Made by a program: the position numbers and the translations under genes. A stretch of DNA of 64,000 nucleotides from assembly GCA_030431455.1 (NCBI GenBank), contig JAUIJE010000005.1:124001-188000 (forward strand). Direction: 5' to 3'. The notes under the pieces were generated by a model. It saw only the letters and a list, made by a program, of their open reading frames with translations. It did not search any database and was not told the DNA's origin. The stretch is from a bacterium. GTDB lineage: Bacteria; Myxococcota; UBA727; JAUIJE01. This document shows, one piece after another, positions 1 through 64,000 of this stretch (its first letter is position 1; every line of letters begins with the position of its first letter).

Positions 1-1014
1 GGCGTACTCCACGCGTTGATCCCCGCGAGCTGGTTTCAGTCCCTCAACCCGCTGTTCATCATCATGTTCGCGACCTTCGTGGCCGCGTTTTGGATTTGGT
101 GGGCCCGCGCGGGGCGCGAATCCTCCTCGCTGTTCAAGATGGCGGTGGGCACCATCATCATGGGCCTCGGCTTCGTGTTCATGGCCGTGGCCACCCGCCA
201 AGCCGAGTCCACCGGTTCGTCGTGGCTGATTTGGATCGTGCTCGCGTACCTGTTCCACACCATCGGGGAACTGTGCGCGTCTCCTGTGGCATTGTCGTTC
301 ATCACCAAGCTCGCCCCGGTGAAATACGCGTCCCTGATGATGGGCGCGTACTTCGCCGCCACCGGCCTCGGCAACAAGGTCGCCGGCCTCATCGGCGAGG
401 CCGCGGTCGGGGACGCGGGCGAGTTCGCGGTGTTCGTGGGCATCACCGGGTTCTGCGTGGTGTTCGGCGCGATCCTGCTGGTGTTCTTGCGCCCGCTCAA
501 GGCCCGCGCCCATGGGGCCGAGGCCGTCGACGAGGGGGCCGACGTCGAGACCCCGGTCTTCGCCAAGGTCATCACCGTGGCCTGCATTCTCATTGTTCCG
601 GTGTCGCCCTTCGTGTTGCCCGACGTGCACGTCGAGTTCAAAGACCGGGTCGACGCCATGTGCCAAGCCTTGGCCGACAGCGAAGACGAAGCGGTCAAGG
701 CCGGGGCCGAAGCCTGCCGCACGAGCGCCACCGCGGTGAAGGCCGCGGTGGGCGACGACAACGAGCGGGCCAAGATCGCGTCCTACTCCCTCGACCTCGC
801 CGAGAGTGTGCAGAAGGAGGCCCAGGCCAAAAAGAACGAGGCCGCGGAAAAGGCCGGCGAGCCCGAGCCCGAGGGCGTGCCCGCCCACATCTCCACCGTG
901 CGCAGCCTCGACACCGTGGCCGCGGTGTTGCCCGAGGCGGGCACCGACTTCAAGAAGATGCGCGAGGTCACCCGCCGCATCATTGGTGACAAGCTGGGCG
1001 CAGGCACAGAATGA
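1..1014 (+). CDS. POT-family (proton-dependent oligopeptide) MFS transporter, 3' part
   Basis: The reading frame is open at the left edge, so only the C-terminal half is present (about 337 residues). It shows the POT/PTR2 signature around WFQSLNPLFII at residues 11-21, followed by hydrophobic helices typical of the second half of these proton-coupled di/tripeptide symporters of the inner membrane. The last canonical helix ends near residue 165 (LLVFLRPLKARA). After it come about 170 extra residues: another hydrophobic stretch (FAKVITVACILIVPVSPFVL), then an Ala/Glu/Lys-rich helical region. Family members usually end soon after the last helix, so this tail is unusual. The stop codon overlaps the next start (ATGA at 1011), suggesting translational coupling. 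The family call is secure; the substrate is inferred. Confidence 0.85.
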   Translation, partial: GVLHALIPASWFQSLNPLFIIMFATFVAAFWIWWARAGRESSSLFKMAVGTIIMGLGFVFMAVATRQAESTGSSWLIWIVLAYLFHTIGELCASPVALSFITKLAPVKYASLMMGAYFAATGLGNKVAGLIGEAAVGDAGEFAVFVGITGFCVVFGAILLVFLRPLKARAHGAEAVDEGADVETPVFAKVITVACILIVPVSPFVLPDVHVEFKDRVDAMCQALADSEDEAVKAGAEACRTSATAVKAAVGDDNERAKIASYSLDLAESVQKEAQAKKNEAAEKAGEPEPEGVPAHISTVRSLDTVAAVLPEAGTDFKKMREVTRRIIGDKLGAGTE

Positions 1015-1346
1015 CCCTGCCCCCCTCGTCCGACACCCTGCCCGAGGAGCTGGTCAAGCTCCTCGTGCAGGTCGCGTGGGCCGATCACGAGCTCGCCCAA
1101 GAGGAGGTCACGACCATTCGCCACCTCGCGCGCGCGCTGGACACGTCGCCCGCGTTCCGCCGCGACCTCGAGGACTGGCTGCGCGGGCAACAGAAGCTCC
1201 CGCCCCCCGACCTCGCCCTGCTGCGCCAAGACCGCGACCGGGTGATGCGGCTCTGTACCCAAGTGGTCATCGCCGACGCCGCCATCCGCGTCGACGAGAA
1301 CGAGCTGCTGCACGACCTCCACGCCCTGCTCGCGGACCCGACCTAG
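1011..1346 (+). CDS. TerB-like domain protein
   Basis: A 111-residue, mostly helical protein whose pattern VAWADHELAQEE at about residues 22-33, with a second acidic helix IADAAIRVDENE, matches the TerB/DjlA-type tellurite-resistance domain. Such domains are cytoplasmic helical bundles with acidic metal-binding surfaces, and their biochemical roles are mostly unknown. The start overlaps the stop of the preceding transporter (ATGA), so the two are probably co-translated. The 3' end overlaps the end of the convergent lipoprotein gene by four bases (CTAG, 1343-1346). No other ter genes are visible, so a role in tellurite resistance is not implied. Confidence 0.6.
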   Translation: MTLPPSSDTLPEELVKLLVQVAWADHELAQEEVTTIRHLARALDTSPAFRRDLEDWLRGQQKLPPPDLALLRQDRDRVMRLCTQVVIADAAIRVDENELLHDLHALLADPT

Positions 1347-2185
1347 CCGCCCGACGAGGTCGCCCCCCACCGCACGGTGACCACCGGGCCTTTCTGCGCG
1401 ACGCTGCGCACGCTCACCCCATCGGTCCACGACGTGGCCGCGGCCCGCGCCGCGGCTTCGTTCACAAACGTCGCGGTCAAGACCAGGCCCGCCTCGTCGT
1501 CGTCGACGCTGTGCACAGTTTGCAGCCCGGGCAGCGCGGTCTCGGCCGCGGCCAGAAGCCGCGACAGGTTGAGCAACCGCTGCCCGTCCTGGATGGTCGC
1601 CTTGGCCCAGGTGAGCAGCCGCGCCCCCCGCTCCACCTCGGACAGCGGCGTGCCCAACCGCTCGTCCGCGTCCTGGATTTGCGCCTCCAGCGCGGCGGTG
1701 GCCGTCTCCAGGCTGCCGGTGCGCAGGCCGGTCAAAGGCGCCGGCCCCAGACCGGGCGCGCGGGGAGGCGGGGTCTCGGTCAAGGCCACGACCTTCCACG
1801 AGGCGGCCCCGAGGGCCACCTCGTCGATGCGCAGGGCGGGCACCCGGTCGGCGGCCAACGCCAACGCGCGCGCGGCCTGCGCCGGCGGGCCCGGCCCCTC
1901 GAGCACGGCGCGTTTTTTGTCGCCTTGCTCCTCGAGGTATCCGCTGGCTTGCTCCTCGACCAACGCGGCCGCCAGGGGCCGGACGGGCACCTCGGTCAGG
2001 GCGTACATCAGCGGCTCCAGCTCCTCGCGCAGCGCGTCCGCTTCCTGTTGGTGGCGCGCCACGTCCTCGAGGCGCTGCTGCCGTGCCACCAGCTCGGCCG
2101 CGCGCGCGTCGTGCCGCGCCTGCCAGCCGGCCACGTCCCCGCAGCCGGCAAGAAAAAGGCATGTAAAACCAAATAGTTGCCGCAC
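1343..2185 (-). CDS. Hypothetical lipoprotein with N-terminal coiled coil
   Basis: A 280-residue protein starting at a GTG (2185). That start gives a short lipoprotein signal, VRQLFGFTCLFLAGC, with the lipobox LAGC ending at Cys15; an upstream in-frame ATG at 2239 would bury the signal. Residues about 20-70 are rich in Ala, Arg, Glu and Gln and likely form a coiled coil. The rest is soluble and holds Arg/Ala/Leu-rich helices with no domain I recognise. It is probably anchored to the outer or inner membrane facing the periplasm. It is convergent with the TerB-like gene and divergent from ssb. Function unknown. Confidence 0.6.
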   Translation of the reverse strand: MRQLFGFTCLFLAGCGDVAGWQARHDARAAELVARQQRLEDVARHQQEADALREELEPLMYALTEVPVRPLAAALVEEQASGYLEEQGDKKRAVLEGPGPPAQAARALALAADRVPALRIDEVALGAASWKVVALTETPPPRAPGLGPAPLTGLRTGSLETATAALEAQIQDADERLGTPLSEVERGARLLTWAKATIQDGQRLLNLSRLLAAAETALPGLQTVHSVDDDEAGLVLTATFVNEAAARAAATSWTDGVSVRSVAQKGPVVTVRWGATSSGG

Positions 2186-2360
2186 GCTGGGGGTGTACCA
2201 CACCCCGCGGCCGACCGGGGCCGCGGCCCCGCGCCTCATTTACATAAGTAGATATCCAACCAGCGCGCAGATCCGCCTGGGGCCTCAAAAACGGCCAGAA
2301 ACAGGAGATGGCCCGGGCGGTGCCCTACAACCGAAGAGGCCTACTCAGTGGAGGACGAAG

Positions 2361-2696
2361 ATGACGTTGGGCGTGAACAAGGTGATTCTCATCGGCAACG
2401 TCGGCCGCGACCCCGAGCTGCGCAACACCGGGTCCGGGTTGCCGGTGACGAACGTGCGGCTGGCGGTGAGCGAGCGCCGGCGAGACGGAGGCGGTGACTG
2501 GAAGGAATACACGGACTGGGTCACGGTGGTGTGCTTTGGCCGCAACGCGGAGAACGTGGCCGAACACGTGCAGAAGGGAAAGCTCCTGTACGTCGAGGGC
2601 CGCCTGCAAAACCGCAACTTCAAAGACCGCGACGGGGGCGAGCGCTGGACCACCGAGGTGGTCGCGGACCGGGTGCTCTTTTTGGGCAACGGTTAG
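2361..2696 (+). CDS. ssb: Single-stranded DNA-binding protein, short form lacking the acidic tail
   Basis: A 111-residue OB-fold protein beginning MTLGVNKVILIGNVGRDPEL, the classic SSB N-terminus, with the conserved stretch YTDWVTVVCFGRNAENVAEHV and the final strand VLFLGNG. It should bind single-stranded DNA as a tetramer during replication, repair or recombination. The start is preceded by GGAGG (2351-2355) at good spacing; longer in-frame extensions upstream have no ribosome-binding site. It ends straight after the OB fold: the Gly/Pro linker and acidic DDIPF-like tip that recruit partner proteins are missing. That suggests a paralogue of the housekeeping SSB. A strong terminator follows at 2718-2748. 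Confidence 0.9.
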   Translation: MTLGVNKVILIGNVGRDPELRNTGSGLPVTNVRLAVSERRRDGGGDWKEYTDWVTVVCFGRNAENVAEHVQKGKLLYVEGRLQNRNFKDRDGGERWTTEVVADRVLFLGNG

Positions 2697-2717
2697 CGAC
2701 GTCCCCTCGCGCAAAAC

Positions 2718-2748
2718 AAAAAAGCCCACCTCTCGGTGGGCTTTTTTT
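2718..2748. terminator. Bidirectional intrinsic terminator between ssb and rpoH-like gene
   Basis: A 10-bp perfect stem, AAAGCCCACC (2721-2730) and GGTGGGCTTT (2735-2744), has a TCTC loop. It is followed by a T run and preceded by an A run (CAAAAAA). The A and T runs on both sides allow termination in both directions, serving ssb on the plus strand and the sigma factor gene on the minus strand. Confidence 0.9.
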
Positions 2749-2762
2749 CATCGCGGACTGGC

Positions 2763-3653
2763 TCAGGCCGCGGCCCGGGGCATCACATCGCCGAGCACCC
2801 GGGAGCGCTTCAGCATGTAGCGCTTGAGCTTGTTGCGCGCGCTGGCCTCGATTTGGCGGGCCCGCTCCCGGCTCACGCCCCAGCGTTGCCCCACCTCGCG
2901 CAGCGTGGGCGGCTCGTCGGACAGGTGGCGCAACATGATGACCTCGCGCTCGCGGTCGTTGAGCCCGGACAGGGCCGCGGACAGGTCCGCCCGGAGGTGG
3001 TCGCGGCACTCCCGCTCGAAGACCTGGGCGAAGCTCGAGCGTTGCGTACAGGGCAACATCTCGACGTGGGTGGTCTCGCCCCCGTCGTGGTCGAGGGGTT
3101 TGTCGAGCGAGAAGTCCCGCGCGGCCAGGCGCATCTCCATCATCGAGATGTCCTTCTTGCGCACCCCGAGGGTGGTGGCGAGCTCGTCACGCCGCGCCTC
3201 GGCGTCGAGGTCGGGCGCCTGCTGGGCGAGGCGCTGGGCCGCCCCGTTGAGCTTGAAGAACAACCGCCGCTGCGCTTGGGTGGTGCCGATTTTCACCAGC
3301 GACCATTGCCGCAAGATGTAGCTTTGGATGTACGCCCGAATCCACCACACCGCGTAGGTGATGAGCCGGTAGCCCCGCTCGGGGTCGAACTTCTTCACCG
3401 CGTGCATCAGACCGAGATTGCCCTCTTGCACGAGGTCGAGAATGCGCAGCCCGTACGCCTTGTACTCGAGGGCCACTTTGGTCACGAAGCGCAGGTTGGC
3501 GGTGACCAACTTCTCCGCCGCGGTTTTGTCTCCCTGTTGCGAAAAGCGCAGCGCCAACTCGTGCTCTTCGTCGGCGGTGAGCAGCTCGTACCGCTTCACG
3601 CCCGCCATGTACTCGTCCAAGCCGTTCAGTTGACCAAGACCTTTGTTGTTCAC
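2763..3653 (-). CDS. RpoH-like (sigma-32 family) alternative sigma factor
   Basis: A 296-residue sigma-70 family protein. Region 2 spans about residues 47-115 (ANLRFVTKVALEYK, LDLVQEGNLGLMHAV, FDPERGYRLITYAVWWIRAYI). The stretch QWSLVKIGTTQAQRRLFFKL at 116-135 is the RpoH-box region that separates sigma-32 proteins from RpoD. Region 4 with its helix-turn-helix lies near residues 245-280 (TLREVGQRWGVSRERARQIE). Sigma-32 factors direct RNA polymerase to heat-shock promoters; myxobacteria carry several paralogues, some used in development, so the regulon here is uncertain. The start is GTG (3653), with AAAGGGG about 9 bases upstream. The leader contains several perfect palindromes. Confidence 0.9.
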   Translation of the reverse strand: MNNKGLGQLNGLDEYMAGVKRYELLTADEEHELALRFSQQGDKTAAEKLVTANLRFVTKVALEYKAYGLRILDLVQEGNLGLMHAVKKFDPERGYRLITYAVWWIRAYIQSYILRQWSLVKIGTTQAQRRLFFKLNGAAQRLAQQAPDLDAEARRDELATTLGVRKKDISMMEMRLAARDFSLDKPLDHDGGETTHVEMLPCTQRSSFAQVFERECRDHLRADLSAALSGLNDREREVIMLRHLSDEPPTLREVGQRWGVSRERARQIEASARNKLKRYMLKRSRVLGDVMPRAAA

Positions 3654-3671
3654 GTACAGAAACCCCTTTCC

Positions 3672-3749
3672 AGGTGCGGAGGCACCTCGATGTGTTTGGT
3701 GTCGGCGCTGTTCGGAAGCTCTAAGGCCTTAGGCGAACCCCTGGTTCGC
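3672..3749. promoter_or_regulatory. Palindrome cluster in the leader of the rpoH-like gene
   Basis: Three perfect inverted repeats lie within 80 bases upstream of the sigma factor start: AGGTGC-GGAG-GCACCT (3672-3687), the self-complementary CTAAGGCCTTAG (3721-3732), and GCGAACC-CCT-GGTTCGC (3733-3749). The first sits about 20 bases from the start codon, next to the ribosome-binding site. They could be operators or mRNA hairpins that control translation; the sequence alone does not decide. Confidence 0.45.
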
Positions 3750-3814
3750 ATACACGACGGCTTGAACCATCGCCGTGCTCGACCCGACTCCTTATGGGTA
3801 GCCGCGGGCCGGGC

Positions 3815-3832
3815 CGCGACAAGAATGTCGCG
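3815..3832. promoter_or_regulatory. Inverted repeat CGCGACA-N4-TGTCGCG, candidate operator
   Basis: A perfect 7-bp inverted repeat with a 4-base spacer, in the region between the divergent rpoH-like and small-protein genes. A TTGACA (3843-3848) follows on the plus strand with a weak ACGATG-type -10 about 17 bases further on, so the repeat could control the plus-strand transcript. The rest of 3750-3975 shows nothing else I can interpret. Confidence 0.35.
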
Positions 3833-3975
3833 CCCGAATCGGGGGTTGACAGAGACCAAAAAGAGACCACGATGCCCTCCGTGATCACTAAATTTGCTGG
3901 GTTTTTTGCTTCCGCGGACATTCCCGAAGGGCAGTGACCGCACGCACAGCAAGTCTCCTCGCCGCAGGTTTTCTC

Positions 3976-4173
3976 ATGGCCAAAAAAGACAACTCCGCCC
4001 GTTACCTCGACAAACGCACCGCCCACCGCTGGGTGGAAAAAGGCCGCGTGAGCCAAGCCGACGTCGACGCCCACATGAAGGGGCTGCCCGACCTCGAGGG
4101 CAAGTACGACGACATCGCCGACCTCGTGTACCAAGGCGAAAGCCCCGAGCCGCCCCCCGCCGTCACCGAGTGA
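3976..4173 (+). CDS. Small conserved-looking protein of unknown function
   Basis: A 65-residue hydrophilic protein beginning MAKKDNSARYLDKRTAHRWV. The ATG at 3976 is preferred because an in-frame start at 3934 only adds an unrelated, non-coding-looking stretch. It has no membrane segment or metal motif; the middle (KGRVSQADVDAHMKGLPDLE) looks helical and the end is Pro/Glu-rich. Its stop overlaps a possible GTG start of the following HtrA protease (GTGA at 4170), suggesting co-expression with the protease. I do not recognise the family. Confidence 0.6.
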   Translation: MAKKDNSARYLDKRTAHRWVEKGRVSQADVDAHMKGLPDLEGKYDDIADLVYQGESPEPPPAVTE

Positions 4174-4178
4174 CCGGC

Positions 4179-5585
4179 ATGCGCATGCTCGTCGCGGGCA
4201 CCGTCCTGCTCGTCAGCCTGTCGGGCGCGGCCCAGACCCCGGCGGCGCCCGCGCCGCCGGCCGCGGGACCGGACACCAAGCTCCTCGCCGACCCCAACGC
4301 CCCCGAGCGGAAGACCGCGGTGGTGGCCGTGGCCGAACGCATCGGCCCGGCGGTGGTCAACGTGCACGCCGACGAGGTGGTGCAGACCCGGGTGCGGTCG
4401 GGCGATGACTTCGACAGCTTCCTGCGCGACTTCATGGAGCCGCGGTACCAGGAAGAGTTCGCGACCACGTCGCTCGGTTCGGGGGTGCTCATCGACCCGC
4501 GCCACGTCGTGACCAACCACCACGTCGTCGAGAAAGCCGCGCGGGTGCGCATCCGCATGAGCGACCGGCGTGAGTTCGCCTGCACCGTGGTCGGCACCGA
4601 CCCCGACCTCGACCTCGCCGTGCTCCGGGTGCAGACCGAAGAAGACCTGCCCTACGTCGACCTCGCCAACTCGCGCGACGTGATGGTCGGCGAGACCGTC
4701 GTGGCCATCGGCAATCCCTTTGGGCTGCAACACACCGTGACGTCGGGGGTGGTCAGCGCCCTGCACCGTTCGGTGCGGGCCCCGGGCCGGACGTACCACG
4801 ACTTTTTGCAGACCGACGCCAGCATCAACCCCGGCAACTCCGGCGGGCCGCTCCTCGACATCCAAGGGCGCCTGGTGGGCATCAACACCGCCATCTATGG
4901 CAACGCCCAGGGCATCGGCTTTGCCATCCCCGTCAACCGCGCGCGCAACATCGCCCACGAGATCATCGCCGCGGGCAAGATTCGCCCCCTCTATCTCGGC
5001 CTCGAGGTCAAACACGTGACCCGCAAGATCGCCGAGGAGAAAAAACTCTCCCGTCCCGAGGGCGTGCTCGTCACCACCGTCGATCCCGGGGGGCCGGCGG
5101 CCCAAGCCGGGGTGCAGGTGGGCGACGTGGTCGTCGAGGTGGAGGACTTCCCCATCCTCATGGAGTTCGACTACACCGCCAAGCTGCGGGACTTTGCCCC
5201 CGGCAACCAAGTTCCCATCGAGGTGCGGCGGGGGGGCGACACAATGCCATTGGTTCTGGAGGCCGGCACCGCCCCCGCGGGGTTTGCGCGGCGGGTGCTG
5301 CAGCAGCAACTCGGGCTCGAGGTGGTCAAGCTCGATGAGAAGACCAGCGACGCGCTCGGCGTGGGCATGGACCAAGGCAAGTGGGTGATCAAGAACGTCC
5401 GTGAAGGCAGCTACGGCGAAAAGGCGGAGCTCAAGGCCGGCGACGCCCTGTGGATGATCAACGAAATCGACGCCGCCGACGAGGAGACCCTCGATCAAGG
5501 CGTGTTCAAGGCGCGCCGCAACGGGCGGATGTACCTCGCGATTCGGCGGCAAAGCCGCGGGTTTCGCGTCGTCTTCGAGATGTAA
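4179..5585 (+). CDS. HtrA/DegP-family periplasmic serine protease
   Basis: About 468 residues: a signal peptide (MRMLVAGTVLLVSLSGAAQ), a trypsin-like domain, then two PDZ-like regions. The catalytic triad is visible: His115 in TNHHVV, Asp145 in DPDLDLAVLRV, and Ser221 in NPGNSGGPLL. The first PDZ begins near residue 270 (LYLGLEVKHV) and the second lies in the last 100 residues (GLEVVKLDEKTSDALGV onward). HtrA proteases degrade or refold damaged envelope proteins. A GTG at 4170 is an alternative start overlapping the previous stop; I prefer the ATG at 4179 (another ATG follows at 4185). It lies next to a heat-shock-type sigma factor, which fits an envelope-stress role, but the two genes are divergent. 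Confidence 0.9.
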   Translation: MRMLVAGTVLLVSLSGAAQTPAAPAPPAAGPDTKLLADPNAPERKTAVVAVAERIGPAVVNVHADEVVQTRVRSGDDFDSFLRDFMEPRYQEEFATTSLGSGVLIDPRHVVTNHHVVEKAARVRIRMSDRREFACTVVGTDPDLDLAVLRVQTEEDLPYVDLANSRDVMVGETVVAIGNPFGLQHTVTSGVVSALHRSVRAPGRTYHDFLQTDASINPGNSGGPLLDIQGRLVGINTAIYGNAQGIGFAIPVNRARNIAHEIIAAGKIRPLYLGLEVKHVTRKIAEEKKLSRPEGVLVTTVDPGGPAAQAGVQVGDVVVEVEDFPILMEFDYTAKLRDFAPGNQVPIEVRRGGDTMPLVLEAGTAPAGFARRVLQQQLGLEVVKLDEKTSDALGVGMDQGKWVIKNVREGSYGEKAELKAGDALWMINEIDAADEETLDQGVFKARRNGRMYLAIRRQSRGFRVVFEM

Positions 5586-5609
5586 GACCGGCGCGGCAGG
5601 AGTTAGGGC

Positions 5610-6128
5610 ATGTCCGAAGAAGAAAAGAAGGGCTTCAAGATCGTCGACCGCCGGCGCTTCGACATGGAAGGCGAGGAGCGCGAGGGGGCCGATCAGGAGG
5701 ACAAGCCGCGGCCCGACATCGCCGCGGCCGAGACCCCAGCCGCACGGCCGGCCCCGGCCCAGCCCGCGCCGGCCCAGCCCGCGCCCGCCGCCGAAGCCGA
5801 CGACGGCGGGGACGAGCCCGACCCGGCCGATCGCGAAGCCACCGCGCTGTTCTTGGGGTTTCTCAACAGCTTGGCCCAACAGTGCGCGATGCACTTGGGC
5901 TTGATGCCCTACCCCTCGGGCCACCGGGAGCTCAATCTCGAAGCCGCGCGCGACACCATCGACATCCTCGCGGTGCTCGGCCAGAAGACGAAGGGCAACC
6001 TCAGCGCCGAAGAGGACAAGTTTCTCAAGGGCCTGATGCACGAGCTGCGCATGACCTTCCTCGAGGTCGGCCGCAAGGTGCAGGCCGCGGCCGGTCCGCC
6101 CGGCCCGGGTCCGGGTCCCAAGATGTAA
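5610..6128 (+). CDS. DUF1844 domain protein
   Basis: A 172-residue protein with a charged N-terminus, a Pro/Ala-rich linker (residues about 40-70), and a C-terminal DUF1844 domain. The domain shows FLGFLNSLAQQCAMHLGLMP, then LEAARDTIDILAVLGQKTKGNLSAEE, the helical signature of this family. DUF1844 proteins are small cytoplasmic proteins of unknown function, common in Deltaproteobacteria and Acidobacteria. The gene starts 24 bases after the protease with GGAG-like spacing and is probably co-transcribed with it. The transcript may end at the hairpin at 6214-6236. Confidence 0.8.
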   Translation: MSEEEKKGFKIVDRRRFDMEGEEREGADQEDKPRPDIAAAETPAARPAPAQPAPAQPAPAAEADDGGDEPDPADREATALFLGFLNSLAQQCAMHLGLMPYPSGHRELNLEAARDTIDILAVLGQKTKGNLSAEEDKFLKGLMHELRMTFLEVGRKVQAAAGPPGPGPGPKM

Positions 6129-6213
6129 TCGGGCCGTGTGCTCGCGTGTGCGACATGTCCCACCGGACTGTTGACGGATAAGACACCCGCGACGACTTTT
6201 TGCCCCGGGCGAT

Positions 6214-6236
6214 AAACCTCCCAGTACCGGAGGTTT
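6214..6236 (+). promoter_or_regulatory. Hairpin that buries the Shine-Dalgarno of the following gene; possible terminator/attenuator
   Basis: AAACCTCC (6214-6221) pairs perfectly with GGAGGTTT (6229-6236) around a 7-base loop. The right arm contains the GGAGG ribosome-binding site of the LysM gene starting at 6239, and is followed by more T residues (TTTTT overall at 6234-6238). It can therefore act as an intrinsic terminator for the upstream genes and as a structure that hides the ribosome-binding site. A TTGACG (about 6172-6177) upstream might serve as a -35. Confidence 0.5.
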
Positions 6237-6238
6237 TT

Positions 6239-7792
6239 ATGGTCAACAGCGTCGATCGCAGTCGCGCGCCCCTTCCCCGCCCCCAGAGCACGCCCGACGA
6301 GGCCACCCACACGGTCCGCGCCGGCGACACCATGAACTCGATCGCGCGCGCCAACCAGCTGCAGTTGCAGCAACTCATCGACGCCAACCCCCAGATCGCA
6401 GATCCGAACAAGATTCGGGTGGGCCAACAGGTCAACCTGCCGCAAGGCGCGCCCGCGACCAACGGGGCCACCGCGCCGGCCGACGCGGCCACCCCCACCA
6501 CCCCGACCGCCGACGCCCAGACCGTGCGTGAGGCCCGCGGCCGCGCGGTGAACAACGACGCCGCGATTCGCGCCCGCATCGAAGCGCAGGGCGCGCCGGT
6601 GGTCGAGGCGCAGCCGCTGACCTCGACCCGCACCCTGCGCCGCGGCGCGGAAGGGCCGGCGGTCTCCGAGCTCCAAGAACAGCTCAACGCGCGGGGCGCG
6701 CAGCTCGAGGTCGACGGGGACTACGGACCGCGGACCGAGCAAGCGGTGCGCGACTTTCAGACCCAGCAGGGCATCCGCTCCGACGGCGTGGTCGGGCCCA
6801 ACACCCGCGAAGCCTTCGCCGCCACCGCGGGCAACCCCGCGGCCCCGCCCGCGACCGATGCCCCTCCCGCGACGGACGCGCCGCCGGCCACCGACGCGCC
6901 CCCCGCCACCGACGGCACCGCGCCGGTCGACGACGCGGCCCCCACGTTGGGCAGCCGGGTGCTGGGCCAAGGTGACGAGGGCCCCGACGTCGAAGCGCTG
7001 CAAGGCCGGCTGAACAACCTGACCGACGCCGGCCTGCAACCGGACGGCGACTTCGGGCCGCGCACCCGCCGGGCGGTGGAGAGCTTCCAGCAACGCGCGG
7101 GCCTCGACCCCGATGGCATGGTTGGTCCAGATACATTGCGGGCGATGGACGAGGTGGAGGCCGGCACCCGCACGCTGTCCGAGGCCCCGTCCACGGTGCA
7201 GCCCGATGTGGGTCCGACCCGGCCCAATGGCCCACTGTCGCAGTCGGTCACCGTCGGGGACAACACGTTCAACGTGCACAACATGACCCGGCGCGACTTC
7301 GGCCGGACCAGTGTGCCCGGCAACCGCATCATCTCCCTCGACGCCAACTCCGCGAGCGGTCGCACCGGCGAAATCCTGCGGCCCCTCGTGGTCATTCCCG
7401 ACAACGCCACCCCGCAAGAGCGGGCCGCGGCGCAGCAGGCGGCGGACCGGATGGCCCAGTGGTTCGCCCAGAACGCGCCCAACGAAAACCGCGCCACCAC
7501 CGGTCTGGTGCGCACCACGTCGGAGAACGGGCGGGGGCTGCGCGGCTTTTACCACACCGAGTTTCACTCGGTGAACGACACCGACGCGGTGCGGCTCATC
7601 CGCGAAAATCCGCAAGAGTACGCGCGCATCATGGGAGAGACATTGGGTTCGATCCCCGGCGCGAACTTCATCGTGGCCCACGGCAACGTCAACTCGCGGG
7701 GCATCGAAGACCCCGGCGCGGTGGGCAACGATGGCACCACGGAGATCGGTCTCGGCCGGTTCGTGATCGAACAAGGCTTCAACCGGCTCTGA
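6239..7792 (+). CDS. LysM and double peptidoglycan-binding protein with unassigned C-terminal domain, no signal peptide
   Basis: A 517-residue protein. A LysM domain (residues about 23-68, HTVRAGDTMNSIARANQLQ) is followed by two PG_binding_1 modules (about 130-195 and 240-305, each with GPRT and DGxxGPxT motifs) separated by PPATDA repeats. A C-terminal domain from about 340 carries clustered polar residues (His439, Glu441 and His443 in FYHTEFHSVND; His481 in VAHGN) that could form a metal or catalytic site. I cannot assign this domain; an amidase or peptidase is plausible. There is no Sec or Tat signal, though both binding modules recognise cell wall, so export by a specialised system or release on lysis is implied. 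Start chosen from GGAGG at 6229-6233. Confidence 0.8.
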   Translation: MVNSVDRSRAPLPRPQSTPDEATHTVRAGDTMNSIARANQLQLQQLIDANPQIADPNKIRVGQQVNLPQGAPATNGATAPADAATPTTPTADAQTVREARGRAVNNDAAIRARIEAQGAPVVEAQPLTSTRTLRRGAEGPAVSELQEQLNARGAQLEVDGDYGPRTEQAVRDFQTQQGIRSDGVVGPNTREAFAATAGNPAAPPATDAPPATDAPPATDAPPATDGTAPVDDAAPTLGSRVLGQGDEGPDVEALQGRLNNLTDAGLQPDGDFGPRTRRAVESFQQRAGLDPDGMVGPDTLRAMDEVEAGTRTLSEAPSTVQPDVGPTRPNGPLSQSVTVGDNTFNVHNMTRRDFGRTSVPGNRIISLDANSASGRTGEILRPLVVIPDNATPQERAAAQQAADRMAQWFAQNAPNENRATTGLVRTTSENGRGLRGFYHTEFHSVNDTDAVRLIRENPQEYARIMGETLGSIPGANFIVAHGNVNSRGIEDPGAVGNDGTTEIGLGRFVIEQGFNRL

Positions 7793-7884
7793 TCCGCCCG
7801 GCCGCGCGCGGCCTCGACGGTGCGACGATTCCGGCGGTGGGCGCTGACCTTGTGATGGGTTAGGTTCACCGCCGGAGGTCTTTA

Positions 7885-8952
7885 ATGCGGACGTGGATGC
7901 TGTGTTTGGCATTGGTGTGGGGCACGACGTGGCCGGTGGCGGTCGGTTGCACCGGCGGCGACGGGGATGGCGACGGGGATGGAGATGGCGACGGTGACGG
8001 GGATGGAGATGGCGACGGGGATGGCGACGGCGACGGCGACGGTGGAGATGGAGATGGAGATGGAGACGGAGATGGCGACGGGGATGGGGACGTAGAAGCC
8101 CACAAGGCGGCCACGGTGAAGGCCTACCTCGCGCCGCAGGTGGCCAACGACGCAGGCGAAAACGCGATGGTCATCGCCATCACCGCGGTGGTCGAGGCGA
8201 GCGTACAAGCCAACGGCGGCGTCGAGCTGGTGACCACCGGGACCTTGACCGAACAGGGCGCGGCTTTTGTGTACAGCGCCGGGCCCAACGACCGGCTGGT
8301 GATCGACTGGGCCGCGGGCGCTGACACGGAGATCTTCGTGACCACCCTCGACGGGTATTTCGAGGCCGAGACGGTCGAAGAGTTCTTGAGCGAGCCGCAC
8401 GACGTCAACCTGCGGTACGTGCGCAGCGGCGAAGGGGACGCCACGGTCACGTCATCGGAAAACGGTGCCGATCGGTCGGCGTCCATCTCCGGTGACTTGG
8501 TCATCGACGGGCAGAGCTACACGGTCAACCTGACGAAGTCGGGCTCGTACACCTACGACCACGGGGGCAACGGCCACTCCTACGAGAGCACCGAGACCAT
8601 GGCCGGCACCGTGACCGGGCCGGACTTTTCACTGGTCGCGGTCGAGGAGTTTTGGGCGTTCACCTCGGTGTTCGGCCAGGTGGTGACCAACCGCATCCGC
8701 GAGGGGAGCACCGCCTTCACCGCGGGCGGCACCGACTATGTGTTCGACGGCCTGTACATCAAAGAGCAGACCATCGACGGCTTCGCCGACGACACCACCG
8801 GCTACTGGGATGTCTCCGGGGACGTGCTCGTCGGGGGCGCGCCGGTCGGGTCCTTGGCGTTGTCGGTCAACGACGTCACGAGCGACGTGGTCTTTGTGAG
8901 CAACAACGGCGACCAAACCGTGCTCGAGAGCACCAACAACCCGCAGGACTGA
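7885..8952 (+). CDS. GD-repeat lipoprotein
   Basis: A 355-residue protein with a lipoprotein signal ending at Cys22 (WPVAVGC). A Gly-Asp repeat follows to about residue 69, then a beta-rich globular region with no family I recognise (for example SISGDLVIDGQSYTVNL). The poly-GD segment is highly acidic and probably a flexible, calcium-binding spacer that holds the domain away from the membrane. GGAGGT lies 8 bases before the start. Its neighbours on both sides are peptidoglycan-active proteins. Similar GD spacers occur in two other genes in this window (21338-22350 and 35368-37305). Confidence 0.75.
   Translation: MRTWMLCLALVWGTTWPVAVGCTGGDGDGDGDGDGDGDGDGDGDGDGDGDGDGGDGDGDGDGDGDGDGDVEAHKAATVKAYLAPQVANDAGENAMVIAITAVVEASVQANGGVELVTTGTLTEQGAAFVYSAGPNDRLVIDWAAGADTEIFVTTLDGYFEAETVEEFLSEPHDVNLRYVRSGEGDATVTSSENGADRSASISGDLVIDGQSYTVNLTKSGSYTYDHGGNGHSYESTETMAGTVTGPDFSLVAVEEFWAFTSVFGQVVTNRIREGSTAFTAGGTDYVFDGLYIKEQTIDGFADDTTGYWDVSGDVLVGGAPVGSLALSVNDVTSDVVFVSNNGDQTVLESTNNPQD
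7957..8091 (+). repeat. GGNGAY hexanucleotide tract encoding (Gly-Asp)n
   Basis: A low-complexity array of GGC/GGG/GGA + GAC/GAT codon pairs lies in frame in the lipoprotein gene. The third-base pattern is irregular, so the repeat is conserved at protein level more than at DNA level, but it could still change length by slippage in 6-base steps. Confidence 0.9.
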
Positions 8953-8970
8953 CCGCCGGGGGGCGGTCAG
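8949..8970. terminator. Hairpin after the GD-repeat lipoprotein gene
   Basis: A 9-bp perfect stem, CTGACCGCC (8949-8957) and GGCGGTCAG (8962-8970), has a GGGG loop and overlaps the stop codon. There is no T run, so it is a weak or factor-dependent terminator. It lies between convergent genes and could serve both. Confidence 0.5.
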
Positions 8971-9008
8971 CGCTGCGGAACAAGCCGGGTGTGGCGAGGC
9001 GGGGGCGC

Positions 9009-9194
9009 TCAGTCGCCGCCGCCGAGGTCGTCCCATTCGCTTTGGCTGCGGGCGTGCTCCAAACAAGCCCCGCAGAACCAATAGTCGGGGGTGCCGCTGC
9101 CCCGCTCAGCGGGGTTGTCCTGGCCGCACGCGTAACAGGGACGCGAAGCCTCGACACCGCCCCCATGCGAAGTCTGAATGCTGGTCTTGGTCAT
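9009..9194 (-). CDS. Tiny zinc-ribbon-like protein
   Basis: A 61-residue protein starting MTKTSIQTSHGGG, with two CxxC pairs, CYAC and CGAC, about 20 residues apart. This spacing is typical of a small zinc ribbon. A clear GGAGG lies 7 bases before the ATG at 9194, which is the main reason for choosing this start in a longer open frame. The rest is polar, with an acidic C-terminus (EWDDLGGGD). It could be a nucleic-acid or protein-binding adaptor. No family assigned. Confidence 0.55.
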   Translation of the reverse strand: MTKTSIQTSHGGGVEASRPCYACGQDNPAERGSGTPDYWFCGACLEHARSQSEWDDLGGGD

Positions 9195-9383
9195 CAGGAA
9201 CCTCCAAGTGATTGGATTTCGATACCGGCGGGCGGCCGGCGGTCGCACCGGGATCGGCCCCAGGCCGCATGCGGGACTGTGGTTTGTTGCCTCTGCCAAG
9301 TTGCCGCACCCACCGGTCGGGTTCGGGCCCATCGGTCGATCTCCTGACATACACCTACATGGCGGCGCCGATACCTCGGGTAC

Positions 9384-10436
9384 ATGACCACACTGCGCAA
9401 ACAGAACTTCGTCGACCAACACCGCGGCAGCGGGGTTGAGCTCAACTCCCTCAAACAGGACAGCGCGGCCACCACCGCCCTGACCCAGGCCGGCGTCTCC
9501 GTCAGCGCGCTCGAGCAAGCGGACAAAAACCGCGACGGGCGCCTCACCGGCAAAGAAGAACTCGCCGCGGTCTTCGACGCGTTCGACGCCGGGCGCACGG
9601 GCACCGTCACCACCGCGCTGCCCTCGGGGGCGGCCACCGCCACCGGCAACGCGCTCCAGGCGATGCTCGCCCACCGCTCGGTCAACACCGCGGCCCCCGG
9701 CCTGGCCCAGCTCTCGGGCACCGTCGGCCGCGGGGGGCAAAACAAGACCGAGGACGTGAAGAAGGTGCAACAGCGCTTGGCCGACCTCGGTTTCGACATC
9801 GACGTGGACGGGCAATGGGGGCCCCAATCGCAGCGCAACCTCGACCTGTTCGACGGGATTTTGCACGGCCGTGAACACCAGGCCAGCGGCGCGCGCGTCG
9901 ACGTGATGCTCACCCTGCACAAGGCCCTGCTCTCCGCCGACGCCCCGCGCTGGGTGGAAATGCCCCTGCGCGGCCGCGGCTTCAAGAACGCGGACGCCGA
10001 CAACCACGACTACGGCGCGCACATCACGCGCAATGCCATTGTGGCGGCGGGCAAGCACTACGCGGACCATTACTTGGCCAGCCACCCGAACGCGGCCGTG
10101 ATCGCGACCAATGACGCGTCCCTGCCCCGCGGGGGGGACACGCCGGACCACGCCTCGCACGAGGTGGGGCTCGACCTCGACGTGCGGCTGCCGCGCACCG
10201 ACGGCGAGAGCGGCGGCGTGACCGTGACCAGCGGCGGCTACGACAAGAACGCGGCCCGGGCGATGATCGAAGCGTTCGCGCGACAGGACGAGGTCGAGCG
10301 GGTGTTGATCGGCGACCGCAACCTGCTCGCGGAGTTTCAGGCCCGGGGCGAAAGCTGGGCCCTCAAGGTGCGCGACGGGGGCCGCCAGCACCGCGACCAC
10401 CTGCACGTCGACGTCAAACGACCGCGGCTGTCCTGA
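9384..10436 (+). CDS. MepA/M74-like peptidoglycan endopeptidase with EF-hand and PG-binding module, no signal peptide
   Basis: A 350-residue protein. Near the N-terminus is an EF-hand-type loop, DKNRDGRLTGKE (Asp47, Asn49, Asp51, Glu58), then a PG_binding_1-like module (about 120-156, VQQRLADLGF and DGQWGPQS). The C-terminal region carries HEVGLDLDVRLP (His259, Asp266) and DHLHVDVK (His339, His341), matching the zinc ligands of M74 penicillin-insensitive murein endopeptidases. Those enzymes cut cross-link peptides in the periplasm, yet no export signal is visible here. It resembles the LysM protein at 6239 in being cell-wall directed and leaderless. The N-terminal calcium motif could control folding after export. 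Confidence 0.75.
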   Translation: MTTLRKQNFVDQHRGSGVELNSLKQDSAATTALTQAGVSVSALEQADKNRDGRLTGKEELAAVFDAFDAGRTGTVTTALPSGAATATGNALQAMLAHRSVNTAAPGLAQLSGTVGRGGQNKTEDVKKVQQRLADLGFDIDVDGQWGPQSQRNLDLFDGILHGREHQASGARVDVMLTLHKALLSADAPRWVEMPLRGRGFKNADADNHDYGAHITRNAIVAAGKHYADHYLASHPNAAVIATNDASLPRGGDTPDHASHEVGLDLDVRLPRTDGESGGVTVTSGGYDKNAARAMIEAFARQDEVERVLIGDRNLLAEFQARGESWALKVRDGGRQHRDHLHVDVKRPRLS

Positions 10437-10442
10437 CCGCCT

Positions 10443-11000
10443 TCACCAATCGAGCTTGAGCCGGGGCACGGTCTTGTCGACGACCGGGACCGCCCCGTTC
10501 TTGGTGTAGGGCCGGTAGAACTTGGCGAAGTCCTTGTGCACGGTCTTGGTCTTGAGACCCCAGAGGGTCTTCGCGACCTGCGCGCACTGGCCGAGCCGAC
10601 CGTCCGCCTGCTCCCAAAACGCACGCACCCCGTCGATTTCGCGACAGTGCGCCTTGAGGATGCCGCCGCTGGCCATCATCAGCCCTTGCAGAAACACCGC
10701 CGGGGGGGCGGCCTTGTCCATGCGGCTCCACAGCTTTTCCCAGATTTCGGTCGCTTCCCAAAAGTAGCCAGCGTTGAACAGGTCGACCCCGTACAGCCAG
10801 ATGGTGTTGGTCATCCACGCCAGCTCGCTGGGCGCCTCGTCGGGCAGGCGCAAGGTGCGCTCTTTCATGTGACCGCCCTTGTCCATCGTCGGGTGCGGGT
10901 GCCGGCCGAGGGGCACGTAGCGGTACGGGGGGAAGGCCATGTCCGGCGCGTACCGGGTCTTCACCGGCTTTTCGGGCTCAGGCAAATCCGGGGTGGTCAT
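10443..11000 (-). CDS. DUF309 domain protein
   Basis: A 185-residue soluble protein. The centre shows WLYGVDLFNAGYFWEATEIWEKLW (about residues 68-91; key residues Phe, Asn, Trp, Glu, Trp), the hallmark of DUF309, followed by helices ending FYRPY. DUF309 proteins are small helical proteins of unknown function, present in many bacteria and plastids. The N-terminal 60 residues are Pro-rich (FPPYRYVPLGRHPHP) and look like an extension. It is convergent with the M74-like gene and divergent from the UPF0158 gene. Confidence 0.75.
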   Translation of the reverse strand: MTTPDLPEPEKPVKTRYAPDMAFPPYRYVPLGRHPHPTMDKGGHMKERTLRLPDEAPSELAWMTNTIWLYGVDLFNAGYFWEATEIWEKLWSRMDKAAPPAVFLQGLMMASGGILKAHCREIDGVRAFWEQADGRLGQCAQVAKTLWGLKTKTVHKDFAKFYRPYTKNGAVPVVDKTVPRLKLDW

Positions 11001-11134
11001 GCCGCGACGCTACCACCGACGAGGTTTTCACAAGGTTTTCCACAGCTGTCAGGAAAGGTGATCCAACCGGCGTCGGTCGTTTCCTTTCGGCGGCCCGCGG
11101 CCCGGGGTACCGTGATCGACATGGGAGGTGCCCT

Positions 11135-11641
11135 TTGCACAATGTGGTGGAATTTCCGCGGCGGCGCGCCGAGCAAGGCAAACGCGTGCTGAACGTCGAC
11201 TGGGCCGACCTGGAGCTCGCGTTTCGCGACGCCACCGGGATCGAGAACCTCCTCGACAAACAATCCGGCGAAATCGTGTCCCTGTTGCCCGGCTTCTCCG
11301 ATGAGAAAGACCTGCGCGACCTCATCGCCCGCGAGCCCCACCGGTTTGTGGCCATCGAGCCCATCGGCGCAGGGTTTGCGCGGCAAGTGATGGCCGCGTT
11401 CATCGACCACGAGCCCGACAGCAAACTCAAGCAGCGGCTCACCGCCGCGCAATCGGGGTCGGGGTCGTTCACCCGGTGCCTCGCCCTGCTCAAGGACGAC
11501 GACCTCGCCCTGTCCCGCTATTACCGGTTTGAGCAGATGCATTTCTGGCGCCACGTCGAAGAACAGCTCACCGCCCAAGGCGTGACCCCCGCGACCCGGC
11601 CCCCCGGAATCGATCTGTTCGAGGGCCGCGCGCGCAGCTAG
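11135..11641 (+). CDS. UPF0158 family protein
   Basis: A 168-residue protein matching UPF0158 in layout: an N-terminal DWADLELAFRDATG helix, a LDKQSGEIVSLLPG strand pair, IEPIG and a helical segment MAAFIDH, then GSGSFTRCLALLKDDDLALSRYYRFEQ. The biochemical role of the family is unknown. The start is ambiguous: TTG at 11135 lies 5 bases after GGAGGT (11124-11129) and gives MHNVVEFPRRR; GTG codons at 11144 or 11147 are alternatives. The transcript probably ends at the hairpin 11684-11710. Confidence 0.7.
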   Translation: MHNVVEFPRRRAEQGKRVLNVDWADLELAFRDATGIENLLDKQSGEIVSLLPGFSDEKDLRDLIAREPHRFVAIEPIGAGFARQVMAAFIDHEPDSKLKQRLTAAQSGSGSFTRCLALLKDDDLALSRYYRFEQMHFWRHVEEQLTAQGVTPATRPPGIDLFEGRARS

Positions 11642-11674
11642 CCCGGCCCGGGCGAGCCCGCTTGTCACCAACCG

Positions 11675-12589
11675 CTAGTCACCATTTGGCGCGCCCTGGG
11701 CGCGCCAAATTTTGTGGCGGCGCAAGCCCAGCCGTGCGGCCCGGGCCACGTCGGGGTCCGGGTCCCGGGCCAAGCGTTCGAGCGCGGCTTCGGATCCGGG
11801 GCCGAGCAGCTCAGCCAGGCACAGCCCCACCCCGGCGCGCACCCGGGGGGTGGGGTCGTTTTCGTGCCGAAGACAGTGGGTCACGTCGGGGGGGCGGCCG
11901 GTGCGGGTGAGCTCGGACAGCGCCGCGAGCTTGTCCGGCCAAGGGTCGGCGGGGCCAAATGTGGACAGCTGTTGTTGGGCCCGCGCGCGCTGCTCCGCGT
12001 CGGGGATGCGCGGCTTGTGCGGCCGGTCGTCGTCGGGCAGCCGGTCGACGGCCCGGGCGGGGTCGAGCAACCGGAGGGCGGCAAACCGCGCGGCCTCGTT
12101 CATGACCTCGACCGACTTTTCGTACTCCAACGTAAAGTCGCGCACTTGTTGCTGCAGGGCCTCGGCCTCGTCGCGGGTGATCGCCCGCGAACGCTCGCGC
12201 CGCTCGGCCCGCGACTCGACCATCACGAACACCTCGTCGTCGATGGCCAGCGCGGCCCGGCACCGCGCGCGGTACACGGTGCTCTTGCGGCTCGAGCCCG
12301 CGTCGAGCTTGCACCCCACCAACCGGGCCTGCAGCGCGCTGTCCGGCGCCGGCCCGTGTTGCTGCACCGCGGCGGCGAAGGCCGCGCCCACCGCGCGCTC
12401 GGCAGCGGTGAGCTCGTCGTCGGTGAGCACGTTGGTGCCCGCGTCGATCTTGGTCGGCCCGTCGGCGGGGCGCGCGGCCAAGCCCGGGTGGTCGCGAAAC
12501 GGGCCCGTGCGCAGGATGTCGCGGCCGCGCACCGAGGTCTCGGCGCAGCCCGCGCAGAGGACGATCAACAGGACGGCGAGGCCGCGCAT
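11675..12589 (-). CDS. Lipoprotein with C-terminal HEAT-like repeats
   Basis: A 304-residue protein. The ATG at 12589 gives a compact lipoprotein signal, MRGLAVLLIVLCAGC, with Cys15 as the acylation site; longer starts lack a signal. The N-terminal half includes a beta-rich region with a possible disulfide pair (LVGCKLD, YRARCRAA) and a charged helix. The last about 90 residues read as two HEAT/PBS-lyase-like helical repeats (DKLAALSELTR, TPRVRAGVGLCLAELLG, DPDVARAARLGLRRH). Probably periplasmic and involved in protein contacts; function unknown. Its start lies 67 bases from the divergent truA start. The last coding bases contain a strong hairpin. Confidence 0.7.
   Translation of the reverse strand: MRGLAVLLIVLCAGCAETSVRGRDILRTGPFRDHPGLAARPADGPTKIDAGTNVLTDDELTAAERAVGAAFAAAVQQHGPAPDSALQARLVGCKLDAGSSRKSTVYRARCRAALAIDDEVFVMVESRAERRERSRAITRDEAEALQQQVRDFTLEYEKSVEVMNEAARFAALRLLDPARAVDRLPDDDRPHKPRIPDAEQRARAQQQLSTFGPADPWPDKLAALSELTRTGRPPDVTHCLRHENDPTPRVRAGVGLCLAELLGPGSEAALERLARDPDPDVARAARLGLRRHKIWRAQGAPNGD
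11684..11710 (+). terminator. Intrinsic terminator for the UPF0158 gene, inside the 3' end of the convergent lipoprotein gene
   Basis: ATTTGGCGCGCC (11684-11695) pairs with GGCGCGCCAAAT (11699-11710), 12 bp with a very small loop, followed by TTTTG on the plus strand. It lies within the coding end of the minus-strand lipoprotein gene, so the lipoprotein's last residues (around IWRAQGAPNGD) are partly dictated by the hairpin. Confidence 0.65.
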
Positions 12590-12656
12590 GCGACGGTTGT
12601 ACCGAAATGCGCGCGGTTCGGCTTTCCTTCGCGCCTGCCTTGGGTAGGCTTTTGCC

Positions 12657-13499
12657 GTGACCCCCGCGCGCGACACCTTCCGCCTCGTCGTGGCCTACCA
12701 AGGCACACGGTTCGCGGGCTACCAACGCCAAGCCGCGCAGCGCACGGTGCAGGACGTGCTCGAACAGGCGGCCCAGACCCTCGCCCACGATGCGCCCGCG
12801 CTGACCTGTGCGGGGCGCACCGACGCGGGGGTGCACGCCCGCGGTCAGGTGGTGAGCTGTGTGATGACCGCGCGCCCCCCGCTCGAACGGATGGTGCTCG
12901 CGTTCAACGCGCTGCTCCCCGAGGACGTGGCCGTGCGTTCGGCGCAAAAAATGCCCGAAGGGTTCTGCGCCCGCCGGCACGCGGTGGGCAAGCGGTATGT
13001 GTACCGGGTGCTCACCGGGCCGGCCCGGGACCCGTTTGTGCGGGAGGTGGCCTGGCACCACAAAGGCGCGCTCGATGTCGACGCGATGCAGGCCGGGGCC
13101 CGGCACCTCGTGGGCGAACACGACTTCGAGAGCTTCCGGGCCTCGTCGTGCCAAGCCGCCCACGCCCGCCGGTACGTGTGGAAGGTCGAGGTCACGCGGG
13201 CCGCGCACGAGGTGCACATCGACGTGCGGGGCAACGCCTTTTGCCAGAACATGGTGCGCATCATCGCCGGTACCCTGGTCGAGGTCGGGCGGGGCCGGCA
13301 CCGACCCGATGACGTCGCGGCCATGCTCGCGGAAAAGACACGCGAGGCCGCCGGGCAGACCGCCCCCGCGCACGGGCTCTGCTTCGACCGGGTCTACTAC
13401 CCCGACGCCCTCGACGACGCGGACATCCCCGACCGGGCTCGCTTTCCACGATATCCCGTGACGACCGAGACCTGGCCCTTCGGCAATGTGACGGCTTAG
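12657..13499 (+). CDS. truA: tRNA pseudouridine(38-40) synthase
   Basis: A 280-residue TruA: it converts uridines 38-40 of the tRNA anticodon arm to pseudouridine in the cytoplasm. The catalytic Asp56 lies in CAGRTDAGVHARGQV, the family signature. NALLPEDVAV, the FCARRHAVGKRYVYRV segment and FCQNMVRIIAGTLVEVG are also conserved. The length is near the family norm, with a slightly longer C-terminus. The start is a GTG at 12657 (MTPARDTFRLVVAYQG). The stop overlaps the end of the convergent PilZ gene. Confidence 0.95.
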   Translation: MTPARDTFRLVVAYQGTRFAGYQRQAAQRTVQDVLEQAAQTLAHDAPALTCAGRTDAGVHARGQVVSCVMTARPPLERMVLAFNALLPEDVAVRSAQKMPEGFCARRHAVGKRYVYRVLTGPARDPFVREVAWHHKGALDVDAMQAGARHLVGEHDFESFRASSCQAAHARRYVWKVEVTRAAHEVHIDVRGNAFCQNMVRIIAGTLVEVGRGRHRPDDVAAMLAEKTREAAGQTAPAHGLCFDRVYYPDALDDADIPDRARFPRYPVTTETWPFGNVTA

Positions 13500-13834
13500 T
13501 CGGCGGCGCGACCGCGGATGATGCCTTCGATCACCGCGCGGCTGGAGTCGTCCAGGTTGACGAACTCGATGCCGATGCCCTTGGTCGACCCGTCGGGGTT
13601 GTCGACGACGCGCACCACCGTGCCCAGGCCCTCGATCAACGGGCCGTCATCACGCACCGTGAACTGGAAGTAGACCATCGAGCCCAGCTGCCGCGGGTGG
13701 TCGGTCTCGATGAACATGCCCCCGGTGGAGATGTTGGGCGCGTACTTTTCGCGAAAATGGGCATAGTCATCGCTGCGAAACTGCACCAGCAGATTGAGCG
13801 GGACCCGGGCGTGTTTGCGTCGTTCAGCTGACAT
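13496..13834 (-). CDS. PilZ-domain (c-di-GMP-binding type) protein
   Basis: A 112-residue stand-alone PilZ domain with both c-di-GMP motifs: RKHAR near the N-terminus (Arg6 and Arg10, RxxxR) and NISTGG (D/NxSxxG). The flanking pattern, with GGMFIETDHP and GIGIEFVNLD, resembles the PilZ variants expanded in Myxococcus. It is the last gene of an apparent minus-strand operon after the DUF4956, HlyD and outer-membrane-factor genes, only 29 bases downstream of the latter. It may therefore report c-di-GMP levels to that envelope complex. The domain call is firm; the regulatory link is inferred. Confidence 0.85.
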   Translation of the reverse strand: MSAERRKHARVPLNLLVQFRSDDYAHFREKYAPNISTGGMFIETDHPRQLGSMVYFQFTVRDDGPLIEGLGTVVRVVDNPDGSTKGIGIEFVNLDDSSRAVIEGIIRGRAAD

Positions 13835-13863
13835 TCATGTTCCGGCCGTGGACGGGCGAGAGG

Positions 13864-15138
13864 CTATTGTGGCCCATCCAGGGTGCGCGACAAAAGTGTG
13901 CCGGTCATGGCGTCCAAATTGAGCGCGGCTTGCTCACACTCCAGGGCGGCCCGGAGCTGGGCCCGCTTGGCCCGCAGAATGCGCGCGCGGAGGATGGCCA
14001 TGTCCACCGGGTCCCCCTGCCCCTCCTGGAGCGCGGCTTCGATCTGGCGCTCGGAGCCATCCAGGGTCGGGGCCGCGGTGGTGGTGTAGAAATCCATGAT
14101 CGCCCGCTGCCCGGCCAACTCCGCCGCCGCCCGGTGCACGTCCGCCTCCAGGGCCAACCGCTCGTGCCGCAGCTCGGCCTCGTGGCGGCGCTCGCGGGCC
14201 GCGTAGCGCGCAAAATCATCCTGGGAAAAGTTGAGCAGGGGCAGGTCGATGGACAGCGACAGGCGCACCGACCATGGCTCTTGGGAGCTGCCTGGGGTGA
14301 AGCCGGCCTGGACAAAATCGAACCAAGGGATGAGCCCGGCGAAGGTCTCGCGATACGCGGCCGCGGCCGCGTCCCGCTCCGCGCTGATCCCGGCCAACAC
14401 CGGCGACACCTGGACGGCCTGGTCGACCAACGTCTGCTCGGCGCTGTCCGCGACCTCCCGGCAGCGATCCGCCGGCGGCGCGGTCAGCTCGAGGGGCGTG
14501 TCCGCGGGCAGGCCGACCAGGTAACGCAGCCGCACCTCCTGGCTTCGGGCCTCGACCTGCAACCGCGACAGATCGGCCTGCGCGTCGTTGGCGTCGAGGG
14601 CGGCCACGGAGACATCGAGCCCGGTGGCGAGCTGCGCGGCGAACCGCCGCTGCAACAGGTCGTGGATGCGGGTGGAGAGCGCGACCTGCTCCTCGGCGAG
14701 GTCGATGCGGGCCCGCAGGTTGCGCAGCTCGGCGTGCAGGCGGTGCGCTTCGCGCACGATGAGGTTTTTTTCCTGGTCGACGACCGCTTGGCGCGCGGCC
14801 ACGCGCCGGCCCTGGGTCGATTGCGACAAGCCAAACGCCCGCAGCCGGGGCGCGGGCACCCGGATGCCAAACTCCGTGTCCTCCAACGCCCGGTCGTAGC
14901 CCCCCCCGGTGAACAGCGGGTTGATCAACCGATCCGAGCGGAAGTCGCCCATGCGCACCTCGGGGTTGCGCAACATCTGGCCGAGGGTGCTCTCGGCGTT
15001 TTCCTCGTCGACGCGGTGACCGAGCGCCTCGAGCACAACCGCATTGTCAAGAGCGCGGCGGGCGGCGTCTTCGGGGGTCAGGGCCACCGGTCCCGCCCCG
15101 GCCAGCGCCACCGCCAGCACAAAGGCGCCGGGCGTCAT
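13864..15138 (-). CDS. TolC-like outer membrane factor (OEP family)
   Basis: A 424-residue protein with a short signal peptide (MTPGAFVLAVALAGAGPVA) and the long Ala/Glu/Arg-rich helices of TolC-type outer-membrane channel proteins, in two similar halves (about 25-215 and 235-420). LRYLVGLPADTPLEL is a typical inter-half element. It should form the trimeric outer-membrane and periplasmic duct of a tripartite export complex. Its start overlaps the stop of the HlyD-like adaptor by four bases (15135-15138), so the two are co-translated. It carries no lipobox. Confidence 0.85.
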   Translation of the reverse strand: MTPGAFVLAVALAGAGPVALTPEDAARRALDNAVVLEALGHRVDEENAESTLGQMLRNPEVRMGDFRSDRLINPLFTGGGYDRALEDTEFGIRVPAPRLRAFGLSQSTQGRRVAARQAVVDQEKNLIVREAHRLHAELRNLRARIDLAEEQVALSTRIHDLLQRRFAAQLATGLDVSVAALDANDAQADLSRLQVEARSQEVRLRYLVGLPADTPLELTAPPADRCREVADSAEQTLVDQAVQVSPVLAGISAERDAAAAAYRETFAGLIPWFDFVQAGFTPGSSQEPWSVRLSLSIDLPLLNFSQDDFARYAARERRHEAELRHERLALEADVHRAAAELAGQRAIMDFYTTTAAPTLDGSERQIEAALQEGQGDPVDMAILRARILRAKRAQLRAALECEQAALNLDAMTGTLLSRTLDGPQ

Positions 15139-16265
15139 GTGCCATCCCCGCGGGTGAAGCTCACGTTGAACGCTTGGCCGGGCAGCATCGGCTCGCCCCC
15201 CTGCGCAATGTCAATGAACACTTGCCGCCCAAACACCGGCTCCCCCGGCACCTTGCGAAAGCGAATGGGGAACTCCGCGATGCGGGCGCCGAGTTGGCTG
15301 ACCCGGCCCTCGCGGATGGCGCCGATGCCGTCGCTGGGCACGATGCGGGCCTGGTCCCCTTGTTTGACCCGGCGGGCCCAGCGCTCGTCGACGTAGGCGA
15401 TGACCCGGCTCGGCCGCTCGGCCACGATGGTGAGGATGGGCACGCCCCGGCGGGCCACGTCCCCCTCGCGGAGCACGTGGTCGACGACGGTGCCGGCGAA
15501 CGGGGCGCGCAGGGTGAGGTCACCGAGCGCGGCCTCGAGCCGTTCGATGCGGTGGCGCTGGGCCTCGATCGCGGCCCGGTACGGGGCCAAGCGTTGGTCT
15601 TGTTCGCCGTCTTTGGGGCTCGAGGCCCGCTCGCGGGCCCGGGCGGTCCGGGCCACCCCGTCGGCGGCCCGGCGGAGGGCTTTGGACTCGGTGATCTTCT
15701 GGCTGAGGGCGGCCTTCTTCAGCTCCAGGGCGGCCAGGCTCGGCGCCGCGGCGAGGCCTTTTTGGATCAGGTCTTGTTGGCGCAACAGCTGTTGCTCGAG
15801 CTGGGCGAGCTCGGCCTCGTCGCGCTTGAGCTCGGCGTCGATGCGCGCGACCTCGAGCGCGGCCTCGTCCGCGCGCTGCGAAAGCCGGGCCACGTCCTGC
15901 CGCTCGTCGTCGGAGAGGGCCGCGAGCTGGGCCGGGACCTCGAGCTCGAGCCGGTTGAGCTCGGCCTTGGCCGCGGCCAGCTCGGCGGTCATTTGCGCCT
16001 GGTCGAACTCGACCAGGACCTCGCCCTTTTGCACGGTGTCGCCCACCCGCTTTTTCACCGCCACGATGCGCGCGTCGGCCGCGGGGGAGATGCCCACCGT
16101 GACCGCCTCGGCTTCGCCCGGGGCCACGTTGGTGCCGACGACGTGGCGGCCGAGCACGATGGTGATCACCACCGCCACCCCCCACAGCACCCAGGGGGCG
16201 ATGCGGCGCCCGCGGCGGGACAGCCGCCAGCCACTTTGGCGCAGGCCGGCGGACTCAGAGCTCAA
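15135..16265 (-). CDS. HlyD-family periplasmic adaptor (membrane fusion protein)
   Basis: A 376-residue protein: a cytoplasmic N-terminus with many Arg, one transmembrane helix (about 24-43, PWVLWGVAVVITIVLG), a split biotinyl-lipoyl domain (ADARIVAVKKRVGDTVQKGEVLVEFD and LRAPFAGTVVDHVL), a long coiled-coil hairpin (about 100-245), and a beta-barrel region near the C-terminus. Such adaptors join an inner-membrane partner to a TolC channel. No ABC, RND or MFS pump gene is adjacent; instead the preceding gene, overlapping by 11 bases, encodes a DUF4956 membrane protein. Confidence 0.9.
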   Translation of the reverse strand: MSSESAGLRQSGWRLSRRGRRIAPWVLWGVAVVITIVLGRHVVGTNVAPGEAEAVTVGISPAADARIVAVKKRVGDTVQKGEVLVEFDQAQMTAELAAAKAELNRLELEVPAQLAALSDDERQDVARLSQRADEAALEVARIDAELKRDEAELAQLEQQLLRQQDLIQKGLAAAPSLAALELKKAALSQKITESKALRRAADGVARTARARERASSPKDGEQDQRLAPYRAAIEAQRHRIERLEAALGDLTLRAPFAGTVVDHVLREGDVARRGVPILTIVAERPSRVIAYVDERWARRVKQGDQARIVPSDGIGAIREGRVSQLGARIAEFPIRFRKVPGEPVFGRQVFIDIAQGGEPMLPGQAFNVSFTRGDGT

Positions 16266-16998
16266 CCGTGGCCTCCTGCATCGCCAATGTCACTGTCCGC
16301 GCGCCTTCTATCTCGGACAGCGACGTGACCAGCCGGGGCTCGTCCCCATCGTCCTTGAGGGTGACGTGATAGGCGTACTCCAGCTCTTGGCCCTGGGTCA
16401 CCTCGCGCAGCGTGATCAACACGTAACGACGACACACCGCCCGCAACGCCTTTTGCAGCGCCTGCTCGGCCTCGGCGGAGGCGGGCAACACCAGCCGCAC
16501 CACCCCGTCGAACTCTTGGTAGGTCCCAAATCCAGTGACTTTGAGCCCCACGATGACGACCACGAACAGCATCGTGCCCAAGTAGCCCGCGGCGTAGCTG
16601 CCGGTGCCGGACGCGATCCCGGACCCGAACGCCGCGAACACGAACACCATGTCGAGGGGATCGCGCAGGTTGGTCCGGAACCGGATCAGGGCCAAGGTGC
16701 CGACGATGCCGATGCCGCGGGCGAGGGAGTTGCCGATGGCGAGCATGAGCATCGCCGAGACCACGCCGGCCACGACGAGCGCCTGCACCATATTTCGTGA
16801 ATAGGAGAGCCCGCGGTAGGTGACGAAATACGTCGCGGCCACCGTCTGGGCGAGGATGTACGCCGACAAGAGCGACACCAAGGTCGCCTGCCAACTCGAC
16901 GCGCCGCCGGAGAGCGACACCAACTGACCAAAAATCTCCATCAACCGTGAATGTGACCAGGCAAAATGCCCGGGCGCAAAAAAAAGCGCATCGGTCAC
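16255..16998 (-). CDS. DUF4956 multi-pass inner membrane protein
   Basis: A 247-residue protein with about four or five membrane helices in residues 30-155, then a soluble C-terminal domain of about 85 residues. The diagnostic stretch GTLALIRFRTNLRDPLDMVF (about 115-134) followed by GSGIASGTG is the DUF4956 signature. Family members are often found next to VTC-type or CotH-type proteins, and their function is unknown. Here it heads an operon with an HlyD adaptor and a TolC-like protein, so it takes the position of the pump. The start is a GTG at 16998; an ATG at 16941 (MEIFGQLV) is an alternative. Confidence 0.8.
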   Translation of the reverse strand: MTDALFFAPGHFAWSHSRLMEIFGQLVSLSGGASSWQATLVSLLSAYILAQTVAATYFVTYRGLSYSRNMVQALVVAGVVSAMLMLAIGNSLARGIGIVGTLALIRFRTNLRDPLDMVFVFAAFGSGIASGTGSYAAGYLGTMLFVVVIVGLKVTGFGTYQEFDGVVRLVLPASAEAEQALQKALRAVCRRYVLITLREVTQGQELEYAYHVTLKDDGDEPRLVTSLSEIEGARTVTLAMQEATVEL

Positions 16999-17079
16999 GT
17001 TGAGAACCGCGCCGCCCCCCGGCTACATTGGACGCTGGCCCGGCCGCGACCGGGGCCAAGAGGAGCAAAGAGGCACCAC

Positions 17080-17559
17080 GTGGCGACCCCCAGCGACCTC
17101 GGTCTGAAGGGAAAGGAATTTGTCGTCGACAAATGGGCCGAGTTCCGCGCCCAGAGCGGCTTCTTCCAGCTCAAGGTCGCCCTCGTGGGCTTCAACGTGC
17201 TCGCCTTGGTCCTGACCTACCTGGTGTTTTGGCCCCCGGCCCGCGACTTTCGGGTGCAGGTCAAACAAGCGGAGGTCATTTTTTCCACCAAGGTGGTGGT
17301 CGAAGTGACCAACCTCCAGGACGACACCGTGCGGGATCTGCAGGTCCGCATCGCGGGGGTGGAGACCGGAGACGATCAGGTCGACACCTGGACCTACAAG
17401 GTGCGGGAGCTGCCCCCCCAGAAGACCGAGCGCATCGAACAAAAGCTGTTCGTCAACAAAGCCGGTCGGGTGCCCCCCACCAAGCTCGACGTCCTCGAGG
17501 TCAAGCTGCTCCTCGACGGCGACGTGCAGATGGTGCACCGCCCCCACGGCCCCTCATGA
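17080..17559 (+). CDS. Single-pass membrane protein with periplasmic domain
   Basis: A 159-residue protein starting at a GTG (17080) with AAAGAGG upstream. A cytoplasmic segment is followed by one transmembrane helix (about 27-48, LKVALVGFNVLALVLTYLVFW) and a beta-rich extracytoplasmic domain (EVIFSTKVVVEVTNLQDDTVRDL). The latter reads like an immunoglobulin-type fold. No family assigned. Its stop overlaps the start of the RNase J-like gene (ATGA at 17556), so it heads that gene cluster. Confidence 0.65.
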   Translation: MATPSDLGLKGKEFVVDKWAEFRAQSGFFQLKVALVGFNVLALVLTYLVFWPPARDFRVQVKQAEVIFSTKVVVEVTNLQDDTVRDLQVRIAGVETGDDQVDTWTYKVRELPPQKTERIEQKLFVNKAGRVPPTKLDVLEVKLLLDGDVQMVHRPHGPS

Positions 17560-19082
17560 CCCGGGTGGTCCTGCTCGGGGGCATCGGCACCTTCGGCATG
17601 AACGGCCTGCTCATCGACGACGGCGGCCGCAAACTCATGGTCGACGCCGGCCTGCGCTTTTTGTCCGACGCCGCCGGCTACGGCCACCGCGCCCTGCTGT
17701 TCGACCTGGACGACGACCTCCGCCCGGACGCGGTGGTGCTCACCCACGCCCACGAAGACCACATCGGGGCCCTGCCCCACCTCGGGCTCGACGACGTGCC
17801 GATGTGGGCCACCCCGTTCACCGCGCGGCTGATCGCCCAACGCTTCGCCCGGCAGGGCCAACGCGCGCCCCGGATCGAGGTCGTGCCGGTGGGGGGGCGC
17901 GCCACCTGCGCGGGGTTTGACGTCGAGTTCGTCGCGGTGAACCACTCGATTCCCGATTCCGCGGCCCTGCGCATCGAGACCACCGCGGGCGTGATCGTGC
18001 ACTCGGGCGACTTTCGCTGCAGCGACGCCGCCCTCTTGGGCGCGGTCACCGACATGGACCGCTTGCGCGCCATCGGGACGAACGACGACGTGCAGGCGCT
18101 GTTCACCGACAGCACCGGCGCGCTCACCGAGGGCCTGACCGCGCCGGACACCACCCTGGTCGAGCCCCTGGCCGAACGCCTCGCGGCCACCGAGGGCCAG
18201 GTGGTGATCTCGACCTACGCCCGCCACGTCGAGCGCCACCTGGTGGTGGCCGAGGCCTGTCGACGCGCGGGCCGGCGGCTGTGTGTGGTGGGCCGTTCGA
18301 TCCCCGCGTCGCTGAGCGCGGCCGAGGTGACCCTGGGCGCGGGGGTGCTCGCCCGGGGGGAGCTGACCTCGGTGCCCCGCGGACAACGCTGTGTGCTCGT
18401 CAGCGGCTGCCAGGCCGAACCCCAGGGCAACCTGATGCGCATCGCCCGCGACCAAGTCCCCCACGTGACCCTCGACGAGGGGGACGAGGTCTGGATCTCG
18501 GCCCGGGTCATCCCCGGCAATGAAGATGCATTGCGCGGTCTCGCCGACCGCCTCGCCCCCCGCGGGGTCCGGGTCCACACCGCGGTGTGCCACACCTCGG
18601 GGCACGGGGGGCGCGAGGACCTGCGCGCGTTGATTCGCGCGGTCCGGCCGAAGACGGTGGTGCCCATCCACGGGGGCACAGCCCAGCTTTTGGCCCACGC
18701 GGCGCTGGCCGAAGACCTCGGCGTGCCCGCCCTGCGTGTCCGCGAAGGCGACGTGCTCGACCTCGACGACGGACCGCTGCGGGTGGCGATGACGCGCCCC
18801 CTGCGCCATCTCCTGCTCGAGGGGGACGTGCTCCGCGACGACGACGTGCGCGACCAACGCCGGCGCATGGCCGAGGCGGGGGTGTGCGTGGTCGACGTGC
18901 GCACCACGCCGCCGACCGTCCTGCTGCACGCCACCCACAAAAATCTCGTCGAGGCGCGCCTGTGCGACGCCTTGGCCCACAAGGACGAGGGCGTGGCCTG
19001 GGCCGACGCGGTGGCCGAGGCCGCCCAGCGGATGAAAGCCGCCTGCCCGGCGGTGGTGGTGCGCGGGCCCGACGCGCACTGA
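17556..19082 (+). CDS. RNase J-like metallo-beta-lactamase/beta-CASP ribonuclease
   Basis: A 508-residue MBL-fold protein. Motif 2, THAHEDH (His64, His66, Asp68, His69), is followed by NHSIPDS and HSGDFRCSD, then beta-CASP features DSTGAL, STYARHVER and GCQAEPQGNLMRIA. RVIPGNE, HTSGHGGREDL and VVPIHGG complete the metal site. The order matches RNase J, which processes and degrades RNA 5'-to-3' in the cytoplasm. Some motif residues differ from standard RNase J (for example DSTGAL rather than DSTNAE), so it may be a paralogue with a narrower role. It is translationally coupled to the membrane protein before it. Confidence 0.85.
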   Translation: MTRVVLLGGIGTFGMNGLLIDDGGRKLMVDAGLRFLSDAAGYGHRALLFDLDDDLRPDAVVLTHAHEDHIGALPHLGLDDVPMWATPFTARLIAQRFARQGQRAPRIEVVPVGGRATCAGFDVEFVAVNHSIPDSAALRIETTAGVIVHSGDFRCSDAALLGAVTDMDRLRAIGTNDDVQALFTDSTGALTEGLTAPDTTLVEPLAERLAATEGQVVISTYARHVERHLVVAEACRRAGRRLCVVGRSIPASLSAAEVTLGAGVLARGELTSVPRGQRCVLVSGCQAEPQGNLMRIARDQVPHVTLDEGDEVWISARVIPGNEDALRGLADRLAPRGVRVHTAVCHTSGHGGREDLRALIRAVRPKTVVPIHGGTAQLLAHAALAEDLGVPALRVREGDVLDLDDGPLRVAMTRPLRHLLLEGDVLRDDDVRDQRRRMAEAGVCVVDVRTTPPTVLLHATHKNLVEARLCDALAHKDEGVAWADAVAEAAQRMKAACPAVVVRGPDAH

Positions 19083-19180
19083 CCCGCGCGGGTCGACGCG
19101 GTTTGTGAAGAAGTGTCAGCCCGCCCGCCCCGGCGAGAAAGCGCTTGCCGGTCGGGACCCGAGTCGAAAGGTTGGCCCTC

Positions 19181-20371
19181 ATGTGGGTTGTCCGGCTGCT
19201 GTCCGTGTTCGGCGTGTTCTTCGCGATGTGGTTCGCGGTGGGGTTTTTTCTCCGTCGCGGCTTTCCCGGGTTCTACGCCCGCGGGGGGCGCCGGGCGATG
19301 CGCGTGGGCGCGGCCGTGCTCGGGCTGTCGGCGGCGATGTGGTTCGGCGGGCGCGCGGTCGACCTCGAGTTGCTGCAGCTGGTGGGCATGGTCGGCACCA
19401 GCCTGGTGCTGGTCACGGTGACGCTGCTGTTTGTCAGCAGCATTGTGTGGGGACCGCTGTCGTTGTGGCTGGCCAAACGCCTCGCCCAGCCGCCCACCCC
19501 CGCGCCGCCGGTCTCGTCGCCCAGCCGGCGCGCGTTTTTGTCCAAAGCGGTCGGCACCTTGCCCGCGAGCGCGGCCGCCCTCGGCCCGGTGGGCGCCGGG
19601 GCCACGCTGTTGACCCCGGTGGTGCGTCAGGTGTCGTTCGACGTGCCCGGCCTCGATCCGCGACTCGACGGGTTGAGCATCCTCCAGCTCACCGACGTCC
19701 ACCTCGGCACGTTCATCGGGCTCGACCATGTGCGCGCGGCCCTCGACAAGGCCCAGGGGTTCGCGCCCGAGCTGGTGGTGTTCACCGGGGACATCGCCGA
19801 CGACTTTGACAAGCTCGGTCCCGCCCTCGACATGGCCGCCACGCTACAGCCGCCGCTGGGCGTCTACGCGTCCATCGGCAACCACGAGATTTACCGGGGC
19901 CGGGCCGAGGCCGAGGCGATCTACAACCGCAGCCCCGCGACCTACCTGTGCGAGACCGGCGAGGTGATCGAACGCAACGGCGCGCGGCTCTACCTCTGCG
20001 GGGCCGACGACCCCGCGCGCCTCGGCGGCGACCACTCCGCGTTCCTCGAGCAGTCCGTGGCCCGGGCCCTCGACGGCTGTCCCGACGACATCGACTGCAA
20101 GATCGTGCTCAGCCACCGTCCCGAGGGGTTCAAGACCGCGGCCCAAAAAGGCGCGACCCTGACCCTGGCCGGCCACACCCACGGCGGCCAGGTCGCGCTC
20201 CTCGGCCGCAGCGTGTTCGAGCTGTTCGCGCCCGACGCGTTCTTGCTCGGCCGCTACAAAAAACAGGACCGCTCCTTTTTGTACACGTCGGCCGGCCTCG
20301 GGCACTGGTTCCCGTTCCGGCTCAACTGCCCGTGCGAGGTCGCCCTGATCCGACTACACTCGGTGGGATGA
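19181..20371 (+). CDS. Membrane-anchored metallophosphoesterase (calcineurin-like)
   Basis: A 396-residue protein: three hydrophobic helices in the first about 90 residues, a Tat-like motif SRRAFLSK near residue 117, and then a calcineurin-type phosphoesterase domain. The domain shows LTDVHLG, FTGDIADD, GNHE and GHTHGG, the metal-binding motifs of the YkuE/YaeI type. The catalytic domain probably faces the periplasm and hydrolyses a phosphodiester or phosphomonoester, possibly on lipids. The start at 19181 is supported by GAAAGG. The stop overlaps the next gene (ATGA at 20368). Confidence 0.85.
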   Translation: MWVVRLLSVFGVFFAMWFAVGFFLRRGFPGFYARGGRRAMRVGAAVLGLSAAMWFGGRAVDLELLQLVGMVGTSLVLVTVTLLFVSSIVWGPLSLWLAKRLAQPPTPAPPVSSPSRRAFLSKAVGTLPASAAALGPVGAGATLLTPVVRQVSFDVPGLDPRLDGLSILQLTDVHLGTFIGLDHVRAALDKAQGFAPELVVFTGDIADDFDKLGPALDMAATLQPPLGVYASIGNHEIYRGRAEAEAIYNRSPATYLCETGEVIERNGARLYLCGADDPARLGGDHSAFLEQSVARALDGCPDDIDCKIVLSHRPEGFKTAAQKGATLTLAGHTHGGQVALLGRSVFELFAPDAFLLGRYKKQDRSFLYTSAGLGHWFPFRLNCPCEVALIRLHSVG

Positions 20372-21337
20372 CGCACGACACCGCCGGGCGCAGCGCCCTG
20401 CTCTTCCTGCTCTGCTTGGCCAGCGCCTGCCCGGGGACCGAATCGCCCCCGGACGCCGCCGACCTCGACGCGGGGCAGCCCGACGCCGCGGCCCCGGCCC
20501 CCGACGCGGGCGCGCCGGATGCGGCCTTCCCCCCGGCCAAGACCGACCGCACCTCCCCGCGCGGCTATCCCGACACCCTCGAAGCCACCACCTGGAACAT
20601 CGAGAACTTCCCCCAAGCCCCCGAGACCCCCGAGCTGGTGGCCGACCTGATCGCTTCGATGGACCTCGACCTGGTCGCGGTGGAGGAGATCGCCGACACC
20701 GACGCGTTCGACGAGCTCATGGTCCGCTTGGACCAATACGACGCGGTGCTCAGCTCAGACACCTACAGCGACGGCACCTACCAGAAGATCGCGTTCATCT
20801 ACCGCCGGGACCGGCTCACCGTCGAGCAGTCGGGCCTGCTCTACCCCGGCAATGGGTATGCATTTCCCCGCCCCCCGCTGGAGGTACACTTCGCCTACCA
20901 GGAGGGCGACGCCGCCTACTCCTTCATCGCGGTGGGCCTGCACCTCAAGGCCGGTTTTGCCGTCGACGATGTCGAGCGCCGCACCGAGGCGTTCACCACG
21001 TTGGACAACTACGTGCAGAACAAGCTCGACCAAGGCGAAACCCGGGTGGTGCTGCTCGGGGATTTCAACACCGTGCTCAGCCACCCCACCGGCCAAGCGA
21101 CCTTTGGCCCTCTGTACGACAACCCCGACCGCTATACCCTGTTGACCCTGCCGCTGGCCGAGCAGGGCGCGGCGAGCTTTTTGCCCAGCGGGCAGATCCT
21201 CGATCACGTCGTGGTCACCACCGCGTGGGCCGACACCATCGGGGGCGAGTACGCGACCATCCCCAACCTCGACGACGAGCTCGTGACCTACCGCGGGGCG
21301 ATCAGCGACCACCTCCCGGTGGTGGGGGTGTTGCCGC

Positions 21338-21348
<11 letters not shown>
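20368..21348 (+). CDS. Endonuclease/exonuclease/phosphatase-family lipoprotein
   Basis: A 326-residue protein with a lipoprotein signal (LLFLLCLASAC) and an Asp/Ala/Pro-rich spacer, then an EEP-fold domain: TWNIENFP (metal-binding Asn and Glu), VEEI, GLHLKAG, LLGDFNT and ISDHLPV. It should be a surface or periplasmic magnesium-dependent hydrolase of nucleic acids or phosphoesters. It is co-translated with the metallophosphoesterase before it and overlaps the next GD-repeat gene by 11 bases. Confidence 0.85.
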
Positions 21349-22350
<1,002 letters not shown>

Positions 22351-22361
22351 GCCGGACGCGG

Positions 22362-23891
22362 TCAGGCGCCGCCCGGCCGCATCGCCGGCCCCTCGAAGGC
22401 CACCGGCTGGCTGCGGCGGGGCCCGAACGGCAGGGCGGTGGCCACGCGCTCGTCGTCGTCGTCGAGCACTTCCCCCACCAGGTCGTAGTCGTGGGCGTCG
22501 GTGATCTCGACGGTGACGATCTCGCCCGCCTCGAGGGGGCGGGTCGACGACAGGTAGGTGATGCCGTCGATCTCCGGGGCCTGTGACCAGAGCCGCCCGA
22601 CCACGAGGTATTCGTGCTCGTCGGAGAGGCCCTCGACGATGGCTTGGTGCACGGTGCCGATCATGCCCTCGAGGTGGGCCTTGTGGATGCGGCGCTGGCG
22701 GCGCATCAACTTGTCGTAGCGGGCCCGCTTGTCTTTGTAGGACACCTTCTCGTCGAGGTCATAGGCCGCGGTGCCCTCCTCGTCCGAGTACTTGAACACC
22801 CCGAGCCGGTGAAAGCGCACTTCCTCGGCGAAATCGACAAGCATCTGGAAGTCGTCGTCGGTCTCGCCGGGGAACCCGACGATGACGGTGCTGCGCATAC
22901 ACAGCCCGCGCACGGCTTCTTGGGCGGCGGTGAGCAGCGCGCCCAGCCGGCGCTGGTCTTTGCCCCGGCGCATGCGGCGCAACATCCGGTCGCTGCCGTG
23001 CTGCACCGGGATGTCGAGATAGGGCAGGATGTTGCGCCCGGTGTCGAGCTGGTGGAGCAAGGCCCCGGACAAGGTGCGCGGGTACGCGTACATGCAGCGC
23101 ACCCAGGCGATGCCCTCGACCGCGCTGAGGGCCTCGAGCAGCTGGGCCAGGGTCGGGCGGCCGTCGAGGTCGTGGCCGTAGCCGGTGAGGTCCTGGGCGA
23201 TGAGGATCAGCTCTTTGACCCCGCTTTGGGCCAGGCGCTCGGCTTCGCGGACCAGGCCGTCGATGGGCCGGCTGCGCTGCTTGCCGCGCAGCTTGGGGAT
23301 GATGCAGAATGCACATGCATTGTCACAGCCCTCTGCGATCTTCAGGTACGCGGTGTGCTTGGGCATGCTGTTGAGCCGCGGCAGGTCGTATTTGGCCACG
23401 TACTCGAGGTCGGTGGTGACCAGGTTGCGGGCCGCCGGGTCGGTGCGGCCCAAGGTCACGAGTCCCTCGCGGGTGGGCTGGCCGTCGGCGCGGTCTTTGT
23501 GCCCCGCCCCGCCGTGCTCGCGCCCGACCACGTCGAGGATGCGTTCGATGTCGGAGGTGCCGATGAAGTGATCGACCTCGGGCAGCTCATCGGTGAGCTC
23601 GTCCACGTAGCGCTGGGCCAAGCAACCGGACACCACCAGGGTCTGGCCCCGTTGCTTTTTCTCCTCGGCCATCTCGAGCACGGCCTGGATCGATTCCTTC
23701 TTGGCCTCGCCGATGAACGAACACGTGTTGACCACGATGGTGTCCGCGTCCTCGGCCGAGTCCGCGAACTCGTGCCCCTGGGCAAGCACCAAGCCGAGCA
23801 TGTGCTCGGCGTCGACGCGATTTTTGGGACAACCCAGCGACACAAAGTGCACGCGCTTTTTCGGCGCGGGCGCGAGCTCTTGCGTGGTCAT
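22362..23891 (-). CDS. rimO: Ribosomal protein S12 methylthiotransferase RimO
   Basis: A 509-residue radical-SAM methylthiotransferase. The N-terminal UPF0004 domain has three conserved cysteines (SLGCPKN, NTCSFI, SGCLAQRY). The radical-SAM cluster is CDNACAFC in AEGCDNACAFCIIPKLRGK, and a C-terminal TRAM domain starts near residue 430. SLGCPKNRVDAE and AFCIIPKLRG fit RimO better than MiaB. RimO adds a methylthio group to an aspartate of ribosomal protein S12. About 40 residues are inserted between the N-terminal and SAM domains (GHKDRADGQPTRE). Its start overlaps the stop of the S1-domain gene, so the two form a translation-related operon. Confidence 0.93.
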   Translation of the reverse strand: MTTQELAPAPKKRVHFVSLGCPKNRVDAEHMLGLVLAQGHEFADSAEDADTIVVNTCSFIGEAKKESIQAVLEMAEEKKQRGQTLVVSGCLAQRYVDELTDELPEVDHFIGTSDIERILDVVGREHGGAGHKDRADGQPTREGLVTLGRTDPAARNLVTTDLEYVAKYDLPRLNSMPKHTAYLKIAEGCDNACAFCIIPKLRGKQRSRPIDGLVREAERLAQSGVKELILIAQDLTGYGHDLDGRPTLAQLLEALSAVEGIAWVRCMYAYPRTLSGALLHQLDTGRNILPYLDIPVQHGSDRMLRRMRRGKDQRRLGALLTAAQEAVRGLCMRSTVIVGFPGETDDDFQMLVDFAEEVRFHRLGVFKYSDEEGTAAYDLDEKVSYKDKRARYDKLMRRQRRIHKAHLEGMIGTVHQAIVEGLSDEHEYLVVGRLWSQAPEIDGITYLSSTRPLEAGEIVTVEITDAHDYDLVGEVLDDDDERVATALPFGPRRSQPVAFEGPAMRPGGA

Positions 23892-26002
23892 GCCGGGTCT
23901 TCCGCGTCTTCATCGCCATCGGCGTGATCGATCTTCGCTTCGACGTCGCCGGCCAAGGCCGCGCGCAGGCTCGAGGGTTCGTCTGCGTCGATCTTGGCGG
24001 TGGCGTCCCCGGCCAAGGCCGCGCTCAGCGACGAGGGCTCGTCCGCGTCGATCTTCTGCGCCACCCCCGCGGCGAGGTCGTCGGACAACCCCGCCTGGTC
24101 TTTCATCGAGGAGCGCAGCCGCTGCAGCTCGTCGGCGTCGATGCGCTCGGTGGGGCGTTCATCGCCGCCGGCCGCCGCGGGGGGCGCGTCCGGCCCCTCG
24201 GCCAAGTCCTTGAGCTGGTCGCCGATGGCGTCGGCGAGGGTCAGCCGGCCCCCGCCCGATTCCGCCTCTTTGGCTTTGTACTCTTTGTACGCTTCGCGGG
24301 TGTCGCCCTCGACGAGGGCCTTCACGCTGAGCACGACCTTTTTGCGGTTGCGGTCGAAGTTCTTCACCAGGAGCTCAAGCTCGTCGCCCACCCGGACCAC
24401 GTCCTGGGCCCGGCTCACCGGCTCGGTCGAGAGGTCGCGGAAGTTGCACACCCCGGTCAGCGCGCTCTCCTCGAGGGTGAACACAACCTCTTTGTCCGTC
24501 ACCTTCTCCGCGGTGAGCTTGTGGCGCGAACCCCGGGCGTACTTCTTTTCCCAGTCGCCCCAGGGATTTTCCTGCAGCTGTTTCATCGAGCACGCGACCC
24601 GCTGCCGCTCGACGTCGACGTCGAGCACCACCGCCTCGACCTCCTGGCCGACCTGCAACAGCTCCGACGGGTGGTCGACGCGCTCGGTCCAGGACAGCTC
24701 GCCCACGTGGATCAGGCCGTCCACTTGGTCGTCGAGCGCGATGAACGCCCCGAAGTCGGTCAGGGACTTGACCTCGGCCTTGATCACGGTGCCCGCGGGG
24801 TACTTCTCCGCCACCTTTTCGTAAGGGCTCTTTTCCAGCGCCCGCATCGACAGGCTCAGCCGCTGACCGTCATGGTCCACGTCGAGCACACGCGCGGTGA
24901 TGCGCTGGCCGATCGAAAGCCGCGAGGAGACGTGTTTGATGCGGTCCCAGGTCACCTCGGACATGTGCACGAGGCCTTCGACCCCCTCGGGCAACCGCAC
25001 GAACGCGCCGTAGTCGGTGAGCGCGACCACGTCCCCCTCGACGTCGGCGCCGGCCACGACCTTGCCGCGGATGTCCTGCCAGGGGTTGGGGATGAGCTGC
25101 TTGAGCCCGAGCTTGAGCTTGCCCGATTCTTTGTCCGCGCTCAGCACCTGGGTCTCGACGGTGTCGCCCACGGTGAGCACCGACGACACCCGCGGGGTGC
25201 GGTCCCAGGACAGGTCGCTGGCGTGCAAAAGGCCGTCTACGCCGCCGATGTCGACGAAGGCCCCGTATTGCACGATCGAACGCACCCGCCCGGTGACCTT
25301 CTGGCCGACCTCGAGGTTGTCCCAGGTCGACTTGACCAAATCCGCGTAGCGCTTCTTGAGCGCGCCTTTGCGCGACAGCACGATGTTGGCCCGCCCCGCG
25401 TCGAATTCGGTGACGACAAACTCGTCTTGTTCGCCCACTGGCGACTGGCTCTCGTGCAGCCGGGGGTGGTGGCCGTGGCTCTTGGGCAAAAACCCGCGCA
25501 GGGGCTCGTCACCGCCGCCGACCGCGACCGCGTACCCGCCTTTGACCTCGGCCTCGATCACCCCGGGCACCGCCTGTTTTTGCGAGAAGGCCGCGGCAAA
25601 CCCATCCAGCGCCTTGAGCTTCCGCGCCGCCTGCACCGAACCGGTGGCCGCGGGCTGCTCGGCGGTGGGGGGCGCGACCAAAAACACGTCCACGTCTTGG
25701 CCGGCCTCGGCCGCGGGCGCAAACTCGCCGGGCGTGACCGCCACACGCAGGGGGCCGCCGGGGGTCTGGACCTCGACAAACACCGCTTGTTCGGTCACGT
25801 CGACGACCTTCCCCGCCTGGGTGGTGCCGTACAGCGCCGGGCCACCGACCTCGTCGAGCAAAGCCAGGTCAAACTTCGGCGGGCCGTATTCGCGCGGGCG
25901 CCTCGGGGCGCGGCCTTTGCGCGCCCGGGGGGCGCGGTCCTTCTTGGCGGCGGCGTCGGCCACGGGGCGGGTCTGTTCGGTGTCGGTCGTCGTGGTGGTC
26001 AT
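23888..26002 (-). CDS. Multi-S1-domain RNA-binding protein (RpsA-like)
   Basis: A 704-residue protein. A basic N-terminus (RARKGRAPRRPREY) is followed by about five or six S1 OB-fold repeats between residues 55 and 570; the clearest have GRVRSIVQYGAFVDIGGVDG, ALTDYGAFVRLPEGVEG and SLTDFGAFIALDDQVDG. The C-terminal 130 residues are Ala/Asp-rich with two near-identical 20-residue repeats (KIDADEPSSL). The S1 array matches ribosomal protein S1 or a paralogue, which helps mRNA bind the 30S subunit. The long acidic tail is not part of standard S1. It is translationally coupled to rimO. Confidence 0.85.
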   Translation of the reverse strand: MTTTTTDTEQTRPVADAAAKKDRAPRARKGRAPRRPREYGPPKFDLALLDEVGGPALYGTTQAGKVVDVTEQAVFVEVQTPGGPLRVAVTPGEFAPAAEAGQDVDVFLVAPPTAEQPAATGSVQAARKLKALDGFAAAFSQKQAVPGVIEAEVKGGYAVAVGGGDEPLRGFLPKSHGHHPRLHESQSPVGEQDEFVVTEFDAGRANIVLSRKGALKKRYADLVKSTWDNLEVGQKVTGRVRSIVQYGAFVDIGGVDGLLHASDLSWDRTPRVSSVLTVGDTVETQVLSADKESGKLKLGLKQLIPNPWQDIRGKVVAGADVEGDVVALTDYGAFVRLPEGVEGLVHMSEVTWDRIKHVSSRLSIGQRITARVLDVDHDGQRLSLSMRALEKSPYEKVAEKYPAGTVIKAEVKSLTDFGAFIALDDQVDGLIHVGELSWTERVDHPSELLQVGQEVEAVVLDVDVERQRVACSMKQLQENPWGDWEKKYARGSRHKLTAEKVTDKEVVFTLEESALTGVCNFRDLSTEPVSRAQDVVRVGDELELLVKNFDRNRKKVVLSVKALVEGDTREAYKEYKAKEAESGGGRLTLADAIGDQLKDLAEGPDAPPAAAGGDERPTERIDADELQRLRSSMKDQAGLSDDLAAGVAQKIDADEPSSLSAALAGDATAKIDADEPSSLRAALAGDVEAKIDHADGDEDAEDPA
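23936..24055 (-). repeat. 60-bp tandem repeat in the S1-protein gene
   Basis: Two nearly identical 60-base units (plus a short third copy) encode KIDADEPSSL followed by AALAGD and a variable pair. The identity at DNA level, including synonymous positions, suggests recent duplication. Confidence 0.7.
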
Positions 26003-26096
26003 AATCTTCCTGATGAGACCCCGGTCATGAAAGAGCGCAGCCCGGGTGTCAATCCGGCCGCTTTGCGCCCCGGCCCCAAAACGCTAAACCGGCGCG

Positions 26097-26462
26097 ATGT
26101 CTCCGGTGACCCAAATCAGCAAAGAATTCACGTTTGAAGCCGCCCACCGGCTGCCCCACGTGCCCGCCGGCCACAAGTGCGCGCGCCTGCACGGGCACAG
26201 CTTCCGGGTCGAGGTCGTGCTCCGCGGCCCCGTCGACGACACCCTGGGCTGGATCGTGGACTTCGCGGCGATCAAAGACGCGTGGGCGCCGTTGCATGAC
26301 CTGCTCGACCACCACTACCTCAACGAGGTCGACGGCCTCGACAACCCCACCTCCGAGAACCTCGCGCGCTTCATCGCCGAGCGCATCGAGGTGCCCCACC
26401 TGTACGCGATCACGGTGCGGGAGACCTGCACCTCGTCGTGCACGGTGCTGCTTCAGCCATGA
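26097..26462 (+). CDS. queD: 6-carboxy-tetrahydropterin synthase (QueD/PTPS family)
   Basis: A 121-residue PTPS-fold protein. The zinc ligands are His17 (FEAAHRLP), His32 and His34 (LHGHSF), with Cys28 (GHKCARLHGH) as the catalytic cysteine. PTSENLARF with its Glu and the later DHHYLN loop complete the site. The spacing fits QueD, which makes 6-carboxy-tetrahydropterin in the queuosine/7-deazaguanine pathway. The next gene, overlapping by ATGA, is a queuosine-precursor transporter, which supports that role over a biopterin role. Confidence 0.9.
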   Translation: MSPVTQISKEFTFEAAHRLPHVPAGHKCARLHGHSFRVEVVLRGPVDDTLGWIVDFAAIKDAWAPLHDLLDHHYLNEVDGLDNPTSENLARFIAERIEVPHLYAITVRETCTSSCTVLLQP

Positions 26463-27220
26463 GCGCGGAGCGTCCCCCCGCGGACGACGTCGAGCCCGGG
26501 GCGCTGCCGCGCCACCTCCGGCGGGACACGATCCTCCTCGTGCTCACCGGGGCGTTCCTGCTCGCGCTGGTGGTGGCCAATGTCTTTGCGGCCTCGAAGA
26601 TCATCGTCGTGCCGCTGGGCTTTCACACCGTGTACCAGGCGGTGGGCATCATCGCCTATCCTGTGACATTCCTGGTCACCGACCTCATCAGCGAGCTCTA
26701 TGGCAAGGACGTGGCCAACCGGACGGTGTGGACCGGCTTTGTCATGAGCCTCGGGTTGGTGGTGTTCGTCGAGATCGGGCGGGCCATCCCCTCGGCCAGC
26801 CCTGAACAGCAGGCGGTGTTCACCACGTTTTTCCAGTCGACCACCCGGGCGGTGGCGGCGTCGATGCTCGCCTACCTCGTGGCCCAGCTCATCGACGTGC
26901 GGCTTTTCCATTTTTGGAAGCGGCTGACCCACGGCCGGCACCTCTGGTTGCGCAACAACGGCTCGACGGTGGGCAGCCAGATCGTCGACACCATCATCGT
27001 GACCACGGTGCTGTTTTGGGGCGCTCCCTCGCTGCGGGACGGGGGCCAGTCGGTGATGAGCGCGGAGGAAATTCTCTCGTTAATTCGGGATGGTGCGCTG
27101 TTTAAGGCCATCGTGGCGCTGGTCGACACCCCGCTGTTTTATCTCGGGGTGCATTTTCTGAGACCGCTCGTCGGGCCCTCCAAGAGACAGGAATCTGCGT
27201 CCGCGGGCCAATCCTTGTAG
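26459..27220 (+). CDS. Queuosine precursor transporter (YhhQ/QPTR family)
   Basis: A 253-residue membrane protein with about six helices. The pattern VVANVFAASKIIVVPLG, then YPVTFLVTDLISELYGKDVANRTVW, is the hallmark of the QPTR (formerly DUF165) family; QIVDTIIVTTVLFWGA is conserved too. The protein imports queuosine precursors such as preQ0 or preQ1. The ATG at 26459 overlaps the queD stop. Queuosine salvage and synthesis seem to be run from one transcript; queC and queE are not visible here. Confidence 0.9.
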   Translation: MSAERPPADDVEPGALPRHLRRDTILLVLTGAFLLALVVANVFAASKIIVVPLGFHTVYQAVGIIAYPVTFLVTDLISELYGKDVANRTVWTGFVMSLGLVVFVEIGRAIPSASPEQQAVFTTFFQSTTRAVAASMLAYLVAQLIDVRLFHFWKRLTHGRHLWLRNNGSTVGSQIVDTIIVTTVLFWGAPSLRDGGQSVMSAEEILSLIRDGALFKAIVALVDTPLFYLGVHFLRPLVGPSKRQESASAGQSL

Positions 27221-27263
27221 GATCCCGGACGACCCCGGCCCGACGGGAAGCGGAGCAAAACAG

Positions 27264-30200
27264 ATGCGCATCGAATGCGAACAGTGCAACGCGGTGTACA
27301 CCATCGACGACAAACTGATCAGCGACCGCGGCGTGCGGGCGCAATGCCCCCGCTGCGGCCACCAAAAGGTGGTGCAAAAGGGGGCGGCCGAGCCCCCGGC
27401 CGCGAGCAACCCGTTCGGCGGCGGCGGCGGCGGCGGCGGCGCGGCCAACCCGTTCGGCGGCGGCGGCGGCGGCGCGGCCAACCCGTTCGGCGGCGGCGGC
27501 GGCGCGGCCAACCCCTTCGGCGGCGGCGGCGGCGGCGCGACCAACCCGTTCGGTGGCGGCGGCACCGCCCCGGCCCAGGCGACCCCGATGGCAGACCCGT
27601 TCGGGGCCGCCACCCAGCCCGACCCGTTCGGCGGCCAGAGCACCGCCCCGGGCTTTGGCCAGATGGACCAGCCCTCGGACCCGTTCGGCGGGCCCCCGTC
27701 GGGGCCGGCCCCGGCGAGCGACCCCTTCGCGGCGGGCGGGGCCAGCCAAAACCCCTTCGCGGGGTCGGGCGCGACCAACCCCTTCGGGGCCGGCGGGGCC
27801 CCGGCCAGCGACCCCTTCGCCCAGGCCAGCGGCGGGGGGGCCACCGCTCCGGGCCCTGACCCCTTCGGGGGCGCGAGCGCCCCGGGCCCTGCCGCCGACC
27901 CATTCGGCGGGGCGAGCGCGGGGGGCGGCGATCCCTTCGCGGCCGGCGGGGCCCCGGCCTCGGGCAGCGACCCGTTCGCGGCCGCGCCGGGCTCAAGCCC
28001 GTTCGGCCCTGCCCCGTCGACCGACACGCCCTTGTCCGGGCCGCCCACGGCGGCGTCGGGGCCGGGTTTCGGCGCCGATGACGACCCCTTTGCGGGCATC
28101 GCGGTGGACGGCTCGTCGTCGGGACCGGCGATGCCCGCGTCGGACGATCCGTTCGCGGCGGTGGGCCTCGGCGACAGCGGCCCGAGCGCCTCGGCCGTGG
28201 CCGACAAGCTGTGGCGCGTGGAGGCCCCGGGCGGCAACTCCGACAACGTTCCCCTCGAGGAGCTGCGCGAGATGATCCGGGCCGGCACCGTGGGCGCGAC
28301 CGACCTCGCCGGGCCCCAGGGCGAGCCGCTGAAAATGGTGCGCGACAACCCCATGCTCGCGGTGTCGTTGCCCAAGGCCCAACCGTCGCGCGGCCCGGTC
28401 GCGCGTCCCCAAGGCGCGGGCGCCGCCGGCGGCGTGGGCCTCGGCGGCCTGCTCAAGCCCCTGCTGGTGGCCGGCCTCGTCGTCGCGGTGGGCGTGGGCG
28501 GCTATTACGCCTACCAGCAAAAGCCCAACCTGTTCGGCTCCAGCGTCGACAGCGGCGACAACCCGTTCCGGCGGGCGCTGTCGCAATGGACGCTGCAATT
28601 CCCCGACGTGGAGGGCACCAGCCAAGAGCAGGTCGTCGAGGGCCGGCGGTACATGCGCGCGGACACCGCGGTGGGGTACCGGCGCGCGGACGAACACTTC
28701 CGCAAAGCCCTCATCCTCGACCCGGGCAACGTCGACGCCATCGTCGGTTACGTCGAGAACTACGCCAACCTCCCGGGGGTCAAGTCCAAGGCCGATGCGC
28801 AGGGCATCCAGCTCGTCGAGGAAGGCATCGAATACGCCCTCAAACAACAACCCGAACACGCGGGTCTGCTCCGGGCCAAGGGCGCGTTCGCCCTCGCCCA
28901 GGATCACATCGAAGAGGCCCAGCGGGTGTTGCTGCGGTCCCAGAGCAAAAACCCCGAGGACATCGACACCACCTTGTTGCTCGCCCGCACCCACCTCGAC
29001 CGCGACGCCAACGAAGCGCTGCGCCTCATCGAGCAGGTCCAGCGCAAAGCCCCCGAGCTCAAGGCCGCCCTCCAGGTCGCGGGGGGCGCGCACCGGCGGC
29101 TGGGCAACTACAAAAAGGCCCGGGAGTTCTTGCGCAGCCGCTTGGAGTCCGACCCCGGCAATGTCCCTGCCCTGCGGGAGATGGCCCGGCTGGAGCTCGA
29201 CCTCGACAAGCCCCAGCGGGCGATCAACGCCCTGGTGGACCTGACCCGCGCCGATGAGCAGGACGTCGAGGCCCGGCTGCACATGGCCCAGATCCAGTAC
29301 CAACTGCTCGGCTACAACCAAAAGGCCGAACGGGAGCTGCGCTTCATCATCGACAACCTCGAGAAGGTCGCCGGCAGGCTCCTCCTCCCGGTCCAGATGC
29401 ATTACGCCTACCTGCTCAACCTGCGGGGCGAACGCGAGGAGGCCCTCAGCTATGCCCAAAAGGCCCTGGCCATCGACGACACCTGGGCCCCCGCCTTGGT
29501 GGTGCTGGCCCGCATCCTCCGGGACCAGGGCAAGCTCGACGACGCCAAGAAGCACCTCGAGCAGGCGGTGGCCTTGCTCCCCGAGACCCCCCAAGCGCTG
29601 TTCATGCCCACGGTGCGCACCCAGCTCGCCGACGTGCAAATCGGCCTAGGAGACAAAACCAACGCCAAGCGCAACTACTCCAAGGCCCTCGAGGACGACC
29701 CCAACCACATGCGCGGGTACCTTGGCCTCGCCACCGCCTACATCGCCGACGGCGAATCCACCCAGGCGGCCAACGTGATGCGGCGCGCGCTCAACTCCGA
29801 CCCGCGCTACAAGGCGGACCACCGGGCCCTCACCGACTTCCCCACCCCCACCAGCGACATTGTGGCCTACGCCAAGACCTACGACAAAGCCCGGCCCGGC
29901 TCGGGGGGGCGCGCCCTCAAGCTCTCCGGCGAAGGCATCGTGTGGTACCACGCGGACCAAATCAGCAAGGCCAAAGCCACCCTGCAAAAAGCCCTGTCCC
30001 TGGACAGCAAGAACCACGGCGCGTTGCTCTACATGGCCGTCATCGACATGGACGAGGACCGCTACAGCGCCGCCGCCCGGCGTTTGAAAAAAGCCGTCGA
30101 CTCCACCGCGGGCAGCCACGCCATCACCCACACCTACCTGGCCAAAGCCGAGCTCCGCACCGGCCGTCTGGTCGACGCTGAGCACCGGCTGGGGGACGTG

Positions 30201-30362
30201 CTCGACAACGACGCCAACTCCCTGGCCGGCCGCTATGCCCTGTCCCAGCTGCGCATCCGCCAGGACAAAAAGTCCGAGGCCGAAGACATGCTCCGCGCCC
30301 TGCTCAAAGAGGACCCCGACTACCGGCCGGTCAAGCGCTCGCTCGCGGTGCTCGATTCCTAG
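27264..30362 (+). CDS. MJ0042 zinc-finger / GYF-like / TPR membrane protein
   Basis: A 1032-residue protein. An N-terminal MJ0042 zinc finger (Cys5, Cys8, Cys28, Cys31) is followed by a Gly-rich low-complexity region with repeated NPFGGGG (about 48-100), Ala/Pro/Asp-Pro-Phe repeats to about 300, a GYF_2-like domain (about 314-370), one transmembrane helix (about 396-414), and at least a dozen TPR repeats to the C-terminus. The cytoplasmic head (zinc finger plus GYF) resembles that of GltJ/AgmX, the Myxococcus gliding-motility complex protein, and the TPR part recalls GltI. These are comparisons from memory; no other glt genes are nearby. It may be a polarity, motility or envelope scaffold. 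Confidence 0.75.
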   Translation: MRIECEQCNAVYTIDDKLISDRGVRAQCPRCGHQKVVQKGAAEPPAASNPFGGGGGGGGAANPFGGGGGGAANPFGGGGGAANPFGGGGGGATNPFGGGGTAPAQATPMADPFGAATQPDPFGGQSTAPGFGQMDQPSDPFGGPPSGPAPASDPFAAGGASQNPFAGSGATNPFGAGGAPASDPFAQASGGGATAPGPDPFGGASAPGPAADPFGGASAGGGDPFAAGGAPASGSDPFAAAPGSSPFGPAPSTDTPLSGPPTAASGPGFGADDDPFAGIAVDGSSSGPAMPASDDPFAAVGLGDSGPSASAVADKLWRVEAPGGNSDNVPLEELREMIRAGTVGATDLAGPQGEPLKMVRDNPMLAVSLPKAQPSRGPVARPQGAGAAGGVGLGGLLKPLLVAGLVVAVGVGGYYAYQQKPNLFGSSVDSGDNPFRRALSQWTLQFPDVEGTSQEQVVEGRRYMRADTAVGYRRADEHFRKALILDPGNVDAIVGYVENYANLPGVKSKADAQGIQLVEEGIEYALKQQPEHAGLLRAKGAFALAQDHIEEAQRVLLRSQSKNPEDIDTTLLLARTHLDRDANEALRLIEQVQRKAPELKAALQVAGGAHRRLGNYKKAREFLRSRLESDPGNVPALREMARLELDLDKPQRAINALVDLTRADEQDVEARLHMAQIQYQLLGYNQKAERELRFIIDNLEKVAGRLLLPVQMHYAYLLNLRGEREEALSYAQKALAIDDTWAPALVVLARILRDQGKLDDAKKHLEQAVALLPETPQALFMPTVRTQLADVQIGLGDKTNAKRNYSKALEDDPNHMRGYLGLATAYIADGESTQAANVMRRALNSDPRYKADHRALTDFPTPTSDIVAYAKTYDKARPGSGGRALKLSGEGIVWYHADQISKAKATLQKALSLDSKNHGALLYMAVIDMDEDRYSAAARRLKKAVDSTAGSHAITHTYLAKAELRTGRLVDAEHRLGDVLDNDANSLAGRYALSQLRIRQDKKSEAEDMLRALLKEDPDYRPVKRSLAVLDS
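27411..27560 (+). repeat. NPFGGGG-encoding GGC-rich repeats
   Basis: Five units each encode NPF followed by a run of Gly codons (mostly GGC), with unit lengths that vary through the Gly run. This is a low-complexity linker rather than a mobile repeat. Confidence 0.8.
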
Positions 30363-30400
30363 AGCGGGTCTCCCTCCTGCCCCAGCGGCCGCGGCCAACC

Positions 30401-32233
30401 CTACTGCTTGGCCTTGATGCGGGTGGTGCGGCCCTCGACGATGGTCACCCGCCGGGTCTCGGAGACCGCCCCATTGGGCAACACCAGCTCGACGGTGTGC
30501 GCGCCGGTGGCCAGCCGGTGGTTGAACAGCGGCGTGCCCCCGATGTCGCGTTTGTCGACCAGCACCCGAAAGTTGTCCGTGGCCGCCACCGAGAGCCGCC
30601 CGTAGGTCTCGTCTTTTTTGACCACCTGCGGGACCGCAGACGCGTCCCGGACGGCTTCGCGCGTGTCGTCGGGGGCACCGGTCGCGGGGGGCCCGCCCGC
30701 GGGCGCATCGTCGCGGGAGGCGGTCCGCGGCTTGCTTTTGGCCGGCCGGCGCCGCTTTGGGGCGTGTGTCGTCCCGCCCCCCCGCGCGGGCTCGTCGTCG
30801 GACACCACCCTGCCCGCGTCCTCCGCGTCGCCTGCGTCCGGGCCTGCGCCCACGGGGGGCGCGGGGGGATCGGCGGCGGGCGGCTCCGCCACGTGCGCCA
30901 CCGGCGGCACCGGCTCGTCGTCGGCGGCCGCATCGAACACCCCGCTCGCCCACAGCCCCAGCCCCATGAGCCCGGCGACAACCAAGGCAAGGACCGCCGC
31001 CACCGGGCCCCGCCGGCGTTCGCCGAAGGCCAGGTCCTCGACGTCTTGGGTCCCGAACACCTTGGTCGCCGCCGCGGGCGCGGCCGCGGCGGTCCCGTCA
31101 AACGTGTCGGTGGGCGCCCCGGCCGCGAACAGCGCGGTGTCGGCGGTCTCGTCCGACGCGAGGACCATGGTCTGCCGGGGGGGTTTTAGCGCCGCGGTCC
31201 CGGCCACCGCCGAGCCGGTGTCGGCGAGCACCGCGGTGTGCGCGCCCGGCGGCCGCGGGTCGGCCCGGGTGGGCAACGACGCGGTGGCGTGGGGGGCTTT
31301 GTCGTCGGCCGCGCGCAGTGACCGCACGAAGTCGCCGAGCGCGCCTTCTCCGGTCTTGCCCGCGTAGCGCGCGAGCACGCTGTCGAGGGCGCGGGCCATC
31401 GCGTCGGCATTTTTGAACCGGTGGGCGGGGTCTTTGGCCAGGGCCCCGGCGAGGATGTCGTCGAGGGCGGGATCGATGTCGTCGAACTCGCCCGCCACCG
31501 GGGGCACGGCCATCTCCACCGCGAGCCGAATGGACTCATAGACATTGTCGCGCATGAACAGCGGCCGCTGGGCCAGCAACTCGTAGAGCACAATCCCGAG
31601 CTGAAAGATGTCGGTGCGGGCGTCGAGGTCCTCGCCCCGGGCCTGCTCGGGGGCCATGTAGCCGGGCTTGCCCCGGACCACGCCGATCTGGGTTTGGTTC
31701 TGGCGGGCGGTGTGTTTGGCGATGCCGAAGTCGATGAGCTTGGTGCTGCCGGTCTCGGTGACGATGAGGTTCTGCGGGCTGACGTCCCGGTGCACGACGT
31801 GCAGCCGCTGGCCCTGATCGTCGGTGAGGGCGTGGGCGTGGTGAAGCCCCCGGGCGGCGTGGGCCACAATGAGAGTGGACAGCGCGGGGGGAATGCGCAG
31901 GCGGTGTTCGCGGCAGAGCTGTTGGATGCGCTCGACGCTCAGGCCGTCGACGTACTCCATGACCAGGTAGAGCACGTCGTGGTCCTCGCCGAAGTCGAAG
32001 ACCTGACACAGATGCGGGTGGTTCATGCGGGCCACGAGCTTGGCCTCGTCAAAAAACAGCGTGCGGTAGTCCTCGTTGGCCCCGAACTGGGGCAGCACGA
32101 CCTTGATCGCGACGCGCTTTTCAAAGCCCCCGGCCGATTTGCGGGTGCCGAGCAGGATCGCCCCCATGCCCCCCTGCGAGAGCTTGCGCTCGACGGTGTA
32201 GCCACCGATGGAGGGGGGAATCTGCAGCTGCAT
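30401..32233 (-). CDS. Membrane Ser/Thr protein kinase with PEGA domain
   Basis: A 610-residue protein. The kinase domain (about 10-285) has the glycine loop LSQGGMGAIL, the catalytic Lys44 (VAIKVVLP), HRDVSPQN with the catalytic Asp, DFGIAKH, and GYMAPEQ. An Ala/Pro-rich juxtamembrane segment follows, with Thr-rich sites that may be autophosphorylated. Next come one transmembrane helix (about 408-430), a Pro/Asp spacer, and a C-terminal PEGA domain (TYGRLSVAATDNFRVLVDKR). PEGA domains bind carbohydrate or surface ligands, so this is probably a sensor kinase. It is convergent with the TPR protein. Confidence 0.93.
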   Translation of the reverse strand: MQLQIPPSIGGYTVERKLSQGGMGAILLGTRKSAGGFEKRVAIKVVLPQFGANEDYRTLFFDEAKLVARMNHPHLCQVFDFGEDHDVLYLVMEYVDGLSVERIQQLCREHRLRIPPALSTLIVAHAARGLHHAHALTDDQGQRLHVVHRDVSPQNLIVTETGSTKLIDFGIAKHTARQNQTQIGVVRGKPGYMAPEQARGEDLDARTDIFQLGIVLYELLAQRPLFMRDNVYESIRLAVEMAVPPVAGEFDDIDPALDDILAGALAKDPAHRFKNADAMARALDSVLARYAGKTGEGALGDFVRSLRAADDKAPHATASLPTRADPRPPGAHTAVLADTGSAVAGTAALKPPRQTMVLASDETADTALFAAGAPTDTFDGTAAAAPAAATKVFGTQDVEDLAFGERRRGPVAAVLALVVAGLMGLGLWASGVFDAAADDEPVPPVAHVAEPPAADPPAPPVGAGPDAGDAEDAGRVVSDDEPARGGGTTHAPKRRRPAKSKPRTASRDDAPAGGPPATGAPDDTREAVRDASAVPQVVKKDETYGRLSVAATDNFRVLVDKRDIGGTPLFNHRLATGAHTVELVLPNGAVSETRRVTIVEGRTTRIKAKQ

Positions 32234-32375
32234 CGAACGATGTTAGCCAAAGCCTCCGCTGATTTGGAGAGCGCGCGCGCACGGCCCGTGGCCCGGCCCC
32301 GGTCAGGCCGCGGGCCCCGACCGCCCAGAAGGCCGACGCGCCCTTTCCCCCGAGGCGCGCGGCCCAGGCACGTGC

Positions 32376-33257
32376 TCAGAGGTTGCCGCAGTCGTACAGC
32401 AGCTCGTCGGCCGAATCGATGGTTCCATCGGAGAACCAATCGTAGCGCCGCTCGGTCTCCACGCCCCCTTCGAGCTCGTGGAGGGTCGTCAGGATCAGCA
32501 GCGCGTCCTCGTGCGTCTCCACCACGCGTCCTTCTTGGTTGCGAACCCAACGATACGACGCTGATGGCGCCGCCTCACCATCGCGCTGCCACTCGATGTG
32601 GTCGATCCCGTGGTCGTCGTAACCGTACGTTGCGTGCCGGCGGCCGATGACTTCTCCGGCGCTCAGGGTCTCGACGTCGATGCCATCGACAAGGCCCTCG
32701 TCGCTGTAGTGCACGATCGCCTCTTCGTACGGGTGCTCGCCGAACCACACGTCGATGCCCACGATGCGCCCGTCCTCCCATTGGTACTCTTTGGACGCGC
32801 GGCTTTCGGCCTGGGTGATGACCTGCCGAACGAGCTGACCCGCGTCGTACTCATACGCAAACCCCAGATGGTCCTCGTCTTCCCCGGCGAAATAGTGGCG
32901 ATGAGAGGACAACTGCCCGGCGTCGTCGTAGGTCCAGGTCCAGCGCTGCAAGACCTTGCCCTCTCCGTCCGCCTGGGCGCCCACGTACCGTTGGACCGAT
33001 TCGATCCGGCGCCCCGCGTCGTCGAACCGATGCGTGGTCAACCGCTGGAGCTCGTCGAACTCACCGCTGTACTCCCGCCGACCGCAGGGACCGTCTGTGC
33101 CCACCGCGATGGGCAGCTCAAGCCAAGGACCGTAGCGCCCCGACAGAAGCTCCGGTTGCTCCCCGGCGCGGTCCACCACAAAGATGGACGACGGGCCGCA
33201 GGCGACAAGCACCGGCCACAACATCAACGACGACAGGGTCAACCTCATTCGACACAT
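32376..33257 (-). CDS. Lipoprotein with YD/RHS-like repeats
   Basis: A 293-residue protein. Two adjacent ATGs (33260 and 33257) sit just after GGAGG; the second is better spaced and gives a lipoprotein signal ending LWPVLVAC. The mature part is Tyr/Asp/Gly-rich, with repeated YDDAG-type motifs (YDDAGQLSS, YEYDAGQLV, YGYDDHGI), the pattern of YD/RHS repeats. RHS repeats usually form shells or carbohydrate-binding surfaces; a stand-alone lipoprotein form is unusual. No toxin domain is seen at the C-terminus (ends LLYDCGNL). Base composition is somewhat less GC-rich than its neighbours. Confidence 0.65.
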   Translation of the reverse strand: MCRMRLTLSSLMLWPVLVACGPSSIFVVDRAGEQPELLSGRYGPWLELPIAVGTDGPCGRREYSGEFDELQRLTTHRFDDAGRRIESVQRYVGAQADGEGKVLQRWTWTYDDAGQLSSHRHYFAGEDEDHLGFAYEYDAGQLVRQVITQAESRASKEYQWEDGRIVGIDVWFGEHPYEEAIVHYSDEGLVDGIDVETLSAGEVIGRRHATYGYDDHGIDHIEWQRDGEAAPSASYRWVRNQEGRVVETHEDALLILTTLHELEGGVETERRYDWFSDGTIDSADELLYDCGNL

Positions 33258-33470
33258 CATTCGCCTCCGAGGTCCGCACCGTGGCGCGTGGGCCGCGACC
33301 GACAACGAAAAGGACCTAAATCCTCCCGACACAACCTGACAGTTCTCCGCGCGACGTGGGCGCGTGCGCCCCGCTCCTCGCGTGCCCGGCCCCGGACAGA
33401 TCAGACGCTTGCGTTGCCTGCCGCGCGACTTACCGTGCACCCTACGCCCACAACATCGCTGGAGACCTGA

Positions 33471-35162
33471 GTGAAGAACGTCGCTGCTTCCAAATGCCGC
33501 TGTGTCTTCGCCGCCGCCCTCTTGGGCGGCGCGCTGTGTGTGTGGGCCGGGGCCAACCCGGCGATGGCGCGCCCCGGTGGCGGCCAATCCTACGCGGGCT
33601 CGTCGAGCAGCGGGTCGTACTCGAGCAGCTCAAGTTCCAGCTCGAGCTCGAGCTACGCGAGCGGATCGGTGTCATCGGGCGGGGGCGGCGGCGAGCGGGC
33701 GCCGGCCGACCCGGTGGTGTTGCTGTTCGCCCTGGTGGTGCTCGGGGCCCTGATGGTCGTGATGGTGATCAACGGGCGCAAAACCGCCAAGCAACGGGCC
33801 GCGCAACAGGCCCGCGACACCGGCCTGCCCCCCGATGTGTTCGCGACCCTGGCCCGCCAGGCCGGCCTCCTCATGCCCTCGCTCGACGGCGCGCGCGCCA
33901 CCGCCCGCGACGAGGTCTCGTCCAAGCTCTCCGCCGTGCGCGACATCGACCCGGGCTTTTCCCGGCCGGTGTTCGATGACTTTGTGCACGCGCTGTTCGT
34001 GAAGGCCCACGAGGCACGGGGCGACGGCCGGCTCGACAAGCTCGCGATCTATCTCGACCCCCACGCCCGGGCGGGCCTGGCCTCGCGCGGACCGCGGGGC
34101 CGGGCGGGGGCCGGCGCGGGCGGGGGGGCCCGGCTGTTCATGGCCGGGCCGGGCACGGCAGACACAGAGACATTGCCGGTGCGCGACGTGCGCGGGGTGA
34201 TCGTCGGCGCCCAACGGATTTGCCGCGTGCGGGTGGACCCCACCTTGGGCCTCACCACCGTCGCGGTGGCGTTCGAGGCCAACTACACCGAACAGACCGA
34301 TGGCGGGGCGCAGAACCAATACGTCGAGGAGCTCTGGATCTTTCAACGCCACAACGACGTGCGCTCCCCCGCCCCCGACGACATGTCCGTCCACCGCTGC
34401 CCGAGCTGCGGGGCCGGCCAAGAGCAGTCCGGCGATGGCGCCTGCGCCTACTGTGGCAAGCGGATCGACACCGGCGCGTTCTCGTGGGTGGTCAAGGCCG
34501 CCCTCGAACTGCGGCGCTCGCCTCGTCCGCCCCAGCTCACCGGCGACGTGCCCGAGCACGGGACCGAGGACCCCACCATCGTTCACCCCCACGCGATGAC
34601 CCGGCTGGCCGCGCTCAAGGACCGCGACCCGGCGTTCGACTACCTGGCGTTCCAAGACCGGGTGCGGCTCGTCTACCACGGCCTCAACCTGGCCTGGACC
34701 GGCCGACGCTGGGAAAAGGCCCGCCCCTACCTCACCAACGAGCAGTTCGGCGCCCAACGTTATTGGATCGATGAGTATCTGCGACAAGGCCTCACCAACC
34801 ACATGGACGAGGCCACCGTGACCCGCATCGAGGTCGCCAAAGTGGAATCGGACCAGTACTTTGACGCCATCACCGTGCGTGTGCACGCCCACGCCAAGGA
34901 CTTCACCACCGACGACAAGACCGGCGCGATCGTGAGCGGGGGCAACCTCTACCCCCGGCACTACACGGAGTATTGGACGTTCATTCGTCGATCCGGCGTG
35001 GCCCAACCCACCACCACCACCGAGAGCTGCCCCAGCTGCGGCGCGGGCCTCGACGACATCACCATGGCCGGGGAGTGCGCGCACTGCGGCGCGACCATCA
35101 CCAAGGGCGCGTTCGACTGGGTGCTCTCACGCATCGAACAAGACGAGGCGTACCGGGGCTGA
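33471..35162 (+). CDS. Membrane protein with two Tim44-like regions and two zinc ribbons
   Basis: A 563-residue protein starting at a GTG with GGAG upstream. A signal-like N-terminus (1-34) is followed by a Ser/Gly tract (about 42-70), one transmembrane helix (about 82-103), and a duplicated unit: a Tim44-like domain (about 105-300 and 365-515), each followed by a zinc ribbon (Cys310 and Cys313 of CPSCGAG with CAYCGK; Cys520 of CPSCGAG with CAHCGA). Tim44-like domains bind lipids or act in import channels. The duplication with a ribbon after each copy is not a standard architecture I know. If the N-terminus is an uncleaved signal, the domains face the cytoplasm. Confidence 0.65.
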   Translation: MKNVAASKCRCVFAAALLGGALCVWAGANPAMARPGGGQSYAGSSSSGSYSSSSSSSSSSSYASGSVSSGGGGGERAPADPVVLLFALVVLGALMVVMVINGRKTAKQRAAQQARDTGLPPDVFATLARQAGLLMPSLDGARATARDEVSSKLSAVRDIDPGFSRPVFDDFVHALFVKAHEARGDGRLDKLAIYLDPHARAGLASRGPRGRAGAGAGGGARLFMAGPGTADTETLPVRDVRGVIVGAQRICRVRVDPTLGLTTVAVAFEANYTEQTDGGAQNQYVEELWIFQRHNDVRSPAPDDMSVHRCPSCGAGQEQSGDGACAYCGKRIDTGAFSWVVKAALELRRSPRPPQLTGDVPEHGTEDPTIVHPHAMTRLAALKDRDPAFDYLAFQDRVRLVYHGLNLAWTGRRWEKARPYLTNEQFGAQRYWIDEYLRQGLTNHMDEATVTRIEVAKVESDQYFDAITVRVHAHAKDFTTDDKTGAIVSGGNLYPRHYTEYWTFIRRSGVAQPTTTTESCPSCGAGLDDITMAGECAHCGATITKGAFDWVLSRIEQDEAYRG

Positions 35163-35367
35163 GCCGGATCGCCTTGTCTTTCGGCGCCAAACCAGGTTCG
35201 TCCCACCCCAGGGTGTGACGAGGTTCGTGGCCCGGTCCGTACACCGTTCAAACGCTCAACATTCAGCGGCCCGACTCGGCGCGCTTGACCGGCAGACGTC
35301 GGATACACACGACCACATCGGCCCACATCTCGTGGGCGGCGGGCCTGGCCGTGCCCATGGAGACCCA

Positions 35368-37305
35368 ATGCTCAGGACAGCTCTTTCCCCTGCCCTCATC
35401 TTCCTGGTGGCCACGGTCGCGTCGCCCGCCGCCGCAGACACCACGGTGTTCAACGCCGCCTGCGATGAGACCCGGGTGCACGACTGGTACGACTTCGCCG
35501 CATCCTGCGAGGTGCCCTTGCTGCCGGACCCGGACGCCATCTACGACTACACCCATCTCGCCGAGGGCATCGCCCGCGAGGTCGCCCGGGTCGCGATGGC
35601 GGGATTTGAGTACAGCCCCGCGATGCTTGGCACCACCGACAGCCGGGTGGTCTACCTGGATCCGGTGACGGTGCGACAGCTGCTGACGTTCGTGGACCAA
35701 CTCATTCCGCTCCTGCAGTCGGGTGACAGCAGCCTTTGGCCGTATGCCACCGCCGCGTTCATGTCGCCGTGGTACGGCACCGTCGCCACCCCGGAACGCC
35801 AACGGGTGCTCATCGCTGACGTGTGGCTGCGCGCGAGCATGCAGGTGTACGAGGACTTGGTGCACAGCGGACTTCCCGCGGACGTGATGGGCCAGGCGTT
35901 TGGCCTCTCCGTGCTCGGGCTCGTCGACAATCCGTGTCAGCCGTACCCGACGACAACGGGCGCGTACGGGCTCGCCGATCTCACCGTCGGGCAAGAACAA
36001 GCGCTGTCCTCGATGGGGCTCGACACCCCCGCGCTCGAGGACGCGATGTCCAACCTGTGTGGACAACTGGGGGCGGGGGGCAGCACCGGGGACCTCGGCC
36101 GGCGCGTGCTGTTCCCGGGGGACGCTGGGCTGCTCCAGTGCTTGGGCGACCAGTTTGGTGAGACCGGCGCGCAGGGGCACTTCGCCGAGTGCATGCTCGA
36201 AGGGCTGGGGGTGACCGCCGGCGAGTTCGACCCCGACACCATGCGCGAGATTTTTGAAGAAGACTGTGGGGGAGACAATCCCTATGCAGAGGGCGGCAGC
36301 CTGCCCGCGAACTTCTGGGACCCGCCGCCCCCCCCGGCCAAGACCGACGTCGAGCTCATCGTGGACAAAGTCTACGGCACGGTGGGAGGCCCCACGCCCG
36401 AGGAAGCGTACGAGAACGCCGCCCCCGAGGTAGCCCCGGCCCCGACGTCAGGCCCGTTCCCCACCGTGACCGACGAAAACGAACAGGCGATCCGGGTGAT
36501 GGACGCCAAGCTGGGGCGTCGAAACGGACCACCGATTTCCGCCAAGGCGGTGAAGGAGGCGGTTCAGGCCATCGCCAAGGCGATCGAAAACCTATTCAAA
36601 AAGAAAGACGACCCGGAAAAGACCGAACCCAAACCCGAGCCAAAACCCAAGCCCGGTGACGGGGACGGCGACGGCGACGGCGACGGCGATGGGGACGCGA
36701 CCGGAGGCGACGGCGACGGCGACGGCGATGGCGACGAGGACACCGAACCTCCGGCCGACGCCGACGACGGGACCACCATGCCCGGCGAAGGCTGTGCGTC
36801 GACGTGGGAGCGGACCGCGCGCGCTTGTCACGAGAGGCTCCAACAGGTCTTTCCCGGGGCCGGCACCGGTGGCGTCGACCCCACGGTGGCATACCCCCCG
36901 CCCCACGATCCCACCGGCTTCAGCGAAGACGCCAACGCGTGCGGGATGTTTGCCCAAGACCCGCCCCGGCCGGACAACTGTGAACAGCTGACGGTCCCGC
37001 CGTCGGGCTGCCTCAGCCCCAACCTCGCCGACTCCCGCGAGATCTTCGAGAACATGGCCCAGGACATCTTGTGCATGAGCGTGACCTGTCCCCCGGACGA
37101 CTTCTGCACCTGCACCGACGAGCAACCCGCCCCCCCCTCGGGCCCCGGGGGGGGCCCGCCGCCGGTGTTGAGCAACCCTCGCCTGCACACCTTGGCGCCG
37201 ATGAGCGAACAGCAAGCGTTCGAAGAACTGATGTGGCTCGGGCCGCCCATGCTCGTGGAGGAAGGTTGGATCGGACGCGAACGGGACCAGACCCTGGTGC
37301 CCTAG
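35368..37305 (+). CDS. Secreted protein with GD-repeat spacer
   Basis: A 645-residue protein; the ATG at 35368 with GGAG upstream gives a signal peptide, MLRTALSPALIFLVATVASPAAAD. The N-terminal about 400 residues are helical with scattered Cys pairs; then a Lys/Pro/Glu linker leads into two Gly-Asp blocks (about 430-460). After these comes a Cys-rich C-terminal region (GEGCASTWERTARACHERL, VTCPPDDFCTCTDEQ) likely held by disulfides. No lipobox. Function unknown; the same GD spacer occurs in two lipoproteins of this window. It lies on its own between a Tim44-like gene and a convergent activator gene. Confidence 0.7.
   Translation: MLRTALSPALIFLVATVASPAAADTTVFNAACDETRVHDWYDFAASCEVPLLPDPDAIYDYTHLAEGIAREVARVAMAGFEYSPAMLGTTDSRVVYLDPVTVRQLLTFVDQLIPLLQSGDSSLWPYATAAFMSPWYGTVATPERQRVLIADVWLRASMQVYEDLVHSGLPADVMGQAFGLSVLGLVDNPCQPYPTTTGAYGLADLTVGQEQALSSMGLDTPALEDAMSNLCGQLGAGGSTGDLGRRVLFPGDAGLLQCLGDQFGETGAQGHFAECMLEGLGVTAGEFDPDTMREIFEEDCGGDNPYAEGGSLPANFWDPPPPPAKTDVELIVDKVYGTVGGPTPEEAYENAAPEVAPAPTSGPFPTVTDENEQAIRVMDAKLGRRNGPPISAKAVKEAVQAIAKAIENLFKKKDDPEKTEPKPEPKPKPGDGDGDGDGDGDGDATGGDGDGDGDGDEDTEPPADADDGTTMPGEGCASTWERTARACHERLQQVFPGAGTGGVDPTVAYPPPHDPTGFSEDANACGMFAQDPPRPDNCEQLTVPPSGCLSPNLADSREIFENMAQDILCMSVTCPPDDFCTCTDEQPAPPSGPGGGPPPVLSNPRLHTLAPMSEQQAFEELMWLGPPMLVEEGWIGRERDQTLVP
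36655..36738 (+). repeat. GD-encoding hexanucleotide tract, two blocks
   Basis: Two short blocks of GGNGAY units are separated by ATGG residues. The register is intact throughout. Confidence 0.85.
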
Positions 37306-37328
37306 GCCGGTCCACGCCGGACAGCGGC

Positions 37329-37360
37329 GGTGCGCCAGCGTCGACGAACGCCGGCGCACC
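37329..37360. terminator. Hairpin between convergent genes
   Basis: GGTGCGCC (37329-37336) pairs with GGCGCACC (37353-37360); the inner GCGT and ACGC extend the stem after one mismatch. No T run is present. It lies in the 63-base gap between the convergent secreted-protein and activator genes. Confidence 0.5.
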
Positions 37361-37368
37361 CCCTGGGT

Positions 37369-38724
37369 TCAGCTGTCGTTGTCCTTGAGGCCGTGTTTGA
37401 CCAACAGCGCGCGCAGGTGACGCCGAGACAGGCCGGCGTGGCGCGCGGCCTGCGAGATGTTGTCGTCGAAGCGGGTCATCAGCTCGGGCAGGTATTGCGC
37501 CTCGAACTGGTCGACGACGCGTTCTTTCGCGTCCTTGAACGGCAGGTTGGTGTCCACCGTCATCGCCGACGGGGCGGCCTCGGAAAAGCTCGGGCCCAGC
37601 CACAACGGCAAGGTCTCGAACGCGGTGTTCTTGCCCGCGAGCACCAAGCTGCGCTCGAGGATGTTGCGCAGCTCCCGCACGTTGCCCTCAAAATGATGGG
37701 CGCTGAGCCGCTCGAGGTTCTCGCCGCGGATGGGCCCGCTCTCGAGGCCGCGCCCCTCGTAGATGCCGCGGATGAGCGCGGGCAGATCGTCGATGCGCTC
37801 GTTGAGGCTCGGCAGCCGAATGTGCACCACCGCGAGGCGGTGAAAGAGGTCGAGGCGGAAGGTCTTCTGCTCGACCATCTCGAACAGGTCGCGGTTGGTG
37901 GCCGCCACCACCCGACAGTCGATGGGCCGGGTCGCGTCGCCCCCGACGGGGATGACGTGCCCGGACTCGAGCGCGCGCAACAGCTGGGTCTGGCTGTCCA
38001 GGGGCAGCTCCCCGATCTCGTCGAGGAAGATGGTGCCCCCGTGGGCTTTGACGAACGCGCCCGGCCGATCCCGGTCGGCCCCGGTGAACGCGCCCTTTTT
38101 GTGTCCCATCAAGGCGCTGGCGATGAGTTCTTTTTGTGCGGTCCCGCAGTCGAAGATGACAAACGGTCCCGAGGCCCGGGGGGAATGATCATGGATCGCC
38201 CGGGCGGTGAGTTCTTTGCCGGTGCCCGACGGGCCCTCGAGGAGCACGGTGGCCTCGGTGGCGGCGGCGAGCTCGAGCACCGCGAACGCCTCGCGCATGG
38301 GGCGCGACTCGCCGATCAGCCCCCCGAACCGGCTGCGGTTGGACGGGGGAATCGACGGGCCGCCCCCGTCGACGACGCGAATCTCGGTCTCGCCCACCCG
38401 AAAGCTGTTGCCGATGCCGACCACGGCTTCGACCACCCGCGCCCCCTGGACGAAGGTGCCGTTGGTGCTGCCGAGGTCGCGCACGAACACCCCCGCCTTC
38501 GACGGCAACACCTCGGCGTGGGTGCGGCTCACCGCCCGGTCGGCGAGCACGAGGTCGCACTCGCCCCCCGCGCCGATGACGACCTTTTTGGTGCCCACGC
38601 GCACGGACTTGGCGGTGTTGTCGTCGGCGACCTGGAGGACCAAGCCGCGCGAGGTGGTCTTGTCCAACGCCAGCGAGGTGGCGAGCCCGGTGAGTTGGAT
38701 GGTTTTGACGTTGGGCGTGCTCAT
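37369..38724 (-). CDS. FHA-domain sigma-54-dependent transcriptional activator
   Basis: A 451-residue enhancer-binding protein. The N-terminal FHA domain (about 25-125) has SRTHAEV and DLGSTNGTF. The AAA+ domain carries Walker A GPSGTGKEL, the sigma-54 contact loop GAFTGA, Walker B TIFLDEIGEL and an arginine finger region. The C-terminal Fis-type helix-turn-helix is ISQAARHAGLSRRHLRALL. The FHA sensor implies control by phosphothreonine from a Ser/Thr kinase, as is common in myxobacteria. The start ATG at 38724 has AGGG 4 bases before it. The divergent gene has a -24/-12 promoter, a likely target. Confidence 0.93.
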   Translation of the reverse strand: MSTPNVKTIQLTGLATSLALDKTTSRGLVLQVADDNTAKSVRVGTKKVVIGAGGECDLVLADRAVSRTHAEVLPSKAGVFVRDLGSTNGTFVQGARVVEAVVGIGNSFRVGETEIRVVDGGGPSIPPSNRSRFGGLIGESRPMREAFAVLELAAATEATVLLEGPSGTGKELTARAIHDHSPRASGPFVIFDCGTAQKELIASALMGHKKGAFTGADRDRPGAFVKAHGGTIFLDEIGELPLDSQTQLLRALESGHVIPVGGDATRPIDCRVVAATNRDLFEMVEQKTFRLDLFHRLAVVHIRLPSLNERIDDLPALIRGIYEGRGLESGPIRGENLERLSAHHFEGNVRELRNILERSLVLAGKNTAFETLPLWLGPSFSEAAPSAMTVDTNLPFKDAKERVVDQFEAQYLPELMTRFDDNISQAARHAGLSRRHLRALLVKHGLKDNDS

Positions 38725-38770
38725 GGTCCCTCGAGGTTCCAGCGGTCCCGCCGCGGACGATGCGGGTGTG

Positions 38771-38828
38771 ACCTGGAGGTACCACAAGTCGCGGCGGGGC
38801 GCGCCCCCCGCCTGGCATGGTCCGTGCG
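38771..38828 (+). promoter_or_regulatory. Sigma-54 promoter (-24/-12) with possible upstream activator site
   Basis: TGGCATGGTCCGTGCG at 38813-38828 has the GG (38814-38815) and GC (38826-38827) separated by exactly 10 bases, as in the consensus TGGCACG-N4-TTGC, with two mismatches. Transcription would start near 38839, 43 bases before the ATG at 38882. The inverted repeat ACCT-GG-AGGT (38771-38780) upstream is a candidate activator site. Confidence 0.6.
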
Positions 38829-38881
38829 ACGTGTGGGCGAGCGAGGGGTGGTATGACGGTGTCGTCGACCCCGGAGCGACA

Positions 38882-39847
38882 ATGATGCTGTGGACGATGT
38901 GTTTTTTGGCGTTCGGGTTGCCGGACGGTGCCGCCGCACCGGCCGCGGCGGAGCTCTCGGCCCCGGACGAGGCCGCGCCGCCGGTGCCGGAGGCCGAGGG
39001 CCCGGTGGATGAGCCCGCGCCGGTGCTCGCCCCGGTGGGCGCGACCCCGCTCGAGGCGGGGCTTTTCTACCTCGCGGAGCTGGAGCTCGAGCGCGCCCTG
39101 TCCGCGCTCAACGCGGCCACGCAACAAGGCCCGTACGACCACGACCAGCTCATCGCGCTGTACACCGCGCTCGGGACGGTGCGCGCGTTCTTTGATGACG
39201 AAAAGGGCGCGAAGGCCGCGTTTCGGTTTTTGCTCACCATCGCCCCCAACGCCAGCCTGTCGTACAAGACCTCGACCAAGGCCACGTTCCTGTTCGAGGC
39301 GGTGCGGGAGGAGATGCGCGCCACCCGGCCCCCTGAAGTCACATTGGTGCCCCCCGTGCTGGTGGCGTTCGACCAACCGGTGGTGCTGACCCTGATGCGC
39401 CGGCACGACCCGGACGGCCTGCTGCAGGACATCGTGGTGCGGTACCGCGTACAGGGCGCCGACGATGACCGCTTCGCCTCCATCCGGCTCGCCGCCCCCG
39501 ACGACGGCGCCCGGACCGAGGTCGCCTTGCCCGCGGTGGGCCCCGCCGAGGCCAATGTCGAGGAGGGGGGCCTGTCCGGCGCGGTGGTCGAGGTCGCGGT
39601 GTCCGCGTACGACCGGCGGGGTTGGGAGGTCAAGCGCGCGCCGGGTCCCGATCGGCCCTTGGAGATCCCGGTGGGGTTCGACGCGCCCGGCCCCTGGTAC
39701 ACCTCGTGGTGGGCGATCACCGGGGCGATGGTGGGGGTCGCGGTGTTCGTCGCGGCGAGCACCGCGGGCCTGGCCGCGGGGGGCGCGGGCTACTGGGTGG
39801 CCACCCGGCCCGACCCCCTGGTGGACATCATCGTGGAGGGGCCATGA
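38882..39847 (+). CDS. Secreted/membrane protein with TPR-like region and C-terminal helix
   Basis: A 321-residue protein: signal peptide (MMLWTMCFLAFGLPDGAAA), an Ala/Pro/Glu spacer, a short TPR-like helical region (about 58-140, LEAGLFYLAELELERALSAL), and a beta-rich domain. It ends in a hydrophobic C-terminal segment (about 285-308) with Gly/Ala-rich turns. Proteins of this layout are common among Deltaproteobacteria and of unknown role. It follows the -24/-12 promoter, and its stop overlaps the start of the next gene (ATGA at 39844), so the two are probably one transcript under the divergent FHA activator. Confidence 0.65.
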   Translation: MMLWTMCFLAFGLPDGAAAPAAAELSAPDEAAPPVPEAEGPVDEPAPVLAPVGATPLEAGLFYLAELELERALSALNAATQQGPYDHDQLIALYTALGTVRAFFDDEKGAKAAFRFLLTIAPNASLSYKTSTKATFLFEAVREEMRATRPPEVTLVPPVLVAFDQPVVLTLMRRHDPDGLLQDIVVRYRVQGADDDRFASIRLAAPDDGARTEVALPAVGPAEANVEEGGLSGAVVEVAVSAYDRRGWEVKRAPGPDRPLEIPVGFDAPGPWYTSWWAITGAMVGVAVFVAASTAGLAAGGAGYWVATRPDPLVDIIVEGP

Positions 39848-41850
39848 CCGCGCGCGGCCATTCCGTGTTGTGCGCGCTGGGCCTCACGGTGGCGCTGACC
39901 AGCGCGTGCCCCACCCGCTACGCGGTGTATCTCAGCTATGAGCTGCCCGCGTCGTTCACCCCCGAGGGGTTCGGCGACCGCGCGCCGTCGACGGTACAGG
40001 CCGAGCGCTGGCCCCCGGAGCTTCAGTTGGTGGTGAGCGTGTACGCGCCCAGCGATGGGGTGGTGCGCACCTGCGCGGACTACGAGCACGGGCGCGGCAC
40101 CCTGGAGAACCTCGCCGCGGCCACGACCTTCAGCGGCCCCCTCGACGAGGTGAACACCGATGCGGTGCCGCGGCTGGGCGACAAGCTCATCGTGCTCGAG
40201 GGGATCTCCAGTGAGTTTGGCCCCCTGGTGCGGGGCTGCGCGGCCCTCGGCGACATCGAAGGCGAAGTCGAGGTTCACATCGTGCTCACCCCCCTGGCCG
40301 AGGTCCGCACCATCGAGCGGGCCCACGCCGTGACCCCGCGGGACGGTCCAGGCACATTGGACACGGTGTCGGTCCTCACCGTGGACGCCTTTGGGCGCCC
40401 CGCGGAGACCGCGGTGGAGGTCATGCTGTACGGGCCCGCCGGCACCCTCGCCCGGCCCCCCGAGATCGTGCAGACCCAAGTGGACCCCGACGCGCTCATC
40501 GAGTTCGACGCCAAGCACGAGCTCGCCTACGACGACCTCGACTTCGTGGGGCCGTTCGCGCTCCGGCTACAGGCCCAACAGCCGCTCACCGACCGTCTGG
40601 TCGTGCCCGGGGTGGCCGAACCCGCCGAGAGCACCTTTCGGCCCTTCGACGTGACCGGTGACGAAAACCCCAGCCGGCAGCTCGTGCCCGTGCGGTTTGG
40701 CCCCCTCGACCTCGCCTACGTGCGCACCGCCGCCATCGGCCGGCCCGAGGTCGCCTGGGCCACCGGGGTCGACGACACAGGCATGCCCGTGCTCGAGGAC
40801 GTGGCCCCGCCCTTTGCCGTATCATTGGGGCTGGTGCTCATCGCCGAGCTGCGCTCGGCCGACGGGGCCGAGGGCGTGCTCTTGTTCCGCGGCAACCTCG
40901 GTGGGCGCCTCGCGTTTTGGCCCCAGAGCGGGCCCCCGCACGAAATCGACGGCGGCACCCAGCCCCTCCTCGCCGACGGCACCCAGAGCCCGTACACTCT
41001 CGGCGACTTCGAGCCCGGCCCGTTCCTCGCCCTCGGCCCCTGCGCACAGCACGTGCTCGCCGGGCCCTACGCCTCCTGGTTCACCCTCAGCGGGACCGAT
41101 GACGAGGACAGCGGCCGGTTCGCCATCGTGAGCATCGCGGACGACGGAACCCCGTCGCTGTCGCTGCACAACCTGCCCGCCTACCCGCTGCAGAGCTTCT
41201 GCCTCGACGCCCCCGACGGCGCCGTGCACCGGTATGTCATTGTGCTCACCGAACAAAACGGTCTCGCCGCCCTGTCCCTCGGCCCCGCGGTCCTGACCGA
41301 CGCCACCAACTTCGCCAACCGAGAGTTCCTGAATCTGCCCGGGGTGGTCGCCATCGGCCAAACCGAGATCGCCGCCCCCGCCCGCCTGCTCACCGCCACC
41401 GGCAGCGCCTTCGGCATCTTCTTGTCCGAGATGCGACTCGACGACGACGGCGTGCTGCTCACCGAAAACATCCCCCTCTACGGCCTGCCCCTCGCCCCCC
41501 GCAGCCTGCACGGGGGCGCCCTGTACCGTGCGGAGACGCGCCACGATGTGCACCTGCTGTCCACCGGCAACGACGGCAACGAAGCCGCCCGCCCCCTGCT
41601 CTTTTTCGCCGGCGCCACCCTCGACGACGGGACCCCGCTGAGCGCGGCCATGGACCTCGACCATTGCCAACCCGTCCAGCACTGCCGGGTGTTGCTCCAC
41701 GACCTCGACGGGGATGGCGTGGCCGAGATCTACACCGGTCGCATCAACAACCGGGACGGCATCAACCGGGTCAGCGATCCCGACCTCACCGTGATTCGGT
41801 TGCGGGACACGAGCTACGTGCCCGAAGACGCGCCAAGCGATGCGGAATAG
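39844..41850 (+). CDS. Large lipoprotein with a VCBS/FG-GAP-like calcium motif
   Basis: A 668-residue protein with a lipoprotein signal (ALGLTVALTSAC, Cys22). The mature protein is beta-rich with many short hydrophobic strands, suggesting a beta-propeller or multi-domain surface protein. Near the C-terminus DLDGDGVAEIY is an FG-GAP/VCBS-type calcium loop. There are several Cys pairs (VRTCADY, VRGCAAL; DHCQPVQHCRV). No enzyme motif seen. Translationally coupled to the preceding membrane protein, so both are likely parts of one envelope assembly. Confidence 0.65.
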   Translation: MTARGHSVLCALGLTVALTSACPTRYAVYLSYELPASFTPEGFGDRAPSTVQAERWPPELQLVVSVYAPSDGVVRTCADYEHGRGTLENLAAATTFSGPLDEVNTDAVPRLGDKLIVLEGISSEFGPLVRGCAALGDIEGEVEVHIVLTPLAEVRTIERAHAVTPRDGPGTLDTVSVLTVDAFGRPAETAVEVMLYGPAGTLARPPEIVQTQVDPDALIEFDAKHELAYDDLDFVGPFALRLQAQQPLTDRLVVPGVAEPAESTFRPFDVTGDENPSRQLVPVRFGPLDLAYVRTAAIGRPEVAWATGVDDTGMPVLEDVAPPFAVSLGLVLIAELRSADGAEGVLLFRGNLGGRLAFWPQSGPPHEIDGGTQPLLADGTQSPYTLGDFEPGPFLALGPCAQHVLAGPYASWFTLSGTDDEDSGRFAIVSIADDGTPSLSLHNLPAYPLQSFCLDAPDGAVHRYVIVLTEQNGLAALSLGPAVLTDATNFANREFLNLPGVVAIGQTEIAAPARLLTATGSAFGIFLSEMRLDDDGVLLTENIPLYGLPLAPRSLHGGALYRAETRHDVHLLSTGNDGNEAARPLLFFAGATLDDGTPLSAAMDLDHCQPVQHCRVLLHDLDGDGVAEIYTGRINNRDGINRVSDPDLTVIRLRDTSYVPEDAPSDAE

Positions 41851-41853
41851 TGC

Positions 41854-42687
41854 CTAGCGCTGCAGCAGCTCGATCATGCCCTGGAGGGTCTTGAGCTTGC
41901 GGTCCGCGCGGGCGTAGAGCCGGGCCGACACCAGCGCCGAGGCCGCGTGACCCCCGAGCAAACTCAACAGCTCGACGTCGTTGCGCAGCAGCCGGTCTTT
42001 CTGGCTCAGCAGCTCGTACAGCACCACCGCCCCCACCACGTCGCGGCCCATGGCCAGCGGCACCGCGGCGATGACCCCTTCGCGGGCGGGCCGCTCGGAG
42101 GTGTGCACATAGGCGACCCGGGAACCCACCACCTCGGCGAGCACGCCCCGGGGCTCGACCCCGCTGCGGGCCAGCCGCCCGTCGAGCTGCCGGTCGGCCA
42201 CCACGTCGAACGACCCCTCGGGGTTGGCCAACAAAATCGCATACGCATTGGCCCCGATGAAGTTGACGATGATCTCCTCGATCGTCGCCACCACCTCGTC
42301 GAGGTCCAAGGTCGCATGCAGCCGATAGGACGCGACGTACATCGACATCATCGAGCCGTTGAGCTCTTCGAGCTCGAGGATGCGCCCGTTGAGGTCGGTG
42401 TTCTCCTCGAGCAGGTCCTGGACCTGGATTTGCGCCACCCGCACTTTTTCCTGGGCGGCCTTCACCGTCTTCAGCGCGTCACCGCCCCCTTGGGTCTGCT
42501 TGATCAGCGCTTCCGACAGGCGGCGGTTGTCCTTTTGCAGCCGGGTGTTGTCCACCACCAGCTCCGAGAGCAGATCACGCAGCGCGTCGAGCTGGCCGAG
42601 GCCCTGGGCGAGCTGCTCCAAGGTCTCGAGCCCCTCGTCGATCTTCCGCTGCTGCGCCCCGCTGGGCGGATTCTCGGGTCCCGACAT
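41854..42687 (-). CDS. GAF-domain protein with N-terminal coiled coil
   Basis: A 277-residue soluble protein; the ATG at 42687 has GGAG 8 bases before it, while an upstream ATG at 42714 has none. Residues about 10-110 form a coiled coil (QRKIDEGLETLEQLAQ, LLEENTDLNGRILELEELNG). A GAF domain follows (about 115-260, with LDEVVATIEEIIVNFIGANAYAI and IAAVPLAMGRDVVGAVVLYE). No output domain is attached, so it probably senses a small ligand or redox state and signals by protein contacts. It is divergent from mutY. Confidence 0.8.
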   Translation of the reverse strand: MSGPENPPSGAQQRKIDEGLETLEQLAQGLGQLDALRDLLSELVVDNTRLQKDNRRLSEALIKQTQGGGDALKTVKAAQEKVRVAQIQVQDLLEENTDLNGRILELEELNGSMMSMYVASYRLHATLDLDEVVATIEEIIVNFIGANAYAILLANPEGSFDVVADRQLDGRLARSGVEPRGVLAEVVGSRVAYVHTSERPAREGVIAAVPLAMGRDVVGAVVLYELLSQKDRLLRNDVELLSLLGGHAASALVSARLYARADRKLKTLQGMIELLQR

Positions 42688-42769
42688 GTCAAAGGCTCCG
42701 CAATGGCGGGACATTAAACCCCCAACGCCAGGCCGTCCACACAACCGCCCCCGCGTGGTACCCGCCCCC

Positions 42770-43852
42770 ATGGCCGATCTCGGCTTCCCCGCCCCCACCC
42801 GCCGCCTGGCCCGCGCCGTCGAGGCGTTCTTCGTCGAGCAGGGCCGCGACCTCCCCTGGCGGGCCGACCGCAGCCCGTACCGCGTGTGGCTGTCGGAAAT
42901 CATGTGCCAGCAGACCCGGGTCCAGGTCGCGATCGATTACTTCACGCGCTTCGTCGAGCGGTTCCCCCGCGTCGAGGACCTCGCCCGCGCCCCCCTCGAC
43001 GACGTGCTCGCGATGTGGAGCGGGCTTGGCTACTACGCGCGCGGCCGCAACCTGCACCGGGCCGCGCAGGTGGTGGCGTTCGAGCGGGACGGGCGGTTCC
43101 CCGACACCGCCGCGGGCCTTCGTGAGCTGCCCGGGGTCGGGCCTTACACCGCGGCCGCGATCGCGTCGTTCGCGTTCGGCCGGACCGAAGCGGTCGTCGA
43201 CGGCAACGTCATGCGCGTGCTGTCCCGGCTCTGCCTCGACGACGGCCCCCTCGACGAGCCCGCGACCAAGCGGCGCATGACCGCGCGGGCCTTGGCCTTG
43301 GCCGAGGCCGCCGACCACGCGCCCACCCTCGCCGAGGGGGTGATGGAGCTCGGCGCGCTGGTCTGCACCCCCAAGGCATTCAGGTGCGACGCTTGCCCGC
43401 TGTCGACGATGTGCGAAGCGCGCGACGCCGACGTGGTCGCGCTCTACCCGGTCAAAAAGAAGCCGCGGCCCCGCACCCTCGTCGAGGTCTGTGCGGTGGT
43501 GGTGCACCAAGACGGCGCGGTGTGGCTCGAACGCCGCGAGGCCAAAGGGCTGTTCGGGGGGCTTTACGAAGTCCCGGCCACCCCGCTCGACGGCGCGGCC
43601 CCGGCGAAGGTGGCGCGCCAGCTCCTCGAGGCGCGCGGGCTCTCGGCCCCCGGCCGGTTGCGCAAGACCGCCACCGTCGCGCGCACGCTCACCCACCGTG
43701 AGCTCGTTTTTCACGTGTACTCGGTGCCGGTCGACGGGGCGCACGATCCGTTGCGCGCGGGCGACGAGGTCTCGGGCGTGGGCTTGTCCACCGCGATGCG
43801 CGAGGTGCTGCGCGCGGGCTGGCCGGCCGCGGAGCGGTTTTTGCCGGGGTGA
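42770..43852 (+). CDS. mutY: A/G-specific adenine DNA glycosylase
   Basis: A 360-residue MutY: it removes adenine mispaired with 8-oxoguanine. LPWR, YRVWLSEIMCQQTRVQ, the HhH motif LPGVGPYTAAAIAS and the catalytic Asp in AVVDGNVMRV are present. The 4Fe-4S ligands follow the C-x6-C-x2-C-x5-C pattern (CTPKAFRC, DAC, PLSTMC), and a C-terminal NUDIX-like 8-oxoG recognition domain starts near residue 235. The ATG at 42770 is chosen from conservation; the ribosome-binding site is weak. Confidence 0.95.
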   Translation: MADLGFPAPTRRLARAVEAFFVEQGRDLPWRADRSPYRVWLSEIMCQQTRVQVAIDYFTRFVERFPRVEDLARAPLDDVLAMWSGLGYYARGRNLHRAAQVVAFERDGRFPDTAAGLRELPGVGPYTAAAIASFAFGRTEAVVDGNVMRVLSRLCLDDGPLDEPATKRRMTARALALAEAADHAPTLAEGVMELGALVCTPKAFRCDACPLSTMCEARDADVVALYPVKKKPRPRTLVEVCAVVVHQDGAVWLERREAKGLFGGLYEVPATPLDGAAPAKVARQLLEARGLSAPGRLRKTATVARTLTHRELVFHVYSVPVDGAHDPLRAGDEVSGVGLSTAMREVLRAGWPAAERFLPG

Positions 43853-43939
43853 TCCGGTCGGCCGCGACCCGGCCTCGTCGGCCGAATCTGATCCGGCCGA
43901 TTTTTGGCCCCGCGATGCCCCCTCCCCTACCGTACGGGG

Positions 43940-44680
43940 ATGCGTCTGCTCCCTTTGGTCACCCTCTGCCCCCTCTTGCTCCCCCTCGCCACGGGCTGCT
44001 CGATCAAGGCCGGCCACGTGCGGCCGCGGGACCCGGTGCTGTCGAGCCCGGCGGATCGCGCGCTGCCCACGCCTTCGCCCTGGCGCGGCCTGCTCGACGA
44101 CCCCGGCCTCGAAGGAGGCCCCGCCCTCGACGCGCAGCGGGCCCGGCTCGCCGAAGCCGCCGGCACCTTCGTGGGCAAGGGCCGCGTGGTCGTCGGCCAA
44201 AAACCATTCCGCGCCGACTGCTCGGGCACCGTGCGCGGCATCTACGCGGCCGCGGGCGTGCCGCTCGGCCGCGCCCCCGCCGTCGCCGGCCAGAGCGACA
44301 CCGCCAACCTCTACCGCTACGTGCAGCAACATGGGTCCATCCGCACCGCCGACCCCGCGGTGGGCGACCTCATCTTTTTTGACCACACCTACGACCGCAA
44401 CAAAGACGGCAAGGCCAACGACGCCTTCTCCCACATCGGCGTGGTCGAGCGCGTGCTCGACGACGGAACCGTGGTGTTCGTGCACCGGGTCAGCGGCCGC
44501 ATCTTGCGGTACCGCATGAACCTCGCGCGCCCCCACGTGCGCCGCACCCCCGAAGGCCAACGGGTCAACCACTTGCTTCGCCGCAAACACGGCAGCATCC
44601 CCGAAGCCACCACCGCGGAGCTGTTCGTGGCCTACGGCTCGTTGCCCGCCGCCCCCGCCGCCACCGTGGCCAGCCGCTGA
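43940..44680 (+). CDS. NlpC/P60-like cell-wall peptidase lipoprotein
   Basis: A 246-residue protein with a lipoprotein signal (MRLLPLVTLCPLLLPLATGC) and a papain-like NlpC/P60 or CHAP domain. The catalytic Cys lies in FRADCSGTVRGIY, followed by GDLIFFDHTYD, and the His is in FSHIGVVERV. A calcium-like loop DRNKDGKAND lies between. Such enzymes cut peptides of the cell wall. The start at 43940 has GGGG just before it; the longer frame upstream only adds non-signal residues. Confidence 0.8.
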   Translation: MRLLPLVTLCPLLLPLATGCSIKAGHVRPRDPVLSSPADRALPTPSPWRGLLDDPGLEGGPALDAQRARLAEAAGTFVGKGRVVVGQKPFRADCSGTVRGIYAAAGVPLGRAPAVAGQSDTANLYRYVQQHGSIRTADPAVGDLIFFDHTYDRNKDGKANDAFSHIGVVERVLDDGTVVFVHRVSGRILRYRMNLARPHVRRTPEGQRVNHLLRRKHGSIPEATTAELFVAYGSLPAAPAATVASR

Positions 44681-44693
44681 CCCCGGCGCGGCC

Positions 44694-45080
44694 TCACCGG
44701 GCGCGGATCACAAAATAGCGCTGGATCTTGGCCAGGGTCTTTTCCCCCACCCCGGTCACCGCCCGCACATCGCTCCACCGCGAAAACCGACCCAAGCCCC
44801 GCCGGTGCTCGACGATGGCCGCGGCCAATCGCCGGCCCACCCCGGGCACGACCCGGAGCGCCGATTCGCCCGCCCGGTTGATGTCGATCTTCTGGCCGGC
44901 GAGCAGCGCAAACGTGCCCGGGTCCTCTCCGGCCCCGTCGCACCGCAGCACCCGGTCGACCACGCCCGGCTGCGCACAGGGCGCCGGCGCCGCCCCCTCG
45001 GCGCGCGGCGTCATCGCCACGCCACCGGCGGTCAGCAACAGCAACACCGCCAGCAACGGGCGCGAACGGTCAGGGGACAT
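44694..45080 (-). CDS. ComEA-like helix-hairpin-helix protein
   Basis: A 128-residue secreted protein: signal peptide (MSPDRSRPLLAVLLLLTAGGVA), a Cys pair (CAQPGVVDRVLRC), then two helix-hairpin-helix motifs (INRAGESALRVVPGVGRRLAAAIVEHR and VRAVTGVGEKTLAKI; positions about 72-122). This matches ComEA, the periplasmic DNA receptor of natural transformation. In ComEA the membrane anchor is usually uncleaved. No other com genes are in view, so a competence role is inferred. Confidence 0.75.
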   Translation of the reverse strand: MSPDRSRPLLAVLLLLTAGGVAMTPRAEGAAPAPCAQPGVVDRVLRCDGAGEDPGTFALLAGQKIDINRAGESALRVVPGVGRRLAAAIVEHRRGLGRFSRWSDVRAVTGVGEKTLAKIQRYFVIRAR

Positions 45081-45136
45081 GGGGGTCTGTACCACGGTCG
45101 ATTGATGGTTCTTGCGGCCTGTGGCACGTTTTGGCC

Positions 45137-45583
45137 ATGCGTGTCGGTCTTTGTGTGTTCGCTGTCGGGGTCGCGGCCCTGTTTTTCCTCGCCTGCCCTT
45201 CGAAGCGGTGCACGACCCCCGCGGACTGTCTGCTCGATTGCGACTGCGAAGACCCGAACAACAACGTGGTGGTCAAGTGCGGGCTGCAATACCGCTGCGA
45301 CTTCTCCACCGACCTGTGCTCGGAAGCGTTCAACACCGCGACGTGCGACGACGTGTGCAACCTCCAGCCCGACGGCAAATGTTACAGCCGCCAATGCATC
45401 TCGGAGACCGATTGCTTGCGCGAGGTCCAGTGCAACGTCGACCCCGGCAACGGCATGATCCAGACCCTGCCCTGCACGATGGAGTTCGCCTGCGACGCCG
45501 ACGACAACCTCTGCGAGGTGGAGTTCACCGCCACCGACCTCGAGGTCTGCCAGATGTGCCAACAGGCCGGCGTGTTCGGCTGA
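45137..45583 (+). CDS. Cysteine-rich small lipoprotein
   Basis: A 148-residue protein with lipobox ALFFLAC (Cys20). The mature part has about 18 further Cys residues in repeated patterns such as [13 protein letters not shown] and CQMCQQ. Such density implies a disulfide-knotted, trypsin-inhibitor-like or dockerin-less repeat fold on the cell surface. It precedes hutH by 10 bases and may be transcribed with it, though no functional link is obvious. I do not recognise the family. Confidence 0.7.
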
Positions 45584-45593
45584 GGAGGCACAG

Positions 45594-47141
45594 ATGACCA
45601 TCGTGCTCGACGGCGCTTCGCTCCACCCCGCCGCGGTCGAGGCCGTGGCCTCGGCCGGACGCGCCGTTGAAATCGCCCCCGCGGTGCACGCCCGCATGGA
45701 GTCCGCGCGCCGGCTCGTCGACGAGATCGCCGCCGGCGACGACCCCGTGTACGGCATCAACACCGGCTTCGGCGCGCTCGCCGAGGTCAAGGTCGAGCGC
45801 GACAAGGTCGAAATCCTCCAGCGCAATCTCATTCTGTCCCACGCCGTGGGCGTGGGCGAACCTCTGCCCTTCGCCACCGCCCGCGCGTTGATGCTCCTGC
45901 GGGCCAACACCCTGGCGGTGGGCCACTCCGGTTGTCGCCCGGTCGTGCTCTCGCACCTGGTGGGCTTGCTCAACGCCGGCATCGCCCCCTACGTCCCCTG
46001 CAAAGGCAGCGTGGGCGCCTCGGGGGACCTCGCCCCCCTCGCCCACGTGGCGTTGCTCCTCATCGGTGAAGGCCCCGCTTACATCGACGACACCCTCACC
46101 ACCGCCAAACGCGCCCTCGCCCACGCCGGCCTCGCCCCCCTCGTGCTCCAGGCCAAAGAGGGCCTCGCCCTCATCAACGGCACCCAAGCCATGGTCGCGT
46201 CCGGCACCCGCTCGCTGCTCGTGGCCGAAGAGCTCACCCGCCTCGCCGACATCGTGGGCGCGCTCTCCCTCGACGCGCTCAAGGGCACCGACCGCGCCTT
46301 CGACCGGCGCATCCACGACGCCCGCCCCCACCCCGGCCAGTCGACCTGCGCGGCCAACCTGCGCGCGCTCCTCGACGGGAGCGAGCTGCTCAAGAGCCAC
46401 GCCGACTGCGGCAAGGTGCAAGATCCCTATTCATTGCGCTGCATGCCCCAAGTGCACGGCGCCACCCGCGACGGGCTCGCCTACGTGCGCTCCGTGCTCG
46501 AACGTGAACTCAACGCCGCCACCGACAACCCCTTGGTGTTCCTCGACGGGGACAGCGGCATGAGCGGGCACGACGTCATCTCGGGGGGCAATTTCCACGG
46601 CCAGCCCGTGGCCCTGGCCCTCGACTTCCTCGCCATCTGCACCGCCGAGCTCGCCAACATCAGCGAACGCCGCATCGAGCAGCTCGTGAACCCCGCGCTC
46701 TCGTCGGGCCTGCCCGCGTTTTTGTCCCCCGACCCGGGGCTGAACTCCGGTTTTATGATTCTGCAAGTGACCGCAGCGAGCCTCATCAACGAGAACAAGG
46801 TGCTCTGCCACCCCGCGAGCACCGACTCGATCCCCTCGTCGGCCAACCGCGAAGACCACGTGTCCATGGGCATGACCGCGGCCAACAAAGCCTGGAACGT
46901 CGTCTACAACGTGCGCCGGGTGCTCGGCATCGAGCTGCTCTGCGCCGCCCAGGCCGTCGACCTGCGCGAAGGGGTCAAGCCCGGGCCCGCGCTCTGCGCG
47001 GTGCACGCCGAGGTGCGCAAACACGTGCCCTTCGCGCCCTGCGACCGGGCGTTCATCGACGACCTCGAGGCGATCGAGATGTTCTGCGCCGAGGGCCGGC
47101 CCGAACAGGTCGTGCGCGACGCCGGCCTCGCCCTCGCCTGA
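45594..47141 (+). CDS. hutH: Histidine ammonia-lyase
   Basis: A 515-residue MIO-dependent ammonia-lyase. The MIO cofactor forms from Ala142-Ser143-Gly144 in [14 protein letters not shown]. Tyr53 (VYGINTGFG), His83 ([11 protein letters not shown]), [15 protein letters not shown] and [17 protein letters not shown] are all as in canonical HutH, which deaminates histidine to urocanate. The ribosome-binding site is GAGGAGG at 45583-45589. It is not next to hutU or hutI, but is convergent with egtD-egtB, whose product also derives from histidine. That placement is odd and is discussed among the findings. Confidence 0.93.
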
Positions 47142-47152
47142 GCGCAGGGGCG

Positions 47153-48088
47153 CTACGTCGCGGTCAAGAGCTGAACGGAAAAGTCCTGCCCGGGGTCGGT
47201 CCAGACCTGCTCGACGGAGAAGTTCCCTTGTTCGGCCAGCGCGGCGAAGCCTTCGAGCGAATATTTGTGCGAGTACTCGGTGTGGACGCGCTCGCCCTTT
47301 TCGAAATCGAACCGCTTGCCCCGGAAGGTCAGAGACTGCGCGCGGTTCGACACGAGGTAGATGTCGATGCGCTCTTCGTCCTCGTTGAACTCCGCGTGGT
47401 GATCGAACCCGTCGAGGTCAAAATCGGTGCCGAGCGCGCGGTTGGCGTGGGCGAGGATGTTTTTGGAAAAGGCCGCGGTCACGCCCTCGGGATCGTCGTA
47501 GGCAAGCTCGAGCCGGGCGCGGTCTTTGAGCAGGTCCACCCCCACGAGCAGGTTGCCGCCCTGGCCCACGAGCTCGGCCCAGCCGCGCATGAGTTGGGCG
47601 GCGTGGCCGCGCTCGAAGTTGCCGATGGTCGAGCCCGGGAAATAGACCGCGGTGCGCGCAAACGGCACCCCGATGTCGGGGAGCTTGAGCGGCTTGGTGA
47701 AGTCCCCGGTGGCCGGACACACCCGCAGGCCGGGCAGGTCTTGGCGGAGTTTTTTCACCGAAGACGCGAGGTGCTCGTCGGAGATGTCGATGGGAATGTA
47801 CGCGGCCACGTCGTCCATCGCCGCGAGCAATCGCCGGGTCTTGAGCCCGCTGCCCGCGCCAAACTCGACCAGGCGACAGCGCGGCCCCAGGGCCTGGGCC
47901 ATGTCCGCGACGTGATCTTGCATGATCGCAAGCTCGGTGCGGGTCAGATAGTACGCGTCGAGCTCGGTGATCTTGTCGAACAGCTTCGAGCCTTCCTCGT
48001 CGTACAAAAACTGCGTGGGCAGCCACTTTTTGTCTTCGGACAGGCCCTCGACCACGAGGCGGGCGAACAGGTCATTGAGGTCGGTCAT
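47153..48088 (-). CDS. egtD: L-histidine N(alpha)-methyltransferase EgtD
   Basis: A 311-residue SAM-dependent methyltransferase of the EgtD family. It trimethylates histidine to hercynine, the first step of ergothioneine biosynthesis. LPTQFLYDEEGSKLFDKITELDAYYLTRTE is characteristic of the N-terminal domain (cited by parts: LPTQFLYDEEGS, ITELDAYYLTRTE). The SAM site is VEFGAGSGLKTRRLL and D(I)SDEHL; PGSTIGNF is a further family motif. The start overlaps the egtB stop by four bases. The start ATG lies at 48088. Confidence 0.93.
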   Translation of the reverse strand: MTDLNDLFARLVVEGLSEDKKWLPTQFLYDEEGSKLFDKITELDAYYLTRTELAIMQDHVADMAQALGPRCRLVEFGAGSGLKTRRLLAAMDDVAAYIPIDISDEHLASSVKKLRQDLPGLRVCPATGDFTKPLKLPDIGVPFARTAVYFPGSTIGNFERGHAAQLMRGWAELVGQGGNLLVGVDLLKDRARLELAYDDPEGVTAAFSKNILAHANRALGTDFDLDGFDHHAEFNEDEERIDIYLVSNRAQSLTFRGKRFDFEKGERVHTEYSHKYSLEGFAALAEQGNFSVEQVWTDPGQDFSVQLLTAT

Positions 48089-49317
48089 GCGTCTTTCGCC
48101 ATTCGAATGGTGGTGAACTGCCAGCGCGCGGAGGGCGCAAAAAAGTTGCGGTAGGTGGCGCGCACGTGTCCGGGGGGCGTGGCCACCGAGCCCCCGCGCA
48201 AGACCATTTGCCCGCTCATGAACTTGCCGTTGTATTCGCCCACCGCGCCCGGCGCGGGGGCAAACCGTGGATAGCCAAGGTAGGCGCTCTGGGTCCAGGC
48301 CCAGCCATTGCCGAACAGCCCCGCGTCCTGTTCGCCGGTGAGCACCGGATGCAAGACCTCACGATCCGCGTACCGGCCCTTTACGATGTCGGCGCCCTGG
48401 GCCGCGTGCTCCCACTCGAACTCGGTGGGCAACCGGGCGCCGGCAAACCGCGCGTACGCGTCCGCCTCGTAGTGGCTCACGTGGGTGACGGGGGCGTCCA
48501 TGTCGAGGGGCCAGAGCCCGTGCAGGGTGAACTCAAACCACGCCCCGTCCCGCTGCTCCCAATAGAGCGGGGCGTGCAGCTTGCGGTCTTGCACAAAGGC
48601 CCAGCCGTCGCTCAACCAATGAACCGGGTCCTGGTAGCCCGCGGCCTCGACAAAGGCGAGGTATTCGCCACAGGTCACGGGCCGGTCGGCGATGGCGAAC
48701 GGCTCGATGTGCACCCGGTGGCGCGGCCCCTCGTTGTCGAACGCAAAACCGGCCCCGTCGTGGCCCACATCGATGAGCCCCCCGTCAAACTGTGTATAGC
48801 CAAGGGGGCGCGGCTTTGACGTAGGGCGCGCCAGAGGCTTGTACGCCGGCTGGAGCGCGTTTTTGCTCAGCGCGTGTTTGACGTCGGTGAGCAGCAGCTC
48901 TTGGTGCTGCTGCTCGTGGTGCAGCCCGAGGGTGACGAGCTCGTGTTCGCGGTCGGTCAGGCCCTGTGCGATCGCCGCGCGCAGCTTCTCGTCCACGTGC
49001 GCCCGGTAGGCCAGGACCTCGTCGAGGGACGGCCGGGACAAAAGCCCGCGCTCGGCCCGCACCTGACGCGGGCCCACCGTTTCGTAATAGCTGTTGAACA
49101 GGTACCCGTACCCGGGGTGAAAGGGCGCGTCGTCCCCGCGGGGCAACAGCACGAAGGTCTCGAAAAACCAAGTGGTGTGCGCGAGGTGCCACTTGGTGGG
49201 GCTCGCGTCGGGCATGGACTGGATTTGACAGTCCTCGGGCGACAACGGGGCCGCGAGCGCGCGCGTCGCCCCGCGCACGTCGTCGTACCTGGCCAAAAGT
49301 GACGACCCCGCACCCAT
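48085..49317 (-). CDS. egtB: Ergothioneine biosynthesis protein EgtB (iron sulfoxide synthase)
   Basis: A 410-residue protein: a DinB-like helical domain (iron ligands in HTTWFFE, His47, and the HxxxH of HHEQQHQELL) and a C-terminal formylglycine-generating-enzyme-like domain (GRFAIADRPV-type region, RLPTEFEWEHAA, LRGGSVATPP, RATYRNFF). It joins hercynine and cysteine or gamma-glutamylcysteine to a sulfoxide using iron and oxygen. The ATG at 49317 with AAGGTG upstream is chosen over one at 49350. It forms a two-gene operon with egtD; egtC/E are absent here. Confidence 0.9.
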   Translation of the reverse strand: MGAGSSLLARYDDVRGATRALAAPLSPEDCQIQSMPDASPTKWHLAHTTWFFETFVLLPRGDDAPFHPGYGYLFNSYYETVGPRQVRAERGLLSRPSLDEVLAYRAHVDEKLRAAIAQGLTDREHELVTLGLHHEQQHQELLLTDVKHALSKNALQPAYKPLARPTSKPRPLGYTQFDGGLIDVGHDGAGFAFDNEGPRHRVHIEPFAIADRPVTCGEYLAFVEAAGYQDPVHWLSDGWAFVQDRKLHAPLYWEQRDGAWFEFTLHGLWPLDMDAPVTHVSHYEADAYARFAGARLPTEFEWEHAAQGADIVKGRYADREVLHPVLTGEQDAGLFGNGWAWTQSAYLGYPRFAPAPGAVGEYNGKFMSGQMVLRGGSVATPPGHVRATYRNFFAPSARWQFTTIRMAKDA

Positions 49318-49378
49318 GCGGCACCTTAACAACCCGCGGGGTGCGCTCAAGGGCGCCCGGCCCTCGACGAGGGACCGC

Positions 49379-50404
49379 TCAGACCGCGCGGGCCCGCGCG
49401 GATTGTCCCCTCAAATCGCGGACGGTGTCGCGCAGCGTGGCCATCGGGTCGCGGGGCGCGAAACCCAGCTCGGCCGTCGCTTTGCGCGCGTCCACGTACC
49501 AGTAGTGGCCGGCCATGTCCGCCTCGGTGGTGGACAGCGCGGGCTCGGCCCCGACCGCTTTGGCCACCTGCCCGAGCACGCTCACCCCGAGCTTGGCGAA
49601 GCGGCGCGGCACCTTGATCGGCACCAGCGGGCCTTTGACCCCGGAGATTTCGCTCAGCCGCTCGAAGAACTGCCCGAAGGTGAGGTTGATGGCCGAGAGC
49701 AAATACTCACTGCCCGGCTTGGCCTCCTCAAGGGCGGTGACGGTGGCCGCGGCCACGTCGCGCACGTCGACGAACGAAAGACCCCCCTCGGGGGTGATGG
49801 GCAGCTCCCGTTTCAAAAAACGTTCGACATCGGCGGTGCTCGAGCGGCGGTCGTCGCCGGGGCCGAGCACCAAGGTCGGGCGCAGGGTGATGAGCGCCAT
49901 GCGCTCCCGCTGCTCGGCGGGGGCCAGGCGCAACGCGTCCTCGAGGGCGCGGTCGGCGAAATGTTTGGACAGGTAGTAGCCCCAGCCGCAGATGGTGTCG
50001 AACGCGACGGGGTCGTCTTCGCGGTAGACCATCTTGGGATCGGTGCCGACACATTTGGTGCCCGACGTCGACACATGCACAAACCGCGTGACCTTGGCGG
50101 CCAAACAGGCCTCAGCCAAAAGCCGGGTCCCGTGCACATGCACCTGCATCATACGGCCGCGGTCGCGCTCGTCCCGGGAGACGAACCCGGCCGCGTGCAC
50201 CACCGCGTCGATGCCGTCCACCGCGCGGGCGACGTCGTCTTTGCTGGTCACATCCCCGCGCACAATCTCGACCCCGAGGGAGCGCAGGTCCTTGTCATCG
50301 CTGCGGCACAGAGCGCGCACGGCGTAGCCTTGGTCGCGCAGCGCCTCGGCCACGTGGCGGCCCAAAAAGCCGGTGGCCCCGGTGAGCAGTACATGCGGTT
50401 TCAT
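49379..50404 (-). CDS. NAD(P)-dependent extended SDR (epimerase/3-beta-HSD-like)
   Basis: A 341-residue protein with the Rossmann motif TGATGFLG (8-15) and the active-site pair Tyr143-Lys147 (GYYLSKHF). The later part (SEYLLSAINLTFGQFFERLSEISG; short motifs NLTFGQFF and FVDVRDVA) resembles extended SDRs acting on sterols, lipids or dihydroflavonols. It is the last gene of the minus-strand lipid operon, 40 bases after the four-domain fusion. The substrate is probably a lipid or acyl alcohol, by context only. Start ATG at 50404. Confidence 0.8.
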   Translation of the reverse strand: MKPHVLLTGATGFLGRHVAEALRDQGYAVRALCRSDDKDLRSLGVEIVRGDVTSKDDVARAVDGIDAVVHAAGFVSRDERDRGRMMQVHVHGTRLLAEACLAAKVTRFVHVSTSGTKCVGTDPKMVYREDDPVAFDTICGWGYYLSKHFADRALEDALRLAPAEQRERMALITLRPTLVLGPGDDRRSSTADVERFLKRELPITPEGGLSFVDVRDVAAATVTALEEAKPGSEYLLSAINLTFGQFFERLSEISGVKGPLVPIKVPRRFAKLGVSVLGQVAKAVGAEPALSTTEADMAGHYWYVDARKATAELGFAPRDPMATLRDTVRDLRGQSARARAV

Positions 50405-50444
50405 TGGCCGCTCCTCGTCACAAAATCGTTCACAAAGGGCCCGG

Positions 50445-53400
50445 TCACAGGTTGAACACCGAGACGAAGCTCATGAGCAGCTCGGGGTCATTGGTCTTGA
50501 CCGTGCCATCCAAAAACTCGCTCACCTGCGGGATGTAATGTTCCTTCACGATCCGCGTGAACATCTTCACGTCGGTCTTCATCACGCAGTCGGCCTGTCC
50601 GTCGGGCTTGTCATTGAAGATGGCGCAGCCGTCCTTTTTGATCTCCACCGTCCACTTCGTCTCCGGGCCAGCCCCAAGCGAGAAGTAGTAGCGCAGCTCC
50701 TGTTTGACCTCGTCGGCGCGGAACCGCCCTTGCAGCTCGTCGAACAAAATCGCCAGCGGGTTGTTGTCCTCGCCGTTGTCGCTCGAGGCTTCGAGCAGGC
50801 CGAGCGCTTGTTGGGTCGCGGTGTGTTGATCGAACCGTTTGCCGTCGCGCAACGACTCGACCGCCCCCTGCACCACCTCGGCGGCGCGGGCGCAAGCCAT
50901 GGACATGCGCAGCCCCGCGGCGCGGGTGTCGTCGAGCAGCTTCTTGCTGTCGATCTTGGCCCCGATGTGCACGGTGACATTGCGGTTCTTTGGAAACGGC
51001 GCGCCGCGCGGCATCGAGCGGTAGGTGCCCTCGAGGTACACCGGCAAAATGTCCACCCCGTGCTTGAGCGCGAGGTAGGTCACCGCGGCGCGGAATTCGC
51101 CGAGCTCGCCCGTGCGGGTGCGTGTGCCCTCGGGGAAGATGAGCACGGTGTGGCCTTGGCCGAGCAGCTCGCTCGCCTCGCGCATGGTCTCGCGCGGCGA
51201 GTCCCCGCGGTCGAACGGGCGCAGGTTGGTGAAGTTCTCGAAATAGAACCGCCGCCACTTGCCCTCGAAGAAGTAGTCCTTGGCCGCGAGGGTCACGATG
51301 TCGTCGCCGTACGCGCCGAGCGAGGTCTTGACCAACCCCATGTCGAGATGGCTCGCGTGGTTGGCGACCACAATCGTTTGTTGGTTGTGCGGAATGTTGC
51401 TCTCGCCGAGCACCTCCACGTCGAGTGCGCGGTCGTAGAACGCCTTTTGTACGCCAGTGAGCGCGCCCTTCACCATCTGCTGGACCGTGCGCGGCACCGC
51501 GCCCGCGTCGGCCGGGCCGTCGAAGCCGGGCGCGGTGAGGCGCGCCTTGGGCAGGTCTTTTTGTGCGGCCCGGGGCGCGAGGACCTCGTCGGGCAAACGG
51601 GCCGCGTCTTTTTTCGGCACGCTCGCGGCCACCAAGTGGGCGATGACCGCTTGGCGCTGAATCGTGCCGTCGGGGTGGCGCGCCAGCCGCTTGTCGGTCA
51701 GTTCGATGTTTTCAGGTCTTTCGAAACGAGCCAGCCCGCGCACCACCGGCCGCAGCTTGCGGCGCAACAACCCGTGGTCGGTCTCGTCGGTGACGACCAG
51801 GCCCGCGACCCGCTCGCCCCCCTGCCCGTCGGGGATGCCCACGATGGCCGCCTCGATGACGCCCTCGACTTTGCCCAGGCTCTCCTCGATGGCGCGGGGG
51901 AACACCCGCCGGCCGTCCTTGGTGTGGATGACCTCTTCGGCCCGCGCCACCACCGTGACCCGGCCGTGCTTGTCTTTGCGGCCGAGGTCGCCGGTGTTCA
52001 GCCACCCGTCGGGGCTGAGCGCGCCGTCGTCGTCGTCGCTCACCCCGAGCAGGGCCGAGCTGCCCCGCGCGTAGATTTCGCCGATGCCGTCGTCGCCCAC
52101 GTTCTGCACGTCGACCTCGACCCCGGGCACGGTCTGGCCGCCCTTGCCCGGCTTGCCGAGGGTGAGCACCTGCCCGCCGTCGAGGCCGTAGCTCTGGTGA
52201 AGCTGAATGCCGAGATTGGAAAAGAGGTTGGCGGTGCTCTTGTCGACGTGGGCGCCGGTGGACACCAAAAAGCGCACCTTGCCCCCGAGCCGCTCGTGCA
52301 CCGGCCGGAACAAGACCCGCCCGAGGTTGACCCCGAGGGCTTTGCCCAACGTGCGGTTCAAGAACATGCCCGCCTCGAACGCGGTCTCCGCGAACGGCCC
52401 CGCTTTCTCGAGCTCGTCCGCGATCATCTTCTCGAGGTCTTGCCACACCTGGGGCACGCCGATCATCGCGGTGATGCCCGCTTTGGCGAAGGCTTCGCCG
52501 AGCTGCTCTTCGGTCACGTCGTCGACGTAAGTGACGCGCGCGCCACGCAGAAGCGGCAACAGCAGGCCACAGGTGAGCTCAAACGCGTGATGCAGGGGCA
52601 TGACGGAAAGGCCACTGTCGCGCCGGCGCAACTTGAACAGCGGGGCCACGCTCGCGAGCACGGTGGTGAAGTTCAGGTGGGTCATCTCCACCGTCGAGAG
52701 CTGCTCGTCGGTGGAGCGAAACACGATCGCGGCCGGGGTATTGGGCGAGACCAACACCTCGGGCACGTCGACCCGCGCGCCCGCGGGCGGCACCTCGGTG
52801 AACTCGAGCAGGTCAAAGGCCGCGATCTCCCCCGCCCCGTCGATGGCGGGGCCGAGCAGGACCTTGTCCGCGCCCACGTGTTGCAGGCGGTGTTCGATCT
52901 CGTCCTCGTCGAGGCCGGGGTCGAGCGGCACCACCGTGGCCCCGGCGAACAGCACCCCGAAAAAGCCCACCGCCCACTCTGGACGGTTTTTGGCCACCAA
53001 GCCCACCTTGTCCCCGGGGTGCACCCCCGAGTCCGCGAGACGCGACGCGCACATTTGCGCGCCCCGCAAAAGGTCACGGTAGCTGAGCTTTTGGAGGTCT
53101 TCTTGGCCGTCCACCAACCGCTGCAGCGCGGTGCGGTTGCCCTCGCGGAGGCAAATCTCGTCGAGGAAACTGCACAGGTCCGAGAAGCGCTCCTCGGCCC
53201 TCGGGCGTTTGGTGAGCTTGGCCTCGAGGTGGGGGAACACCCACTTGCGCAGGCCGACGATGTGCACGTCTTGCCAGTAGGTGCGCCAGTCAAGTTCGCT
53301 CGGGGTGAACGGGAGTTTTTGTTTGTCCTCGTCGGACGCCCGCCGGTAGGCCGCGCGCGTGTTGTCGCACCGGAAGCGGTAGTTGTAGAGGCTGGTGAAG

Positions 53401-54947
53401 GGAATGAACGCCTGCATCACCATGTCCGAGCCGGACACCTGGCGTTCGATTTGGGCCAAGGTGCCCTCGCTGCTTTTGGCCACGCCCGCGAGGGGCGTGC
53501 CCTTGAGCGCGCCCATGCCCGCTTTGACGAGGGAGAGGGCCTTTTTCATGCCCGGCGCGCTGATTTGGGCATAGCGCTCGGGGCTGACGGGGATGGGTTC
53601 GATCTTGCCGTACAGGCGATTGAGCAAGGGGTTGCCGCGGTTGCGCGACTTCATGAACCGGCGTTTGTAGAGGCCGGTGAGCTCGATGAGGCGGTTCATC
53701 GTGAACGCGTTGCTGTCGCTGGTGCCGAACTGGTACACCATCTGCGCTTTGCCCTCGAGGAGCTCGGCGAGGGCGAGCACGGTGCCGAAACACACGTGGT
53801 CGACGGGCACGACGTCGAGCACGTGCCCGTCGCGGGTCGGGTACTGCACTTGGCCGTGCAGGGCCATGTAGACCAGCGGGGCCGAGGTGTTGATGCCCTC
53901 GTTCCACCCGGGCACGGGGAACGACAGGGAGCTTTCCACCACCGCGGGCCGCACGATGCAAAACGGAATGCCCGCGTCGCACAGAAGCTGCTCGCCCACG
54001 GACTTGGTGTACGTGTACGAGTTCGGCCAACCCCAACGCGCGGCCCGGCGGGTGCCGGCCTCGACGAGCTTTTTGTCGATGAACCGTTTCTGTTCTTTGG
54101 CCATGGCGTTGTCGAGCACCTCGCCCCGGGTGGGCTCGCCTCGACGCTGCAGCTTCTGTTTGGCCTCTTGTTCGAACAGCGCCTGGTTCTGCGGGTCGGA
54201 CGCTTGGCTCTTGATGAACTCTGCCTCGCGCAGGCCCTCTTCGAGTTCGCGGCGCGGGTCCCAATGTTCGGTCCCGAGCTTCTCGGCTTTGGGGAACGGG
54301 ACAAGCCGCGGGTCCTCTTCGCGCACGACCCCGGTGCGCTCGCCGGCCACGTAACAGGTCGAGGTGTGGAGCAGCGGAATCGCTTGGCCGTCTTTGCCGA
54401 GCGCGCGGCACAGCTCGACGAGGTTGAGCACGCCCTCGGCGTTGACGTGAAACGCTTCGTCAATGGCGGGGGTGAAGCTGACCACCCCCGCGACGTTGAG
54501 CACCGCGTCCACGCCCTCTTTTTGCAGCTCGGCCAGGGTCTCGTCGTTGACGCCCCCCCGCGGGGCGGTCACGTCCCCGGCGATGGGAGTCAGGTGCTGG
54601 TCGATCCAAATCTTGGCTTCGAACTCGTTTTTGCCCTCGCGCACGGGGTCGTAGCAGGGGGATGGCCATTGCTCTTGGAAGAACCGCTCGAGGGGGGTGA
54701 GCCCCGCCTTTTTGCGCACCATCAAATAGATGTGGCCCAACTCTGGATAGCGGGTGAGCAACAGCGAGACGAGCACCTTGCCCAAAAAGCCCGTGCCCCC
54801 GACGATGACCACGCGTTTGCCCTTGAGCTGCGCGGCGACATCGAGCACGTCCCCGTCGGACACCGGCGCGTCGAGGGGCGTGCCCTCGGGAATGCGCGGG
54901 CGCGGCCGGTGGGTCCGGCCTTCGGAATCGAAACGTTTGCCGGTCAT
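50445..54947 (-). CDS. Four-domain fusion: fatty acyl reductase, AMP-binding-like, PlsC acyltransferase, SCP2
   Basis: A 1500-residue protein. (1) A fatty-acyl-CoA-reductase-type SDR (about 40-610) has VGGTGFLG at 49-56 and YTYTK near 309. (2) An AMP-binding (ANL) domain (about 630-1150) keeps [12 protein letters not shown], but its P-loop is degenerate: [11 protein letters not shown] stands where SGTTGxPKG is expected, and no A10 lysine is visible (DGTIQRQ). (3) A PlsC acyltransferase (about 1170-1390) has NHASHLD (HX4D) and [11 protein letters not shown]. (4) An SCP2-type lipid-binding domain ends the protein (about 1400-1500). It is ATGA-coupled to the LarA-like gene. The set suggests making and acylating a fatty alcohol or ether lipid, comparable in spirit to ElbD of Myxococcus. 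Confidence 0.85.
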
Positions 54948-56599
54948 GCCGCGGCCCCTGCCCCCGACGTTCCGGTCCCCGACGAGCCGGCCCCGGAGGT
55001 CTGGGCGATTTGCGCGTCGGCCTCGACGTCGCACATCAAGATCGGCGGGGTGTGCAGCATGGTGATCTGCGGCGACCGGGGCGCGGTGTCGTAGGCCATC
55101 TCGAGGGCCTCTTGCACGTTGGCCGCCGGCTCGTAGCCGAACAGTTCGCACATGTAGTCGTCCTGGGCCCCGGCCACGATGACGCGCCCGATGTGTTGGC
55201 GCCCGGCCTCGCCCCAGTACCACATGAAGAACGGGTGAGAGCCGTGGTAGGCGTGCCCGTGGCGGTACATCTCGATGTAGGTCGGGTCCTCGGCGAACGC
55301 CCGCTCGTACTTCTTGTGCAATGTGTATGCGTCTTTGGTCTCGGGCAGCAGGCGATGCACAAACTCGATGTAGGGCGCGTGGTGCACGGGGTCGAACTTG
55401 TCTTTGAACGGGTGGGCGATGATCAACGTGCCGCCCTTCTTGAGCAGCGGCGCTCCCCGGTAAAGGTTGTGGTAGTAGCCCTGGGCCATGACCTGGACGA
55501 GCAAGGGGTTCAGGTAGCTGTGCACATTATACGGACAGACGAAGGCGAGGCCGCTCAGGAGAATGTCGGCCTGGCCTTTGACCGGGACCATGTATTGCTC
55601 GTAGCTCTTTTGCAGCACCTTCTCGTGCACCGCTTCGGTCTCGCCCGCCCACACCCCGGTGAGTTCGTAGTGGGCCGGTGACGCGTAAAAGAGCGCCTGG
55701 CGCGCGTCGTCGGGCAGACGGTCGAGGGTGGCCTTGAGGCCGCGCATCTTGGTCCACTCGAAGTCGCTCATGTCCTCTTCGCGCTTGGTGAGGAAATCGA
55801 GCTGACCGTCGAACATCTTGTTGTTGATGGTGGTCTCGATCTGAAAGACCTTGACCTCTTTTTGCAGCATCCGGCCTTGGCGCCAGATGGACTCGTGCAG
55901 GCCGTGGCTCGCAGGGTCCATGTAGGACTCTTTCGAGCTCATCACCTTGGGGTTGTGGTGGGCGCGCAGGGCTTTGTAGCCGCAGAGCCCGACCGCGACG
56001 GACTTGTGGCCGCCGCTCATGGGCACGAGGTTCATGCTCACGTAGATGAGCAAATCGCTCTCTGCCGCGCGGCGGTTGCAGTCCACCGCCTCGCCGCGAT
56101 CGGTCTCGCCGATGTCGACCATGTTGTCTTTGTCTTCGGCGTCGTGGTTGTACAAGCGGTCGGGCCAATACTGGTTGAACACCTTATCGCCCACCACCCA
56201 TTTGATTTCGTCCGCGGTCATGCGGCGGTGCACGCTGAGCGCGGCGATGAGGTGGATGTCGTCCACCCCGTGGTCGTCGAGGATCTCGAGCACGATTTCG
56301 ATCACCCGCTGGCGGATGTCGGGGCGCTTCATGGGGGGAAGCGGAATCGAGATGTCGTCGAACGCGATGGTCACCTTCATGCCCGGCTTGAGCATGGCGT
56401 GCAGCGGATCGCTGTTCTCGGGGTGATTCAGGGCATAGCGAATGGCCGCGTCCGGATCCTTGAGCCCGACGAGGGGCGGCTTGGCATAGATGCAGCGGGT
56501 CCCCACCGGGAGGTGTTCGAACAGGATCTGGTCGCCGCTCATCAGGTAGCGGGGCAGGCTGTCGGAATCGAGGGTGTGCACGGTGCTGGAGGAAGACAT
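54944..56599 (-). CDS. LarA-like (DUF2088, nickel-pincer racemase family) protein
   Basis: A 551-residue protein matching the LarA/DUF2088 superfamily: [10 protein letters not shown] (Asp81-Asp82, in the place of the LarA DxTRP motif), SVHRRMT (His124), then [10 protein letters not shown] with Lys199 where LarA carries its pincer cofactor lysine, and HH at 214-215. The His that precedes this lysine by 10 residues in LarA seems to be Met189. LarA proteins racemise or epimerise 2-hydroxy acids with a nickel-pincer nucleotide made by LarB, C and E, which are not in view. It is embedded in the lipid operon, directly before the fusion enzyme. The C-terminus is Gly/Ala/Ser-rich. Confidence 0.8.
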
Positions 56600-57523
56600 T
56601 CAGCGTCTCTTTCGCAGGAAGGACAAAGGGAAGAGAAACAAGGCCGCGAGCCCCTCGACGGGGAGGTCGCGGGTGCCGGGCTGGGGGGATGCCACCGGTT
56701 CGGCGCAGCCGATGAACGGCGCGCCGCCGTTGCCTGCGGTCCCGCAGCCGGCGGGAGGACAGCCGGCGGGGGTCGCGGCCAGGGTGAGGTGTACCTCGGA
56801 GGACGGGCCAGCCTGTCCGTCGAGGTTGACGAACCACAACTCCACGTCGACGGCGGTGGCCCGGTCGACGGCGGCCACGGGGAACGCGATCGCAGGACCG
56901 CGTTCCATCTCTGTGGTCGGGCTCGTGGCCCGGGCCAACCGGGCGAGCCCGGTCTCGGGGTCGGCAAACCTCGCCACGACCTCAGGCCGCCATTGCTCGT
57001 CGGCCGGGGCCTCATAGTCCACCCGCACCCAGCGGCGCGGGTTGACCGCGAACTGGGGGTCGTCGTTGAACTGCTCGAACTGCTCGTGACAAAACTCGAG
57101 ATTGGGCGGGATGTCGACCTCCACCGCGCCGGTGATCGTCGGCCGGGCGGGGACGGACGCCGCCACCGCGGGGTCGACCACAAACGTGCCCACCGCGTCG
57201 GTGCACTCGACACACCCACGAAAACCCCGCTGCACGCTGTAGGTGCCCGCGGGCAAACCCGACGGGGCCCGGAGCACAAAGCCTGGCTCGTCGACGGTGA
57301 CCAGGCTGAACACCTCGCCTTGCTCATCGACCGCGGCCATGGACTCGCCCTGCAACCGGGTCGGCCAAGAAAAGCGCACCTCGGGGGTGGGACCGACCAC
57401 CTGGGACGCGGTGGGGGCGAGGGTGTGGGCAAAGTCCACCCGGACGCACTCCGCCCGCGCCGGGGCCGCGCCGCCGGCGAGCGCGCACAGCAGAACACCG
57501 AGCCGGGCCCGGGCCGCGCTCAT
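56600..57523 (-). CDS. Secreted protein with C-terminal sorting-like helix
   Basis: A 307-residue protein: signal peptide (MSAARARLGVLLCALAGGAAPARA), two or three beta-sandwich-like regions (RFSWPTRLQGES, TYSVQRGF, VELWFVNLDGQAG), Cys pairs (GFRGCVECTD; PAGCPPAGCG), and a C-terminus with a hydrophobic helix followed by RKRR (GLAALFLFPLSFLRKRR). That tail resembles MYXO-CTERM-type or other protein-sorting tags, though the classic Cys position is uncertain. It is co-transcribed with the HAD phosphatase (ATGA overlap at 57520-57523) and abuts the LarA-like start. Confidence 0.7.
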   Translation of the reverse strand: MSAARARLGVLLCALAGGAAPARAECVRVDFAHTLAPTASQVVGPTPEVRFSWPTRLQGESMAAVDEQGEVFSLVTVDEPGFVLRAPSGLPAGTYSVQRGFRGCVECTDAVGTFVVDPAVAASVPARPTITGAVEVDIPPNLEFCHEQFEQFNDDPQFAVNPRRWVRVDYEAPADEQWRPEVVARFADPETGLARLARATSPTTEMERGPAIAFPVAAVDRATAVDVELWFVNLDGQAGPSSEVHLTLAATPAGCPPAGCGTAGNGGAPFIGCAEPVASPQPGTRDLPVEGLAALFLFPLSFLRKRR

Positions 57524-58194
57524 GCCGCTTTGCCCTTGCGCCAGTCGAGCACCGGCCAGCGGTGGGTGGTGGCCATGGCCTTGAGCCGCACGTCGGGGTT
57601 GACCGCGCAGGGCCGCCCGACGACGGTGAGCATGGGCACATCCGACAATGAGTCTGAGTAGGCCGCGCACTCCTCGAGGTCAAAGCCGTGCTGCTTGGCG
57701 TGGGCCTTGATGAGGCGCGCCTTTTCGGGTCCCGCCACCAGGGGGCGCTTGATGCGCCCGGTGGCTTTGCCGTCTTTGAACTCCAGGCGGTTGCCGATGA
57801 CGTCGTCGGCTTCACAAAGCTTTTGCAATCGCTGGAGCAAAAAATCCGGGCTGCCCGAGATGAGAACCACCCGGTGCCCGGCGGCCTTGGCCCGGGCCAC
57901 GAGGCTGAGCCCCTCTTTGTACAGGCCGGGGCGAATCACGGTGGAGAACGCTTCGTCGGCGAGCTCGAGCAGGCGGTCTTCGGTCATGCCCGCGTAGCCC
58001 TCGAACAACAGCTCGTTGAACGAGCCGCGGTCGAGCTGCTCGGCCAACAGCAGGCGCGGCGCGCGGGCCGCGGTCTTGAACAGGTGGCCCACCGAGCGCA
58101 GGGGGTTTTGCTGGTTCATCGCGTAGAACAGCAGGGGGTGGACCAGGTTGGTCCGGGTCAGGGTTCCGTCGACGTCAAAATAGCTCGCGGGCAT
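57520..58194 (-). CDS. HAD-IB family phosphatase (SerB-like)
   Basis: A 224-residue HAD hydrolase. The nucleophile motif is FDVDGTLT (Asp7, Asp9); motif II is VVLISGSPDF; motif III Lys lies in GPEKARLI; motif IV is YSDSLSDVPML. The helical cap in LFKTAARAPRLLLAEQ fits subfamily IB (phosphoserine-phosphatase-like); relatives often sit beside PlsC acyltransferases in lipid pathways. The ATG at 58194 is preferred over a TTG at 58200. It heads the five-gene minus-strand operon; the upstream gap holds a possible TTATTC-type -10. Confidence 0.88.
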   Translation of the reverse strand: MPASYFDVDGTLTRTNLVHPLLFYAMNQQNPLRSVGHLFKTAARAPRLLLAEQLDRGSFNELLFEGYAGMTEDRLLELADEAFSTVIRPGLYKEGLSLVARAKAAGHRVVLISGSPDFLLQRLQKLCEADDVIGNRLEFKDGKATGRIKRPLVAGPEKARLIKAHAKQHGFDLEECAAYSDSLSDVPMLTVVGRPCAVNPDVRLKAMATTHRWPVLDWRKGKAA

Positions 58195-58419
58195 GGTCAA
58201 ACCTCGTGCGCCGAATAACCGACACGGGGGCTGAGAGCGAGGGCCATTCGACGAGAAAGTCGCGGTTGGTCGTCGGAGAAGTGCGAAAAAGTTTGCTCAC
58301 CTGACGCCCCGCCCCGCGCGGCTCGGTGTGCCGGCCCCCAGAATCACAGGCCCAGAAATTGGCGCGCCCCGGCGCAGGCAGGTACCGTCTTCGGGCACGT
58401 GGGGCCAAAGGGGGCCAAG
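58195..58419. promoter_or_regulatory. Divergent intergenic region
   Basis: This 225-base region lies between the HAD phosphatase (minus) and the AMIN protein (plus). It has no open frame with coding character. An AT-rich patch, GAAAAAGTTTGCTCA (58287-58301), lies in the middle. Reading the minus strand, GGTTATTCGG near 58210-58220 could serve as a -10 for the lipid operon. No clear palindrome seen. Confidence 0.3.
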
Positions 58420-60423
58420 ATGGGCCTGATGACTGCTAAGCATATGAAAACAAAGCGGATTCCGCCTGGCTCAGACACCGCGGCGGCGGTCGGTTTTGGT
58501 TTGCTCGCCCTGGCCCTGGCCGGCCCCGTGTTCGCGGGGCCGGTGACGGTGGCGGTCAATGAAGACGATCAGCTCGCGGTGATCGTGGAGGTCCAGGGCG
58601 ACAAGGCCCCGACCTTCCAGGTGGTGGAGACCAAGGCCGGTCCTGTCATCGAGCTGCCCGGCAGCGACCTCCCCGCGCCCCCGAAGATCAAGCGGCCGGC
58701 CGGGGTCGTGTTCGAGAACATGAAGTTCGTGCGGCACGGCAACACCCCGGGGGTGGCGGTGTCGCTGTACGCGGAGACCGACTTCGATGCCCACGTCGAG
58801 GGCAACACCCTGCGCGTGGTGTTCACCCCGATCGAGTCCCGGGACCGGCTGCTGCAAGCCCAAGTCGACCGGCGCGAAAAAGCCAAGGCCAACGAGAAGG
58901 CCGCGCGCTTGGCCGCGGCGGAAAAGGCGCGGCAGGAGGAGGAAGCCCGCGCCAAAAAAGCGGCCGAACAAAAGCGGCTCGTCGAGCTCGCGCGTCAACG
59001 GGAAGAAGCCGCGCGCGCGCAACAAAAAGCCCTCGAGGAAAAACGCAAGCAAGAGCAAGAGGCCAAACGGCTGGCCGCGCTCAAGCGCAAACAAGAAGAG
59101 GAAGCCAAACAAAAGGCCCTCGAGGAGCAACGCCGGCGTGAAGCCGAAGCCAAGCGCCTCGCCGCGCTCAAGCGCAAACAAGAAGAGGAAGCCAAACAAA
59201 AGGCCCTCGAGGAGCAGCGTCGACGCGAAGCGGAGGCCAAGCGACTCGCCGCGCTCAAGCGCAAACAAGAAGAGGAAGCCAAACAAAAGGCCCTCGAGGA
59301 GCAACGCCGGCGTGAAGCCGAGGCCAAGCGCCTCGCCGAGCTCAAGCGCAAACAAGAAGAGGAAGCCAAACAAAAAGCTCTCGAGGAGCAACGCCGGCGC
59401 GAAGCCGAGGCCAAGCGCCTCGCCGAGCTCAAGCGACAAGAGGAAGAGGCCAAACAAAAAGCCCTCGAGGAGCAACGCCGGCGTGAAGCCGAGGCCAAGC
59501 GACTCGCCGAGCTCAAGCGCAAACAAGAAGAAGAAGCCAAACGGTTGGCCGAGCTCAAGCGCAAACAAGAAGAGGAAGCCAAACGATTGGCTGAGCTCAA
59601 GCGACAAGAAGAACAGGCCAAACAAAAGGCCCTCGAGGAGCAACGCCGGCGCGAAGCCGAGGCCAAGCGACTCGCCGAGCTCAAGCGCAAACAAGAAGAA
59701 GAAGCCAAACGATTGGCCGAGCTCAAGCGCAAACAAGAAGAGGAAGCCAAACGATTGGCTGAGCTCAAGCGACAAGAGGAACAGGCCAAACAAAAGGCCC
59801 TCGAGGAGCAACGTCGGCGCGAAGCAGAGGCCAAGCGGCTCGCCGCCCAAAGGCGCGCGCAGGAAGAAGCCGCGATTCGCCGTCAAGAGACATTGCGCCA
59901 GCAGGAACAAGCCCGGCAAGCCGAACCCCAGCGGATCGCGATGGCCAAAACCGCGCCCGCCGCCCGCGGCTTTGGCGGGACGCCCATCGGCAACCAAAGC
60001 GTGGAGCTGACCCCAAAAGCCCCCTCCCCCTACGTGCTCGCCAGCGCGCCGATGCGCGAAGACGACTACTTCGGGGGCGATGCCTACCTCGACGAGCCCA
60101 AAGGGCTGCTGCGCCACATCACCGTCGAGCGCGCGGGCAAACACCGTTCGAAAGTGGGCGTGCAGGTCGAAGGGGGGGCGAAGTTTTTCGTGAAAAAAGG
60201 CGCGGGCAAGACGGTGGTGCTCACCTTGTACGACACCGGCGCGGCCAACCTGAACGTCCGGCGCATCCTCGACGCGTCCCGGCTGCAGACCAGCGTGGTC
60301 CGGGTCAAGCCGCACATCGTGGAGGACAACGCCCGCCGGGTGGAGCTGCACATCGAGCTGCGCGAGCCCGCCCCGGTCCAGATCGAACAGGACGAAAAGA
60401 CCCTCTGGCTGCACATCGGCTGA
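58420..60423 (+). CDS. AMIN-domain protein with long repeat coiled coil
   Basis: About 667 residues: signal peptide (hydrophobic VGFGLLALALAGPVFAG), an AMIN-like domain (about 45-140, with LAVIVEVQGD and FENMKFVRHG), then a charged coiled coil of about 330 residues. The latter is made of 29-residue units (KRLAALKRKQEEEAKQKALE plus EQRRREAEA) and shorter variants. A second AMIN-like domain closes the protein (about 560-667, LRHITVERAGKHRSKVGV, LTLYDTGAANLNVRRI). AMIN domains bind peptidoglycan or sort envelope proteins, so the helix may span or measure the periplasm. Starts at 58429 and 58444 are also possible; 58420 has GGGGG at good spacing. Confidence 0.75.
   Translation: MGLMTAKHMKTKRIPPGSDTAAAVGFGLLALALAGPVFAGPVTVAVNEDDQLAVIVEVQGDKAPTFQVVETKAGPVIELPGSDLPAPPKIKRPAGVVFENMKFVRHGNTPGVAVSLYAETDFDAHVEGNTLRVVFTPIESRDRLLQAQVDRREKAKANEKAARLAAAEKARQEEEARAKKAAEQKRLVELARQREEAARAQQKALEEKRKQEQEAKRLAALKRKQEEEAKQKALEEQRRREAEAKRLAALKRKQEEEAKQKALEEQRRREAEAKRLAALKRKQEEEAKQKALEEQRRREAEAKRLAELKRKQEEEAKQKALEEQRRREAEAKRLAELKRQEEEAKQKALEEQRRREAEAKRLAELKRKQEEEAKRLAELKRKQEEEAKRLAELKRQEEQAKQKALEEQRRREAEAKRLAELKRKQEEEAKRLAELKRKQEEEAKRLAELKRQEEQAKQKALEEQRRREAEAKRLAAQRRAQEEAAIRRQETLRQQEQARQAEPQRIAMAKTAPAARGFGGTPIGNQSVELTPKAPSPYVLASAPMREDDYFGGDAYLDEPKGLLRHITVERAGKHRSKVGVQVEGGAKFFVKKGAGKTVVLTLYDTGAANLNVRRILDASRLQTSVVRVKPHIVEDNARRVELHIELREPAPVQIEQDEKTLWLHIG
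59065..59840 (+). repeat. Coding tandem repeats, 87-bp unit and truncated variants
   Basis: Repeated units encode AKRLAxLKRKQEEEAKQKAL and EEQRRREAE. Unit length is 87 bases for the full form; shorter units lack the KQKALEEQRRREAE part. Copies are nearly identical at DNA level, including third bases (for example GGCCAAACAAAAGGCCCTCG), showing recent expansion or conversion. Confidence 0.85.
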
Positions 60424-60512
60424 CCGCCGCTGCCCAGGCCGGCCCCGCGCGCTAAGCTCGGATCTTGGCCCGCGACCAGGAAACCTCCGCCGCTCTCGTG
60501 CGTGGTGTGCCC

Positions 60513-61085
60513 ATGCAGAGCGCGGTGCTGTCCGAATCGGCGGTCCCTGCGGCGTCCCCCCAGGACCGCCGCGCCGCCGAACGTCATCTCCAAGCCGCGT
60601 ACGCCGCCCACAAGGCCAAGATCTACGCCGTGGCGCTGCGCTACGGGGCCGGGGACCAGGCCTTCGCCGAAGACGTGTTGCAGGATGTGTTCGTCAAGCT
60701 GTGGCACCACCTGCCCGGCCTCGCGGACCCGCATGACGTGGGCGGGTGGCTGTACCGGGTCGCGACCAATGAGTGCCTGCAGCGGCTGCGCAAGCGCCAG
60801 TTCCGCACCCGGGTGCGCCGGTTTTTCCTCATTCCCGAGGAGCAGAGCCCCGACCCGTCCCCGCACGAGGTCACCGACACCCGGCAACGTGCGGCCCAGG
60901 TGTTCGCGGCGTTGGCCGACGTCGACCCCAAGGCGCGGGTGGCCTTCTGCGCGGTGCACCTCGACGGGCTCACCCTGGTCGAGGTCGGCGCGATGCTCGG
61001 CCACTCCAAGGGCTACATCAGCAAGCTTGTGAAGAAGGCGCAGCAACACCTGCAACACGCCGCGCAGGCGGGGGACACGCCATGA
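60513..61085 (+). CDS. ECF-type RNA polymerase sigma factor
   Basis: A 190-residue sigma-70 family protein. Region 2 is ALRYGAGDQAFAEDVLQDVFVKLW, then GGWLYRVATNECLQRLRKR (cited in parts; about 45-110). Region 4 is LVEVGAMLGHSKGYISKLVKKAQ near the C-terminus. The start is uncertain: ATG at 60513, or TTG at 60465 adding 16 residues. The stop overlaps the FecR-like gene (ATGA at 61082), a normal sigma/anti-sigma arrangement. No TonB-dependent receptor follows. Confidence 0.88.
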   Translation: MQSAVLSESAVPAASPQDRRAAERHLQAAYAAHKAKIYAVALRYGAGDQAFAEDVLQDVFVKLWHHLPGLADPHDVGGWLYRVATNECLQRLRKRQFRTRVRRFFLIPEEQSPDPSPHEVTDTRQRAAQVFAALADVDPKARVAFCAVHLDGLTLVEVGAMLGHSKGYISKLVKKAQQHLQHAAQAGDTP

Positions 61086-62074
61086 GCCAGACCCTCCTTG
61101 ACCAGCTGCGCGCCGCCGACCGGGCCGCGACCGAACTCGGGCCGCCCCCCGACGTCGACCAGCGCGTACACGAGCGTTTGCGCACCAAGACCCGGCGCGA
61201 GCGCCCCTCCGCCCTGCCCCTGGGGCTGTCTCTGGCCGGCGCGGCCTGTGCCGCGGCGGTGTTCGTGTGGGTCAGCCGCACCCCCGCCCCCGCCCCGCGC
61301 ACACACATTGTGCAAGCCCCCACCGCGCCGGTCCTGCCCGATTGCGCCCTCGGCGACGACGGCCGCCTCACCCCCGACGCCCCCCACGCCTGCGCGCTGG
61401 CCGGCTTTGCCGCCCGGGTGGCGCTGGCCGCCCACAGCGTGGTGCAGCTCGACGCCCCCGCCCGCGCGGTCACGGTGGAGCGCGGCACGGTCACGTTCGA
61501 GGTGGACAAGCGCGGGCCCGGCGACGAGCCGTTCGTGGTCGACGCGGTGGGCGCGCGCATCACCGTGCTCGGCACCCGCTTTGTCGTCGACCTCGACGCG
61601 CCTGAGCCCGCGGTCCACCTCGACGAAGGCCGCATCGCCCTCGACCGGCCCGAGGTCGCCCGGCGGCAGCTGGCGCCCGGCGAACACGCGCCCTTGTGGC
61701 CCCCGTCCCGGTGGCTGGTGAACGCCCGGCCGCGCGCCACCCCCGCCCCCCCGCCGGGCCAGGTGGTGGCCCGGGCCCCGGCGACGACCACGCCCGATGC
61801 GCCGGCCGCCGCGCGCCCGCGCGCCCCGTTCGACGAGATGGCCGCGCTCCGGGCGTTGGCCGCCCAGCGCGCCGCCCAACATTGGGAAAAGGCCCTGCGG
61901 GTGGCGCAGCGTCTCCTCGCCCGCACCCCCGACGAGGCCCGGGCCACCGCCTACTCCGTCGAGGTGGATGACCTGATGGTGCGGGCCGAGCGGCCCATGC
62001 AGGAACGTTGTGCCCACCGGCGCGCCCACCAACAACGGTTCGGGCACGCCCTGCCCGGCACCGTGTGTCGCTGA
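61082..62074 (+). CDS. FecR-like membrane protein, probable partner of the ECF sigma factor
   Basis: A 330-residue protein: a cytoplasmic N-terminus (1-43), one transmembrane helix (about 44-65, LPLGLSLAGAACAAAVFVWV), a FecR-type domain (about 110-195, VVQLDAPARAVTVERGTVTF and ITVLGTRFVVD), a Pro/Ala-rich linker, and a helical C-terminus (MAALRALAAQRAAQHWEKAL) with TPR-like character. Together with the sigma gene it forms a signal relay across the inner membrane. The N-terminus has no clear anti-sigma zinc motif. The C-terminal helical domain is not standard for FecR. Confidence 0.8.
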   Translation: MSQTLLDQLRAADRAATELGPPPDVDQRVHERLRTKTRRERPSALPLGLSLAGAACAAAVFVWVSRTPAPAPRTHIVQAPTAPVLPDCALGDDGRLTPDAPHACALAGFAARVALAAHSVVQLDAPARAVTVERGTVTFEVDKRGPGDEPFVVDAVGARITVLGTRFVVDLDAPEPAVHLDEGRIALDRPEVARRQLAPGEHAPLWPPSRWLVNARPRATPAPPPGQVVARAPATTTPDAPAAARPRAPFDEMAALRALAAQRAAQHWEKALRVAQRLLARTPDEARATAYSVEVDDLMVRAERPMQERCAHRRAHQQRFGHALPGTVCR

Positions 62075-62090
62075 GCTGACGTCGGGCGGG

Positions 62091-63161
62091 CTAGGCCGCG
62101 AGCGAGAGGCCGCGCAGGGTGTCGCGGGTGCGATCGAAAAGCCCCCGCAACGTCTCGAGAGAGCTTTGGTGTTCGCCGCGCGAGATCGCGTGGACCTCGT
62201 CGAGCAACGCTTGGTTGATGGGGGCGTCGAGGCCGTGGCGCACCGCCCGGCGCACGATCTCGCCGTTGAGGAAATCCACGGACGGGGGCCGCCCGCGCTC
62301 GATGGCGGCGAGCATCGAGCTGCGCAGCCGGCGGTACTTGGCCCCCACCGCGAGCAGCACGGTGTGTTTGGCCACCAGCGAGGGCGAGCCCGCGAGCAGC
62401 CGCTCGTCGGCGTCGAGGGCGAACCACTCGAGGTCGAGGGTGCCGGACACCTTCTCCAGGCGCACGCCCTCGGCGAGCGCGACCTGGGTCACCTCGGTCA
62501 TGGTCTCGAGGCACAACCGGCGCACGAACCGGTGGCGCATCAGGGCGCCGAGGCGGTTGCCGCCAATGGTGCCAAGCGAACTGATCGCGCAGTTGATCGC
62601 GAGCTTGCTCCAGCGGGCCCCGCGCAGGTTGTCGGTGACCTCGGCCTCGGCGCTGTCGCCGAGCACCGCCGCCACCTTGCGCACGGTGTCGTCGATCTCG
62701 CCCGAGAGCCGCCCGATGGTGTAGCCGCCGTGCGAGGTCTTCTCGACCTGGCCCGGTCCCCACATCGACGCGCCAAAGGACACGATGCCGCCGACCACGC
62801 GCTCCGCCCCGATGGCTTCGGCGAGCAGCTCCTCGGCCAGCCCGTTCTGGAAACACACCAGCGGCGCGTCATCTGTGCACAGCGGCAACACCTGCCGCGC
62901 GGCCTCGACGAGGAAGTTCGGTGGGGTGGCCAGGAGCACCAACGAAAACGGCCCATCCCCGGCCTCGGGGGCGTCCTTGACCGGGATCGGGTGGGCCACG
63001 GTCTGGCCGTCGGCCTTGACCTCGAGCCCCCGCGCGCGGATGGCTTCGGTGATCGCGGTCCGCCCGGTGTAGCCCGTGACTTGGTGTCCAGCCGCGACCA
63101 GCCCCGAGGCGCACACGCCGCCCACGCCTCCCATGCCCACGACCGCGATGCGGTGTTCCAT
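62091..63161 (-). CDS. Ketopantoate reductase-like protein (ApbA/PanE family)
   Basis: A 356-residue protein. The N-terminal NADP site is VGMGGVGGVCASGL (6-19); FQNGLAEELL and GARWSKLAINCAISSLGTI (cited in parts) match the PanE catalytic lysine and conserved Asn region. PanE reduces 2-dehydropantoate to pantoate for coenzyme A; many paralogues act on other keto acids. It is longer than typical PanE (about 300). The ATG at 63161 begins MEHRIAVVGMGG; an earlier in-frame start only adds a basic non-conserved stretch. Confidence 0.8.
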   Translation of the reverse strand: MEHRIAVVGMGGVGGVCASGLVAAGHQVTGYTGRTAITEAIRARGLEVKADGQTVAHPIPVKDAPEAGDGPFSLVLLATPPNFLVEAARQVLPLCTDDAPLVCFQNGLAEELLAEAIGAERVVGGIVSFGASMWGPGQVEKTSHGGYTIGRLSGEIDDTVRKVAAVLGDSAEAEVTDNLRGARWSKLAINCAISSLGTIGGNRLGALMRHRFVRRLCLETMTEVTQVALAEGVRLEKVSGTLDLEWFALDADERLLAGSPSLVAKHTVLLAVGAKYRRLRSSMLAAIERGRPPSVDFLNGEIVRRAVRHGLDAPINQALLDEVHAISRGEHQSSLETLRGLFDRTRDTLRGLSLAA

Positions 63162-63204
63162 CTGGCGCTCCGCCTCCCGGCGGCCCACGCCGCCTCTGGC
63201 CCGC

Positions 63205-64000
63205 TCAGGCTGCCGCGTCTTCCGCCGCGTCGAGCACCTCGAGGGCAAACCCGGCGGCAAGATACCCCGTCAGGGCACAAACGCCGAGACCCGATGCGTC
63301 GCGGGCCGGGTCATAGCCCTCGAGCACGGACCCGGCGGCAAAGAGGTTGTGCGCGACCTTGGCCCCCCGGACCCCCACCGGCCGGAGCTGGGCGTCGTAG
63401 CCGATGCCGGCGCGAAAGATCTCGTGCTCGCTGTCCACCACCGGGCCGGTGAACTCGCCGATGAACCGATCGCCCACCACCTGCCCCTCCGCCAACAGCG
63501 GCAGGCCGAACACGGTCTCGCGCCCGACCTGGTCGCGCGACAGGCCCCCGCCCAGAAACCGGCCGGTGGCGAGCACCACGACCTGGGGCCGGACGGTCAG
63601 GCCCGGGGCCTCGGCGTGCACGCGGGTCACGCGCCCGTCCTCGACCTCGGCGGACGAGACTTGGGCCCGCACCAGCTCGGCCCCGCAGGCCTTTGCCCCG
63701 CGGTGCAGCGCGTCGACGAGCAACTGCCCGGGCGCCGACGGCGGCAAGGCCATCAACGCCCGGCACGGCACCCCCGTGCGCTCCTCGAGGCGGTCGGCGA
63801 GGTCGGGGCCAAACACCGCCGGGAACAGCGCGAGCTCGACGTCGCCGTGCCCCGCGAGCGCGGTCTCGACCTCGCTCACGAACCGTTCTTGGGCGCTCTC
63901 GTCGGCGTCCAAGGCCCGGGCCATGTGCGCGGGGTGGCCCAACGCCGGGCCCCGGAACACCCGGGCCACCGGCACGGTGACGTACGACAGCTCGCGCGCC
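63205..64000 (-). CDS. GlpB-like FAD-dependent oxidoreductase, truncated by the window edge
   Basis: The C-terminal about 265 residues of a flavoprotein; the frame is open to the right edge. GTGVPCRALMALPPSAPG, VVVLATGRFLGGGLSRD, and the end FAAGSVLEGYDPARDASGLGVCALTGYLAAGFAL (cited in parts) match subunit B of anaerobic glycerol-3-phosphate dehydrogenase (GlpB). GlpB passes electrons from GlpA to the quinone pool at the inner membrane. GlpA would lie outside the window; no glpC is seen downstream, where the PanE-like gene follows after 43 bases. Confidence 0.75.
   Translation of the reverse strand, partial: ARELSYVTVPVARVFRGPALGHPAHMARALDADESAQERFVSEVETALAGHGDVELALFPAVFGPDLADRLEERTGVPCRALMALPPSAPGQLLVDALHRGAKACGAELVRAQVSSAEVEDGRVTRVHAEAPGLTVRPQVVVLATGRFLGGGLSRDQVGRETVFGLPLLAEGQVVGDRFIGEFTGPVVDSEHEIFRAGIGYDAQLRPVGVRGAKVAHNLFAAGSVLEGYDPARDASGLGVCALTGYLAAGFALEVLDAAEDAAA

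Follow-up and report, generated by a model that had tools for sequence, protein, structure and literature searches.

A DUF4956–HlyD–OEP operon without an adjoining pump: the probable envelope part of a VTC-linked system that may secrete polyphosphate

Four closely packed envelope and PilZ genes

The window (the whole 64,000-nucleotide stretch of DNA that we analyzed, C1:124001–188000 of a 7.7 Mb genome) carries a minus-strand run of genes at 13496–16998 for a DUF4956 protein, a HlyD-type adaptor, a TolC-like factor, and a PilZ protein, all of which score above the Pfam cutoffs. The DUF4956 inner-membrane protein (16255–16941; PF16316, 38.9 bits versus a cutoff of 30.6) overlaps by 11 bases with the HlyD-type periplasmic adaptor (15135–16265; HlyD_3, 48.9 bits versus a cutoff of 22.2, and HlyD_D23, 34.4 bits). 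The adaptor in turn overlaps by 4 bases with the TolC-like outer-membrane factor (OEP, 13864–15138; PF02321, 72.1 bits versus a cutoff of 22, in two stretches), and after a gap of 29 bases comes a stand-alone PilZ protein of the TIGR02266 type (13496–13834; PF07238, 61.3 bits versus a cutoff of 22.5). The four genes, both overlaps, and the gap are all as the original prediction described them.

DUF4956 most likely begins at the ATG at 16941, which gives 228 amino acids, rather than at the GTG at 16998, because 30 of 37 aligned relatives start at window residue M20 or later. (The GTG at 16998 is a possible alternative start.) The adaptor's start codon is a TTG inside the 11-base overlap. The adaptor has a single N-terminal membrane helix and about 150 residues between its two lipoyl halves, a stretch that would form a long helical hairpin. 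Its best match in NCBIfam is to the EmrA/EmrK family, well under that family's cutoff.

The AlphaFold model of DUF4956 (pLDDT 84.8) has about five membrane helices (36–60, 68–88, 92–106, 114–131, and 135–155) followed by a C-terminal ACT/ferredoxin-like domain. All 38 sequences of alignment A4 (the window protein plus 37 of the 51 named loci described below) share R106, F107, R108, and D116, and the loop at 107–113 is likely cytoplasmic, judging by charge. Twenty of the 38 members match the Pfam family MgtC (PF02308) at E values of up to 1 (best, 2.3e-4); the window protein has no match to PF02308, and a relative from genome G033 scores 23.7 bits, below the cutoff of 31.4. When DUF4956 was compared to MgtC with hhalign, the probability was 82.7 with alignment A1 (0.2 for the reversed control) and 51.8 with A4, using only three MgtC sequences (from 3 of the 14 loci found by the MgtC search). 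With the DUF4956 model as the query, Foldseek placed the C-terminal domain of MgtC (2lqj) at rank 8 (E = 9.2e-3). The fold search covered the ACT domain only; it listed no known fold for the membrane part, which does not by itself point to a new fold. DUF202 (Vtc1) was matched neither by the window protein nor among the 24 families matched by the 38 members. These comparisons point to DUF4956 being a distant MgtC-like protein, with a relationship that is weak and falls short of membership in the MgtC/SapB family.

Conserved neighbors of DUF4956

Scanning the genomes of a GTDB-based collection with a DUF4956 alignment of six sequences gave 51 named loci, which belong to Myxococcota, Acidobacteriota, Bdellovibrionota, Verrucomicrobiota, and Planctomycetota. 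Although these loci were retrieved by DUF4956 alone, HlyD is on the same strand and within 500 bases of DUF4956 in 46 of the 51 (the loci were drawn by two DUF4956 peptide patterns from six HlyD-clade sequences, and this count describes that clade). The adjacency of HlyD and DUF4956 is more than chance. VTC is within 500 bases in 39 loci and within 4 kb in 43, and OEP is within 4 kb in 28. (Our home-made gene caller overlooked a number of genes, particularly in loci that are AT-rich, and also the VTC gene of G008; in addition, five of the loci, L061, L062, L102, L104, and L110, are the same contigs as in the relatives' genome set.) The typical gene order is VTC-DUF4956-HlyD-OEP. The original prediction held that repeated co-occurrence of DUF4956 with HlyD and OEP would support a system, and that is what we found; an association unique to this genome is ruled out by the 51 loci in five phyla. 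The four-gene architecture is well supported.

Five loci lack HlyD: L104 and L106, which are at contig ends, and L079, L097, and L111. Eight loci are without VTC; in four of them (L074, L096, L104, and L105), the contig stops at or close to one or both ends of the locus. The Bdellovibrionota loci are arranged as DUF4956-HlyD-x-VTC; the x protein scores above the cutoff for none of the Pfam families but looks like a divergent OEP. In a second set of 26 loci from relatives (L033–L049 and L052–L060), HlyD is beside DUF4956 in just five, and one of the 26, L038, is truncated by the end of its contig. In our sample, only one clade of DUF4956 has the HlyD module.

We scanned ten genes at and around the operon, and none is annotated as an ABC, RND, or MFS pump; nor does the window contain the motif pair of an ABC ATPase. 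Across the 51 named loci, a single gene has the ABC motif pair (3 kb away, in L083), and no pump family is among the matches listed for 73 same-strand neighbors or for the large neighbors that were scanned singly. On the basis of these neighbor-family, single-gene, and ABC-motif scans, we rejected a nearby pump gene as the missing partner, although there is a small chance of an RND or MFS gene among the matches beyond those listed. The prediction of a conduit that has no adjoining pump and whose inner-membrane component is unusual is borne out and extends across the 51-locus survey; a pump that is normally adjacent in relatives would have counted against it, and these scans showed none. What needs correcting is the view of DUF4956 as the only partner on the inner-membrane side: the system normally has a fourth gene, for a VTC-domain polymerase, which in this genome lies 28 kb away.

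We also surveyed 58 genomes, this one included, of which 26 have a relative of the window's DUF4956. VTC is present in 25 of the genomes and DUF4956 in 32, and the 25 all fall within the 32 (Fisher p = 2.7e-10, uncorrected for relatedness). Among the nearest relatives, VTC-DUF4956-HlyD runs into a contig end in G032 and G008, and G043 has the order VTC-DUF4956-HlyD-OEP. The seven genomes with DUF4956 only are G001 (a weak partial match), G003, G006, G010, G017, G031, and G048 (which had a weak VTC match in one search and none in another). G003 and G006 have DUF4956-HlyD-OEP, and in G010 DUF4956 is at a contig end; no match to VTC was found in these three genomes, which are 92–95% complete. Since the trio is kept in G003 and G006 without a VTC match, it may not need VTC, or a different enzyme may serve it. 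Conversely, many VTC-DUF4956 pairs in the 58 genomes lack HlyD, so the pair would have some other job there.

Some neighbors are related to phosphate. In L079, a Porin_O_P protein (119.7 bits) occupies the place of HlyD-OEP, and after it come CotH and a purple-acid-phosphatase-type protein; L107 has Porin_O_P (176.6 bits) downstream. Many HlyD proteins have a C-terminal extension, which the window's HlyD lacks, and all 10 of the long extensions that we scanned (alignment A6) match Phytase-like (PF13449) at E values of up to 0.01. The one extension that was modeled is a beta-propeller and, in structure, is most similar to YjiK (Z = 21.1, 223 residues aligned, 2.9 Å). A phosphatase role from the propeller fold was dropped, as it resembles YjiK and glycosidase-type and paraoxonase-type propellers, not phytase. 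Apart from the Phytase-like extension, each of the phosphate-related neighbors is found in few loci.

The VTC enzyme and a split operon

VTC has so far been studied as a eukaryotic device. Searches of this genome turned up two places with VTC and two with DUF4956. The VTC gene on C1 (at about 111557–112336) is outside the window, 28 kb from the window's DUF4956, and its product matches PF09359 at 112.4 bits (cutoff 23). In 20 aligned VTC proteins, the RxExK, R-x-R, ExK, and SK elements are invariant or nearly so, and the C1 protein keeps all of the active-site residues that we checked. A profile of the 20 proteins matches Vtc4 structures in PDB (3g3q, E = 2.7e-25), in which RxExK and the R-x-R pair are present as well; a PDB search with the C1 protein as a single sequence found nothing. 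By its numbering, the R-x-R pair would correspond to R264 and R266 of Vtc4, which are essential for synthesis according to the accessible part of PMC8749416. The C1 protein is thus a predicted polyphosphate polymerase of the Vtc4 type with intact active-site residues. No SPX domain was found in the four VTC proteins that we scanned with Pfam. The genome also has a match to PPK1, so VTC is not its only possible source of polyphosphate.

The other VTC and DUF4956 genes of this genome are on C26, with a CotH-like gene as their neighbor (VTC, CotH-like, DUF4956); the CotH-like protein scores 22.5 bits against Pfam's CotH, just below the cutoff of 23.8. Because the C26 set has its own VTC and only two places were found for each family, the C1 VTC is left for the window's operon. 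Trees of VTC and DUF4956 with 51 shared rows are largely congruent, albeit with flagged long branches and unsure deep forks, and the sister of L061 is the C1 VTC in one tree (97/83) and the window's DUF4956 in the other (98/52). Furthermore, upstream of the C1 VTC are genes for a chemotaxis-receptor-type protein (MCP) and a ferredoxin, and homologs of these two (61% and 50% identical) lie directly upstream of DUF4956-HlyD-OEP in G006. Because the trees largely agree and the MCP and ferredoxin flanks are shared with G006, VTC and the trio were probably once in one locus, and the operon was split here. Nevertheless, that VTC is unlinked to the trio in this genome counts against our main reading, which is that the DUF4956-HlyD-OEP genes in the window probably make up the membrane and envelope portion of a four-gene system that is conserved, VTC-DUF4956-HlyD-OEP.

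A proposed route for polyphosphate and its rivals

We propose that VTC, a cytoplasmic triphosphate-tunnel enzyme, would sit at the inner face of DUF4956 and polymerize the gamma-phosphate of ATP into polyphosphate there. The polyanion leaving VTC could enter DUF4956 at the 107–113 loop, and growth of the chain would drive it through DUF4956, much as the VTC complex of yeast moves its product into the vacuole. The HlyD adaptor would dock DUF4956 to the OEP channel, so that the chain exits the cell. Because growth of the polymer would drive translocation, our proposal makes a pump unnecessary. We infer that the product is polyphosphate, that DUF4956 is the conduit, and that the direction is outward. 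The original prediction named polyphosphate among the exported substances to test for, and in this it guessed well. Overall, it seems rather more probable than otherwise that VTC makes polyphosphate, that DUF4956 passes it, and that HlyD and OEP carry it out. We see an even chance that this is a dedicated trans-envelope machine for secreting polyphosphate, with a VTC-type polymerase, an MgtC-like translocase, a HlyD-OEP duct, and growth-driven export, in several phyla that include predatory bacteria.

We also considered that the exported polymer might be something else: VTC and (where present) CotH could phosphorylate or prime a glycan or a teichoic-like polymer, which HlyD-OEP would export. 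Eight of the 51 loci have CotH on the same strand and no more than 4 kb away, proteins with LTD domains recur near the surveyed loci, and VTC-DUF4956-CotH adjoins Pel exopolysaccharide operons in Gram-positive bacteria (accessible text of PMC7112168). However, no glycosyltransferase is among the matches listed (25 families, with 56 more matched) for the 73 unlabeled same-strand neighbors, and many loci hold little beyond the four genes. We consider this explanation unlikely. Less likely again is that DUF4956 itself is an MgtC-like pump for small molecules or ions, in tripartite efflux with HlyD and OEP, while VTC has a regulatory role or is a phosphate-related enzyme in its own right. In its favor are the trio's persistence in G003 and G006 without a VTC match, the MgtC-like sequence, and the ACT domain. 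Against it, DUF4956 accompanies VTC in every one of the 25 VTC genomes, usually as its neighbor, and the DUF4956 model is small and has no ATPase domain.

The remaining explanation, a secretion machine under the control of c-di-GMP with PilZ as an integral regulator, has the local gene order in its favor, as PilZ is just 29 bases downstream and its motifs are intact (RxxxR at residue 6 and NxSxxG, of the [DN]xSxxG type, at residue 34). PilZ is coupled to polymer export elsewhere, in Alg44 and BcsA. However, PilZ is adjacent to DUF4956 in none of the 51 relatives, which rules it out as a conserved component, and it is nearby in only one (4.1 kb away, behind two opposite-strand genes), so control by c-di-GMP would be a local addition here; as a feature of the system, which is how it was originally predicted, it is unsupported. 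Also, the PilZ protein matches TIGR02266 at that family's cutoff, and the genome has 36 matches of this type (14 of these 36 domains went into our sensitive PilZ profile), so a PilZ gene next to the operon is not very remarkable. We think that an integral role for PilZ is quite improbable.

If polyphosphate export is correct, then bacteria have a coupled system that makes and threads polyphosphate and reaches the outside. It would also explain an adaptor-channel pair with no pump, it would give DUF4956 a function, and it could be tested in cultured Nannocystis. To our knowledge, no VTC-DUF4956 pair from bacteria has been assayed. The HlyD-OEP extension of the pair was not found in the full-text literature that we searched, which was mostly non-subscription and did not extend to bioRxiv preprints.

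Parts of the proposed system resemble known ones. DUF4956 is weakly like MgtC/SapB in the sequence of its membrane core and in having an ACT-type C-terminal domain, but it is below the Pfam cutoff and has other gene partners. A HlyD-type adaptor and a TolC-like factor are shared with tripartite efflux and type I secretion (EmrAB-TolC and HlyBD-TolC), which have a pump; here, no ABC, MFS, or RND pump was found alongside, and a polymerase pair is present instead. In the synthase-dependent secretion of exopolysaccharides such as alginate, cellulose, and Pel, there is a dedicated path across the envelope and, in some cases, control by PilZ. The likeness is in polymerase-driven export, the dedicated path, and some PilZ control, but here the polymer would be inorganic phosphate, and no glycosyltransferase was seen.

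The same two families, VTC (called poly-phosphate polymerase) and DUF4956, are neighbors in clusters with CotH (-DUF4832) beside the Pel operons of Gram-positive bacteria; these clusters are linked to polysaccharide genes, and no trans-envelope HlyD/OEP part is reported in the accessible text of PMC7112168. The available portions of two other papers describe VTC and CotH genes in C. perfringens (PMC2879425) and a Bacteroides DUF4956 gene that is listed, along with a DUF2490 gene, as iron-regulated (PMC10434189). The yeast VTC complex couples synthesis of the chain to its translocation, which takes place through a channel that is lined by basic residues and involves TM1 (PMC9911596, in the part available), and the distribution of VTC in eukaryotes is treated in PMC10657179 (likewise in part). 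The eukaryotic complex (Vtc4/Vtc3/Vtc1) shares with our system the triphosphate-tunnel polymerase domain, the same active-site residues, a membrane-protein partner, and the proposed coupling of synthesis to translocation. It differs in that the membrane partner there is the Vtc1/DUF202 helices and here is DUF4956, with no SPX domain found in the four VTC proteins scanned, and in that the chain here would cross two membranes, via HlyD and OEP.

Genes flanking the operon

A 4Fe-4S ferredoxin is encoded before the gene for VTC (the polyphosphate polymerase domain) in the window's own genome (locus L050:5996-6481) and directly before DUF4956 in the related genome G006 (L102:9498-9842). At the other end, past OEP, proteins with a lamin tail domain (LTD) recur 3' of the operon (loci L063, L090, L093, L098, and L101); LTD was the most frequent Pfam family listed for the unlabelled same-strand neighbors (9 of 73). 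Also, a protein of ~568 amino acids adjoins VTC and DUF4956 at L053-L058 and L059 (genomes of family f13 and one other). The one member that we scanned, from L054, has an N-terminal Thymidylate_kin domain (Pfam, 91.8 bits); this protein might be a partner for nucleotide recycling.

Other features of the same genome

Outside the window, a second contig encodes another VTC-CotH-like-DUF4956 set (G000:C26:135483-139267, locus L051). This set lacks HlyD and OEP, and its DUF4956 and VTC belong to a different clade than those of the window's system. Within the window, a predicted plus-strand protein contains a long glycine-aspartate repeat (GDGDGD; 21338-21600).

VTC genes of Clostridium perfringens

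In Clostridium perfringens (genes CP4_0460-0464), membrane proteins of ~225 amino acids that are annotated as "tubulin/FtsZ" adjoin VTC domain genes, according to PMC2879425. The genes described there are probably misannotated VTC-DUF4956 pairs; our DUF4956 profile also gives weak matches to FtsZ.

Follow-up and report, generated by a model that had tools for sequence, protein, structure and literature searches.

What does a five-gene operon make when its largest product joins reductase, ligase-like, acyltransferase and SCP2-like parts in one 1500-residue chain, and which of its genes share in the pathway? The operon lies at 49379-58194 of a 64,000-nucleotide stretch of bacterial DNA (GCA_030431455.1 JAUIJE010000005.1:124001-188000), which is called the window below. 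An initial annotation, made from this sequence alone, had suggested a pathway for a fatty alcohol, wax or ether-linked lipid with a surface component.

Layout of the operon and its counterpart in Myxococcus

Each of the five genes has an open frame on the minus strand at the coordinates in Table 1, and the DNA bears out the nearly gapless junctions that had been described. ATGA overlaps link the HAD gene with the secreted-protein gene (57520-57523) and the LarA-like gene with the fusion (54944-54947), the TGA of the secreted-protein gene is followed without a gap by the ATG of the LarA-like gene (56600/56599), and 40 bases with a GAGGAG box before the SDR start separate the fusion stop from the SDR ATG.

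Table 1. Genes of the operon and domains of its fusion protein, with window coordinates and supporting evidence
Feature	Coordinates	Strand	Evidence
elbB-like HAD-IB family phosphatase	57520..58194	-	TIGR01490 135 bits, cut-off 98; 42% identity to Myxococcus HAD at equivalent place
Predicted secreted protein, Cys/hydrophobic/RKRR tail	56600..57523	-	Sequence reading; Pfam/NCBIfam blank
elbC, LarA-superfamily (nickel-pincer nucleotide) enzyme	54944..56599	-	NF052592 805 bits, cut-off 740; invariant residues; LarA alignment; fold match 9q3k
elbD, 1500-residue FAR - probably dead ligase - PlsC acyltransferase - SCP2 fusion without ACP	50445..54947	-	
elbD FAR domain, residues 48-571	53235..54806	-	Rossmann and YxxxK motifs intact
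elbD ligase (AMP-binding) domain, residues 599-1086	51690..53153	-	A3 (52665-52733) and A5 (52167-52199) destroyed
elbD PlsC-type acyltransferase domain, residues 1177-1305	51033..51419	-	HX4D and EGTR intact
elbD SCP2-like domain, residues 1396-1500	50448..50762	-	Pfam tail score, predicted fold
elbE-like extended SDR (NAD epimerase/dehydratase family)	49379..50404	-	PF01370 111 bits; 41% identity to Myxococcus SDR downstream of elbD

The ergothioneine genes egtB and egtD (47153-49317, minus strand) come next after the SDR gene and could be co-transcribed with the operon, being on the same strand and only about 60 bases away. The histidine ammonia-lyase gene hutH (45594-47141, plus strand) converges on egtD, and two histidine-consuming routes adjoin there.

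The elb operon of Myxococcus xanthus (MIBiG BGC0000871; PMC9426513) was originally described by Lorenzen et al. 2014, as reviewed in PMC9131029. It consists of elbA (NAD epimerase family), elbB (HAD), elbC with no assigned function, elbD and elbE (NAD epimerase family), and ElbD contains FAR (fatty acyl reductase), ACS, ACP and AGPAT-like domains. Ether lipids are strongly lowered by disruption of elbD and lowered too by disruption of elbE, while insertions in elbA have no effect (PMC9131029). Clusters of this kind have previously been published from Acidobacteria and sponge symbionts.

For comparison, we used three Myxococcus loci, L024, L038 and L047 (Myxococcus sp. CA023, whose ElbC matches that of L024 exactly), and took M. 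xanthus elb from its published description. All three loci have the order SDR-HAD-LarA-ElbD-SDR, and the identity between window and L024 proteins is 42% for B, 53% for C, 36-43% for D and 41% for E. Because both gene order and identities match, we read the window as elbB-insert-elbC-elbD-elbE, with the single insertion falling between B and C. No elbA was found at the locus: the upstream neighbour of the HAD gene is on the opposite strand (58399-60423, plus) and diverges from elbB. The product of this neighbour, 674 aa in length, contains an extended K/E/A/R repeat region and has no NCBIfam match. The absence of elbA is not counted as defining, since elbA is dispensable for ether lipids in M. 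xanthus (PMC9131029).

Conservation was counted over 88 dereplicated loci, many Acidobacteriota included, where the denominators are the loci with enough flank. The HAD gene stands just upstream of ElbC in 65 of 76 loci, an FAR is found downstream in 49 of 63, and ligase and acyltransferase are both found there in 47 of 63. The full elbB-C-D-E block is present in 40/57 loci, from Myxococcota and Acidobacteriota. The tabulation of neighbours thus upholds the proposed pathway for the HAD, LarA-like, fusion and SDR genes and leaves out the fifth. The secreted protein has no family match in Pfam or NCBIfam, and no relative was found among four order-mates of the window genome or among 40 Myxococcota loci, which rules out a conserved role and takes the surface component out of the pathway. 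As judged from these comparisons, its gene is a lineage-specific local insertion outside the conserved operon.

Two acidobacterial loci, L121 (LarA 4399-5956, FAR 6115-7660, SDR 7710-8682) and L125, are minimal, with HAD-LarA-FAR-SDR on the stretch read. Ligase and acyltransferase look dispensable there, because only these four are kept, and the set may represent the pathway's core.

The ether-lipid reading and the ElbD precedent, for which the initial annotation could not confirm the domain order, are borne out by an identical order of FAR, ACS and AT and by the HAD/ElbC/ElbD/SDR synteny shared with Myxococcus. The assignment to alkyl-ether lipid synthesis is well supported. That the locus is a divergent elb-type operon for alkyl-ether glycerolipids, working by the scheme proposed in the last section, we consider likely from its sequence. 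The kind of operon is already known; what goes beyond the initial annotation is the place of ElbC in the LarA superfamily, its pairing with ElbD and the rebuilt ElbD.

ElbC and its pairing with ElbD

According to a review of the field, how myxobacteria convert fatty acid to alkyl ether is not known, and ElbC is listed there without known function (PMC9131029). The family that it matches in NCBIfam, NF052592, is named the hydroxyacid isomerase family (LarAH14/15/16). In the profile alignment, H124, K199 and H215 of ElbC correspond to H108, K184 and H200 of LarA; all three are invariant in a 22-sequence ElbC alignment from Myxococcota and Acidobacteriota, and across 39 Myxococcota sequences they vary hardly or not at all. 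D81, at the position of LarA Asp72, is also invariant, and Ser84 occupies the position of R75, a binder of the cofactor phosphate in LarA. The alignments have no His at the LarA H174 position, where a nearly invariant Asn190 is found instead, offset by one residue. The AlphaFold model (pLDDT 86.8) has the single-His LarA 9q3k as its best fold match (TM 0.75/0.85). By residues and predicted fold, ElbC belongs to the LarA (nickel-pincer nucleotide, NPN) superfamily and keeps the cofactor-anchoring residues.

ElbC shares with NF052592 and with the single-His enzymes 9q3k/9q3j the fold, the NPN-anchoring Lys, the His nickel ligand and the first catalytic His, and like 9q3k/9q3j it has lost the second catalytic His and has Asn in its place. 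The structures of the two enzymes have been described with the reaction left open (PMC12611868). ElbC differs from them in its low identity (about 20% to 9q3k), in the Ser at the R75 position and in its setting, an operon with a fatty acyl reductase and not sugar genes. It was suggested earlier that a different hydride reaction may be catalysed by LarA groups without H174 (PMC7583248). We did not accept the LarAH15 of PMC11770544, an oomycete gluconate epimerase, as a relative of ElbC, since the enzyme numbering need not match the NF052592 group numbers. Two loci carry LarA-like paralogues of about 31% identity without elb neighbours (L034, 8462-10162, and L042, 8513-10123, both minus strand), and the alignment with ElbC did not match up at their cofactor Lys and His positions.

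Co-occurrence was evaluated in 195 Myxococcota genomes. ElbC was counted in 138 of them, 130 over the NF052592 cut-off and 8 as strong contig-edge or fragmentary matches, and an ElbD-type FAR was likewise found in 138. Both are present in 137 genomes and neither in 56; one genome has ElbC only (G071) and one FAR only (G014), the latter being a 619-aa reductase without ligase. Fisher's p for the pairing is 8.5e-47, a value that ignores relatedness and is a guide only. The absences of both agree within families too (genera g39 and g41 of family f14, G022 of f13 and G153 of f18), and the pairing persists where the genes are unlinked, for example in L005, L007, L025 and L036. In a sample of 119 Acidobacteriota genomes, all 10 that bear ElbC have a matching FAR; six further genomes have an FAR match without ElbC, three of them with ElbD-like proteins of 1450-1490 aa at about 30% identity. 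By these counts, the pairing of ElbC with ElbD is almost one to one. That a LarA-type enzyme is all but confined to genomes with ElbD, in Myxococcota and Acidobacteriota alike, suggests that ether-lipid synthesis includes a nickel-pincer step. Eight strongly reduced genomes from the order of the window genome (G173-G180; 0.3-1.8 Mb compared with 7.7 Mb) have neither ElbC nor ElbD.

For the cofactor, the window genome encodes LarC, LarE and LarB, with LarB adjoining LarE. LarC is present in 134 of the 138 ElbC-bearing Myxococcota genomes and in 9/10 of the Acidobacteriota, and four of the Myxococcota genomes gave no good LarC match (G020, G055, G107 and G147). One of the four, G055 (loci L019 and L134; 95% complete), has ElbC and an ElbD with ACP and SCP2, with no good match to LarC or LarB.

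ElbC may instead be a 2-hydroxy-acid racemase or epimerase that inverts the configuration of a precursor or head group (glycerate, a hydroxy fatty acid or a sugar acid) and takes no part in the ether bond. All assayed LarA relatives do isomerise 2-hydroxy acids (PMC7583248, PMC11770544), as the NCBIfam label of the ElbC family would have it, but the H174 that the two-histidine mechanism needs (PMC12611868) is absent from every ElbC read, with the nearly invariant Asn in its place, and ElbC tracks the fatty acyl reductase and not hydroxy-acid genes. We regard such a racemase as a real but minority possibility.

Domains and history of the rebuilt ElbD

Pfam finds in ElbD the reductase, AMP-binding and PlsC parts that had been read from the sequence (NAD_binding_4 at 48-386, AMP-binding at 599-966, AMP-binding_C at 1020-1086 and a PlsC-type acyltransferase at 1177-1305), and a Sterile match at 510-571 falls below the cut-off. 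The SCP2 part is supported by a sub-cut-off score together with a predicted fold: the tail alone scores 19.9 bits, just below the cut-off of 21.3, and its AlphaFold model (pLDDT 86.8) has PDB SCP2 domains among its best matches. Its fold resembles the SCP2 domains of the alkylsulfatase SdsA1 (Foldseek E 2.6e-6) and human SCP-2L (5.7e-5); unlike these, it is fused to a reductase-acyltransferase, and the identity is about 20% or less. Known SCP2 proteins have a pocket for aliphatic chains. The fusion is a genuine single gene, since 75 homologous ElbD proteins from other assemblies have the identical FAR-ACS-AT order in one frame; an assembly join of separate genes, raised earlier as a possible refutation, is thereby ruled out.

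An SCP2 tail is fused to ElbD in only 8 of the 195 Myxococcota genomes. Pfam gives no PP-binding (ACP) match in the window ElbD or in the order-mate L006, and finds one in L024 and L020. In a midpoint-rooted tree built from FAR plus acyltransferase, the SCP2-bearing rows are on one side of a fully supported branch (100/99), and inside this side the window and three order-mates form an ACP-less clade (100/100). ElbD proteins with both ACP and SCP2 also exist (G011, G055 and G056). As the tree nests the window with ACP-bearing relatives, we read the ACP absence as a secondary loss, and the likely order of events is that SCP2 was gained and ACP lost later. The SCP2-first polarity is likely and not proven, because the tree is midpoint-rooted and three SCP2 rows are long-branched.

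In the ligase domain of the window, A3 (TSGTTGxPKG) is replaced by ten other residues and A5 has lost the TE of YGLTE. The loss of both is confined to the window among 76 ElbD proteins, and the three order-mates (L006, L136 and L137) keep GTTG and TE. No other reading frame of the window DNA restores the motifs, which rules out hidden frameshifts. The A10 lysine was not used as proof of a dead ligase, since some Myxococcus ElbD proteins also have Ser there. The Pfam AMP-binding score decreases from 279 (Myxococcus) through 219 (L006) to 153 (window). With its ATP-binding motifs destroyed, the window ElbD probably cannot activate a fatty acid, a role that the initial annotation had given to the fusion. 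The domain seems to be kept as a scaffold, because it is still 56-58% identical to those of the sisters.

The product would be a wax ester, a free fatty alcohol or some different reduced lipid if the synteny is shared and the chemistry diverged when ligase and ACP were lost. An FAR and an acyltransferase could in principle yield wax esters, ligase and ACP activities were seen with isolated ElbD but none was measured for FAR or acyltransferase (PMC9131029), and the elbD-like gene of Pontiella is not matched by ether lipids (PMC11868695). However, the acyltransferase is PlsC-type with glycerophosphate motifs and not WS/DGAT, disruption of elbD in M. xanthus removes ether lipids (PMC9131029), and the HAD, ElbC and ElbE are all retained. 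We consider such a product unlikely; given the elb synteny, wax or fatty alcohol, both of which had been proposed, is less likely than an ether lipid. That the window ElbD is decaying and its operon heading for loss is very unlikely: the motif loss is unique to it and its identity to the sisters drops more in the ligase (72-76% among the sisters themselves) than in the acyltransferase (67-68% compared with 72-80% among them), but ElbD retains its 1500-codon frame, SCP2 tail and intact FAR and acyltransferase motifs, ElbC retains its invariant residues, the genes are closely packed, the cofactor genes are kept, and the FAR has moved no further from the outgroup L020 than that of the sisters (46.7% identity compared with 45.4-46.3%).

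A proposed route and its relation to known systems

For the alkyl-ether reading, we propose the following scheme. The window ElbD, being without ligase and ACP, must draw acyl-CoA or acyl-ACP from elsewhere in the cell, and this thioester made in trans would be its substrate. The FAR domain would reduce one acyl chain to the aldehyde or alcohol, and the PlsC domain would acylate glycerol-3-phosphate or the alkyl derivative of it. The modelled SCP2 tail may hold the chain between sites, replacing the lost ACP. From their families, the HAD-IB enzyme (ElbB) would remove a phosphate and the SDR (ElbE) would carry out a redox step.

The least certain step is that of ElbC, which might perform an NPN hydride transfer on a glycerolipid or aldehyde intermediate. 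As one option, it would transiently oxidise the glycerol C2 carbinol, C1 would then exchange acyl for alkoxide, and ElbE and ElbB would reduce or dephosphorylate an intermediate; the nickel hydride shuttle would thus do what AGPS does from acyl-DHAP. A speculative proposal, to which we give a low probability, is that ElbC fills the gap in the elb pathway by forming the ether bond or enabling its formation, through a hidden hydride transfer on a glycerolipid and without hydroxy-acid isomerisation. As no CarF/PF10520 match was found in the window genome, while three of the seven genomes searched have one, a plain alkyl ether is expected, and a plasmalogen (vinyl ether) is unlikely as the end product.

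If ElbC does form or enable the ether bond, the nickel-pincer cofactor would have a new chemistry and bacteria another ether-lipid route beside AGPS and the anaerobic ester-reducing enzymes. An NPN role for ElbC would also give a function to the LarA groups without the second histidine (PMC7583248, PMC12611868). The window ElbD is a natural experiment, separating retained parts (reductase, acyltransferase and ElbC) from dispensable ones (ligase and carrier). In the literature searched, we found no assay of ElbC, no publication linking LarA/DUF2088 proteins to elb and no description of an SCP2-bearing, ACP-less, ligase-dead ElbD; subscription papers and the ElbD original (Nat Chem Biol 2014) were outside the search, so priority for the LarA-elb link and the variant ElbD is not certain.

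When compared with elbABCDE of M. xanthus, the window has the same order of HAD, ElbC, ElbD and SDR, the same ElbD order and the same FAR and acyltransferase motifs. It differs in its lack of elbA, in the secreted gene between elbB and elbC and in a genome without CarF, while its ElbD differs in having no ACP, an SCP2-like tail and destroyed ligase motifs. The AGPS pathway of M. xanthus (MXAN_1674-1676) is alike in that an FAR1-like reductase, an acyltransferase and an NAD epimerase family protein are combined for ether lipids (PMC9131029). Unlike elb, that three-gene operon has no LarA-type gene, and its ether bond is made by a flavin enzyme, an AGPS homologue.
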